Source: Malachius bipustulatus | Taxonomy: Eukaryota > Arthropoda > Insecta > Coleoptera > Melyridae | Length of the DNA: 64,000 bases | Assembly: GCA_910589415.1 (NCBI GenBank) | Contig: OU342632.1 | Location: 41,839,341 to 41,903,340 of the forward strand | Direction: 5' to 3' | Notes under the pieces: model-generated | What the model saw: the letters and a program-made list of their open reading frames with translations, nothing else | Database searches by the model: none | What the model was told of the DNA's origin: nothing | Position numbers and translations under genes: made by a program | Shown: positions 1 to 64,000 of the stretch, in pieces | Numbering within the stretch: position 1 is the stretch's first letter | Layout: every line of letters starts with the position of its first letter

Positions 1-164
1 GTCCTCCACCCCTACATAAGTGCCATAGTGAAACTGTAGGACACCCAGATGTAAATAATGACCAAAAAGTCAAATAAGAAAGAAAGCACCAAAAAATCTA
101 CAAACGGTAAGTACTACTTGTTTAAATTCGCATATAAACAAAGTTTTAGTAACACTGCCACATA
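1..164. repeat. Copy of an interspersed repeat, uninterrupted form
   Basis: The first 70 bases (CCTCCACCCCTACATAAGTG, then a stretch around CATAGTGAAACTGTAGG and AATGACC) recur in split form at 4892-4908, 5766-5804 and 6967-6977, where two foldback elements interrupt them. This copy lacks both insertions. The family is not identified and no coding capacity is seen. Confidence 0.6.
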
Positions 165-1012
165 CAGTGTGTGTCACAGGCATGGTACACCCCCTTTTTG
201 TTCTTTATTTTTTGAGATAATTTTTTGAAATTTGGTACGTCACATATTCTCGATAGAGCGCACTTTTTAGCAGAAAATTGAATTTTTCCCCACATCCGGT
301 TTTTCCGGAAATGTTACCAACTTTTTAGTTTTAAATGGGACATCCTATATATTATTATATTTTTGGATTCCATATATTTGTACGAATCCAACAATGCCAC
401 ATAAGTACCATATATTTTAAATGTCAAATTTGTTTTTATTTAATTTTTTATTTCTCAATTATAGTGTGCCATGACTTCAGTTGTGTTCGTAACAGATGCA
501 AAATGGGTACACCAAAATGTCCCTTATTAAGAGTACTAGTAGATGGTACCTCGGTACCAATATGGTACAATTTGAAAAAAATGAATCCAGCTCAAAAAAT
601 CATTCCGGTGCGCATAATTTATCCATAAATCACTTAATTTAGTACTTTGAACAAAAATTCGATTTTTCTAGCATTAGATGATCCAATTGAAGTGAAACGA
701 AATAGTCATGGCACACTATAATTGAGAAATAAAAAATTAAATAAAAACAAATTTGACATTTAAAATGGTACTTATGTGTGGTATTGTTGGATTCGTACAA
801 ATGTATAGAATCCAAAAATATAATAATATATAGGGTGTCCCATTTAAAAATAAAAAGTTGGTAACATTTCCAGAAAAACCGGATGTGGGAAAAATTCAAT
901 TTTCTGCTAAAAAGTGCGCTCTATCGAGAATATGCGACGTACCAAATTTCAAAAAATTACCACAAAAAGTAAAGAAAAAAAAGGGGGTTTACCATGCCTG
1001 TGACACACACTG
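165..1012. mobile_element. Foldback (MITE-like) element with 300-bp inverted arms
   Basis: The left arm (165 to about 473) is the reverse complement of the right arm (about 705-1012) with a few mismatches. The ends are CAGTGTGTGTCACAGGCATG and its complement, and both flanks are TA, as expected for a Tc1/mariner-type target duplication. The short open frames inside are mirror products of the arms and are not genes. Confidence 0.8.
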
Positions 1013-1199
1013 TATAATGATGTATAATTATTGTATAAAGCATAATAACTTGTATAAAAATCGTGCTCCAGAATAATAATGACCTCGTATTAAAATGTAG
1101 TATATTTAAAGCTTTAGGTACTGGAATTGTGTGCGTGGTCAGCTTTAAACGAGAAATTTCCAGAGCCACTTCTAGTGATTTGATTCCGTATCGTTGTCA

Positions 1200-1544
1200 G
1201 CCTGCATAGAGCAGTGGTACCCCTGCTTCGCCTTCAATTGAATTTCCATCATGGCCGCCTTAGGTTTTCGTATGATGTGTGTCTGATCATCGGGGAACGT
1301 GATTTTTTTCAAATTAACGAACCCGAAAATACACGCAATGTGTGGTGCTCCCGTTGATAAGTTATCAGACTTATTTCGTACAAATTTGCGAACACTTTTT
1401 CGTGATATTTAACTCGTACGTGCAATTCAAAGTTTGTGTGCATAGCTGATTTCGTCGATAAAATCTCCAAAAGTTATGTTTTCGATTCGAGTTACCGAAA
1501 CAACCGTAATGAAAGTGTTGCAGGATTTTTACGGCGTTTAAAAC
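1200..1544 (+). promoter_or_regulatory. GSE1: Candidate promoter and noncoding first exon of the long GSE1 transcript
   Basis: Exon 2 begins with 17 untranslated bases after its acceptor, so at least one noncoding exon must lie upstream. This stretch is richer in CpG than its surroundings and ends in a good donor, AAAAC|GTAAGT near 1544-1550. It holds a short upstream frame starting ATGGCCGCC near 1252. The start site cannot be read from sequence, and another exon within intron 1 is possible. Confidence 0.3.
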
Positions 1545-2983
1545 GTAAGTGAAAAATTCACACGCCTTGTTGTAAGTGTGTGCGTGCGTAATTTAATGGC
1601 GCAGGTATTTCGAAATGATTTGTAATAATTTTATGAAGACTGGTTTCTGTGAAATACTTTCGATATTATAACGGTGCTGGGCCACTTTCCGTGCTCACGG
1701 TTTTAATTTATTTAATTCAAATTTTTGATTGGATTTTTTCACGAATTTAAATTTGTATTCAGAGGACGTAGTTACAGCTGTTACGGCCCTGACGTCGTCG
1801 TCCAGCCAGCTCCTCGAATTGGACATTATTTCTACCTGACGGCAGCAGCAAAAGCTACCGGCATAGTTGACCTCCTTTTTCGATTTTCATTAATTTTACC
1901 TGCAATTTACTGCTTCCTGTGCTTGTCATTACATATCAATAAATTTTATGGAATTTTAAGAAGAATTTTATGGTCATTAAAATCCGGTTGCAATCAATAC
2001 AGAACTTGAATAAACAATCGAGTTAAAAATAAACTCTTGCACCACCTTGCCTACTTACAACATTTCCACCCGTTTTTCGGGTTTTAAACCAAAAAAACAA
2101 TTCCGGTTCAATCAAATTGAAGATTTTTGAAATATAACCCAGTGCACTTCTCCTGGAATATTCCAAATAAATCAGAAAAAGTGGAATCAGTTAATTTAGT
2201 ACGCTTATAAAAATAAAACCCTATAATTATTATTATTCACGGATCTAAAATAAAATGAAATTGTGGAATTTCTTAATTACATTATAATTATTATTGTTAA
2301 TTAATTATTATAATGCAACCAATTAATTAAACTAGGAAGATTGACAGGGTTGACATCATTGACAGATGTCACCAATATATTAAATTTGAAAAAAATTTCC
2401 ATAAAGTAGTAAGTAGCCCTCTATGAACATAAATATTTGAGCCAAAATTATTTAATAAATCAAAAATTCAAAAAGAATATGGACAACCAGAAAATGATTC
2501 CCTAATGTTGCTGATTGACACACTGAGTTCCCCTACACTAGCCCCCTCCCCTCCACTAAGTCAGGTTAGGTTAGGTTTTTCCCCCTGTAATTTCAAGAAA
2601 AAAAAATGAAATAAGAACAGTAAAATATAAAATATAGAAGATAAAAAAAAAGCTTTTGATAAACATTTTGAGTCAAATCAAAAAGAAACCTTTGAGGTAA
2701 TTAATTGAGGGCTTGGGTTGAGAGAATGAGGTAATTTAAAAAGTACCCTGTTGATAGTTTACCATTTTTTTTTACTTAGGGGTCAAAAAATCTTATGTTT
2801 TCTTATTCTCTCGTCTTCTTTATTTATTTATTTTTTTTTGGCTTTTAGCTTAGTCTTCTTTTTTATTATTAATTAATTTGTAACCATCAGGTTGCTTGGT
2901 ATGAGATGCCTCATGCCTCATTCATTATGTTTTTGAAGGCGCGGGGGCCAAGTGAACATGTAGTAAGTCTTCAGTACCAGTTT

Positions 2984-3221
2984 GGGTAATCCTGTACAAT
3001 CTGTCGCTAAATTTTACCCTACCATACCTATAAATAAAAATAAATGCGTCGTAAGTCAGGTCTTTGGTCAGGGTAGGGTTTTTTTTTCCTTAAAATGGCC
3101 TTGAAATGAAAAAAAAAAACCTACCCTGACCAAAGACCTGACTTACCGAATCGATTTGGAGGATTTATTTTTATTTATATGGTAGGATAAAATTTAGCGA
3201 CAGATTGTACAGGATTACCCC
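2984..3221. repeat. Inverted repeat of about 240 bp
   Basis: Left arm GGGTAATCCTGTACAATCTG onward (2984-3082) pairs with the right arm (3118-3221). The inner segment around TCAGGTCTTTGGTCAGGGTA also pairs with TACCCTGACCAAAGACCTGA. This is a small foldback element of unknown family with no open frame. Confidence 0.75.
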
Positions 3222-4343
3222 AGTTTGAACTCGCTAGAGACCTTAGGTTGTCCGCAGTCATTTTTTTTATGACATAGTTTTCTTTTCTCGTGCACTCTAA
3301 AACTGTGTGATATCAATTTCAAGCCATGATGTGCTATCGGGTTTTTCTTCAGACGTGGGTACAGTTGAAAAGAAACAGGGCCCTACACTTTCATCATTCT
3401 TTAAATGCTTCGAGAAATGGATATGCATGTCAAGAACAACTGGGATGGCATCACGTGTTCACGTTGATGTGCCTTTTCACATAGCAGTTTCGATAATCGA
3501 GTTTTAAAGTTTTGAGCGTGTGAAAATTTTCCTATAACTCATCAGCCTCCTTATTGAAGAACCTAAATAAGGGCCATCATTCCAATTTAAGTGACCACCA
3601 AGAAACAGTTGGAGATATTTTACTGTATCTGATACTTGTTATACTTTTGGCCCCCCTTTATGTAGGAAGGTTTCAGTAGAGCTGCCTGGTTTTTAAATTT
3701 TAACAAAATTTTAGTTTGTTGATGTTTTTTTCAAGGCTTTTTTCCGCTTTGCCACATTCCACTCCATCTATGGCACGTGTCATAATTCATCAATAAATTC
3801 TACCTTTTTGTAAATTTTCCTATCACATATTAGTGATCACCCTGTTATATTAAAATATCCTTTACCCAGTTTTGTTGAAATTTGGCACTGTTATTTGCAA
3901 TAGTAAGGGATATAATTTAGACCTAACTAGATTAAAATTACGAAACCCAGTGGCGTCCCGGGAAGCACCTTAATAAATAATTATTAAAAAAAAAGTTACG
4001 CCAATGCTCCTCAATAAATAATTATTTTGGTAGTTATATACATCCGCGGCTCCTACTTTTCATCAATTTTTTCGGGACCGAGGAGCGAAATAGGGGTGCT
4101 GGGTGGGTAAGAAGCTAAAAACAGCCATTGCAAACTAATATCAAGGTCACAACTAAGGCCTCTTTGACACTACGGCTGCATTGCTATTTTTTTCTTCACT
4201 TTCAGGGCAAGGAATATTTTCGAGATTAACAGTAGCACGGTTTTTATTTTGAATTTTGCATTTATTTTGCATTTATATTCCAAAAATCATTGCATCAATC
4301 ATCAATCTCTGTGGACTGGACACGATATGTGAAAGCGGATATA

Positions 4344-4690
4344 CAGGGTGAGTCCTCTAAGATGGAAAGCTCGATTACACCTATACCATTAAAGATATCG
4401 AAATGAACCAAAAAGTGCTGTAAATGGGAGGGTAAAGTGCAGTTTGTATTTTGTAAAATCATTTTCAGATACACAGGATGGTCCAATATCGTTGTACGCC
4501 ATACAACTTTGTAATTTTAAATAGGACACCCTCTATATTATTACATCTTCAGATTATTTGAGAAAAGTAAAAAAGAATGGTTTGTAAAGTTGAAGTTTGT
4601 AATGAGCAATTTATGAGTTATAAACAAATGAATGATATCTTTAATGGTATAGGTGTAATCGAGCTTTCCATCCTAGAGGACTCACCCTGT
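4344..4690. mobile_element. MITE, 347 bp, TA target, CAGGGTGAGTCC ends
   Basis: The terminal inverted repeats are about 55 bp. The left one runs from CAGGGTGAGTCCTCTAAGAT and the right one ends ATCCTAGAGGACTCACCCTG. TA lies on both sides. The centre is AT-rich and noncoding, with no transposase, so the element is non-autonomous. Confidence 0.85.
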
Positions 4691-4908
4691 ATAACCAGTA
4701 CGTCTGTACGCTTCGAAGCGCTTGGCTATTGTCTTAAAGTGGTTATTTCCTACAGTCGAGGTGTTTAATCCGCGTTTCTGACAGGACCTTATTCTCATCG
4801 CACTCTCAAAATCGGTTTTTAATGCCGTTTATGTGCCTTCCCTTTCATTTGCAAAGCAAATGAATACCTTCCTGGTGTTTCTATAGGTATGTTCTCCACC
4901 CCTATATA

Positions 4909-5765
4909 CAGGGTGTCTGCTTAAGGCTGGCCACCGGCTATATCTCGGAAACTAATGGGCCTAGAACCTCAAAATAAAAAATTTCCAGACATAAGTGATC
5001 AAGAGAAATTCAATGAAAATATTTTCAAGATGGCCGCACTTCCGGAAATACCGGAAGTTGACACCTACTTCGTTATTTTAACGGAAACTCCCTGTAAAAC
5101 TTTATATTTTCAAAATGTCTGAAGAAATCTAATACAGGTGGTTTTCACCATTGGAATTTAGATTGAGCGGTTTCGGAGTTATAAACAAGTGAAAATCGAA
5201 AATTTTCAACTTCAAAGCGGTCTAGAACTAGAACGGCTCAAGATATCTAAAAACGGTTTACATGTCCCTATCCTGACTTTTCACATAGTATTCTACTATG
5301 TGGTTTAAATTTTAATACAGGGTGATGAAAAATCGGATAATTTTCATCACCCTGTATCAAAATTTACTCCACATACTGTGGTAGAACGTGAAAAGTTAGG
5401 ATAGGGACATGTAAACCGTTTTTAGATATATCTTGAGCCGTTCTAGTTCTAGACTGCTTTGAAGTTGAAAATTTTCGATTTTCACTTGTTTATAACTCAT
5501 AAACCGCTCAATCTAAATTCCAATGGTGAAAACCACCTGTATTCGATTTTTTCAGACATTTAAAAAATATAATAATATACAGGGTGTTCCTGTTAAAATA
5601 ACGAAGTAGGTGTCAACTTCCTGTATTTCCGGAAGCGCGGCCATCTTGAAAATATTTTCATTGAATTTCTCATGATCACTTATGTCTGGAAATTTTTTAT
5701 TTTGAGGTTCTAGGCCCATTAGTTTCCGAGATATAGCCGGTGGCCAGCCTTAAGCAGACACCCTG
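4909..5765. mobile_element. Long foldback MITE, 857 bp, CAGGGTGTCTGC ends
   Basis: The two halves are near-perfect inverted copies over about 400 bp each. TA flanks both sides, and the left end is CAGGGTGTCTGCTTAAGGCT. Around 5320-5358 sits a palindromic centre with CAGGGTGATGA and its complement, suggesting formation from a smaller element. The uninterrupted relative at 1-70 shows what the target looked like before insertion. Confidence 0.9.
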
Positions 5766-5804
5766 TAGGTGGCATAGTGAAACTGTAGGAGCCGCGGATG
5801 TATA

Positions 5805-6966
5805 CAGGTGTCCGGAAATTATGCGCAAAAAATTAAGGGGGTGATTCTACTTGATGAAATATTGCCAAAAGTATCTATAAATATTTTTCGAAAACTCACA
5901 AATAAGAAAGTTATGAGCCTTCAAAGTTGATTTTTTTAAATCAATATTTTTTTATAACTTTTTTTCTAGTGTACGGATTTTCTTAAAATTTTACACACTT
6001 ACCACTGATGTTGCTTTACATCCTTGGTCCAAATTAGACTTGAATCCCTCGAAATCGAAAAGCCTTAACTGCCCTTGACCTTCAAAAAAGGCTTATAACT
6101 TTTTTCGTAATATTTTTTTCTGAGTTTTGAAGACTCACAATTGAAGAACATGAAGAAATCTGCGGAAAAGGTCCTCTTTGTCTATCACGATAAAATGACC
6201 TGTTTCCGAGTAAAACTGTTTTAAAAATTTGCTTGCACTAAAATTGATCACCATAAATTATGATCATTCTGCAACAATACCAAAGCATGCTTTGAAAACA
6301 GCTGCAGGGTTGTCTAGGAAACAAGGCGTTTGCTTTGGATTTCATTTCGACAGCAATTTTTTTATTTTTTATTAAAATTATTTTATTAAAAAAAAATTAT
6401 TAAAACATTTTAAAATTTTATCATTTCCAAGTCTATTTATATACGAATGTCTCTGTTTTGTACATAACTAGGCAACCCTGCAGCTGTTTCCAAAGCACGC
6501 TTTGGTATTGTTGCAAAATGATCATAATTTATGGTGATCAATTTTAGTGCAAGCAAATTTTTAAAACAGTTTTACTCGGAAACAGGTCATTTTATCGTGA
6601 TAGACAAAGAGGACCTTTTCCGAAGATTTCTTCATGTTCTTCAATTGTGCGTCTTCAAAACTCAGAAAAAAATATTAATAATTTTTGAAGGTCCAGGGCA
6701 GTTAAGGCCTCTTGATTTCGAGGAATTCAAGTCTAATTTGGACCAAGGATGTAAAGCAACATCAGTGGCAAGTGTGTCAAATTTTAAGAAAATCCGTACA
6801 CTAGAAAAAAAGTTATAAAAAAATATTGATTTAAAAAAATCAACTTTGAAGGCTCATAACTTTCTTATTTGTGAGTTTTCGAAAAAAAATTATAGATTCT
6901 TTTAGCAATATTTCATCAAGTAGAATCACCCCCTTAATTTTTTGCGCATAATTTCCCAACACCCTG
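5805..6966. mobile_element. Long foldback element, about 1.16 kb
   Basis: The left end CAGGTGTCCGGAAATTATGC pairs with the right end GCATAATTTCCCAACACCCTG, and pairing continues inward for about 480 bp on each side to a spacer near 6300-6470. One flank reads TA, the other TG followed by TA. The 96-codon frame on the right arm is a mirror of the left arm and is not a gene. Confidence 0.85.
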
Positions 6967-8378
6967 TGTAATGACCATTATTTTTAAAAAGGTACGCCAA
7001 TGGCTTATAATTTTTAAATTTTTGTCAGATTGAACAACTAAAAAATAAAATTACAACCTTTTTGTCTCCTAAATTCTTTTTGTATCTTGATTCATTTCTG
7101 AAATAAAAAATAAGAACCACTTACCACTTTATTGAATGTTCCCTGACATCCCGACAACATAAAAAAATTAAAAATATGGAACTAGCAATAACTCAGATGT
7201 AAAAAAAACTGGTGGTCTTTTAAAATTTTTTTGTGTGATTTAAACATTTGAATAATAGCAAGATTGTGTTTCCCAACAATATTATGAAGAGTTAATTTGT
7301 ATCTTCATTCGGCTTAGTATGTACAATTTTATTAAGTACCATTACCACTTTCCAGTTTCCTTGGTAATTTTTATTCAGTCTCTGATGATGAATGAATAGG
7401 GGGTTAGTCAGGGAATTTCTTATGCTAATTATAAATTTAATTTACCGAAAAGTCTTTCATTGCAACAATGGACCCGCTAGAGAAAAATGTAGTAAATAAA
7501 ATAAGCACAAGATTTTTCATCCTTCCTTCTTAAAGAAAATAAGATAAACATGGACAATAAATATCTGTTAAAAAATTAAAATGGTAATGGTACGACAGTG
7601 ACAGTACTTCTTTATACCTTATGAATTTTGCATTTTACTGAGAATACATATCATATGTGCATGTGCTAGAGTTTATTAACTTACTTTTGATTGTGAATTT
7701 CTTTTATCTATTATTTCAGTTCACCCGTGCCGTGGTATCTGCAATTTTGATACATCCCAAGACCTATTCAATTTTTGTTGACCTATTTAATATAACATAA
7801 TTTTGAGCTCTGAGGTTAAAGAGCAGAGGTCTAGTTTATAAACATATTTTGAATTGTTGAAAATAATAAATTAATTGAATAGGTTCAATTTTACAGGAGC
7901 CTTTACTTGATAAATAATTATAATGCGTATATACTTTATATAAAATTGCATAACATCAAATACATTTTGACTTGGTTCTGTAATATTTTGGTTCGAAATC
8001 GAATCAAATAATTATTATTTTTTAATTATTTTACTATAATAATTATATTATTTTAATTATCACGACATTTTACCAGTTTTTTTTACATTCTCTGTACTAC
8101 AAAAATTTTGATGATCACTAAAAAAATGTTACTACAATAATGTGATCGATATCTCTTATATAATTGGGTACTCATCTTTTCCCATTATGGTCACTAAATT
8201 TATTTTACAATAACTACAATATTTTTTAAATTCCATATAATTATTCTGATTAGAAATTGGAACCAATTAGGTATTCAGTTAGTCATAATTAGTTTATTTT
8301 TATTATTTCATACATTTTTTTAGACTAGTTACTACTCTGATATTAAATATTTATGTTGCAGGTTCCTGCATATGCACC

Positions 8379-8585
8379 ATGGAAAAAGTCCAGGTGCGAA
8401 AGGACATTCCTTTCGAGATCCGCCTCGCGCCCAAGCACTCCGACACTGAGGTGTGCTTTGTGTGCGGTAGTAACAGTCACCAGCAGTCTTATTTGGTCAA
8501 CACTAGGCCGGATCCCAATGAAAAGGATTCCAAGGAACCGTATTTTCCTTTCTTGGCGTCACATGAACCACCAAATGGATATACG
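8379..8585 (+). CDS. GSE1: GSE1 exon 2: start codon and first half of module A
   Basis: The acceptor TTATGTTGCAG ends at 8361, and the ATG follows in a good context (CACCATGG). The exon encodes residues 1-69, with C26-F-V-C29 followed by PYFPFL, the first cysteine pair and central motif of module A. Donor ACG|GTAAGG, phase 0. An overlapping frame from 8353 is a shadow and lacks the motif. Confidence 0.85.
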
Positions 8586-11500
8586 GTAAGGTGCAGACTT
8601 CAGTGGCCAGTAATTTAAGTATAATAATAAAAGTATACAGGGTGATCAGTAACTCGTGCACTCGGAGCGTGCTGCGGTAAACTTCACTTTTTAAGAGTGG
8701 TAAATTTTCTTACTCCAGTGTTGTACGTTCTCTTCTTCCAAAGATATGACCATTTTTGTAAAAAAAAGGTGACAACACTCTCGGCAACACTACACTGAAC
8801 ATGTGAATAAGTTCGGGTTAGATGGTATTGTTATTATTATTTTTTCCATAGCAACGAGGACATTTGAATATTTTATATTCTCAGTTGAGTTTAGGCGGTT
8901 GCCAAACTTCAAATTTCGTTCAGTTTTAGGTATTTCATTAATTTCCAACATTCTCAATTCCTCTGCAAAGAGCAGGTTTTGTGGAAAAAAAAATTGATGA
9001 ATTATATGGTATCCGTTCCTGACATTACAGTAAACTGAATTTTTCATTAATCTTTTTCACGGTTATTGAAAAAATTACCTTTAAACTCGAATGAGGGACA
9101 CTCTGTAACTTGAAAACCAACCGTTGGATTCAATTTTTTTTTTTGCAGAATATCCTCAATTTTAATGGGCTCTATATCGTCCTGTATTCGGAGTGCACGA
9201 GTTACTGATCACCCTGTAGATTCTTGATTACCTACATTACATAAAGAGAATGGGCAATGAAAAATCAGCTGATTTCACCTGGTATAATCTGGAAGTTTTT
9301 GTAAATTAACTATGAAAATAAGTTTTGACAGTGAATGTCAGCCAGGCTATCTCTTTTTAACTTTCTTTTGGCCGATTTGACCTGCAGAAATTGTCAAATT
9401 TCCATAAATTTAATTATTCAAAATATCATAAATAATTATCAAACATGAAAATGCCAGAAATATTGACCAAAGAAACTGAAATTGGTGTAGAAAATGCCTT
9501 CGTTGCTTGAATGTAGCTATAATGCAGTAAATTATCTGTAATAATACTACAGTAATAATTTCAAATTTTTTGAGATATTTATTGGGGTAGGTAAGTAGGT
9601 ATTCATGAGATAATTATTATTGTATGGAAATTATTTGATTAAGTATAAATGAATGTGTCCAATTCGAAATGTGGCGTAAATAAAAAAAAAACACAGACAA
9701 GTATAGGTACTCACCTAGGTAATATTCACAGGAATAAATTATAAAAAATTGGATCTTATTTTGGGAATGTTCAGGTGTATTTATTATAATCTAACCGTAG
9801 GTACTACAATATTAGAAGTACCGTATTCCAAACATATACTACAGATGGGAAAGGATGCACTTTAAACAGATGTGACAAGAAATGATTCAAATTTAAACAA
9901 TTATTGGGAGAATTTGATTATTAATCTGAGAATGATATTATCACAAACACTAATAACCTAGAACCTTTACACTTGTCAGTGTGCTGTAAAATTTATGATA
10001 CGGGGTTGATCATTCTCATAATCCATAGCCAACTTGATCCAAATTAAGTTGAAATGTACTATAGTTGCGCTCATAACATTTTCTGATGATTGATTGTAGC
10101 TCTCAGTTGCAGAAACTTTATATTTACTTCACTTTTTTGTGACATAATTACTGATTTTTAAATGCCCTGTATTGTCAAAATTTTGTTCTAACCTGATATT
10201 GCGAAAAGTATTCTACTCCCTTTTAGAAAAGGTACTTACTGATTTATTTTTATTCACCATATTGTCATAATATGCATTTTAAAATCAATAATTATGTGAA
10301 GTTTTATTTCATTTCTGCAATGTGTAATGGTGTGCAACTTAATTTTTGTGCTTTAATTTTTGGCAACCTAAAAAAACCTAAATCCTTAATCCCAGTATCA
10401 CTGGGTCGTATTATTCTCCTCCTATTAAAAGTTAGAGACTGTCGTTAAGCCTTTATTTTTAACCTATGATTTCCCTTTCATCAAGCAGTTGGAGAGTGTC
10501 AGTAGTGATTATTCTTAAATAATATTTAAGACAACGGAGGGTGATGTTTAAAAAACTCATTACACTTTGACAGTTAAAAATTTCAGAATAAAACTAATCA
10601 ATGACTTAGATAAAGACGCCTTAGTGAATTTTTTAACGAAAGGGAAATCATACGGCCCACTCTCATTAGTTCATTAGTACTTACAAATTTGCACTTCATT
10701 TTCTTTACCAGTTTAAAAAAAAATTAATTTTAGAATAAACAGACCACATTTTCATTATTTTCACAAATTTTTTGAAGTTAAAGCGTAATCTAAAATGGAC
10801 ACAGGAATTATTCACAAGAATCCTGTTATTTATTTGCTCCTAATGTTCCAGATGATGTAGTTGTGTGTAATTTGTTTATTTCCACTGAAACTGTAGTGAA
10901 ACACACATCAATTGGTTTATTGGTCGACCTGCAGAGTAAATGAAACTATTATAAATGATGTGGGATGAACATAGTCCAAACAAGTTCCTACACTTTGCCC
11001 ATTGTTTTATTTTGACTTTGACATTTGTTTATTTTTTGCTATATCGCTACCATTAATTAGCTTAAGTACGTTATTGTTCTTAAAATAATAAAAAAGGTCT
11101 GAACTTTCCCCACCAATGCGATCATCTAAACTTTCAACAGACTACATGCTGAAACTTAACCCCAAGCACGATTTAATGAACCTATTCGTTCTATCATGTA
11201 TTGTGTAATAATGTAAATTACGTTTTGGATATAATTTTCTACTCCGATGAAGCACGGTTCCAGCTGCTGGGTAAGTTGATTCACAGTATTATAGAGCACT
11301 GGTCATCAGAAATAAATTCATCACAATTTTAGTAAATATGTTTGTTTAATAAAAAAATGCATTGTCAAGGTAACCAATTTTTTATCCACTAGTTTCTCTC
11401 GTTAGGTTAAACGGCCACAGCTTATCAGCATTAAATCGCACCATGTTTAACTTTTTTAACTTAATTTTACAAAAAATTTAACATAATAACAGCAGTTGCC

Positions 11501-14500
11501 ATAACAATAATAATTATTACATATCTAAGAGCTTAATAAAGTTTAAACATAGAAATGAATCAGTGCCTTCATTTTTCTTTACAGCTGAGAACGGACACGG
11601 GTACTGTAGCCACATGCTACTTGTGCTATGTCGTCTTGCATCAGCAGTGGAACGGCTACGAGACTACCAAACGTCCCCACATGGAACGTCTATACTGGAT
11701 GAAGCGTGTGGACAACGGGCCCTACACAGGTGCCGACATGGGAGTGCAGGGCGAGTACGCTGCCCAGGTACTGGGAATCGGTACCGAATGCAGCAGTAGC
11801 AGTAGGCCGGGGATCAAGGAAGAAATGGCCGCACCTCCTGTACCTCAAGCGACAATGCAACAGGTAAGAGTTTGAGTATTTCAAAACCTCCCTGTAGTAA
11901 GTTACAGTTTTTTCTCGTGGTTTTCCTTTTTTTGACAATTGCTTTTCACAGTATCTCAAATGATTTTCTTATTTTTCTATCTATCAATCAATTGCTCTTT
12001 GTGTCAAATTACTTTAACTTTATATCAATTGCTTTTCCTATTTACATGCAGTGCGATTATTATAAACATTGGAAAAGCATTTGGTATGAAAGGATCTAAT
12101 TTGACAAAAGAGGAATTTGATTTGAAAAAATCACACTGACGTTTGATAAATCATTTGACAAATTTGGAAACACAATAATAATTGACAAAAGACAAAAACT
12201 AAAAAAGAAAGACTGTATTTTAAGAAAATTGGTTCCCACTCCAAATTCTCCTGCAGTATGTAATCGAATCAGTGTGGAAACAAATGAAGGAAATCTTTTT
12301 GCAAAACAGGTTGTCCACATGCTGAAGCTGAAGAAAAAATAATATTGTTACGGGTCTCACAATTATAAAATCACCACCACTGAAGTTTGCAAATTCCTTT
12401 ATTAACTAACCAAAGTACAACTTATAACCTCTAAATCTAAATAATCAATAAACACAGCTGTCATCTTGTCTCCACTCACAGATATTACACCACTTGTCTA
12501 TTCTTTACAATCCGCTATATCACTAGTCACTACTGGCTTCCTTACTTCAGACTTCACTTCCACTTTCCAGTAACTACGACTCTGTCTTCCTTACTATACT
12601 TCAGCTTTCACTTTCACGTCCAAGATACTCTACTACTACTAGAGTGCCGACAGTTCCGCTTTTATAGCATGGTCGTGGATTATGGAAATGTCAGATTGTT
12701 CGGCGAGACCACTCTAGTATTTAATAGAACGCACAACTGTCCGTCAATGTGTCATGCGTCGAATTGTCGTGAAACTGTCATTGTCTTTTTGGGCCAAACC
12801 ATTACAAAAAAAATGTAAACAAACAAAATGGTGAAACTGGAATTTCTAAGAACAACTAATAGAATTTTTCGAGAGTGGTCTCGTTATACTATGTTGTTTA
12901 TTTGTTCATTAGTTCATTTGCATAATGTACCTACTGTAGTAATTAGATTTGTAGATAGGGGGTGATTATTTTATTTAAGGTAGTTTATGGTAGGTCATTT
13001 GATCAGCATTAATGTTTGTCAAATTTATTTTTACATTTTATTTAGCTTTTGGAATGTTCTGGTATGCTTTTAGTCCCAGTTAATTATCTATGAAAATTAT
13101 GGGCATGAATTTTTCGAACCTGGTCTAAAAATACCAACGAACAAGCTCTTGATTGTTGGGTAATTATAATAATTGGAGCCCTTCTTCACATTCTTCACTC
13201 CACCAACATTAAACAACAGATCTTGATTGTTGTTTAAACTTTTTTGAAGTGAACCTCGAACTTTGCCAAACGATTTCCGAACAATAGTTTCAATTTTCAA
13301 CAGTCATTTGAATTGAATTTTTGGAAAAAAAATGAAGGAAGACATTTATTAAAGCGTTGATTAGTTTTTTTTTTATATAAATATAATTATGACTTTTCTC
13401 CAGTATAAAACTGAATATTGAAAACAAATTATCCCTTTTCAGTTCAAGCATAATTCAACTTAACCTTTGAATATTTTCCACTTTCATTTTCAAGTTTAAT
13501 AAGTCTTCTGGATTACAGAATTTTTTTCATTAGAAAATATAAATTACATCATGAATGAAAATATTATAACGAAGGAACGAGGAACACTAGAAAAAATATT
13601 CTGGATTCGTGTTTGTTTACCTTCTACAACATTTATGATGACTCAGATGATTGATTATGTCACCTTCGTGATAGTTCTAGTGACATGACAGAAATGACAT
13701 ATTCTACATTCTACTAAATGCCAGAAGGGTTCCGCGTTCTCCGATCTAGACTTCACGGGCCAACGGGTATATAATAAAAGCTGTCGGCATTCTAGCAGTC
13801 AGTTGTGATTTAAAGTGGAAGACTGAAGTAGAAAACAGAGTGAAGTGAAAGAGTATAGTTGTGTTGAAGTGATATCTGTGTGTAAATAAGAGAAAAGCTG
13901 ATTATTTAGATTTGGAGATTATTTTTATGAGTTATAATAGTTGTGTTAAAGAATAAATAATTTTGTAAGACTTTTAGTTTGTGAATTAATAAAGTGTAAG
14001 ACCCGTAACAATATTTATATTTTTCTGACGGACACCAGAATCCAAGCCTTGATCGTAGTGCCATTACAACAAAAAAACAAACTCGAGCTCATTCTAACCT
14101 TGTCACAGGCTTAGGCTTACAATAAATTTATCAGGTTCTCAGCACGATACTAAGAAAGAAATAAAACAAGTTAATAATGATGAACAAAAACTTTCTTTCG
14201 TTCGAGGTGTGGGAGTGTACTCACCACAATTTCAGCAAATATACACAAACTACCAGAGACAGGGAGTATCTGGATCTGCACTTGCTTAATATCAGTCAAA
14301 AAAAGAAAAGAACATTTTTTTTGCTATATTTTTTTTATTTGAAGCCCGTTGTGGATTTAAAAGTGCCATAGTATTTAATTCTCCATCAAGACGTTGCAAC
14401 GATTCTAAAATTATCCAAATTCTTCTCCCCATTTCCTCTTCTATTCTTCTATTCCTCATAACACAATTCAAACTTGGGAATGACTTGTCAGATTTTAGGA

Positions 14501-17500
14501 AGATTTAGAAAGATTTTAGGAAGATTTAGATAGATTTTAGGAAGTATTAACTCGTGGCTGAAGCTTTCAAAATATTTATTCAAGAAATCAAATGTTTTAG
14601 AGACGATAAATGGGGCAAGGCGACACATATTTCAAGGTAGTCTCAAACATTGCATCCTTGAACCCTTAAAAAAATTGGTCGATATCGATTTTTTTATATT
14701 ATTGCAATAATTATGATTATTATATAAAATAGTCCTTTTCCATCTTAAAATATTTGATCTTATATGTATATTTTAAGGGATGAAGGATGAAATATTCAAT
14801 AATGACTTTAAATTTGAATACTGTTAAGTATATAATAACCCTGTATAATTTATAATGTTAAAAAGTGAGGCAATATTATAATACTAATTGTAGTGTTTCT
14901 GTTTCAAAGGGGGCAATTGGCAAATTTTGAAAAACACTTATTTGTAAATCAATAGCTTGCAATTACCATCACCGAATTTCTATAAAGGGGACAAGTGCCT
15001 TGCATTTATTATAATAATATTTACCAAGTTTCAATGTAATTTTTTTGACATTTTCATCAATCTCTCTGGAAGATGATTTTGGCATTTTGGAACGGCAACG
15101 CTACAATTTATTAACAACAAAACTTCAAGTTTTCATTAACAAAATTTACATTATTTAATTTCATGTTGCCAACTTAGCAAAGTGGAGCCACTTAGCTGCT
15201 TCTGGTCATTAGTAAGAAACAGTTCTGATGTTATATCCCATAGAATTAGGTTCATTATTTTGAAATTACATTACGTATTTGCTGGTATCAAGCAACAAAT
15301 TACTCAGATTAGGATTTTGTAATTTTTGGTTGTAATAAAAGTTTGTTCTTAAGTTTAAAAGTACCAATACCAAATTATTAATCATTAGTAAGCCTAATCC
15401 TTGAAATGAAAAATGAAGTGTTTTGACAAGTTAAATTAAGAAAAAATTTGATGAAATAAATTATATGAGGGGAAATGTATTGATAAGTTATTAGGAGCTC
15501 AATTTTAATTCAAAATCCATTAAAAATACTTCTTTCTTCCTTTAATTATAAGAAAACGATGAAGATATCAGTTTTTGTTTACCTAATATCCAGAATCTAA
15601 ACGATAACAAACTAAAAATAAACCAATAAATTAAAATAATTAATTCTTAATTTATTAGTAATGGAAAATTTTGTACCGCCAAGCAAAAATCCATATATCA
15701 TTATATAATTAAAAATTGTTTTGGATGTATGTAGTATGTACCTTACCTACATAATTAAGTTGCTGCATATGCATTATGTATCTATGTATGTATTTACCTT
15801 TAATAGAGAGACAAAAATAGAATCCCATTAATATATGTAGATGTACCGCTTTTTATATAATGCTTATTTACTCTTGTTATACCTTATGTGACTGTTAGTA
15901 GTAAGGTAGACATTTTTAGCAATCAACCCAAAAAAAACAAATCCCTTGTTAAACAAAGCAGGTTTCTTGATTGTTTCATTTTTTGTTTATTTATGTAATG
16001 TATTTTGTAGTTAGTCTGGTTTTAACTAGATTTCGAAGAAAATGTAAATAGCTACTTGTTTTGTATGTTTGAATGAGAATTCTGAACCTAATGCTCTTTT
16101 AATCCTTTAATGGTCATTTTTGCAAGGAATGAAATGAGCAACTTTTGCAAGTGCTTGTTCATTGTTCAATAACAAAGTTACAATAGCATTGGATAATTTA
16201 GATTTTACAGAATCAATTTCTTTATCTCAAATGACACTTGACATTGGTTTATTTGATTTTCGAATTTTCCTTATTTTGCTTTAATGATCTATTTATTGTT
16301 TCCTAAAGTTGTCTTACTTTTAATCATAAAATTTCATCAGTATATAATATACGAGTATCCTCGAACAAATATTTGGTTAAGTTCGAGGTTGATTTTTTCG
16401 GTATTTGATTATGACGTCCGTCCGACATCACAGTAATATCTAATCATTATATTTATTTCGTACCAGTACAGATTGGTATTTGTGTAATTATTAATCTAAT
16501 TAATGTCGACTGATGAATTAATTACCATAACTCCTATCTTAGTAATATATTTACTTCTGATTAGATTATTTGACTTTATATCTGTGCAACTCTCTGCTGA
16601 TGTCTGGTCATTTATCGTTCTCTACTATACCAGTGTTCATATTCATGATGTGAAATATATTGTCTGCACTTTTGTGAAATCACAACTGTTCGTTCAGTTA
16701 CTAATTGCTAATTAGTAGTGTGAGCAAAAGTTATTTTTATGATTTATTATTTCATATGTGTGTGTTTGGTGATTTGATCGGATAAATTGATCTATTTCGT
16801 TTAGTAAAAAAGTGATGACTGTTGAAGGACCGCAGTATTATTTCGTAAGTAGTGTTGAACATCATAATGTCTGGATTTTAATCTTGTTAATGGTCGTAGA
16901 TAAGTCATTTTGTAGTTGAACACAGTAGTTTAAGTTTTACATGACAAACTGTGGTTCTGGCGATAACGCTGACTTTATGTTAAAGGTCGATACGTTAAAA
17001 ATAATGAACGTTATCTGGAAGGTTTTCAAAATTTTATATTTTTCGCCTGATTTGTTATTATTGTCATAAGCGTTATCGGTAATTTATTTCTTTGCATTTA
17101 GAATTGGAAATATAATTATTCCACCAATCCAACAACAGATTTATAATTTTAAAACCTGCCTCGATGGCCATGATTCTCGATTCTTGTTGAAAATGGGACA
17201 AAAAATGAATATGCAAAATTGAATAATAAATTAATTAATTCAAATATAATGGATGGTTTTATTATGGTTTTTTTATTATTATCCTGGGGAAATTTACAAT
17301 AACCAGTTTGAACTCATTCTTGTTTGTAAGGATGTGCATATTTCAGTTGAGTTGTCTTCGTTGTAGTGAGTTGAGTTGCATTTACGACCAAACTCTGTGA
17401 AGATCAGTTAGTGATTACTTTTTTTATGTTGTGGCACTATGACCCTTTGTTTCATTCATTTTATGAGTGTACTCCTGTAAGCATTTGTTTTTTCCCACCA

Positions 17501-20500
17501 TAAGTCGAATGTCATCGTAATTTCTTTTGCATACAGACATAAGAATTTGATTAATTCAAGATTGATAGAAATTACTAAAATGTCAAATGTTTTTCCTACA
17601 AATAATAATGTCAACTAATGACTCAACTAATTGCTAATTGAAGTCATTGATTTTGCTTTTGCAAAAAATGGGAATATACCTTTCCAAAACTTTTGACTGA
17701 TTTAACCATGGAATATTATTGCATCTCATTATGGTTTTTCTTAGTAAAGATTGTATTATTATTGGTCTTATTTAGCTATTATTTAATTATTACAAGAATA
17801 TATTGAATATCATGCTTATATGGTGTCCCTCAGGGATCCACATTGAGACCTCTGTTTATTGTAATTTGAAGTAGCACCGCAATTTTTGATTTTCAAGTAA
17901 AAAAATATGTACTGAAATGCGTCCGAGATGTGCTGTTATGTGCTTCACTTGAAAAAATCTAAGAGTATGGTTTTTATAGGCCTCATTTTCCGCGAAGTTA
18001 GTTCAATCCTTTTTTTCTCTTGAAAGCGTAACTTGTGCTAGAATGTCTGGTTGTTTTTCTCTGTCTATGGCACATGTCAGCACAACTTGCTTTAAAAAAA
18101 GGGTGGTGGCTAACTTGGCAAAAAAGTGTTACCCTATTTAAATCTCACCATTAGTTTTTTTTTTAATGGAGTACATGATAGCACATCTCAGGAACATCGT
18201 AGCTCATTTTTTAAATTAAAAATCCAAAATGGTTTTGCTAATTTCATGCACATGTAGGTGCCTATGCTATTTAATGTCAACTGACTAAAAAACTTTATTG
18301 AAGATCTTGAGAAAAATCTATTTGAGATTCCAGATCTAAGCCAAAAGTGAGATATAAATTGCTGAAGCTTCCATAGCACAGTACCCATATAATTATACAG
18401 ATAACCTAATATTAAAAAACAAAATGGGCATTTGAGGGATAACAAAACATAATTTATAGTAATTTATAGTCGGTTAAATTTAAAATTGAGTACCTATAGG
18501 AAGTTCATTTATTTGAAATAGTTTTAGATCACATTATTGCGAAGTATTAAGGTTTATTTGTAAATTATTCAGTTACTCATTGTAAAAGTGATGAATTTAA
18601 TACTAGGTACTTAGAAAGTAAACAATCTAGTTGAAATTAAAATAAAGAGTGTAGGTGTACTTGAAATTTGTAGTAAAGGGATCGATCGACATTCTAGTTA
18701 ATACTAGTCGAGTCATTTATCTAAGTCTATAAATTCAAGGAAAAAATACTAGAAAGATAAATCTGATTAAGGGGATTTGTAGCTTATGATTACCTATGTA
18801 CCTACTTACTTTTTTAATTGATTTGTTGTAAGTGTGTATTTTTTGACATACTTAAGAAGCAGTTAATTGTTAATTTTTAATCCTGACAGCTGACAGCATA
18901 ATTAATAACATACCAGCATCAATATCTACGTAACATGTATAATAAGTTATTTAGTAACAACTTATAAAATTATAATATTATAATGACAATCAATTTGTTG
19001 TTATTTGACTTATTTGAGTACTTTTTTATTATAAAATACAATATTTCTAAAAGTTCCACATTTATTTTATTTAGATAAAACAAATAATATCTAATGAAAT
19101 GACCGACATTTTTTCTTGCTTGCAAAAATTGAATATACGTGAGCTAATAATCTGTAGCAATGAGTTAGTTTAAAAAAAGAAAACTGTAAAGCTATGATTA
19201 AATTTGGTTTTTCATGTTCAGAAGAGGGTAACAATAACAGGGTGTCCAAGAAATTGGAGAAACGTTGCCTGTTTTTTTTTTGTGCTTGCTGAAATATACT
19301 GCCAATACTAAACATTATATATTTCTTATTAAAGCCACTCCTTTTCTATTATTGAAAATAAAAAAATATATTTTTTTAAGCTTACATAAGTCGTCATGAG
19401 TCATCCATTTGGTATTTCAAAAATTTTCAAAGTCAGCTAGATCCCAGGGATTTGATAGGCAATTTTTGTTTTTCCTATGGTCCCCATATTGCGAGCCATA
19501 TTGTTTTTTCATGTTATTCGAAATAAAAAATCAAGAAAAACAAAAATTGACTATTGAAACTCTGGAATGAAAAGAATTTTAATTTTTCAATAATAGAAAA
19601 AATATGGCAAAAAAAGAAATCTCGTTTTTTTAGTTCTTTAAGCATATTCCAGCAAGACTGAATTTATTCTAAATTTCTCTTCATATTAATTATCAGCACA
19701 ACTTTGTGTATATCTTAAGATAACCGAGATCCCCATGGATTATGTCTAAAAACCCTGTATACAATCATTATTGTTCGGGGATAGTAAAAAGGGCCCACTA
19801 TTCATTGCTTGTACAACACTCCCAAAAAAAAAAATAGTTTACAAGAAATACAAATATCTAAACATCACACAATTTCTGCTAGATTTATCAGTTATTATTT
19901 GTTATTTTTTTTTACATTTTACATTTTTTACTTATTCTGTAAAACGTGTATTTGGTTGACCCCTTTATAAGGGCTGTATCTCGAAAAGGGTGCCTCTTTG
20001 GCCATTGATAATTTCGGTTAAAATATTTTTTATTCGGGACTCTGTGGTAGAGCTTTGGTGGTACCTTTTAGCGACACTGTATAGGATGACTGATTTAATT
20101 ACTCGTGTAGGAATTTTTTTCTTCCGTCTTTATAAGTTGAGATATTCAAGTGAACAGGTAAAATTGATTAAAAGATTAGATAATATTTCCGTGGTAATCC
20201 TATATTATGAGCTTGTGAGTCATAATAATTAGATATTATACGCTTGTTTCCTAGTGTACTTTGGTATTCTAGAATCGGGTAAAACCTTTTATTAATAATT
20301 GATATTAACATTTGATATTTTAATTGGTAGTCATTGCATTCTGTCCTTATATTTGAGAAAGGTATTTTATGTAATTTTGCTCATCTTGCAAATAATCAAA
20401 GTTTAAAGTTTAAATGGAAATATTTACTTGGTGACTTCTGGATTCTGTCATTAGTTTGTGAAACTACTGAAACTAGTTATTTATATTTATGCAAATGAAT

Positions 20501-23500
20501 TTTATTTATAGAACAAATACAATATTTTACTTAATTATGCGATATCAGCTGACTGGTTAGTTGGAAGACTCATTAATTTTACAGTACCAGTGTGAAATAA
20601 CTCATGATTATTGCATTATTTTTATCTTTAATTACCCCCTTGTTAGTGTTTTGTAAGTAAATAATTACGGACTTCTTTTTCGAAAACAAAGTCCATTAAA
20701 GCAACAACATAAAATGAATAAACATTTTTTTTTTATTAAAGAGAGTTTCTAATAACTTGCCTGTTACAGGTTGCAAATAACATTCAAGAGAAAGAAATGA
20801 TACCAGAACGGGCTCTGGACTTGACGCATCCTCAATCTTTATCAACCCCGACGACGACGACTTCAATTCCGGTCCACCACAACACCAATTCGAATTCTTC
20901 TACGGGAACCGACATCCTCGACTTAAGCATGCCGGACAAGAACTCTGTGACGGAAGTCTGCTACGTTTGCGGCGACGAGTTCAAAAGAGGCAGTCTCGGC
21001 CTCATCGCCGCCAAGTATCAGAGCGACGACAGCTTCCAGTACCAACCGTTTTTTCCCAGTCTCATCAAACACCCGCGTCCCAGTCGATCGAGACCGATGG
21101 ACTCGACCGGTAAAGTCCAAGCGTGCACCGACTGCCAGAAACATCTAATAAGTCAATGGGAGGTGTTCCAGGAACAGCAGGTACCTCATTCGGATCGAAA
21201 TTACACCCTTCGGAAGAGGCAGATAGCCACCGACGACACTACATCCTTCACTTGTTACACCTGTGCCTTGGAGTACCCATCCAGTTGCGTACGATTGCTG
21301 TACTGTTGTCCTAATGCCGAGAAAGAACCGTATTTCCCTTTCATTAAAATGATCAATCCACCCCCCGGCGCCAGTCCGATCAGTCCTCAGGGGATGGTGC
21401 AAGTGTGCGTGCTGTGTTATAAGTCGGTACCCCAGAAACACGACGTCTATGGGGGTGATCCTAATGTGCTTATAAATAATAACGTGAGTGGTAACGATGT
21501 GCAATATCATAACAGTAGTTCATCTCGGCATAGTACAGCACGATCGCCCGTTAACAGTACCAATTCGGATATAAGATACAAACCTTATGACATGAGTTCC
21601 GGTAGTATTGCCAATAAGAAGAAACAGGCCGCCCTGGATGGTAGAAATATGAAGGTGAGTGCCTATTTTGTTGGGTTTTATCAATGTTATCGGATGAGAA
21701 TTGACTTATTTTGATATGGGATAAAACTGTGGGTTATTCAGTTTCGTTTTAAGGCAGTTCCTTGACAGATTTATTTCAGTTTTTGATGCATTTCCGTCAA
21801 TTCTTAATTGATGTAGTGTACTATAAGGACGATTTTTTTTGTAACTTTACAAATTTGAAGGATTCAAATGTTTTTCGTCTTCACTAAGCTGAGTGTACAC
21901 ACACACAATATGGAATGCAGCATTAAATAATGATAAACTAGATGAGAGTTTCTTGAACCATGTGGGAAATGTCTATTTCACCTTGTTTTAAGTTCTGGCA
22001 TTGAAATTAAAAAAAAAAAAAATGATTCAGGGCTGATGGGTGGTCCCTTGTTCAATGTTCATTCATTTATTTCATGTTAAAATTCAACAAATCTTTAAAA
22101 TCTGATGTGTATGCTGGAGCACTGAAGTTCATATTCCTCTTCAATGATGTAGTTACAATAATGAAATATAAAAATATAAAATGTAATTAAAATTTATAAA
22201 TAAAATAAAATGGACGAGATGAGACCACCAATAAATGCAACCACAGCACCAAGACTCCCCCATCGTAATTTTGGAAATTCTTGTACAGTTTTATGAAGGA
22301 AGAAAAAAACATGACAAAATTTTTTAAATTCATTTTTAATTTTTTAAATTTCAATACAAGAACCTTGAAAAAACCCAAGGCAAAATAAAGATATTTTGAA
22401 TAATGATCAACTGACAGTGTTTCATCATTTCATTTATAAATGACAAAGGTGTTAAATACCATTGACTTTGCCATTAAAAGCCAAAGTGATTAAATGCCAG
22501 AGCAGCTCTCAGGAAGACATTTTCAGCATGAGTGCTTTTACTCATGGATAAATGACCAAACTGCCAGTTTGGGTCATAATTCTGAATCACCTGTGTAATC
22601 CTGTACAGGATAATTCAGTTCTAAATATGTAGTCAAACTCAACAGATAAATTATTTAATAATATTAATGAAACTCGAATCAAATATTTTAAATACAATTC
22701 AAAAAAAAATTTTTTATTCAGATGAAAAATTTCAAGGTCTCATTTTTTTAAATTTTATATACACTTATGCCCGGTTGCACGAACGTAATTAAAAACCTGT
22801 GAGATAATCATCGATTTGAAAACGCCCCGTATTATCAAAATATTGGTCTGATAGTGCTGGAAACAAACTCTACTCCCTTGTAGAAGAGTTAATTACCAAC
22901 AAAAATTAAAATATCCTTGAAAATATTCACCATATTTTCAAAATTTGAAATTTGAAATCGGTAATTATCTGAAATATTTTTATTACTTTTGTTCCGTCAT
23001 CATAGTTAATTTGATCGGTCAAAATTGAGACCTAATTGTGACGAACGATCGCTAAATTCATTTAATTCAACAAAATTTCGTTCGTCACCGCCAGACTTGG
23101 GGTTCAGAAAACAACACCCTACCTTTTACCCGCACACTCGCCCGCACATGAAGGAAGAAGGAAGAAACAAATACTTAACCAGCCGAAGTCGTGGCAGCAA
23201 GTCGCATTTTCGTGAGACGACCAAATCGGGTCGTGTCAATTGGATTTTGGTTACTCGTAATCGTCGAGTGAAATCGCATTTCGTGATACGACAAATCGTG
23301 TCGTATCAAATTCGTATAGTGAACTAAAAAGCCGCGCTTTACAACCGTGGCTTCTAATCGTTAAATTAAAGGGATTACCAACCCTCACAGCAGGAGACAG
23401 AAGCAGACCGAAGGTCAGTACCTATAATTATTCGAATTATTCATTGTGCAACCTATCTACTCCTGTTTCCTTCGGGGTTAATAGCCCTGGTCCTTCAGTC

Positions 23501-26500
23501 GTCAAACAACTTTTATGCAACAGGCCCTTAGTAGTTTGTCTCACCTTTTGGTCTTAGAGTCAAATCAGATTATTCTATTTTAATGTTTGAATTATTTCTG
23601 TTAAAGTTGAAAAATACTATTATGTTTAGGGCTGTTTTTTTTAAATTATACTAACTGGTTAACCGATGCTGTTAATCAACCATTAACCGGTTAAGCTTTT
23701 CAGTTTTCAGCAGTAAAAATGTGTCTGTTATTAATATAAAACCAGGCTGCTATATCCACGTCTATCATTGAGTTAACTGGGGTATTAAATCCAATACCAT
23801 TGCATTTGCTTGAAATTTCGGAAAGAGAAGAAGAGACCTAACAATGGCCAATTATGTGACCAATCAGGTTCTACTAATCAGTTTCTGGTTATCTCCATAT
23901 GAAAAGATTACCTTTTTAATTTCAAAATCACTACTTTATCATTCAACACCCGAATTTACCACTTCATATACAGGGTGTTTCGGTTTGTACGTTCATAATT
24001 CCGGCAAACGCTTTTTTATAAAGTTGTGCTCTAAAACGTTTTATTTTGGAGATAGAGTTGTTTTATTTTTTTAGCTGCTATATAATATGACCCCCCCTTC
24101 ATCTCGAAAGTAAAACGTTTTAGACCAAAACTTTATGGAAAAACAATTATTTTTACGTGGTCTACTGCTTGCCAGAATTATGGACATACAAACTAAAACT
24201 GTATAATGTGCAAGCGGCCATGGATTTGAGTGGATGAACTAGCTCCACGGTAGACAAGGAGATAGTAACCAATTTTGCTTTTTTATTAATGTTAAGACGA
24301 TTTCCACTAACACCATCAATACCACAATCATAAGAGAACATGACAACAATTCCCTCTCTTGAAGTGCGTTTCATACAAGGACACTAGGAGGGGATTTGCC
24401 AAATTGAATTCTCTCTCTCACAGGTTACTTGATATTTCTCTTAATTCTCCTTGAGATTTTATTATTATTATTATTTTAGCAGACTATAAAAAATAGGTCC
24501 AGTGGTCACAAACGGTTAACCGGTTAAAATCACAGCCTTAATTATTTTTGTGTCCAAGTTGTAAAAACACTTTTTTTATGGCAAAATGGTGCATCCAATG
24601 AAGACTTTATGAGAATTTGTTGAGTGGAAAAGGAAAACTAAATGAGCAATCCAGAAAAAGTGTAACTTTTTTATTCAGTCCAGTAACCACATATTTGTTT
24701 TATTCACAGTAATATATAATGATTTTATTTTATTTCACATAACAAAGTTGTATATTTATAATTAAAGTAAGATTATTTGTTGGAAATATTATGTCAAAAT
24801 GACTTTTTTCCTCAAAATGGCATTCGTCATCTGTGAAAGTTTGTCGGTGAGTTTGTAAATCACCCTGTATTTACTATTTACTGAATATTATTTTTAGGTG
24901 TGAGTCCAGCAGATTGAAAGTCAAGGAATCATTAATTACTGCTCTGCAAATATTTTCAATGCTCTAAAAGCACTGTTTATAAACATGCAGCTGAGATTGT
25001 TTTTAATTGATATTGTGGTGCCAGGACTGCCAGGTCTATAAAATGCATTAATTTTGAAGTGCTAATAAAAGATCAAATATTTAATCTATCCTTCAAAATC
25101 AACATTTAATTGGAAACCGCAATATGCTAGAATCTACAATTTTGTATTTTATAGGACAAATGATTATTTTTTAAATAATAATAAGCATTTACAGATCTGG
25201 TATTTACATTTTATTTTCCTAAAAATGAGAGAGATGCTATTGGTTAGTTACCTACTTGACCAAGCTGGTTAAAATTATTTGTGAATAGGGGAGTTAGTCT
25301 AATTTATTAAAAAAATTAAGTTACCAAACTATGAATTAATTTGTAAATTTATTAAATTTAGTGTAGCAGGTAACAGTATCAGAATTTTAACCATGTCTTG
25401 TGGGTATTTTCTGGGATGAGGATGAGATGCCTCAATTATATGAATGGCACATCAATTATTTCAGTTCAAAATTCAACTAATCAGTGAATTGTTTTTCGTT
25501 GACAATATGTTTCATGTTTTTTGTAATTATTTTGCTCTTTGCATCTTATATGTATAAGAGTTCAAGTCATTGGATTCTTAGGTGAGCTAATTTTCGTACA
25601 ATGTGTGCTCAAATTTACTAATAAATTACAAAAATGTAATCAAATGTGTAAGTATGAAATTATAATGGGACACGAATATCTCAATATCAAGTTCTTGTAT
25701 TAAACTACTGAACATACTAAAGATCTTTCTTTATCATTTTTAGCACTGGGGATTTTTCTAAAAATAAAAACAATATAGAAAATATGAAAGCTTCAGAACT
25801 GCTTCCCCCCCCCCCAAGGTTTTTGTCTTATTTTATTACAAACTTTTAACCCCTTTCAGCCCTCCCTGTCTCGTACGACCAGTCCGGCTCCGGACGTCAA
25901 TGGCCAGTCGAGTTCCACCCAGAGCTATCGCTGCTACATCTGCGCCGGTCTCTACCCTCGTCGGCAAATGGAATGGGTCAGCACCAGTCCGGAAGGGATG
26001 AATTCGCACGCCATGCATTTTCCGTGCCTCCGTTCGGTAGCGCGGACTTCCGAGAACACGTGCATGGACTCCCACGGGCGCGTGCTGACGTGCACAACCT
26101 GCGTCGACCATCTTGCCCGGCAGTGGGAGACCATGGAGGCCGAGAGAGTTCCACTCGAAAGGAGAAGGTCAGTTTCAGTAGAAAGAGGAATGTCATTTTA
26201 TTTTGCTATATTTGTGTCTTGTTTTTTTACTATACACTAAATTTTATTAATTTTTTTCAACAAAAAAGCAACAAAAAAATCTCCAATGGCATGATAATTT
26301 GACACAGTAACAATAAGAAGTAAAATTTAGACTTTGTGTGTATTGATGTCGGGCGTATAGATAAATCTCAGTAACAGTAACATTTGACAATAATTTTATT
26401 TATTAAACTTTTCTTTTTTTTATCCCCTAAACACTTTCCATATTTGTAGTCTTCCTCACAAAACACCCTGTGTAATAAAGAATATTATTCGTTTACAAAA

Positions 26501-29500
26501 TTATATTTTCAGGTATGATGTTCCCATACCGGATCCAAACAACATGAACGGGGAGAAACGAGTGGTGTCTCCGGCACTGTCGAATGCGACGAGCGCCGAT
26601 CGAGGGGTGTCGACAACGCCCGTCGGCAGCAGCATATACTGTTTCTTATGCGGCCTGCATTCCGAATTCACCTTGGCCAGAGTGATCTACAGCAGATCGA
26701 GAGGTATGAACTGCTCCCGACACTGATTGATCGAAGATTTTACTGAAACGAACCGTTATTCGCAGGTCGCAGTGCCCCTAATTTCCCGTTTATTGCCCGA
26801 CACAAGAGCCATCCGAATGCGGAACAGCTGAAAGATAACGGGTCCGCTCTTGTGTGCACTTTTTGTTACCACACGCTTGTGAATCAGTGGAGGCGTTACG
26901 AGGGTTTAGGTAACGCTGCGCCTAGTGCCGAAGACCGGGAGTACAATATCCGTGATTACTGCTGTCTGGTCTGTGGAATTACGACGTACAGGAAGAGAGT
27001 TAGAGCTCTGTTGATTAAGGTTAGGATTCGCTTTTAAAATAATAATTAGTTTTATTTATTGTACCTTGTACCTATGATTGTCTCACAAAAAAATGTTATC
27101 ACCACAACAAGAAGGCTTAAATTTTGTGAAATTCTATTGGTAGCTATATTGGGAGCAATTATTTCTTTGCGAATATTGTTGCACAGCTGTTTTCGTAACG
27201 AGAATTGTATTGACGTTGAAGATGATGCAATCGTAGAGTAAATGTCACCATACACATGTTGAGCTGCGTTTTAATAAAAGTTTGGAACAGAAGATATATT
27301 TTAATTAATAAAATCACTTCAAAACTTCCATTTGTTGTGTTAAATTATCTGTTGGAAAGTAACCTTGACTTTGTCTTACCATTATTATTAATTAATGTTT
27401 TCGGAATAATTACGATTTATTCCCACATATCCTTATAGGATGTTTCAACTCTTGCCGATATAAAATATCTCTCTCAGAACGATAACTCACGGGTGACTTC
27501 TTCACATCTAATGTTATCAAGAGTTTGCAACGGAAAAGACCAGGTCATGTATTAATAACCTCCACGAGAAAATTTTTATCAAGGTCTCCACAGATCATTT
27601 AAGATCCACTGACATTACGGGTAATTGCTAGATGTTTTTCGTATTTTATAGGCTTCGAACTGATTAATGTCGCATTCGATCTACATTGCTGATTACTCAG
27701 GAAAACAAAGCTACTTAGAAGCTGCTATATCTTGAATCTAAACATGGTTATTTTCAAAACATTGCTCTGTTGCAATGGTTTTGTTCCAAATTGATCAATA
27801 ATTGTGTAAATATAAATAGGTTGATTCGATAGGAAACTCCTATATTTGGGAGAACAGAACAGAATTGGTGTACCTAAATAAAGAAAGAATTTCTAATACA
27901 CCTCTATTGAGAGAAACAGGGTACTATGACCCCTTGAAAATATACCCCTGAACATGTTTTTATGGTGGATGGAAAAGAAGTAAAGTATTATAATAAGAGC
28001 GGGTGACTTCGAATAAATTTTTGATTTTTTTCCAACTATTTTGAAGGTTTATTTTGGAATAACAGACTATGAAAAAAGCATATATTATGAATATCTATAA
28101 CCTTTGCCTATATACTACAGTAAAACTTTTTGTGATAGCCCTTTATTTTAATTTTTGTTTAATTGTTATTTTCCGAAGCCGTCTTCAGTTTGCTGGTGAC
28201 TTCGGACATAAGGGAATGATCGGAAATGATGTCCAATCAACTTTGGACATCACTTTGACAAAAAAAATCTGTAGGAATTGAAAAAACAGCGTTTGCAAGA
28301 AAATTAACAATTTTTCAGTCATTTATTTATGCATACCATGTTCTTTAATCACTTTGGTGTTTTTTCGAGACTGAAAATCATTTGTTGTAGCTGCTCTTCC
28401 CACCTTTACATCAACACGTTTTTGCCTTGTTTTGGCTCTTGGCTCTAGTGTACTTGTTTCTTTTACGAAATCTACAATCGTTTTCTCCAGCAAATTATCC
28501 ATTCCATTTTCCGCGTTGTTCTGTAGACCTTTTGGGAGCCTGTTAAAACATTCTTGAGGATTTAACGGCCTTATTCAACATGCCCTGAATCCCGATGTAA
28601 CATTGTTCTTCGATGATACCTCTATGCCTTCTAGGGTTTTTCATAATAGCATTGGGAAATTTGACTTTTGAAATGAAGCTTTCTTTTTCATCTTAAACTC
28701 ACTCAATATGCTACGCTACTTCTTTTTAAGGAGTGCAAAATGGATTCAGTAGTCCAGTCTTTTAGGTACTAATTTTGTTAAATGTGACGAAAAACAAACT
28801 CAAAACTAAACTGGAATTTTAAACAATTAAATCCATGAAACCCCATTTGCCCCAATAATAAAAAATAAATGTTCACCACTGAGCAAAAGTTTATTGCGGA
28901 AGCTCGCAATTAAATGCACAGAGGGTAATAAACTGATGACTCAACCACACATCAACTAATAAGCATTAAACTGTAACAAAAATTTTGACTCAATAAATAT
29001 CACAAAATTATTTAATTGAATTGATGGTAGGGAAATGATTTTATACTTCGATAGCTTCTAGAAAGGTCCCTATCAAAACTGCTGACATAACTGGACGTGA
29101 AAGTTCCTCTCCTCGCTCTCAACGCTCTCTTTTCTAACCGGCTGTCAACATCAACCTATAGCCCCAGATCAAAATTGTTGGCAGTAGCTGACAACACTAA
29201 AAAAGCAATTTCAAGGGAGCGGCAAGCGGAAAAATTTACTGGAAACGTATAAGTGTCTGCTTAATTGCCGCTTCTCCGAAATGACTTTTTTTGGTAATGT
29301 CAGTTACTGCCAACAATTTTGATCTGGGACTTTAGTCTTCCTAAATCAACCTAACCTTTTCGTGTAACTTGAAATAAAAATTCTGTCACAAATACAGCTC
29401 AAATAATAAATAATTATTTTCACGGTAGGACATAGTACTATTATGGCACAAATCAATTCTGGAAACCCAAAACATCCTTGGTTTTATTAAAAAGAAATAC

Positions 29501-32500
29501 TTTACTGCTTTACTAATATAAATGAAATTAATTTTTTTTTATTAATACTCGTAATGACAAATAAAAACAAAAACATTACAACACCCTTCAGTTTGGACCC
29601 ATCTGAACAAAGTTTAGTAAATTTTATCACCTCATCTTCTTGAGCATAAAAAATATCAACAAAAATCTGCAAAATCTAATTCTAAGATCACCAGTTTCTC
29701 TGAGATATTGATAAAGAAACATTTTCGGTGGTATACTTTTTTAAGAAAGTATTGTTTTAAGAAATAATTACCCTGTACAGTGACCAATAAATACAAAACA
29801 TCTACAAACAGCAAAATATAATAAAACAATAAAACATTTTATAAAGCCTTAATAAAACAATCAAATTTAGAGATACATTTAGGAATAAGTACAGAATAAA
29901 TAGATAATAATTGAAGTGGTTGTCATGGTTACAAAAATGCATCATTTGTAGGATTTTCCATTCTTGAAGTTTCACCGACAACCAGAGAACGCTCTGTTAT
30001 TGGAGAACGGCGAGTTTGCTGTGGTTTGCCTTGACTGTTACGAAACTCTGCGAACTCAGAGTTTGGAGTACGAGCGATGGGGCCTGCCGGTGGACAAACG
30101 CCAGTACAACTGGATCACGCAGCCACCACCGCCAGAGGACAGTCCCGAGGTTACCGTTGCCAGGCTACCAAGCGGGCAAAGAAGTGATAAAGTGGTGAGT
30201 GATTAAGTCTATTTTTTATTTTCATGGACTCTCCCTAAGTCACAATTGAAGAGGAACGATTAAGTTGATTACGCGGTTATTTGTTACTTACTACATAGAA
30301 TAGTTGCTAAATTAATTTAAGGTTAATTCAAATAGTTTAGCTCTAAAAATATTAGCTTAGGTGTATTAGCTTTTTTTGCTCTAATTCCATATAAAAGTAG
30401 ACATTTTCTTTCAAAATATTGAAAATTGAAAATCTGCTGAAAGAGAATTGATGTAAAACAGGTACAGTGGAGTCTCAGTGAAGTTAATTCAAGTCTCATT
30501 AATTGGAACTTTCATAAAATCTGAGCCAAAAATACAATTTTCACTTTCTTAATTATTATTTTAAAAAAATATAATTTATAATAATTTGGATCTGATTATT
30601 ATTTAAACTGTTCACAACTATTATTGACCGTTTTATTTCTTTTGAAAGAAATAAATTTACCTTTTGGCACTTTTAATATGTATAATAATAATTATAACTT
30701 TGTGAATTTCCTGACTCAATTTAATTATTTGTCAAAGTCAAAAAAAAAGGGCGACCATATAAAATAATAAATACTTTTTAAAATTTGTGCAGGGGGTACC
30801 AACACTAACTGGACCGCAGTTTGGTGTTGGTAGCATGTCCACATAAATAAAAAAATTACTTTAGTTGTGTATTTAATTTGATTTTTTACTTCTTTTTTTA
30901 ATCTTCATATTTCTTTTACAGGTTCCTCCAAATTTTATCCCAAAAATAACGAGGAAGAGTTCTCCAAAAAGTATGGAGAAAAAAATCAACAAGGTCGATT
31001 CTAGTGGTAAGTTTAATTTTTTTCCCTGTTAGGAAGAATTCATTTTAATCTTGAGTGTACAAATGTCTGGATGATTTCTAGATAAAATCTCAATTATATT
31101 TTGTTGTTTTGACTTGCATGATTTTTTTTTTAAATTTTAATTTGTTGATTTTCTAAGTACAAGTTGTATTTGGTGACTCAAATGTTAGTAACATTTTTTT
31201 ATGAACAAAACTCATGGTTCTAAAAAAAAATTTACTTCAATCCCACTTGTTTTTGTTTCATTTGGTTGCATAATGAAGGTAAGGTATTATATAAAATAAT
31301 CACTAGGTTTTCAACTACGCTCTAATGTCTTTATTTCAAGAAGCCCTAAGCATTCTAAGCATGTGTGATTAAAATATTTCTTGTGTTATTTTACAAGGAA
31401 GAATTAGTATTATAGGCCTCCTTAAATTTCAGCTCTACATTATTTAATCTAATTATATCTCATTTTTATGAGGTGTTGTTTTGAAACTGACATTTTTATT
31501 AAAACCTCTTTATTTCTTATTTATGGTTCGCTTCAATTGAAATTAATATTTCGAAAAGGTCAGATATACTTTCTGATTTTACTGTTTTGCGTCTGCATTC
31601 AGTGTGCTATTTGTCATTTTCGCACTTGGTAGTTATATTTTTTAATATTTGAAAAATTAAAGGGCTTAGGAGCTTTTTCATTGTGAATTACCGGCCAATA
31701 TGGAGTTACTTGGTGAATTTTCTATTACAATATTCACATTATTTATTCAAAAATTATTATCAGTAAATTGAAAAATCAGGAGTAAAATGTTTTTCTCAGT
31801 TTCTGTAAACAAAATATTTTCTTTGATCCTTTAGTAGACAGCCAAATTATTGAGGTGTTTTTTTTTTTTTTAATTTGGACTCCCTCCTCGCCCTCAGGTG
31901 AATTTACCCTATGATTTTTTAAATAATTTAAGTAATTAGTAAATTAGACAATATTTTAATATTGTCTATCCCCAGACTTGATTTTGCAATTCAAATTGTT
32001 ATCTGTTATAATAAAATGCAGGATATGGATTTTATTCTCTTAATAAAAAATTTGAGGCCCTTTAAGTGAGATTTTGCAGGACCTCCTCCCCCGTTTTGAA
32101 CTTACATAATGAACCCACGCTTACAATATACCTGCCATATGATATGATGATGTACATATCGAAAGTAAGTGGTAAAATTTTCCTCGATTACAGTCATTAA
32201 CTGGAAAGTTGCGGCAGGTTCTTGTTGGTATTGTATACGAATTCTACCATATGTAAGAAGATCTGTCTACCGTTATTTTATTGTTTGTAATCAATTTCAT
32301 TCTCGGCACACGTCGAGTGAGATTGTGTCGGTCTGAAATATGGACTCAACGTTCATGAGAGTGGGCTATCTCAGATCGTAAGCACAGAACTAGAAGTGAC
32401 TAGAACAGCCAATAGCCACACAAATAAAAACAGTGAGCGTTTTCCAGCCGTCTTTTCCAATTACAAGCTAATCAAATCAATGTAACACTCAACAACGGCA

Positions 32501-35500
32501 GTGTTGAGTGTTAACCAGTAATTAGAGTGGTAAACAATAATTCGTAATGTCAAGTGAAAAGGGACGGCCAGGGCTCTGCGTCCACCCAACCACTCCAGTG
32601 TCCCAGAACAGTGCACCAGTACTGCAGTATCCGTCGGCCGTCGCTTTCCGTTTCAGAGCAGCGTTCCTGCTTCGAGGGCAAATATGAAGTACCTACCTAC
32701 ATAAGTAAACCGGACCTGGTTGAGAGCAGTCAGTACCTAGTACCTATTTATTTACAAGAGTGGATTTTTATTCCACATGGGACATCAGAGAATAAAGGGG
32801 TTAGAAAGATTAGAAAGAAAAAATAAAGAAAGAGGGGTTTATAAAATGTACCTACCTATAATATTTGTTGAAATAAGTTGAAAGAAGTGTCTAGTCTTTC
32901 ACTTTCATACCTGAATATCGATTTTTTATGAATGAAAAAAAAACCTACCTATACATACCTACCCTTAAAGTAATAATAATAATTGTGAAATTGTAATTTG
33001 TAATTTTGTTTTTTTTATTAAAAAGGGCAGTGGACATACTCATTACTAATTTATCTCTACTATTTACTTATATTATTATAGGTACCCACCTGTCATAAAT
33101 TAAAAAAAAAATTAAAATAAATATTAATTCATATCAGCAGGTTGAAATGCATCCATCATATTATTATTATGCACTTATTAAAAGTTATTTTATAAGTTAA
33201 TATTGAATTGCATTATTAAAAAACTCACACTCAAAATTTTATCAATTAAGGAAGGATGTAAACCTAAAAAATAATACGAAAGTTTGCCAGTTTAACCGGT
33301 AGAACTCTTGCAGTTAACTTTATCAGCAGATAGGCAAAGTTATCTGGCTACTTTCACCCACCTAACCAAGCTAAAAATAGCTTTATAAAACCGAAAAGTA
33401 AGATTAACCATGCAAACTGCGAGTTAAAGTTATCTGGCAGTTAAAAAGTTAACCTTGAGAGCTGAAAAAAGCACATGTTGCTTTTTTAACCGGCAGAGGC
33501 AGATAGGGACTAACTCCGAGTTATCTCTCTTAACCAGCGTTTATAATATTGGCTGTAAGTATATTAAAAAAAAAAACAATTTATTTATGTTTCCCTTAAA
33601 GCTTTTGAAGTCATTGTGTAACCTTTGTGTATTGTTTCCAAAAGTAAAAAAAAAACATTAAAAGTTTTAATAATTGTGTTTGAAGAAAAAATTTCTCAGC
33701 CAAAATTACTTTCTCAGGGGCCCTGGGGCGCTGCCGTGGAAGTAGATACTTCCCAGCTGTTCCAAAATCCTTTATTTTTAAAGAAATATGTAGAATTATT
33801 GAATTCTAACAAAATATCAAGACATGAAAAATTTTACTTAAAAAAAAAAAATTGGGAAACATGATTAATTTTTGTTTAATTAGATAGATAAGATAGCCAA
33901 CCATAGGGCATTTTATCCACTCTCATGAGCAAGGAAGTTAATTTTCTGTGATCTAGGTTTGGGTAAGGGATTTTTTTTTGCACTTTTCTTGTTTCTCTGT
34001 GAAACATTTAATAAATAAATTACTTTTTTATCAAATTAATTGTTTGTTTAATGAATAATAATTGAAAACACTCTTGAGGGAGCAGCAGCTTTATAAAAAG
34101 TTTTGCAAGCAAAACAAATTATTATCGAATCAGGGGACCGACAATAATAACATAATGACATCCTATACTGTGACAGACAGTTCATTGCAGATTAAAAATT
34201 AAATGTGTTGAGTGTGAACATAAGGGCAACAACTGTCCTCAACTGTGAAAGCAATGCTAATAGAGGACAATGTTACGAATGAGCATAAAATATAAGTTGT
34301 GCCTATATTTTTCTTTATCTTCTAAGCTCTTTATGTTGAAATTTTATTAACAGCCTTGAGAGTATAGAATAAGGGAACAAAATAAAGCCAAACTATTAGT
34401 TGAACTCAGTAGTCATGAGGTAGAGAGAGCCACGAAATTTTCCTGTTTAGAGTGATAGGGTTAAAGTACTGCGCAAAGGGGGATCTAAATTAATTAAATT
34501 TATATTTTTGTGCTTTTGATGTACAAATCTACTTTTTGAACACTCGAATTATTGCTCGAGTTATTATTTTTTTTACCTAGAGTTGTTCCATTGCTTGCAT
34601 TTGTTTCCCACTTGAAATCTCATCGACATATTCATCATTGATAGAAAAAGGGCATGCTTTTCTTGTATTTTCGTCTCCCTTTTGATTTTATGGCCTAGGA
34701 GGTTGATATATTGCTTGATCAACATATTAGAGTCAATTTTGAATGTAGGTGTTTGATTTTTCTTGAATGTTTGAGATGTTTGTATTGTGACTACTATGAT
34801 TATGAGGGCAACATAAAAGTACATTTGTGTATTGCTGTAAAACGGAAACAATTTAGACATTGACATTAATGTCATAATTACATCGTTTTTGAACAAAACA
34901 ATAAAACTGTATTTCTGTATTTTTTTACTTCAATAAAACTTTTATTTAATAAAAGCTCAAGAAAGTCAATTCATGTCTCAATGAACTTTAATTCTTTTAA
35001 GTATAATAGAGAAATATTTCATACCGGGTGTCTCCCTTTTCCCTGTATAAAATTTAGGGAATCAATCAGTGGTGTGCAGTTAAAAAAGTTCTGGACTAAG
35101 AAGTGAGACTTGACACAAAAAATAGGAACATCCTGTATTCCAGTGTTTGTAAGACTAGATGAGTTTATTCGTCTTGGCAATAGAAGTAGCTGGTGGTGAA
35201 ATTCCCAAGTTGGTCATTTAATTTATTTCTTACTTCTGAACAATGTGTATTTGGTTGATTCGCTTTTAAAGGCTGTACATCATGAAAAGGGTGCATATTT
35301 TAGATATACAGTGTGTCCCCGTAAAAGTGAAACAACTCTTATAAAAAATAAAATGTTCTCAATTTGAATTTTATTTTTTTAGTGTTCAGCCCTGCTTGCT
35401 TGAAGACGAATTTCTAACATTAAATTGGTTTTCAAAAATCAAGCAGACCTTGAAAATTTTCAAAAAATCGTTTTTTTCTATGGAGCAAAATTCATTTTTG

Positions 35501-38500
35501 TAGCAAATATGACGAGAAGTTATTAAAAAAAAGCTGTTTAGAATCAACATTTAGGCCTCTATACCAAATTTCAAATTATCGGCCAACAATGATTTTTTTT
35601 TAGATAGCCGTCAAATAATGTTGACATTTTTCCATCAATATGCGAATTAAAAATGGCACATTATTTCTCTCTATTTGTCAGCGTGCGTGAAGTATTTCGC
35701 GACCTAGAGCGACAATTATTTTGTGCACAACACAACATAAGATTTGTATAGAAATCTTGTACATACTTGTTTCCCTAGCAACAAAGCAACAATAAACTTG
35801 GAACTAAATTAAAAATTTTCCTGCGTCATTTTTATGATTTTAATTTCGATTTTTTCGCTTAGGTATCTATAATCTGTCTAAAAATTTTTGTATGCAACTC
35901 GGGCGCGAAATTATGGTGCTTTCGAATGAGTTTTTGTCTTGGCTTTTGCCTCAGCAAAAAGTTTTCATTCTCAAGCTAAGTACATAGGTATACTTAGTAT
36001 AAATTAAATTAAATTAGTATAGATACTTGTTTATGTTTATTTCACAAATCCAAGAATTTTATTTAGGTAAAACTTATTAAATTATTCAAAAATATTGGCC
36101 CATTGATTTGAAATTTTCTATTTTGTCTGAATGTTGAACAATTTTTTTATAACATTTCGTTATATTTGCTACATAGAAGGAAGTTCACTCACATACATAA
36201 AAGAAGTTTTTTTATGTGAAAATTTCCAATGCATACTTTATTTTTTAAAATTAATAATATGTTAGCAATTAGTCTTTAACCAAGCACCCCAAAATTAATA
36301 ATTTAGGTTGAACCCCAAAAATAATAATGCAAATTAGAAATGCATATCTTTTATAAGAGTTGTTTCACCTATCCGGGAACACACTGTAGATAATTCCCGT
36401 TAAATTTTGCTATTTTTACCTAAAAAAGTCTTGAAATAATTACAAAAAATCCTTAAAACTGACAATTATTTTGGTTGTGAGAGCGAAAAGACATCCCAGG
36501 ACGAAATTATCGCCAAGTATATTTTTTAGCATATTTTTTTGGAAATTAAAAAATTAATTTTATAATTGAAATCAACATTTAAATTTTGCCTGCATCCACA
36601 CATATATTTATAATACTCGTATTATTTATTTTACGCATTTTTTTGCGATTTTTTCCCGGATTCTCGTTCCATTCCCCGACGATCCTCTGTTTAAATCACC
36701 CAGTATAACGGTGCAAATCACGTCCGGTTGACGGATTATCACCGCCGCGGCCATCCCCGTGGGCGGGGGCCGCAAAATCAAGTATCGCGGGTCGGCGGCT
36801 TGGGGCTGCGCTTGTCAATAAACGCCTCTTTGCGGTGTCACACGCCCAGCGCCCCCGCCGCCCCACCGGAGACTGCTGACAAATTCGCCGTGTTGCCGCA
36901 TTAGACGCTTTAGGTATAAATTTGGGGTTTGATTATTGGCTAGTGACTTTTTTCAATTTATCTGTAGGGTTTCGAATTTTTTTTTGTAAAATCGTGTGAT
37001 ATCATAATTATTAGTCTCATTATTTTTTTTATGTGGGTACAGAGTGTTCCTTAATGTCATGTCAATACTAAAGGAGGTATTTTAGAAATGAAAGACCATA
37101 TGTCTAAACAAAGTAGGTACCATAATTTGGATTCGATTTTAGGCTACTGATAATTATTTAGATGAGAGCCTGTTTTCAAAATTTTTGCCCACAAATAATC
37201 CGTTTCTTGTGCACATTTTAAAAATCACGGTCAATTTTGTGCAAAAGAATGAAGAAAAAACAGCGGTGCCCCGGTGTAGGTACTATTTTTCCTCCAAAAG
37301 TATTCGGTTTTGATTGCCGTTTTTTTTGAGCGTAAAATTGGCAAAAAAAATACATTCAGCATGTGCCAGTTTACAGTAGTAGAGTAAGTTTTAACATTTT
37401 TGTGATCATGTTGCATTACAAAAAACTTGCATTGGTTCCTACGTTGTGGAATATATTGCAAACGGTGCGTCCTATACAACAAAAACGTAAAATTACTTCT
37501 CTATACAAAACGGGGTATCTACAAAAAATATCAAATTTGCATTAAAAGCAGTGGCGTAAAAATTATTTAGAAAAAAAGATAACGACATACCCAGATCTCC
37601 GCCACTGGATTGAATAATGTTTCTTTGGGAACATCAAGTCCATAAATATTCAAAATTAATAAAAATCATCGAGGAAGGCTGATTTATTTTTTATGAAAAC
37701 AGACCTTAAAACTCGAGTGGTGCAACAAAATTTGTAAATATTGACAAGTCAGTATCGATTTACGGGCTCGGAGGCCGTTAGCGCGATTGTTTTGTGACCA
37801 CCACTTTACCCACAAAATACTTTTTAAGCTGGCTTTGGAGTTTATTTTTTTATTTTTTATTTAATGTCAATAGTTAGTTCCAAAAATACCTATTAGGTGT
37901 TCCTTTCAACAAATTTGCTACAAAATTCGATTTTAAGGACAAGTTTCGCTTGCAATCAAATTCATATGGCACCATTAGAATTTGGGGCAAGCACTGCGAG
38001 TCCCTAATCAAACCTCAAAGCTTCTCAATAGCGTAGCTAAGCTACATCGTCGCGGGCCTAGATTAAAGTTTTTTGCGTGCCCCCCATAAATTTCTCGCGG
38101 GTCCCTCATATTTCGTGACCTTCTTGTCCGCTCTAAAAAGGCGGAGTTATTTTTTTTAACTTTAAAAGTCCTGTTGCCGTGACTATGAAGAAGTGCCAGT
38201 GGCGTAGCATTCGTTGGCAACATTTTACGAACCCCCATCAGATATTTACCTGAATATTGTTTTAAAAACGTAGACTGTTTCCCCTGAATCCTCGGAACCA
38301 CTTCATAGATACGCCACTGGTGACGATCCCGACTTCTGCATACGGCCTCATAACATTACCTAATGGAGTGATTAAGAGTTCTGTCAAATAAACCAAAATT
38401 GGTGGTTAAAAATTATTAGGGATTTATTTACTGTCAGGCTAGAGACTTTCGTCTTTAAAATCTGGCATCATCGCCCTCTCCTCTCGTCCGCTCGCTATAC

Positions 38501-41500
38501 ACGTTCGCCTTCGTCCTCCGCCGCCACCCCTGGCTCTCGCTCGTGACGCCGCCACCCCTGCGAATGCATGTGTGCACCCCTGCCCGTGTCGAGTGTTACC
38601 CCTGTCCACTTAAGGGGGTGAGGGTGAGAGTGTCGACCGACCGTCGTCCAGCCCCAGTCGCGATAGCGCGTTCGCGGTTACCTATAGTGCGATTGTGTCT
38701 CGGTCGCAGAGATAGTGCAACACCAACACCATCACGGAAACAATAGGAGAAACGGGAGAGTGTGGGGATGTGCTGAGTGATAGCAGGATGGAGTTCAAAT
38801 ATCCCCATTATCTGCCTAATCTGCAGCATCCGCATCCGTATTATTATAACGGAGGTAAGAAAACCCTTATCCTTCGTTTATAATGTGCGTGAGGGTAGAT
38901 GTAAGTTTCTTATCGGATTGACGGATTCCAGACAATGGAAATGTGTAAATGTATGTAAATAAATACAAAAAAAAGGGAGAGGGGGGATGTAATTGCGGGA
39001 GGTTTTTATTATTTCTCTGATAATTGATCGTCAGGAAATAATGAAAGTTTTTTTTTTTATTAATTATTATCATTCACGATCGGTTCAGGGTAAATGGTTA
39101 CAAAAATTGATAAATATTTTACTCCCATCCGGTACGTAATTATCGTAATTATTAATGCAGGAAACGCAATATTTCAGTAATAATTATAATTATAAAAGGA
39201 TTATAATATATTTTTTATTTATTTTATATTTAAGTTTTTTTTTAATTTTTATTGTGTACCAAGTAATTATTATAATTCTATAATGTAGGCTGTAAAAAAT
39301 TGTACCTATAAGCACTCTTATTATAATAGTGTGCAAAATACATAGTAACGAAATACTGTCGGGATTTTTACCTAATTCTAGCATTTTACCGTCATAAAAA
39401 TATTATTTTTCCACACGCAGGAGTTGATTTAATTCGACGCGAGACGCGACTTCAAAATCACGGTAGAAATTGCGTATTATCGCTCTAGGGAGTAATGTAC
39501 CCACCACACCAACCCACCTATAGAAAACTCCCATCGTCGATAACAACGTCTTGACACGAATAACTGAAGTTCTATAAAATAACGCCTGCTCATGGCAGTT
39601 TTTATCTCGTCATTCTTGGCCTTGGCCCTTTGGATATTTCAAGAATAATTCGCATTTCTCGCCCTGGATTAGAATGTACTTATGTAGGTAATATAGCTCA
39701 TTATGATTATCCAATATGTACCTACGGTAATTTGTTATTTTAAAACCAAAATTTTAAGACATAGACCGTTGTTATCATGATCATAATAAACGATGAACGA
39801 AGAGATAAAAAAATTCTGGCGGAAAAAATCCTTTCCACCCTTTGACAATGAAATAATGTTTTTGTCAATTTCGTTGTCTATAAGGTTCCGCGTAAATTAA
39901 ATTTTTATTTTAACTTCTTGCCGCATTGACATTATTTCATATGTTTTAATCGCTAGTAGATATTATAGTACCTACTTTTGTCGATAAATAAGCGCGTATA
40001 AGTATGCACCTACTTACCTAAACCAGCGTGAAATAAAATTTTAAACGGACGAAATATGAAACCTTATTTAAATGAATAGAATATCGAATGTCCTGCTCGT
40101 TGGGGTCGAAAAAAACACCCCTGCTGAAATGCGAAAAGGTAAACAGTATGACCCATGTCCCCTACAATGGATATCTTCCATAAAAACCGGGTTTGACAAA
40201 ATACTGGTTTGTGTCCTGTGAAATTGAAACCACATAGACAAAACAAATAATAATCGCATTAAGACACCCCTAGATCCAGCTGGGCCGGTTCCCTATAGCA
40301 ACCCTAAAAAATATCAAAGAAAAAACAGTTTGATGTCTACTAAAGTACTTAATCGCGAGGAAAAAGTTCGATCTTCTCATGCCTCGGGGATTTTCGTAAT
40401 TTTGAAATTTATAAAACCGAAAGAAACCGAAATAAAAATTGTATGCGAAAAACGTATTCAGATGTGTAAAGTCATACATCTTCTTCCCCTCTTGTATAAC
40501 ATTATCGACAGACGTGTGTTTGACACCAGCACCAGAGTCTTATCAAGCCTGTGGCAAAGGAGCAGGACTCTTCTTCTTTCCAGCGTTGCCACTCCTTATC
40601 ACCTCCCAATTATTATTTATCAGTATCTACGAACCATTTACAGATCCTTTAACTAGGTATGTATTATTGCCTCGACTGATAGGTGATAATAATTATGTAA
40701 TACCGTGGATCGGAAAAAATCGTTTTGTTATAAACTTCGTAACGAAGGACGCGGGATGCGTTCCTGGATGTTTGCGTTTGACAACGTCGCGGAGGCTTAT
40801 CCAGGATCGGTTTCGGGAATAAGGCACAAAGCGCGCCGTGGAGGCAATGAATATTTGATTTCTGGCAAGGGATGCGGGGGAGAAGTGACGTGTCGGGCGG
40901 ACTTTACGACTCGAAGCCACCCTCGTGAGGCATCTTTGCCTGGTATCCTGCTTCCTGCCTATGTCCTTGGAATGTATTATAGATGAGTTATGATCGGGGT
41001 CGGAAGTGATGGATGAAGTAACCTTTTACGGCATATTTCATATTTTTATACTCGAAATAACACGGTCCGGATTAATGATGAAGGGAGGCACGTTCACATT
41101 AATAGAATGTAAGGATATTGAAATGTTTTTGGAAAATTGTGCATATCTACTGGAATTCTTAAAACGCTAGATAAATCGTTGCCGGGATTTAGTTGAACAT
41201 TTAGGCACCTAGTCCAATAACGCGAAATCTGTCGCCATCAGATCCCAACTGCAGTTTTCTACTCGAGTTTACCTTTTTTTTTACCACTTTGATGCAAAAT
41301 TTCTCATTTCTTTTCTTATAAAAGAAAAACTAATGGGGCAATCTAAATGGTCCCAAAGGACGAAGTGTAGAGAATTAAAATGCGAAGAAAATTAGAGCTA
41401 AAACCACCCGCATTATTAAAAGAGAAAAAAACAAAAAAGCCTCTTTTTCAAAAATTCGTAACTCCATTTTTGAGGTGTATAGTACAGGCTCTTTGCGAGA

Positions 41501-44500
41501 TCGTCGACATTTTTATAGGTTTGGAAAGTAGAAGTGTTTAGCTATAAAACGTCAATCCTTTTTTTCCCTTTAAATGCTGAAAAATATGTAAAAATTGCGC
41601 GCAAACATGAGCGAAAACCTCATCTGCTGTTCCATTCCCCACTCTTACGCTCTCGGTCGTTTGCGCGCAATTTTTACCTTTATGGGTAAAACCGATCCGG
41701 TTGTTTCATCTCTTGTTTTCTTCCTAATTTAATTCTCTACAATTCGTCCATTGGGACCATTTAGTTGCCCCATCAGTTTTTCTTTCATAGGCAAAAAAGA
41801 AAAATGCGATTTTTTGCACAAAAATGTTAATAAAAAAAGAAAATGTTAAACTCGAGTAGAAAACTGTGCAGTGATGTTCTGGGTGCTATTCCGCGTGTGA
41901 TGACTCCGGCGGTATTCCATTACTATTTTTGCTTGGTCTAAATGGTTGTAACAAATAAATAATATGTTGAAATGACATGTAATTTTTATGGTTACCTCCA
42001 CGTTACACGCAATATTAGTTTAGCGTTATTCAAATCGACCCCTTCCTTCATGCCTTCAGGCATTCATTAATAAAGGGTTCTCTGCAGGTGTCACCGGCCA
42101 CCGAATTGTAACGAACCACGCACTGTGGCACAATCAAGTGGGATTTTTACCGTATCTGTATTATATACACGTAAAAAGTGCCGTGTCATTAAATTACCCC
42201 AAAAAGAAAATTCTAGAATAAAACTCTCACAGAAAGAAGGGTCATTGTTGGGAGTTCGGGTGTCTGATATAGGTACCGTTGTCGAACTAATAAATAATCG
42301 CTAAACCCTTGGCTTAATACTATACAAACAAATTGATCAATTATTTTATTCTCGCATATGTATGTATAATTATGTACCTACCAATACAATACGTAATTAC
42401 TGTGCGCGCGTACATGCGTTTAAAATTCTGGAAGTTGTAAATTATTCAACTGCCCCTGGAAAGACATGCAGAATATTATACGGTCATATTCTACCATACG
42501 GCTTCTTTTGTCGGAAGGGAATTAATAGGCGTTTTCTATTTCGTTCAATTTAGGTATCAGGCAGAACAGTTTCGTCTACATCACCTTATTAATCATTCTT
42601 GGATACTCAAAAATTCGCGTAATGTACCATGGCGTTTCAAAGACCAAGCACAATTTTCAATTTTGGGAATCCACCTTATCAAAAACCCGAAAAAATATAC
42701 CCTGGGTGTCCCAGTTAAACCCCCCTCCCCACCCCAATTAGATTGTAAATTCTTCTGAGTAAAAAGTGTTTTTATAATAATTATTGCTGTTGGTGTTGGT
42801 AGCGTCGAGAAAATGACCCCATCTTCGTTACCAAAAAGTATACCCTTGATAGGTATTCAGGTTGCTGACGCTGACTATGGAACAAACAGCGATGTGTTTA
42901 AGTCTCTACTGTTCAGGTTACACCAAGATGAAGGTGTCCAACCATTTTTAAATTCCTTACCGCGCGATAACATTACCTAGTTTCACAATTTCACGCCACA
43001 ATCAAGTCTAGAGTGGCCCCACTCAAATGGTCAACTTTTTGCCTTCGGTTTCAGTTTGTAAAGTAATTGCAATCATCTTTTAGGACAGCGAGGGCGTTCT
43101 CTTCGCCATTTTTAAGAGAACGATGTACCGTGAATGCCCTTACTTGATTACTAAAAAAGTTGAGTCTGCATTTCATTCAAAAAAAAAAGAAGAAACCTTT
43201 CAATACTCGTTAACTTCCGACGTAATACTGCTCAAAGAACTGCAGATTTCCTCCGAAAGAGAATTTATTGAGAGGGTTTTCCACGTGCGATGGCCTATAA
43301 CTGGGTTATGTTTACTTTAAGGGCATCGGTCGATTGCTATCTATTGACATAGACCTGCCACTTCAAAAAACCCCACAAAAAAGTCTAACGTGGTCAAATC
43401 GTTCACGCAGAATGTCCATCGTGGCGTCCTCTATGTGGCACATAGCGCCGTCCTGCTGGAGCCACATGCCGTCCATTTCCGTATCGTTCAATTTGAACCA
43501 AAATAAATCGGTTATCATCTTTTTGTAGCGGTCACTGTTGACTGTGATGGCCTCACCATGATCTAAAATCAAAATTCGCACTTCGCACCAAACGGCAACT
43601 TTGGGGATGCATTGCCAACTGGTGAACCTCGTGTGGGTTGGCGTCGCTCCATATACGGCAGTTGTGCTTTTTAACACAGCAATTCATCCAAAAATGCGCC
43701 TCGTCGCTAAAGATAATTTTCCCGCCAAAATTGGGATCCTTTCCAAATACTCCAAAGCCTGGTCAGCGAACAAACGGCGATCTATGGTCATTGCCGTTAA
43801 GTTCATGGGCCAATTGGAATTGGATATTGTACGGGTGCAGGCTCAAGTCCCGACGCAAAATTCGTCTAAAGTCTGCGAAAGGCCGAGTTGTTGTGTTCGG
43901 CTAGGAATTGACTGTCTCGAGCTCTCTTGCACATGCACTGTCTGGGACAGCGGCAATGTTCTCGACCGACCTGGTGTTTTTTGACGCACGGGTGTTAGTT
44001 GATTGATTACCGAATTTGGGACCGGTCGTCTCGAATTTGGCCACCAAATGTTGCAGAGTGGACTTTGAAGGGCCCCGCGTCTACCGTAAAATGTTTAATA
44101 TACACAGGCTGTCAAAATCGACCCGTCCCAATTGAAAACCCTTTAGTTTGGATTTATCACCATGTTATTTCCATCCCTTTTGGGCCGTTGAAAGAGGCAT
44201 TGGTTACTTCAAAATTTCATTCTTCAGCGAATGCGATGCTCTCGATTAATTGAAAGTTTATTTTTTCACATGGAAGTCACACCAGAAATAGTTGAAACCT
44301 GGTGGACAGGCCATGCATTTGGTCATTGTTAGGTTTTCTCCCTGAAATTTCAAGAAAACGAAGTGATCGTGGATGAATTATTGCTATTGTGGCCGAGGGC
44401 GATAGTAATGGCCTAAAAAAATTTTGGCGTCATGTTTATGTTAATCCAATTCCAAAACCGACGACGCGATGACTGCGAGATGAGTAATCTGCGTGGTTCT

Positions 44501-47500
44501 AGGGCATGAACAGCGAAAACGCTCCCGCAATGGCAAGGGTGTGAACATTTTTTACTGAAACTGGCACTATCCAATATTAGAACTTGTTACTGGCAAGTGG
44601 GGATTTATTTCTTTACCGCGGGAATCAACACATCTTTTGTACACGAAGTCCCGAGTTGCGGGTTTAACATCTTTAGATCAGGGATCAGAGTGACGTCAGC
44701 TAGAAAAGCTTTCATCTCTCATTGTAAACGAAAATTCTGTGGAGGGGCAATAACAATTATCTCTGTGTGCGAGAACAATAATTATTATTGTTCTCATTGT
44801 TACTGAGCATTTAAGAAAGTTTAGTACTTATTTTAGCGTTCCAGTTACCTACTTTTTTAGTTTTTTATTAGATCAAATTGATGCCTCCATGTGTGTAGTT
44901 TTGGATAATTTACAAAGCAAATTCGAGTTTTCCTTGATAGATAAAGATGGACGGACACAGAGGATTGTGATATAGTTATTTGCCAGATTCGCATGCGCGT
45001 ATACGATGACTAAATTTTATCCTAATTAACCTTCCACATCTATTTTTTTTTATATCCATTTCCATATAAATCAACTATGTTATTTGCGAAAGCAGAACCA
45101 ACCAAGACAGTTTGCATCTCGCAAATATAATCCCACGTCGCCGCCTGTAATCCCCGGCGACTATACGCGGCGGTCTTTGGGGTCCCGGGACACCGGCCCG
45201 GAGTCCGTTAGGAGGTCGCCCCTTCCGGCTGACCTGGCGACCCGACCTGCCTGACCCCCGACCGGATCGAGGGGCGGCCATATATCATTCCCTTGCGCGA
45301 TGTTCACACCGCCGGGGCGCCGGTGATTAACTCCCGGGACGGAACGGGGACCGGCCGAGGGGAAGGGATGTTCACGAGGGCTAATGGGATGTTCAACTGT
45401 TCGTGTTATTGAGGTTTGTCGGGAGGGTCGGCGTGTAGCGTGTATGAATAAAACTGCTGCTGGTGGGAACGTGGCTGAAGGATTCGTTTTAAGCTCGAGT
45501 ATTATTTGGACGACGGTTCATTTTTTCTTAAAATTTTTCGATTATCTACTCAACATAATTTACTCAATTTAAACTATCTACCTACCTGTTTGCAAGACAG
45601 GAATTTTTTCTTGAACACCGTCTTCAAAGTTTTTTAAGGCCTGGTGTAAAAAGAGTTGTTTTTAATAAATGAGAAATCTTTTACACATGGTGATCAATAA
45701 TGGCTGTTACAGTTGACGATACTAAAAATAAATAAATAGGCGTTAGTGATTAGGTACTCTGCTTATTTTATTCATTTGTGGATTAGGAAGCTTAGAAGTT
45801 CTGGAAGCTTGATCCCTAATGTAATATCGCCGCGCGGTAATGAAAGATGATTACAGCGGTGTAGATTCAAGATCGTTTACAATATTTTTATGGGATTTAT
45901 AAAAATTTGGGCCACTTACTGAGCGTCAAAATGTTTACTCTGTGTAGAGCATAGGCTTGTCAATCCTGGAGATTATTATTATACCAGCTTTGTGTTCTAA
46001 AGCACTGATAGTTTTATTGTATTTTGGGGATTTCATGAAACATATTATCATACATCATAATTTTTTTTTTATAAAATCTTGTGTAAAAATTATACAGGTG
46101 TCCCAGTTTTTGACTTAACTTTAGTCCAGGAATGCGCCTTTAAATTTAGTATATGCATTTAAGTAACATTCTGTATACCATTGTAAAGTGCACTTACTAT
46201 TTAAGAATAGCTGTAGTATATTGTTGGGGAGTTGAAAAAATAGCAAGTTAAAAGAAAACTTTTTACTCAGAAGAAAATTTACTACCTAAATATAAATTTT
46301 TCTAGGAAAAAACTGGGACACCCTGTATATTGTATCGACTTTCACGGTATTCCCGTAATAAACCTTTTTAGGATTTCGCAAAAATGAATATTTACAGTAA
46401 TAATATAAAACAATAATACCTATCTGAATAAATAATCACTTCATCTGTCTCAATTATTCACTTCACTTGTCTTGTCAGTAACAATGTGTTCTCCCTAGGT
46501 TGAGTGCCAGTCTTTAAACTTCACTTGTCTACTTTCTCCTTCTTATCGCCAAATGGCAAATAAAACTACTTGCATTTCACTCAACAAAACTTACAGCTCT
46601 TTTTTGGTACACGTTTACAGCTGTAATGACTTATCTAGTAGCACTATAACTCTTTCCTCTCTAGTAGCCCTATGACTAGCTCAATGGCTGACTTACTATC
46701 CTTCTTTTTTGACAATAGTACATATTTGGCGATAATTTAGTGCTGGTAATCTTATGAAAATACATATTTAAAAAATTCAGCAATAAAACATGTATGTAGC
46801 TGATTAGTATTATTACAAGCCTACTCATAAATTGAGCCGTAAAGGGAGACAATTCCTGCAAAATACAAATTCAAATAATTCTATACAATAAAATTATTAT
46901 TCAGTTGCACTATTAATCAGTAATAATTATTGCTGTTTAACTTATATACTCAACTTATAAATAAACCAGATAATTGAATCTAACCATTGATGCAAGCAAC
47001 ACTCCTTATTTACCATTACGTACATGCATTATCTCTCCTAACTACCCACTTACCATTTCGCTTGATCCCAATCTATTGAGGTCAGAAGTCATGTGTGGTC
47101 AGCTCCAGAGCATCACCATCACCACCACCTCTTGTATGATTTCCATGGGTCACTGCAGTGTCAGAGGCCAAGGTTAATTACTTAGTGCCATCTATTATCA
47201 ACACTTATTCATTGTTGACTGGCAGAGATCAGGAGTCATTGCGAGATATCGATAATAGTAAATAATGATGCATTGCAAAAAATCATTGGAAAATAAAATA
47301 TAATTTTGGATTAATTTTTTTGTTCCTCCTATCAGTCTTTTCATAAATCTACTTTTATTTTATTTCTATATCTATTAATCTTCATAATCACTTCACTACT
47401 GTAGTAACGCCAGGATGCATCCTGTAGGTCATAAAACTCAATAGGCAATAAATCAGTAAAAATTGACATTCCATGTTGGGCTATTTTATTTGAGGGTTCT

Positions 47501-50500
47501 TTAAGATCACTCTACTTAGTAAATTCAGAAATTACTTTATTAACTGCCCTTGGAGTTCATAAAAATAATTTCTTCTGGTCTTATAGAAACTAGACAGACA
47601 ATTTTGAACTTTTGAATGACTGATGCCTTTAGTGATGGATATATTTATTTTTCTAATTAATTAACCAAAGCTTTTGCCTGTGGTCATAAGTGATGGATCA
47701 GAATGTATGCCTGTTACTATAACCATTACATATTGTACGTATTGTTTTGTAACTGGTCACAAAGCATTAAAAGAAAGTTAAAGCTAAAATTACAGGGCAC
47801 CAAAATTCAATTCCCGGTTCAAAACTTGGCATTTTATGAGATAATTCTCATGAAATGTTTACCTTACAGAATTTTTACTGCCTTGAACTAGTTTCAATCA
47901 CACCTTCAAGCACCAATAATGCAACCTACTTTATCTAATTTCTGTCCTCATTTTATTGCAGTTGCGGGAAGCACTGTGAAGATCCCAACAACGAGTAACG
48001 GGAGCACGAAACCTAGAGTTTCGACGGCTCACGTGGTACCCGGTCCCGGTCCAGGGACCACCTCTCAGGGGTCTCATTCGTTTGCTGCAGCCTTACGAAA
48101 TCTGGCTCAGCAATCGGTTCCCGGATCGAGCGAACATTCTTCAGGCAGCCAACAACCGCCGGAAGCTCATAGACGTGAGATCGGTGAGTAAACAGAAATC
48201 CAAAGAAATGTGAAAGAAAAAAAGCTGCTACCTGGTTTCTTTTATTCTACATCATTGCATTACTTTTTCTATGTCTAATATTTATTATTAACAAATTTTT
48301 TCAGGTACACATTACAAATTCAAAAATCGTGCTTACAATAATAATTATTTCAGTTCCCGTTCCTGAGAAAATCAAACCCGCACCCGAGGTTTCGACTCTC
48401 TACACTTCAAGCGGCCCTACTTCCGCCAGATCGTCTGAACCTAGACACACGATCGCTTCCGACAGATATGCGGGACCTGACGTTTCTCGGAGCGGTTTTC
48501 AACCGTACAGGCCGGAAGAGAGGTGAGAAGTTTTATTGGAAATGCGTTCCGGTCGTAAGTGTCTATTTATAGGCTGCCACAAGTTCCTGTCGGGTTAGAA
48601 GTTGGCGGATACTCGCCTTATCCGCCCTACCCGTCTCTGTCTCTTGTGGACGAGCAGCTGTATTACGAGAGAATGGGACTTTTGAGGCCACCTTGGCCCC
48701 CTTTGGGTCCCACCGCTTATCTACCTTATATGATTCCCGGACCTATGCCGTTGTACATGCATGAAAGGTAAGTGGTTCGAGATTACTATTTTACGGCTCT
48801 GTTATGATGCATCATGAATAATTTTTTCTTAGGTTAAAAATGGAAGAAGAACACCGTCACCGTTTAGCAGTAGCGAGAAAAGAAGAGCACATAGAGCGCG
48901 AGTTATTGGAACATCGAGAACTGCTCCAACAACAACGAGAACGTGATCAAAGGGAAAAGGAGCGTGCGCAAAGAGAAAGAGAGAAATCTCGCATATCTCC
49001 CCTTGTTGCCCCTCCTTCTCACCTGGGATCTCCTATGATGTTACCGATGATGCATCCCGGCAGCATGCTCCCTCCCACACCTCACCCTTTGTCCTCTAGC
49101 TCCCGGCACTCACCGATGAATTCCGGTTTTTTGACACCCAACTCTCTATCTCAAAGTTATCCGGTTCCCCGATCGAGTCCCTCCCTGCAGCGACACTCTC
49201 CCCACCTACATCCGAATCAGGTGTACTCGCTCAATCTCTCCCACCAGAGACAGAGCCCGAAGATGGTACAACCTTCCGGACCCCTCATCAGCAGCAGCAC
49301 GAGTCTTGTTCCTCCTTCTAGTCCCGTTGCGTCCAAGTCGTCGATGGCAAAAATCGGAGCTCCGGTGACGTCCCCCGTCGCTCTGGTGACGAGCTCGGTG
49401 GTTACCAGCGAAGCGGTGAGCTCAAGCACGAGTCAAGGTAACGGAGTTAAGGGGGCAGCCGAGGATGGTCAGAGCGCAGGTGAGGGGATTCGCGACAAAG
49501 GAGCAAATGCCTGACCCCCAGCCATGCTTGCCAATCACTGTACTCAACATTTAGTTTATGGTAATAATTGTGGTTTTTGTTGGTCTATTTTACTTTTCGC
49601 ATGTTTTTTTTTTGTGTTTTAGCTTGGTAAGCGATTTCATATTCCTAAGGGCAAGGGTTATTATTCATGTGCAACAGTTGCACCTCTCAGTGTGCTTTAA
49701 TGTGTATGTGTGTACGTGTACACAAGAAGTGTGTAGGAATGTTTTGCAAATAATAAATTCTATTAAAAGTTACCTTTCTCATCTTTTAACTGATTTTATT
49801 TGTTGCTTAATAAAAGCTTTGGTATTAATTTCACTAATAAATTCATTCATTAATAATCCTAACATGACTTTATAGACTTTTTTAAGTGCGTATAAATAAT
49901 CAAGTCAGGTCAGGTAGGCAAAAAAACTCACCAAATTGAAACTAAAACCTCAGTCACTTTCACCTCTTAAGAGCTGCAAGTGCTGCAACTGCATGAAAGA
50001 TTTACCTGGAAGGCGCTTCCAGATTAATAAAAAGTAATCGACTTCTTTGCTTCTTTTGCTTCTTCATGTGAGGGGAATACGATTAATCAGGTTTTAGATT
50101 TTTTAACATTTTTCATTCAAATAACCCCAAGATTACATTAAATTTAACAAGTCTCGGTTTCTCTGTGAAACTGGACTTAAAACTGTGATATAATAAATAG
50201 GTAGTGGATATTTTACAATAATAATCAGTGAAGCATCGGACACTAATTGAATAGCTACAGACTCTGCTTGTAATAATTTAAGAAATTATTAAATTTAATA
50301 ATAAGTCAAACACTATATTATGGACTTTATTAAAAACAAAGGGAACAAAAATAAATTTAAACCAATAGAGAAAATTTTAATCAAAATCATGTTTTTCTAC
50401 CCTTTGAAATGAAAATGTTTTTCTTATTTTTTAATTTTCTCTTTTCAAACTCAATAATTTAAGTTTCCTGAATAATACAATACATTTTTCAAGTATGTAA

Positions 50501-53500
50501 TAGATGTTATTATTATCATTCATACTATATCGAATAATTGCAAAACGATTAAATTTTTTATAAAACAGAACAGTTAGTACACTGTACTAATATATTTTCT
50601 AAATCAAGCCCTTAGATATTTAAGTTCCAAGCGATCACGAGGTACATATTTATTTATCGATTTGGCTGTCAAAAAAAATTTGAAATATTGCATGTGTTAA
50701 CATATAATTTTGTCTTTGTTCCAGCCAGGACGCCTACCATAGCACAAACTCAAGTCTGTCAAGTTACTCCTCCAAAACGACCGAAACCCATCTATGCAAC
50801 TACCACAAGTAATCCTTGTTGTAGCTTCAATTCAAATATATCACAAAGCAACATCGAATCACAAGAACAGAACTGTACACAAAATTGTAAAAAACCCAGT
50901 ATATATACCATCGATTACATTATTGGGGATCTTCCTGCTAAGAGAAATCTTGACAAAGATCCCCTCTCAGCAGAAACCGTTACTGTTAAAGATCAGAATG
51001 CTACGAATGTTACTGAAGATCCTGTCACGACCGAAAATATTATGGAAGTTCCTGAAGATACCGTCACAACAAGAAATGTGGAAGATTCTGCTGCTGTAAC
51101 AAATATTTCCATTGAATGTACTGCAACTAAAAGTATTGATAAGTTTTCTGTTGAGAAATATGATGAAGGTTTAATTGCCACAATAGATGTCACTGCAAGA
51201 AATGTCTCTACTGATGAAAATTCTGAACAGCCCTCATCAGATTCAAAAACCGCCCTCTTGAATAATTCTACATTTGCAAGTGTCTGTATCGTTCAAGAAT
51301 CAGTAGCAGTGAAAAAATCAACTAACGATAAAGTAACGATCGAGAAAGCTTTGAAAGTTCCTGAAAAGGAAGATATAACATTGAAAAGTATTCTAAAAGT
51401 CCCTAATCACATAAAAAGCCTAAAAACCAAACCAGCTATCGAAACAATCAAGGAGAATCCTAAAGTTGCAGTAAAAGATGATAATATAATCTTGAAAAAT
51501 ATCCTGAAAGTACCTAACCATATAAAAAGTGTAGATATTAAACCAAATAAAATCAACTTACAAGAAACTAATGAAGACATTAAAAATAAATCGCTCTTAT
51601 TGCCGAAAAAAGGCAAAATCACAAACATAAAAATTTACAATCTGACTGATAAGTGTATTGAAGTGATGCACGCAAAAGCTCCTATAAGTGAATTGAGTGT
51701 CGATCAACAGCGCCATAGTCCACAGTTACCTATTACCACTTCTCCCAGTTACCCGGTTCAAACACAGTTATCTTCCGAGACTGCTAAAACCGTCGAAGAG
51801 TTTGCAGAAATCGGATGCACTCAACCTAACCCTTATGAACCTCCTTTCATGAACAATAACTACATATGTCCAATTAATTACCCTAGTCAAGGAAGCAATA
51901 CAACAGACTGTTTTGTAAGAAATACCACTTTTTTGAACTTGCATGATGAAACGAAAATAACAAACGGTTTAGATACGCCTTTCATTAAAAACAATAAGAC
52001 ACCTAACATGGAAATTAAATATGTGATCGAAGATACGATCAACACGAATAATGCATTAACTAATTCAAGTAAGTCTTGTAACGACGCTCTCTCTAAACCA
52101 TTATTGAATGAATGTCCGAGAAATAAAATCAATAAAAATTGTTCGATGACTGTACTGAACGTGCCCACTTGGAAATCACAAGGGCCGCCACCGGTGAAGC
52201 GTCACAAGTTGAGCAAAATCGATCTCTCCACGTTGAAACGCAAGTTGAAAAGGAAAAAGCGACCCTATAAAATAAAGCAAAAGAAAGTTTTGTATAATAA
52301 TAACCTCCCATATAAAATCGATACTATTTACGGGGTTCCCGTATATGGCCAATCTGATAGCTCAAGTTCTAGTTCGATGTCTAGCTCGGACAGCGATGAT
52401 CGTTTCCCCGATCCTTGGATAAAGTCGGGCCCCCCTCTGAAAACCAATTTGACGGAGAGAAAAGTTGAATTTATGGGTTATTTCGGATTGACCACGCACA
52501 ATAATAAAAATTGTAAGTGCCAAGTTTGGGCGATATTCTCTCTCTCTCTCTCTGTCTCTCTTTCTTACGTTTATGTAATTTATTTGCAGCGATCGAACTC
52601 GGGAAGATGGTAAGAAGAAGCAAACATCATGGTTACGAAATTATCCTCGATTCTAGCTCCGACGATGAAGACGAGGAAATCGATATCAAACCTTTGGATC
52701 TGCCTGTGCCTTCATATTCGCCATCTATTTTGAACTATTTTCCCGGATTTAAAAGGAAATGTAATTTTTTAGAAATCCTAGGCCTCAAAACTGTTCCTGA
52801 CGAACATCGATTAGGTAAGAACTTCATTTTCTTTTTGATTTATTGAACTTAACTGCTGGAGATGTGCGAATCCTGAATTTTTCGAACTGAACTTTATAGT
52901 TTTTTAAATGGAATTCTTGAAAAAACTAAAGAAAAAATCAATTTTTAAGGCTTTGTTCTAATTTTTTTTATGTATTATGACATTACTTAAGTATAAAAAT
53001 AAAAAAACGAAACATATAGTAATTTAACTTATCATGAATTGGCAAATGTCTAAAATGGTATAAAACTTGCAAAGAAGATTTGAGCTGTCATCTGTCACGA
53101 TTATTTTAAATGGGCTCAATTCGAACTGAAGTTTTGAGTTAGTTCGAGTTCGGTTGGAAGGTTCGAAGATACGCACACCGCTATCAACCGTATTTATTTT
53201 AAACAACCGTTACAGAAATGGAAACAGTTTGGATGAAGATTGTTGAAGAAAGATCAAAACGAAATTGTGAAACTCCTGTAACAAAATACAGTATTGAAGC
53301 TCATAAATCTCTGAAGAACGAAATAACACCTATTTTGAACGGTTCAATTGGCATAGCAATGAATAAGATCAATAATTTCATTGTCGAGAAATCAAATCAA
53401 AAATGTGTCATATCCAATAAGTTCATACAGAACGGCTCGACGAATAAATATAAAAGCGCCTGCACTGACACCGCTGCTAATAAAAATAAGATCATCAAAG

Positions 53501-55109
53501 ACAAGCCGAAACGAGTTAACAGTGCTGCTGCCGTAAAGAATAAAATCTTGAAGAATGGACCGTTTCATCCCAACGGTTTCCTAAAAAACCACCCGATAGA
53601 CAATTTAAAAACTAGAACTGTTAAAACTGCTGGTACAGAAAATTTTGTTCAGGGTCCTTTTAATGGTAATGGTAAATCTATGACTACTAGCCTTGATGCA
53701 GGTGTCAATAAGAATTTAATGGTAGAGGAGAGGCTGAAAAGAAAAAATCAAACTTTAATGACGTGCAATATTGAAGTACCCAAAGTAATTAGAAACGATA
53801 CATCTTGTAAACCTAATGATTTGGTTAGTAAAAATACAATATATAACAAGTACGCTTCTCTGAAAGAACCAACCGCTTCTTTTAATGCAGCACCGAAGGC
53901 CGTGTTCATTGATACAATAACAACCAATAATGTTGTATCTAAAATAAGTGCTGAAAATGTAATACCCGGAGAACAAAACTCTATCGTTAACATTCAAAAT
54001 CAAGAGGGGAGATATCAGAACTATATACCAATCGTCATGGTTGTAGATAGTCGGCCAGATAATTCAGTTCCTCCTGTCGGTGATAAGCTTATAACTGACT
54101 GCAACCCGACGACGGTTAGTGGCGATTCAACGGTTGGTGTAAATCCGACAGTTGGAAGTAACTTGACTGTTAGTAGCGATATTGTCAGTGAAAAGACTGA
54201 TGAAATGCCAAATAAAGAGGTCTCTGCAGTTAAGGAACGAACCAATTGGCCTGGCATCCATGAAATCATGGGAGCAGCATATCAACAGTATTCTAAACGT
54301 AAGTTATTGATAAAGTATCCGAAAAAATCCCTCCATTTTGTTATATTTTTCTTCAGTTTCCCAATCATGATGATTGGGAATTATCATGACTTCAGGGTGT
54401 TTGCCTTGTTCTTGACAGCATTGAAATGACAAAATCTCAAAATTTTCAACCAACTCGTTCTGTTAAGCTTCCCGCAAGTTTCCCAGCCTCATGAGATGTA
54501 AGAGTTGATTTTTCTCAGCCTTCAGCACATGTCCAAAATTTGTTATCACTCAAAACGCCAACTATTGAAAGGATTTTCCTTTAGCATTTTATTTAATATT
54601 TTTTATGCTTTTTTTAGATTTGCAAAAAAAAAGCACATGCAACACTCAGGCTTCATTTCTTTTTGTTTTACTTGGTACGTTGTTCATTCCCAACATTTCC
54701 CTTGTTTTTCTGAGGTCACAGAGTTCACATAAGAGCCAATGATCTCTTTTGATCATGGTAATATGACCTCAGATTAGATTAGAAAAGTAATTAACTGATT
54801 AAATAGTGTTTTGGAAGCATTTCTATGCCCTGGTAGACCTGGTGCATTCACCTTTTATGCTGTTTCTGGTTGTAGCTTTCTTTTAAGATTGATTTTGACT
54901 TATTTTCAGATCTTGAAACAGAATTTGACAAATTGAAGAAGTGTAGCGAAGAATTACAAGACGAGATAACCGGGCAGCAACGTGAACTGAAGTACTTGGA
55001 GTGGAAACGAAGAGAGCTTCATTCTCTTGCGTTCAGGTCTGATAAAGAGAATAAACGACTGCAGAAATCACTAAACACTTTGAAAAGTATTGTGAACGCT
55101 TTTAGATAA
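8379..55109 (+). CDS. GSE1: GSE1 orthologue, long isoform (2326 aa, 16 coding exons)
   Basis: Joined exons: 8379-8585, 11585-11863, 20770-21654, 25860-26167, 26513-26703, 26766-27019, 29952-30194, 30922-31006, 47962-48183, 48354-48522, 48573-48767, 48833-49479, 50725-52512, 52590-52814, 53216-54298, 54910-55109. Every junction is GT-AG and phases match; coding length without stop is 6978 nt. Residues 26-745 hold six CxxC...CxxC modules; 858-868 reads [11 protein letters not shown]; about 950-1100 is a Tyr/Pro segment then an E/R-rich helix; about 1805-1824 and 1884-1899 hold two F-x-x-x-G-L motifs after Ser/Asp-rich stretches; 2244-2258 reads [15 protein letters not shown]; the last 60 residues form a coiled coil. 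These motifs and their order match vertebrate GSE1, a nuclear subunit of CoREST/BRAF35-HDAC co-repressor complexes. The N-terminal array is extra. I am sure of the GSE1 identity; one exon boundary (exon 13) has an alternative. Confidence 0.88.
8638..9216. mobile_element. MITE, 579 bp, CAGGGTGATCAG ends
   Basis: CAGGGTGATCAGTAACTCGT at the left pairs with ACGAGTTACTGATCACCCTG at the right, with TA on both flanks. Pairing covers about 35 bp. Open frames on both strands inside the element do not resemble protein and are ignored. Confidence 0.85.
10140..10310 (+). repeat. Interspersed repeat copy 1 (of two in this gene)
   Basis: The order GATTTTTAAATGCCCTGTAT, TGTCAAAATTTTG, TACTCCCTTTTAGAA, TTCACCATATT matches the stretch at 22800-22985 in intron 4 in the same orientation, with perhaps a quarter of positions changed. 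The family is not known; no open frame. Confidence 0.55.
11585..11863 (+). CDS. GSE1: GSE1 exon 3: second half of module A
   Basis: Acceptor TTTCTTTACAG; phase 0 on both sides, 93 codons (residues 70-162). It supplies C80-Y-L-C83 and the QQWNGYE tail of module A, then a segment containing [20 protein letters not shown] that does not recur in the other modules, and a Ser-rich linker. Donor CAG|GTAAGA. The composition is much richer in G+C than the flanking introns, as in the other coding exons here. Confidence 0.85.
12341..14015. mobile_element. Element with two inverted LTR-like arms
   Basis: The ends are AATATTGTTACGGGTCT and AGACCCGTAACAATATT. Reading each arm outward gives a similar order: TATA box (rc of 12658-12668; TATATAATAAAAG at 13768-13780), the string GTCGGC(A)CTCTAG or GTCGGCATTCTAG, a GAAGTG-rich leader, GATTATTTAGATTT, AATAAAG and the terminus. 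The arms are about 400-450 bp and diverged. TG...CA termini and a promoter resemble LTRs, but the two copies are inverted and no gag/pol is present between them. It could be a foldback element or two head-to-head LTR remnants. Confidence 0.7.
17819..17866 (+). pseudogene. Non-LTR retrotransposon reverse-transcriptase fossil
   Basis: One frame reads [16 protein letters not shown] then TGA. G-V-P-Q-G-S with a following L-x-P-L is the conserved RT motif of LINE-type elements. No further RT motif is readable on either side, so only a scrap remains. Confidence 0.6.
20770..21654 (+). CDS. GSE1: GSE1 exon 4: modules B and C
   Basis: Acceptor CTGTTACAG, phase 0, 295 codons (residues 163-457), donor AAG|GTGAGT. 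Module B has C226-x2-C229 and C281-x2-C284 with QPFFPSL between and ISQW after. Module C has C324-x2-C327 and C375-x2-C378 with EPYFPF between, but lacks the QW tail (PQKHDVY instead) and has three extra cysteines. Before module B are ALDLT and ILDLS, similar to CtBP-binding P-x-D-L-S motifs but without the proline. The C-terminal part is Ser/Asn-rich and looks disordered. The open frame runs 20 codons past the donor into the intron. Confidence 0.88.
22800..22985 (+). repeat. Interspersed repeat copy 2
   Basis: Same order of blocks as 10140-10310 (GATTTGAAAACGCCCCGTAT, TATCAAAATATTG, TACTCCCTTGTAGAAG, TTCACCATATT). It is preceded by GCCCGGTTGCACGAACGTAA (22770-22789), a string that looks like an element end. 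Confidence 0.55.
23200..23311 (+). repeat. Two imperfect 40-bp repeats, each able to form a hairpin
   Basis: AGTCGCATTTTCGTGAGACG... at about 23200-23242 and AATCGCATTTCGTGATACG... at about 23271-23311 are diverged copies about 71 bases apart. The second contains the near-perfect stem ATACGAC / GTCGTAT around AATCG. The sequence is richer in G+C than its surroundings. Function unknown. Confidence 0.5.
23971..24200. mobile_element. MITE, about 230 bp
   Basis: CAGGGTGTTTCGGTTTGTACGTTCATAATTCCGG onward at the left pairs imperfectly with the right end (ATTATGGACATACAAACTAA then ACTG). TA lies on both sides. The arms also contain AAAACGTTTTA blocks that pair. No coding sequence. Confidence 0.7.
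25860..26167 (+). CDS. GSE1: GSE1 exon 5: module D
   Basis: Acceptor CCCCTTTCAG, phase 0 in, phase 2 out (GAGAAG|GTCAGT), residues 458-559 plus two bases. Module D is complete in one exon: C482-Y-I-C485, MHFPCL, C535-T-T-C538, ARQWETME, then a basic ERRR. Two additional cysteines (C513 and C525) lie between the pairs. Codon third positions are G/C-rich, in contrast to the flanking introns. Confidence 0.87.
26168..26512 (+). other. GSE1 intron 5 (345 bp)
   Basis: Short AT-rich intron. ACACCCTGTGTAATA at 26462-26476 resembles a lone MITE end, but no partner is visible. Confidence 0.75.
26513..26703 (+). CDS. GSE1: GSE1 exon 6: first half of module E
   Basis: Acceptor TATATTTTCAG, enters in phase 2 to complete an Arg codon, exits phase 1 (CGAGAG|GTATGA). 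Residues 560-623 include [10 protein letters not shown], a Ser/Thr-rich linker and C603-F-L-C606. The central FPFI and the second cysteine pair lie in the next exon after a 62-base intron. Confidence 0.87.
26766..27019 (+). CDS. GSE1: GSE1 exon 7: end of module E, start of module F
   Basis: Acceptor TTATTCGCAG, phase 1 in, phase 0 out (AAG|GTTAGG). Residues 624-708 hold FPFIARH, C654-T-F-C657, NQWRRYE of module E, then REYNIRDY and C690-L-V-C693 of module F. The back-to-back spacing (33 residues between C657 and C690) makes E and F the tightest pair. Confidence 0.88.
27020..29951 (+). other. GSE1 intron 7 (2.9 kb)
   Basis: AT-rich, noncoding. Contains a foldback repeat at 29161-29330. Small frames at 27052-27438 and 28069-28281 show no known motif and no coding-like composition. 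Confidence 0.65.
29161..29330. mobile_element. Small foldback element, 170 bp
   Basis: GCCCCAGATCAAAATTGTTG at the left pairs with CAACAATTTTGATCTGGGAC at the right, and pairing extends through GGCAGTAGCTGACA / TGTCAGTTACTGCC. An inner GGAGCGGCAA / TTGCCGCTTCTCC also pairs. Different termini from the CAGGGTG family. Confidence 0.75.
29952..30194 (+). CDS. GSE1: GSE1 exon 8: second half of module F
   Basis: Acceptor CATTTGTAG, phase 0 in and out, 81 codons (residues 709-789), donor GTG|GTGAGT. It begins [10 protein letters not shown] and carries C734-L-D-C737, [12 protein letters not shown] and KRQYNW, completing the last of the six modules. A Pro-rich tail follows. Confidence 0.87.
30195..30921 (+). 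other. GSE1 intron 8 (727 bp)
   Basis: AT-rich noncoding intron with no repeat that I recognise. Confidence 0.7.
30922..31006 (+). CDS. GSE1: GSE1 exon 9: basic linker, phase-1 donor
   Basis: Acceptor TTTCTTTTACAG, 28 codons plus one base: a Lys/Ser-rich linker (residues 790-817, including [14 protein letters not shown]). Donor AGTG|GTAAGT leaves phase 1, which is what exon 10 at 47962 needs. This small exon is the last one specific to the long isoform. Confidence 0.8.
32484..32512. repeat. Perfect 11-bp hairpin
   Basis: AACACTCAACA, a 7-base loop, then TGTTGAGTGTT. It sits in a 300-400 bp stretch (about 32290-32660) that is richer in G+C than the rest of the intron. No coding frame is convincing there. 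Confidence 0.6.
35309..36386. mobile_element. Long foldback element, 1078 bp, CAGTGTG ends
   Basis: Left end CAGTGTGTCCCCGTAAAAGT, right end ATCCGGGAACACACTG, TA on both flanks. Pairing continues inside (AACAACTCTTATAAAA with TTTTATAAGAGTTGTT, and further blocks near 35580 and 36090). The middle is AT-rich and noncoding. Confidence 0.8.
36660..36905 (+). promoter_or_regulatory. GC-rich island upstream of internal promoter
   Basis: About 245 bases dense in G, C and CpG (for example CACCGCCGCGGCCATCCCCG) between AT-rich flanks, 1.6-1.9 kb before the internal first exon. It holds no ATG frame of note; CGCTTTAG|GTATAA at its 3' edge could serve as a weak donor. Likely regulatory DNA or an unannotated 5' exon. 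Confidence 0.4.
38196..38320. repeat. Inverted repeat with CCAGTGGCGTA ends
   Basis: CCAGTGGCGTA at 38196-38206 and TACGCCACTGG at 38310-38320. Similar strings occur at 37550 (CAGTGGCGTAA) and 37599 (CCGCCACTGG), so a small repeat family is probable. The minus-strand 97-codon frame over it is not supported as a gene. Confidence 0.5.
38440..38787 (+). promoter_or_regulatory. GSE1: Internal promoter region and 5' UTR of short GSE1 isoform
   Basis: A CpG- and C-rich stretch (GTCCGCTCGCTATACACGTT, CCTCCGCCGCCACCCC) in an AT-rich intron, directly upstream of a short coding exon. Such composition is typical here of exons and promoters only. An upstream frame ATG 38564 to TAG 38744-38746 (60 codons) precedes the main ATG. 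No clear TATA box; the exact start is unknown. Confidence 0.55.
38788..38854 (+). CDS. GSE1: GSE1 alternative first coding exon (short isoform)
   Basis: ATG in the context AGCAGGATGG opens 22 codons ([20 protein letters not shown] then NG) plus one base, ending GGAG|GTAAGA in phase 1. Exon 10 at 47962 accepts phase 1, so splicing gives MEF...YYNG-G-AGST and an isoform of 1531 residues (67 + 4526 nt) without the six modules. The frame is followed at once by a consensus donor, which, with the GC-rich leader, argues for a real exon. It has no similarity that I recognise. Confidence 0.65.
40690..40965 (+). promoter_or_regulatory. GC-rich island in intron 9, downstream of internal promoter
   Basis: Moderately GC-rich, CpG-containing stretch with GTGACGTG, GCGCGCCGTGG and AAGCCACCCTCGTGAGGC. 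Frames cross it on both strands without known motifs. Most simply an intronic enhancer; this is inference from composition and position only. Confidence 0.3.
41248..41872. mobile_element. Foldback element, about 625 bp
   Basis: ACTGCAGTTTTCTACTCGAG at the left pairs with CTCGAGTAGAAAACTGTGCAGT at the right; GGGGCAATCTAAATGGTCCC pairs with GGGACCATTTAGTTGCCCC, and AAATTGCGCGCAAAC pairs with GTTTGCGCGCAATTT in the centre. Almost the whole length folds. No transposase. Confidence 0.8.
43330..44080 (-). pseudogene. Decayed Tc1/mariner-type DDE transposase
   Basis: Reading the minus strand with frame jumps gives [57 protein letters not shown], then [15 protein letters not shown] and [11 protein letters not shown], in the order expected for insect transposases of this superfamily. 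The first two catalytic Asp contexts (SDEAHFW and QQDGA) are visible; the WPPRSCDLTPLD region with the third acid is missing. Several stops and frameshifts; inactive. Terminal repeats were not found. Confidence 0.85.
45125..45375 (+). promoter_or_regulatory. GC-rich island in intron 9
   Basis: About 250 bases very rich in G+C and CpG (for example CGGCGACTATACGCGGCGGT, GGTCCCGGGACACCGGCCCG), with AT-rich DNA on both sides and 2.6 kb before exon 10. No exon with matching phase was found. It may be an enhancer, an insulator or another promoter. Confidence 0.35.
46095..46325. mobile_element. MITE, 231 bp
   Basis: CAGGTGTCCCAGTTTTTGAC at the left pairs with AAAAAACTGGGACACCCTG at the right; TA on both flanks. 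Internal TTTTTACTCAG... shows no protein. Confidence 0.8.
47962..48183 (+). CDS. GSE1: GSE1 exon 10: conserved [11 protein letters not shown] motif
   Basis: Acceptor TTTTATTGCAG, phase 1 in and out (ATCG|GTGAGT). It is the first exon shared by both isoforms. Residues 858-868 read [11 protein letters not shown], matching the FAAALRKLAKQ segment near the N-terminus of vertebrate GSE1; the surrounding sequence is Ser/Pro/Gly-rich and probably disordered. Confidence 0.9.
48354..48522 (+). CDS. GSE1: GSE1 exon 11
   Basis: Acceptor AATTATTTCAG, phase 1 in, phase 2 out (GAGAG|GTGAGA). About 56 residues, Pro/Ser-rich, ending [11 protein letters not shown], which corresponds to the RSFRPY segment of vertebrate GSE1. 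The preceding intron is 170 bases, the following only 50. Confidence 0.88.
48573..48767 (+). CDS. GSE1: GSE1 exon 12: Tyr/Pro-rich segment
   Basis: Acceptor TCTATTTATAG, phase 2 in and out (GAAAG|GTAAGT). 65 residues with [27 protein letters not shown] and [18 protein letters not shown]. Vertebrate GSE1 has a similar Tyr/Pro/His-rich stretch before its charged helix. Flanking introns are 50 and 65 bases. Confidence 0.88.
48833..49479 (+). CDS. GSE1: GSE1 exon 13: charged E/R-rich helix and Ser/Pro tail
   Basis: Acceptor TTTTTTCTTAG, phase 2 in. It starts [20 protein letters not shown] and continues as a long E/R/Q helix, the counterpart of the ERER helix of vertebrate GSE1, then a His/Pro/Ser region. 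Two donors leave phase 1: CAAG|GTAACG at 49438 and GCAG|GTGAGG at 49480. I chose 49480 for its better consensus and continuing GC-rich coding-like sequence; the choice changes 14 residues. Unspliced, the frame ends at TGA 49512-49514. Confidence 0.82.
49480..50724 (+). other. GSE1 intron 13 (1.2 kb)
   Basis: After the donor the sequence becomes AT-rich. It contains AATAAA-like strings (for example AATAATAAATTC near 49750) that could support a truncated transcript ending in the intron; no evidence decides. No repeat recognised. Confidence 0.6.
50725..52512 (+). CDS. GSE1: GSE1 exon 14: large insect-specific region plus first FxxxGL motif
   Basis: Acceptor TTTGTTCCAG, phase 1 in and out (AAATT|GTAAGT); 596 residues. 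Most of it is Thr/Val/Asn/Lys-rich and resembles nothing I know. It includes an 18-residue repeat, 37 residues apart ([13 protein letters not shown] and [13 protein letters not shown]). Near the end come a strongly basic stretch ([17 protein letters not shown], a likely nuclear localisation signal), a Ser/Asp tract, and PPLKTN...[12 protein letters not shown], the counterpart of the PPLK...KLEFLQLFGLTT block of vertebrate GSE1. Confidence 0.88.
52513..52589 (+). repeat. Intron 14 with CT microsatellite
   Basis: A 77-base intron whose middle (52538-52563) is a (TC)n tract broken by a single GT, forming an extended polypyrimidine region before acceptor TTATTTGCAG. Confidence 0.7.
52590..52814 (+). 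CDS. GSE1: GSE1 exon 15: acidic stretch and second FxxxGL motif
   Basis: Phase 1 in and out (TTAG|GTAAGA); 75 residues. [16 protein letters not shown] is followed by [11 protein letters not shown], then [20 protein letters not shown] and EILGL. The latter corresponds to RYSP...NFEEKKKFLTIFNL in vertebrate GSE1. Conserved position and order strengthen the orthology. Confidence 0.9.
52815..53215 (+). other. GSE1 intron 15 (401 bp)
   Basis: AT-rich, noncoding, acceptor AACCGTTACAG. A minus-strand 60-codon frame over it is not supported. Confidence 0.75.
53216..54298 (+). CDS. GSE1: GSE1 exon 16: low-complexity region and WPGI motif
   Basis: Phase 1 in and out (TAAAC|GTAAGT); 361 residues. It opens [17 protein letters not shown], aligned with the RLVEMLRAMKQK helix after the second F-L motif in vertebrates, continues as Asn/Lys/Thr-rich sequence, and ends [17 protein letters not shown], the counterpart of WQGIEAVFEAYQEH. 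Near residue 2210 are short repeats of T-V-G/S-x-N/D. The open frame runs 43 codons past the donor into the intron. Confidence 0.88.
54299..54909 (+). other. GSE1 intron 16 (611 bp)
   Basis: AT-rich noncoding intron, closed by acceptor TTATTTTCAG. Nothing else is recognised. Confidence 0.75.
54910..55109 (+). CDS. GSE1: GSE1 exon 17: C-terminal coiled coil and stop
   Basis: Phase 1 in; 66 residues beginning [20 protein letters not shown] and ending KSIVNAFR, stop TAA at 55107-55109. Leu/Ile heptads and alternating charges predict a coiled coil, as at the C-terminus of vertebrate GSE1, where such a region could mediate assembly with partners of the co-repressor complex. Confidence 0.9.
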
Positions 55110-55715
55110 CAGTTTTAGCAGACTACTTTTAAAAGGTAGGGGTTTAATTTTAATTGTTATTATTTATCAAAATCGATTCGTTTTTTGTTGTATGTATAAT
55201 ATTATTGGTAATACTGGACCAAGTGGTAATTCTACTATTATTGGCTACTTTAATGTTTGTAATTATTTAAATGATAATCTTGTGTTTTGGAGGTATTACA
55301 CAGATTTTGTTAGAAGCTCTCAGTTTAATTTAATAGTGTTAAATCGATAAGAATTGTAAAAGATGACTTCAAAAGACTGTGATGAATTTGAATATAATGA
55401 TGAAGTGAGAGAGAAAGATGATGGATTTTATACCTTTTGAAATAGTATTATTTAAATCTTCCATAAGTCACCATGTAATTATTATTGTTTTAGTTGAATT
55501 TTAATCAGTAAGGTATTTCGAATATTGAGGAGCGAAACCGAATTTAACAATGTTAGAAATCAATTTCATTTTAAATTAGCATATTTTATTTGTACGGGTG
55601 TTTAGTTAAATAAGAAAGAGTGTTCACTAATTCTGTGATAAATACATTTTAGTAAACTTGATGTAAACACTGTTTCTAGCATGACAAACCTAATAAATGT
55701 ACAGAAAAGTATATA
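55110..55715 (+). terminator. GSE1: GSE1 3' UTR, polyadenylation signal AATAAA 55692-55697
   Basis: AT-rich sequence after the stop with several AATAAA-like strings. CTAATAAATG at 55691-55699 is the first full AATAAA in a plausible place, about 580 bases downstream. The true end is not determined by sequence. Confidence 0.45.
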
Positions 55716-58130
55716 GATTTTTTAAATTTAATTATTATCCTCTCCCCTATCCGTTATTGCTATTAACTCAGTAAAGGAAGACACCAGAGACCCAACATTT
55801 ACAAATGACAATTCGACAAATTTCTATAATCATATAATAAATTACATTAGTTTTTAGAAATTTGTGACAACACAAATGACGATTTGTAAATGTTTTATGA
55901 AACGGGTCCCTGGTAGTGTGCCTGTATCATCTCTACTGTACTCTAGAACATGTCAACGGACGACATGTGACCATTCAGGAACGTCCATCTAGAATGTCAC
56001 CTGTCAAGATATTTAATAAGAGACATGTCATCGCAGAAGAGTAACTTTTGTTTATTTAATTGCTTTCGCACACCTATGCATTTAGCCAGCTATATGTTGC
56101 TTTGGTTGGGAAATTTCTCTCCCATCCCATTGATCTACTTTGCTTGGAGCATTTTTTCTGTATTTTACTATAATAGAGGAGCTGTCAACACACACAACAC
56201 GGACAAGACTCTACTCTCTCTCTGGGGCAATAGCAGATGATTTGAAGGAAGGTTAGTTTGGAGAGCTATAATATTAGTGAAGTGACGGTAGATAGATAGA
56301 TGTCTAAAAGAGATTTGTGTTTTAGTACTGTGAGTGGAGGATTTGTAGACAAATAAGGCAAATTGAAGGACTTGTGACTAGGGTAAAAGGGGATAGTCAA
56401 AAGATAATTAATTTAAAAGGATTATTCATATTGTTGAAATTTGAAAAACAAATTAAAAAAAAAACTGCTTAGAAAAATAGTTATTTGGGTCTCCTGTAAA
56501 GTTTACTGTTTTGACTTATCTTCTTTTGCCTTTTATCCGCAAGGTAGTGATAAAAAGAAAAAGTGGAATTTTATGTAGAGGTGAATTTGATACCCTTGAA
56601 AGATAATCTACAATAAGTAGACTTGCTTTAAAGTGCTCCAAGACAGGAACTGATGAAGTTCTTTCCAGAAGGGGTTTCTTGTAAATCCAGGTACTAATCA
56701 AAGGATTTTAGAGCTCTGAGGGAGGTCAAGCAAAGAGGATACTTGAGATTAGTTTTTTTTGTTTGCTCTTTGATGCCTTTTTAAATAATTTTATGGAACA
56801 CTGAAGAATTTGTGATGATTTTTGCTCTTTAAAAAACCCTTGGAATCTCAAAAAACTTTGCACATGATTTTATTAGTGTCGAATGTCTTTGGACACCCTT
56901 AAAATATTATTTTGTGTCTTGCCAGGTAATAGTAAATTGGAATTTTTTTTGTCGTCACCTGTGAAAATGGAATTATTGACATAGTTTTTCTTTTTTTCTC
57001 TTCAAGTTTAGCAGCATATCTTGTGACTGCACTAGTTGTTAGTTTCTGTAGACTTACAAAGATATTTCTGTATCATAGGATGAGTGTCGATGGGTTAAGG
57101 GTGAGAAAAAAAGTCGATCTAAATTTGATAGTTTAATAAGAACATCAATATGCAAAGAGAAAATAGATATATAATTATAATACTATTAAAATACTTCATA
57201 ATTAAAAATTCTATTAGGTACATTCAACACTGATTATATACCTACATAAATTATAATGAAAAACCGAAGATTACATAATATGGACATTGTATCTATACTA
57301 TTATAGAAAGTTGAAAAATTAATATCACAAAATAAAATTAAAAAATACATTACTGATAAAGTAATCACCTCCCTATTTCAATAATAATATTGTACAAAAC
57401 TCTTTATTAAACTTAGTATTATTTGCATTGATAATGACTAAAAAAAACATCCCAGATTTCTCGAAATGAGACTGTTTTATGACTAATTTCAATAGTTCTG
57501 AACTACTACCTAAAAAATATGAAACATTAGCAACATCTTGGTAACATTTGCAAGAGATCTGGTATAAAAATATTAATAAAGAAAATAAGAATCATATCAG
57601 TCGTCAAAAAAAAGCATTTTACACAGTAAAAAATGGAAACAACCTCAATATGAGATTTACAATTCAAGCAAGTGGAACCACAAATGGAAATCACAAAATG
57701 TGTCCTCTTCTAAAACTAGTTAAGTAATTGTTGAATAAAGTTTTATTCAACTTCAATATACTTTTATTAAATCTATGAAACGATTGTCAACATGGTTCTA
57801 GTATCTAGATGGATATTCACAAGGTTTTCATTTTTGGGACAGGGTTTATTCTGAATTTATGTATAAGAAAACAAATGAGGGGAATATGCACTTTATGTAA
57901 TCGAATCATCTTTTTATCCAAGAATAGTTAGAAAACTATAGAGTTTTTTTTAGTAAGTTATTCCTCCCATTTTTGTTTTCAAATTTTTCAGTAATAAACC
58001 CAAAGTGAGAAATGTTCAAAATCACTTGGTATTATCTAACAAGGATGTCAACTTTTACATTATACCCTAAAATAATCGAGATCTTATCATCATCATATCA
58101 ATTACCATCAAAAAGTCACAAGTAATTTAC
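55716..58130. other. Intergenic region between convergent genes
   Basis: AT-rich, no conserved coding sequence. Holds an inverted repeat at 55784-55915. The stretch 55930-56400 has a slightly higher G+C and GAAGTG-type words but no recognisable element. Confidence 0.6.
55784..55915. repeat. Inverted repeat, about 130 bp
   Basis: CCAGAGACCCAACATTTACAAAT at the left (with AGAAATTTGT inside) pairs with ATTTGTAAATGT...GGGTCCCTGG at the right; small foldback element of unknown family. Confidence 0.65.
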
Positions 58131-58132
58131 AA

Positions 58133-58138
58133 TTTATT
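58133..58138 (-). terminator. Candidate polyadenylation signal of dnr1/MYLIP-like gene
   Basis: TTTATT on the plus strand (AATAAA on the minus strand), about 176 bases after the stop codon. Other TTTATT strings lie further on, near 57750-57845. Confidence 0.35.
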
Positions 58139-58313
58139 GTCGATACAAGTCTAGTCAATTTAGATCAACAACATTAATTATTCTGATATGACTATTTCTT
58201 CCTAAAATCGCTACAACATGATCAAAAATTCTTGTAGTATACATGTAACATAAATAAATTTTTCATCGAAATTACAAAAATAGATCTTCAACAATGAATG
58301 GCGTCCTCTCACC

Positions 58314-58526
58314 TTAACAGAGCTCTTGTCTAAATTCGCCGGGTAAGTAAAGCTTCTGCACGTGAACCACGCCCGTCCTGCATAAAGGACAGCTCTCACA
58401 TCTTGCCGAACAAGTCGTGCAGGAGACCATGTGACCGCAAGGGAGAAACACCGCATCGATTTGCTGGTCCATGCAGATCTTACAAGTCATCGCTTCCACA
58501 AGCCTTTTCAGTCTTTCTTGTGAATT
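58314..58526 (-). CDS. dnr1: dnr1-like last exon: RING finger
   Basis: 70 codons and TAA (58314-58316). After NSQERLKRLVEAMT come C-K-I-C, then L-P-C-G-H, S-C-T-T-C and C-P-L-C: the eight C3HC4 ligands of a RING-HC domain, all present. The tail VVHVQKLYLPGEF matches the VEHVQHVYLP tail of MYLIP. Acceptor ATTGTTTCAG. The preceding intron is 103 bases. Confidence 0.93.
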   Translation of the reverse strand, partial: NSQERLKRLVEAMTCKICMDQQIDAVFLPCGHMVSCTTCSARCESCPLCRTGVVHVQKLYLPGEFRQELC

Positions 58527-60801
58527 CTGAAACAATATTTCATGTTGAAGTATTGCGAGTAAAATACAAAAAAAAAAAATTAAAATAAAATGCAAATAAA
58601 AAAAAAGATTTTGAATAATTAATACTCACTTTGCATTGTTCACCACCACTGTGTGTGCAACCATCTTTCTCATCCTCTGGAACGATTTGCATATCACCAG
58701 CTACATGTAATTGCCTTCTCGCATTATCATAAACCTCCCTACAAGTCCTCTTTATATCAAACACGTATTTCTTCCCCAAGGTAGAGTCCTCATTGAAAAT
58801 GGACACGATGGTTCCCTTAATATCCCTAATGAATTGCGCCGTCACCGCACTCCTTACAGTTTCACAACTATAAAACGCATGTTTCTCAGTTATGGCCCTA
58901 TACAAGCCGCTGGCCAAGTGTACTGTGTCTAATTTCACTTCCAACTGTCCTTCCTTGTTGTCCTCCATTAAATACTCCAGCCGGAAAGTACGACGGTGCG
59001 ACGAAGCGGTTATTATGCTCGTGAAACTGATGAGATATTTCTCTTTGTCTTTTTCGTACACCGTGATCCCGTGGGGGCCGACGCCGATTTTTTCGTACAC
59101 CGTCATCCCGTGGGGGCCGACGCCGAGCATCATGTTGTGCGGCTTGATGTAGAACATCTCGTCGCCGAACGTCTCCAACTCTGATATCTCTTTCAAGAGC
59201 CAATACTTTGCGGTGGACGACTTCATATCTTTGTATTTCTTGTGCTCGTTTATGATCCTCTGGAGCAGATCGTGGGGCTTGTTCAAGCTGCATGAAGAAG
59301 CGATCGAAGACGCTTGCATGTAGACATTGTGGGGAGGATGTAACGGATCGTAGTCTCCTGATTCGGCCTGGGCGATCAGGGCTATTAATCGGGACACGCA
59401 ATCCCAGTTAGAAGCTAAGAGACGATTTTCAAACAATTCAAGTTTGGCATGGAGATAAAATTGATGTCTGAAACAAGAAAAAATTACAATTAATTTTTAG
59501 GAATTTAAGTTTTGGTCTTAAGTTTTAGTTAAAGTTTGTCTCTTGATATTCCTTTACCAACACCAACCCTATCTATCTTCAGGGATGCAAATATGAATAA
59601 TGTTTATAAAAAAAAAATCAAAAGACCAGATAAGGATATAAGTGACTCTGAGATATGAAAGTACTCATATTTATGTCCTTTTTGGGAATACCGATAATTG
59701 GAAGGTCTTCCAGGTAGGTAAGTATGTGAGTTTAAAAAAAAAATTATTATAAATGACAATAATTACAAAATTATGCATCAAAATTAAAAAAAAAAACATC
59801 ATAAACCATAATGTAACATGCATGCGATTGTATGATTGTAATGTAATGGTATCAATTTTAAAATATTATGATAATTATACTACAGTATTATGGTATAATA
59901 ATGCTTTTGATATAATGATACAGGTGTACCTACCTATTACTGTAATAAAATATAATTATAATAATAGAACTTTGCCCAAGACTTGATTTTAAATAATGAT
60001 AATAATTTTTATACTGTACAATAAAGCACGATCTCAACGCATGGTAGCATGGTAACACAAAAGGACATAAGGTTCTTTTTATAGCAAGGAAATATACTGT
60101 ATGTTCATCATCAATAAAATTGCAAAATGAACATTAATTAAGAACAAAGAAGCACGAACCAGATTCATGTTCATTTGTTAATAGTAGAATGATTTATCTT
60201 GATAGGTGCGTGAACAAGTCTTGGTTTTCCACAATTTCCTTTGAGATTATAAAATTCATGAATTAAGTAGGTAACCTACTGGAAATTGAGAAATATCAAT
60301 ATTTTGAAACTTTTTGATTTACATGCATCAAACTTTCAATTTTAATGCGAGGTTTTAAAAGAAAGAGAAAAAGTTTGAAACTGAATAATCAACAGGACGA
60401 AGCCAAGGTTGTTTTACTTAGAAACCTTGACCTTGCGTCTGCTCCGCGTCCATGTACATACATGTAGGTGTCATGTTGAAAGCAAAAAAATTCAAAGAAT
60501 AAGAAACCATATCATAAACTTCCCACGGTATTTTATTCCCCTAACAATTTATGTCTTAAATGGAATTGGAGTACCTACATATTAAAAAAATAATAAAATA
60601 ATACCTTGTAGTCTCTTCGAGGAGAAGATGAGGGGGCACCCAGAATTTCACTCGTAATGCTAGCCGAACGGATGATCCATGACAGGTGACTTGTCTATCG
60701 ATGGGGTTCCTCAAGTTCAACCAGAGCTCTTCACCCTTGTTGCTCTCATATTTCAGACCGAAGTAATCAGATTCACTCGTTATTCCCAGATTCTCGCACA
60801 C
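58314..60801 (-). CDS. dnr1: FERM-RING E3 ubiquitin ligase, MYLIP/dnr1 family, 5'-partial
   Basis: Three exons on the minus strand, 60801-60605, 59467-58630 and 58526-58314, join in phase to 415 residues plus stop. The start exon, expected to encode about 30 residues of FERM lobe F1, is not found, and the first visible exon opens at VCENLGI after an acceptor. FERM motifs include DYFGLKYE, ELWLNLRNPI, VKFWVPPHLLLEE, SGLYRAITEKHAFY and GKKYVFDIKRTCREVYDNAR; the C-terminus is a C3HC4 RING ending VVHVQKLYLPGEF. This matches MYLIP/IDOL of vertebrates and Dnr1 of flies, cytosolic E3 ligases at the membrane, which degrade lipoprotein receptors in mammals and restrain the caspase Dredd in flies. An in-frame 13-residue duplication is present. 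Confidence 0.92.
58630..59467 (-). CDS. dnr1: dnr1-like exon: FERM lobes F2 and F3
   Basis: Acceptor TCTTGTTTCAG, enters phase 2 (completing Arg of EETTR), leaves phase 0 (TGCAAA|GTGAGT), 279 codons plus one base. RHQFYLHAKLELFENRLL begins F2; FDIKRTCREVYDNARRQL ends F3. The pair GVGPHGMTVYEKI / GVGPHGITVYEKD at 59124-59047 is a tandem duplication; family members usually have one copy of G-V-G-P-x-G-I. A Cys pair (CTHSGGEQC) lies at the end. Confidence 0.92.
59468..60604 (-). other. dnr1-like intron (1.1 kb)
   Basis: AT-rich noncoding sequence with (TAATAA)-type low complexity; no repeat recognised. Confidence 0.7.
60605..60801 (-). CDS. dnr1: dnr1-like exon: end of FERM lobe F1
   Basis: Acceptor TATTGTTACAG, phase 0 in, phase 2 out (ACAAG|GTATTA); 65 codons plus two bases. 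VCENLGITSESDYFGLKYES and ELWLNLRNPIDRQV, then VKFWVPPHLLLEETT. In MYLIP the equivalent residues are about 30-95, so a short upstream coding exon must exist. A Met two codons upstream of the acceptor belongs to intron sequence and is unlikely to be the start. Confidence 0.9.
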
Positions 60802-62054
60802 CTGTAACAATAATAAGACATTATAAATTAGAAATATTTAGAAGAATTTGAAAATTTAAAAGTATTTTGTTTTGAAAGTTTATTTATAAAATCGTGTTCC
60901 CAGTTTCAGGGGGGAGGGGGGGGGGGGTTCATATAATTTTCTTATATAATATATTTCACCAAAAATAATAGAATCTGGTCTACAAAGTTTAGTGCCTGTA
61001 ATTTTCCCCAAATTAATTTTTTTATCGCTCAGTGCTGCAGAAAAAAATTAATTTTTTGGTGGTAAATTGAACAATAAAATATTCTATAATATTTTAAATG
61101 TATTATATTTAAAATATAATAAATAGCTAAAAAGATTCATAATCGATTGCATTAGTTTAGGTTTAATTTGATACGTTGAAATGGCAAGAATTCTAAAAAA
61201 AAAGTCCTTCGCAACGTTAATTTCCTGTGGACAGGACACCTTTGAAAGTTGACACCCCATAGAAACAATTTTTGCAACACAAACGCGTTCTAGTAATAAA
61301 GGTATAGGTATAGCTATAACGTCAATATTTCCCAACTTCTCAGCAATTTCCTTGTAACAACATTTACTCAACAACTTCATTTTTATTAGTTTCCCCAATT
61401 TTCCGACTGTTTTGCAATCGCTGACGAGGTCCGTAGGTAGGTCCCCTTTCTGCTTCCCCCTCTCAGTAACACTCTAGCTGGTGAAACAAAGCAATTGATG
61501 AAGCGAGAACTCAACTTATATAAATGGACTTTGAACGGTTGGAAAGGACCTTGGACTCTGCAATGGAATCTCCAAGCAGGGAATTGCTCGGTTTCTCCGT
61601 ATAGCAGACATTCCTATTACTACTACTACTAAGCAGCTTAAGGTACGTCATGTTAAATGATGCAACAATTAATATATCAATATGTAATGTTTAATGGTGA
61701 TTTAATCATCTAATCGACCAAATCAAAACCACACCTGGTAGGCATGATCAATGTTCAACTGTTTCGATTAAAAAAGCTACAAGAAATAATTAGGTATCAT
61801 TTAACGATAAAAAATCAATTAAAAAAAGAAAACGATTGCAGTAATTTTACATGGTATAGCAGTAAAAATAAATAAAAACATTTAATCATGCAGGGAGTAG
61901 GTAGTAATAAAGTAATTAAATTGGAAATATGAACAAAGTAAAACAAAAACTTACTGGAACTGGATATTACTGTCGTGACACTGAAGGAATAAAATTGAAA
62001 AGACGTGAAGAGAATAATAAATAAACCATGAGTAGTGATGTAGAAAAAAGACTG

Positions 62055-62170
62055 GATAGTGGAAAACCTAAAGAAAGTCCAAGAAGATGGGAGTCCATGA
62101 TTAAAAACGTATCCTGAAATGTACTTAACCGTAATGTCTGGAAAGAGATCGTGGGAGGAAAGAAAGGATG
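62055..62170 (+). pseudogene. C-terminal fossil of a non-LTR retrotransposon
   Basis: DSGKPKESPRRWESMIKNV then a stop, followed after a few bases by NVLNRNVWKEIVGG. The pattern KPxGxPRxRWED...RxxWRxLV is common at the C-terminus of insect LINE-type endonuclease-reverse transcriptases. Very short and broken; family level only. Confidence 0.5.
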
Positions 62171-63529
62171 AAATAATGGAGTCTGCTGGTTTACGTTTCT
62201 CCTGCTCGGATAGTTCTGGATGAAAGGGGAAAAAGACGGAATAGAATTTAATAATGAGAGTTCATTTTCAACCGGTCCCTGCAGCCACTAAGCAGGAAAG
62301 TCCTGGAAAACTTAGAAGCAGCAAACTTTTTACCTCCTACTACTACTACTACTACATACTAATAGACTCGAAACTTCAGCTAACTTTAATTGATAATTAC
62401 TGATTGGTTAATTTTCATTTCAACTTGCCATGGAGTTATTTATTTTATTTACTTGATAAGAACAACATATATTTTGTGGCTAATTAATTAAACCACCTAT
62501 TTAAGAGAAACCCCCAATAACATGGAAACATAGCATTGATCTCATAACGTGAATATAATCTGATCGTCAATTTTGCATAAATTATTAATTACTGCTAGGA
62601 ATCTAGCGGTCAATAGGTTTGTTGATTTCAGAAAAGCTAAAGGATAAGAATAGTTAATTAAGTTAAATGGCACCAAAAAAAAAGTGTGAGAGCCAATCTG
62701 GACTTTGCTCTTTACCTTGCGTACATAATTACGAACTTGTTGATCTTTTTAAGCATTTTTTGCTTTACATATAAATTTTTTATTAATCATGCTTTCCTGC
62801 TAGAAATTTTTTTTGTCTTTTTTTAAAAGCCAAATTTTCTAAGCATAATTAAAAAAATGTCATTCAGTTTTTTTCACTGTGATAAATTATAATAAGTACA
62901 CATTGTACCCACTACCCATCCATACTGCCTGAATATTATATGGTTTTCCAAATTGACTTTTATTAGATTATTAAGATGATAGCAATTATTAAATCGTCAT
63001 TTTTTTTATTGCAGTAATCCAAATCTAAAGCAAATGGGAGAAGGAGCTCGATTCCTAATCGGGGAGCAATTTTTGCAAAAGAAACTTCAGCCCCTGCGGT
63101 CGGGGTAGGTATATGGCCGTTATTATCAGTATACACCAGGTCCTTCTTCCACAAGTTTTGAGACTTCTGGGAGAATGACTGTTGCTCACTGCCTTTGCCG
63201 TGTTAATACAGGTGCCCGGAAATAGTATGTATGCACCTATACATATAGAAAATGAAGTGATAGTACATAAAAAATAAGACTATTTTTCTCATAAACTTAT
63301 ACGCCGTACGCACAGACATACCGTTTTCAAGATACCAGGTGATCAAAGTTAAAAAAAAATCAGTTTTTTGCCAATATCTCAAAAATTGTATGAGATACCT
63401 ACTTACAATGTTCAGTTCTTATACACACTTTTCTGCTAGTTAATAGTTAATCCACTTGTTTTTTGTTTTCACTGTAAAATAAAAGTGAAAAAAAAAATGG
63501 AGGTACCGTGCCAAACAAAAAACAGTGCC

Positions 63530-63870
63530 AAAGTTAACCTTTTCGAAAAAAGTGGCATTTTATGAGAGAAAATTAATTTCAAGAATATGTAGTTCAACAG
63601 TCTTACGCCCGTATTCACAAACGATAATTTCCTAAATAATTACGTAATCAATTATCCCTATCTCATTCTATTGCAAAAAAACTGCATATCTCCATCTCAC
63701 TCATTTAAATAATTACGTAATTATTTAGGAAATTATCGTTTCTGAATACGAGCATTAGAATTTTCCAAAAAGTTGTACCTACTTGCCGTTAAAAAATTAT
63801 AAAAAGAAATTATTCTTAAAATTAATGTTTTCTCTCCTAAAATGCCACTTTTCTCGGAAAGGTTAACTTT
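63530..63870. mobile_element. Foldback element with nested palindrome
   Basis: AAAGTTAACCTTTTCGAAAA and AAAAGTGGCATTTTATGAGA at the left pair with the right arm (AAAATGCCACTTTTCTCGGA then AAGGTTAACTTT). Inside, GTATTCACAAACGATAATTT (63611-63630) pairs with AAATTATCGTTTCTGAATAC (63730-63749). TACAGGTGCCCGGAAATAG at about 63208 may be a further element end. Confidence 0.7.
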
Positions 63871-64000
63871 CGCGTTGTTAATCAAGAGTACCTTTTTGCT
63901 GTAAAAGACATGGGCGGTTCTAAAAGGCTTTTTAGAATCGCATTTGTTCCAATGGCGTAGAAATTAAAATGTTAAAATACCCTCATTGTGGATTAATGAA

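Follow-up and report, generated by a model that had tools for sequence, protein, structure and literature searches.

In the title of Matakatsu's 1999 paper, Drosophila Plexus is reportedly presented as a wing-vein repressor of the nuclear matrix. A 2021 paper likewise characterizes Plexus as a protein of the nuclear matrix that regulates wing development, and states that plexus has no direct human homolog or ortholog (PMC8864742). A px mutation is reported to raise rhomboid expression (PMC5004906), and cysteine-rich motifs and Q/QREKE motifs are described as occurring together in the Plexus protein (PMC13322080, citing Matakatsu 1999). Human GSE1 is described as binding CoREST, HDAC1/2 and LSD1; the binding of USP22 to CoREST is said to require GSE1, for which a role as a scaffold has been proposed (PMC10681733). 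The four papers that a whole-word search of open PMC returned for GSE1 and plexus in Drosophila were unrelated, as judged by title and the start of the abstract.

We describe here a gene in a 64-kb stretch of DNA (the whole of which is hereafter referred to as the window) whose predicted product contains both types of Plexus motif, in the form of Cys modules and a literal QREKE. On this basis, the gene is taken as a plexus ortholog, and Plexus as the arthropod GSE1. Orthology with Drosophila plexus is very probable; it is based on a motif description rather than on aligned sequence, the two proteins being likened by description only, as combining Cys-rich motifs with Q/QREKE in one protein. 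As the cysteine-rich motifs of Plexus are already in print, the existence of such an array is not in itself new to biology.

Gene model and relation to GSE1

Sixteen exons joined in phase yielded one frame of 2,326 residues (8379-55109 of the window sequence). The exon borders (GT..AG) were picked by eye, and the agreement in phase is thus partly a matter of choice. The features are as follows:

8379..8585, + strand: exon 2, the first coding exon found, with an ATG in CACCATGG context; module 1, first half (with C-x2-C at residues 26-29), profile match E 1e-15
11585..11863, + strand: exon 3, module 1, second half (with C-x2-C at residues 80-83), followed by a linker; profile match
20770..21654, + strand: exon 4, two LDL[ST] motifs within a linker, then modules 2 and 3; profile match
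about 20938-21207, + strand: module 2 (residues 219-308), in exon 4
about 21232-21483, + strand: module 3 (residues 317-400), in exon 4
25860..26167, + strand: exon 5, module 4 (residues 475-560); profile match
26513..26703, + strand: exon 6, first half of module 5; profile match
26766..27019, + strand: exon 7, module 5 (second half) and module 6 (first half); profile match
29952..30194, + strand: exon 8, second half of module 6; profile match
30922..31006, + strand: exon 9, linker ending in a phase-1 donor; followed by intron 9 (16,955 bp)
47962-48183, 48354-48522, 48573-48767 and 48833-49479, + strand: exons 10-13, N-terminal GSE1-type region, with SFAAALR and QREKE
48948..48962, + strand: literal QREKE motif (residue 1052), within a Q/R/E-rich stretch
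50725-52512, 52590-52814, 53216-54298 and 54910-55109, + strand: exons 14-17, long linker, DUF3736 region, C-terminal tail and stop
52377..52814, + strand: DUF3736 (PF12540) match, from the end of exon 14 through exon 15

The stretch of exon 2 between the acceptor and the ATG has no in-frame stop, and the coding start may therefore lie further upstream. Exons 6 and 7 are split by an intron of 62 bp (26704-26765).

The spliced exon 14-15 piece matched DUF3736, which we take to be the GSE1 family, with a score of 52.5 bits (cut-off 22.6) over positions 31-141 of the 142 in the profile, and the frame of exon 14 alone scored 24.6 bits. A conserved SFAAALR motif near the N-terminus and a coiled coil at the C-terminus are features of GSE1; the SFAAALR motif (residue 857) and the C-terminal tail found here presumably also resemble human GSE1. 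The window protein is thus GSE1-like in its DUF3736 match, which lies well over the cut-off, but it differs from GSE1 in its Cys modules, which take up about 760 residues at the N-terminus; vertebrate GSE1 is not known to have such an array. The initial annotation had described the array as fused to a GSE1 co-repressor protein, and the continuous 2,326-residue frame, which runs in phase from the modules to the DUF3736 match, supports this description.

The same exons could nevertheless belong to two transcription units, with exons 2-9 constituting a short gene or isoform of their own, the GSE1 promoter lying inside intron 9, and the fusion being an artefact of joining. All ten 1-kb bins from 36 to 46 kb, within intron 9, have a CpG observed/expected ratio of 0.98-1.75, as against mostly 0.35-0.85 in the bins of the other long introns (two of which, at 16 kb and 23 kb, exceed 1), and this CpG-rich stretch might be the GSE1 promoter. 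Without splicing after exon 8 or exon 9, the frame would soon run into a stop, at codon four or codon nine. However, the GTAAGT phase-1 donor of exon 9 matches the phase-1 acceptor of exon 10 (a one-in-three agreement), the first AATAAA past exon 9 is encountered about 1 kb on, and a narrow scan of intron 9, for ATGs located within 600 bases of a phase-compatible GT[AG]AGT donor, returned just the unspliced extension of exon 10. Moreover, both motif types are united in one protein in the published description of Plexus (PMC13322080). We consider two separate units to be improbable; phase and the Plexus description support a single transcript, in which the module exons would be spliced to the GSE1 part.

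The six-module array and its conservation

The array fills the N-terminal third of the protein, with modules of about 76-90 residues each. The paired C-x2-C motifs start at residues 26/80, 226/281, 324/375, 482/535, 603/654 and 690/734 of the joined protein; the six pairs listed in the initial annotation were all found at these positions, and the gaps given there (50, 51, 47, 49, 47 and 40 residues) were reproduced. The four Cys residues and the F-P step are invariant in the alignment of the six modules (6/6). The softer marks that had been listed for the module were checked by eye, and each held only in part. G-x-V, three residues ahead of the second pair, was found in four of the six modules (G-S-A in module 5 and G-E-F in module 6), Q-W was also found in four (absent, by eye, from modules 3 and 6), and R-x-Y was found in five (absent, by eye, from module 3).

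Among 10,000 shuffles of residues 1-760, two such pairs occurred in 2 shuffles, and never more, against the six observed. Leave-one-out HMMs gave scores of 65.3, 66.1, 49.7, 55.3, 56.9 and 32.8 bits for modules 1 to 6, respectively, whereas the maxima were 5.7-12.0 bits for free shuffles and 10.8-19.9 bits for shuffles in which the Cys residues were kept in place (996-1,000 scored per module). With leave-one-out scores of 33-66 bits against a shuffle maximum of 20, the modules do constitute a family of repeats, as had been proposed, and their Cys4 pattern is invariant. A search of the six frames of the 64-kb window with the six-module profile recovered only these six, as whole or half-modules, and no further modules at E <0.3.

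A contig collection was scanned with modules 2-3, yielding 24 pattern matches, one of which encodes a relative (L001; the title of its source record is uncultured bacterium). The frame of this contig, starting at 73, contains, within a single exon, modules 1-5 and then half of module 6 (the first), arranged as in the window, with profile i-E values of 8e-15 to 3e-26 for modules 1-5 and 4e-6 for the half module 6; the contig covers the array only and stops short of the GSE1 part. GC content is 64% in the frame up to 2745, where a GTAAGA occurs at a codon border, and then drops to 34.5%. We read this GTAAGA as a putative splice donor; its distance from the first Cys of module 6 is 19 residues, the same as for the donor of exon 7 in the window. 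The donor-like GTAAGA, placed as in exon 7, and the drop in GC content indicate that the contig is a eukaryotic contaminant. Identity between the window protein and its relative was 60% over modules 2-3 and 53% over modules 5b-6a (exon 7). Five of the six window modules, with module 4 as the exception, scored best against their own counterparts in the contig, which implies that the duplications mostly predate the split of these two animals. The presence of the array in the same order indicates that it is conserved. As module 3 is without Q-W and R-x-Y both in the window and in the contig, it looks like a subtype rather than a case of decay.

Fold and family of the modules

When the modules were searched against Pfam, NCBIfam and the PDB sequences, nothing matched at E 0.001; the empty Pfam searches agree with the initial annotation, in which the module was not recognized as any named domain. 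Structure prediction for single modules had been suggested there, and the AlphaFold2 model of module 2 was confident (pLDDT 86). It has strands at 14-16, 23-25, 29-33 and 68-72 and a helix at 73-88, and the Cys pairs (17/20 and 72/75) sit at strand and helix ends. The predicted order of elements, with a knuckle, a beta hairpin and a second knuckle leading into the helix, is treble-clef-like. Structural matches to the model were weak: they included ZADs, together with the HNH nickase 4h9d, FYVE 2yw8 and ribosomal zinc proteins, in which the arrangement of the zinc site weakly resembles that of the modules. The array is a real and conserved one of unnamed modules, which are probably of zinc type, with zinc as the presumed ligand.

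The Cys residues might form disulfides or a structural core instead of zinc sites. Against this, the C-x2-C pairs are invariant in the six window copies, the second pair is predicted at a strand-helix junction, and the protein is nuclear if it is Plexus. These features render a role in disulfides or a structural core very unlikely.

The modules might also be divergent zinc-finger associated domains (ZAD; zf-AD, PF07776), which homodimerise and occur in proteins that carry C2H2 zinc fingers as well. The modules resemble ZADs in their Cys4 spacing, which is common to both, and perhaps, weakly, in predicted fold, but no similarity in sequence or profile was found. The zf-AD profile was unreported for all six modules at E values up to 10 (HMMER filters drop most matches >0.1), whereas two ZAD queries used as controls, one of them a made-up consensus, scored 81.8 and 58.9 bits. 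In profile-profile comparisons, the modules matched solved ZADs with a probability of 0.2-0.7%, against 50% between halves of a four-sequence ZAD set and 98.7 and 99.8% from module to module. Nor were zf-C2H2 fingers found in the stretches scanned, that is, in residues 1-1065 and 1831-2326 (E up to 10) and in the frames read from exons 13, 14 and 16 (E up to 0.01). These tests do not support ZAD membership, and a divergent ZAD identity appears improbable.

Proposed role of the array

We propose that each module is a compact treble-clef-like zinc finger, predicted or presumed, in which a Cys knuckle would be followed by a beta hairpin, an F-P turn and a second Cys knuckle starting a helix, usually with L-x2-Q-W. 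The array would act as a multivalent protein-docking platform, holding sequence-specific repressors or nuclear-matrix partners, and the GSE1-type remainder would recruit a complex of the CoREST-LSD1-HDAC type, such that targets, for example vein genes, would be silenced.

The modules may alternatively read chromatin or DNA directly, by contacting histone tails or nucleic acid, a possibility in keeping with their occurrence in a probable chromatin co-repressor and with the fact that some of the weak structural matches, namely an HNH nuclease and ribosomal zinc proteins, are to nucleic-acid binders. With pI values of 5.0-8.9, the modules are close to neutral, which argues against a strongly basic DNA-binding array and fits protein docking better; direct reading of this kind appears rather unlikely. 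We favour, as reasonably probable, the view that the window gene is a plexus ortholog, that plexus is the arthropod GSE1, and that the modules serve as zinc domains for docking in a co-repressor of CoREST type. A broader version of this proposal is put forward tentatively, with the chances perhaps slightly against it: Plexus would be the arthropod GSE1, and the modules would constitute a new family of treble-clef zinc domains, old and conserved in order, providing multivalent docking for a CoREST/LSD1/HDAC sub-complex in arthropods, with vertebrate GSE1 having kept the co-repressor core without the array.

A module with no Pfam match at E 0.001 would, if named, become available for genome annotation, and naming it would raise the question of its possible loss from vertebrates. 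The tie between Plexus and GSE1 is the valuable and testable part of the finding. The joining of the modules to a GSE1-type co-repressor protein suggests that Plexus and human GSE1 share one machinery for silencing genes. If Plexus is GSE1, a classical wing-vein gene is joined with a human co-repressor, and wing-vein repression in the fly and the human GSE1-CoREST-HDAC1-LSD1-USP22 complex become one question, approachable by fly genetics.

Repeats and composition within introns

Directly 3' of exon 2 lie two 38-nt inverted repeats, 89% complementary and spaced 521 nt apart, and the pair looks like a small terminal-inverted-repeat transposon.

8629-8666, inverted repeat, first arm
9188-9225, inverted repeat, second arm

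Inside the 17-kb intron 9, the CpG observed/expected ratio was elevated across 36001-46000 (0.98-1.75 per 1-kb bin), and GC content was elevated from 38 kb onward, except at 39-40 kb. The CpG-raised stretch is possibly an internal promoter or an insertion. This intron also contains an ORF that appeared transposase-like by eye, for which a Pfam search at E 0.01 returned no match.

43363-43683, minus strand, ORF

A probable neighbouring gene and the origin of contig L001

Matches to four domains probably belong to a single neighbouring gene, which we take to be MYLIP or dnr1-like.

58314-60837, minus strand, FERM_N, FERM_M, FERM_C and RING domain matches

L001 (CALHGQ010000039.1), which carries modules 1-5 and half of module 6, is an animal-type contig bearing a spliced gene within a genome record titled "uncultured bacterium", and its presence there is contamination.

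Motifs and repeats in the linkers

Degenerate repeats were located in the long linker of exon 14. A recurring 10-residue peptide was also noted by eye in this linker, in the translated protein.

51012-51365, degenerate 45-nt repeats

A pair of LDL[ST] motifs precedes module 2 in both species.

20812-20826 and 20914-20928, LDL[ST] motifs, window
residues 274 and 317, LDL[ST] motifs, L001 frame

These motifs resemble CtBP-binding motifs.
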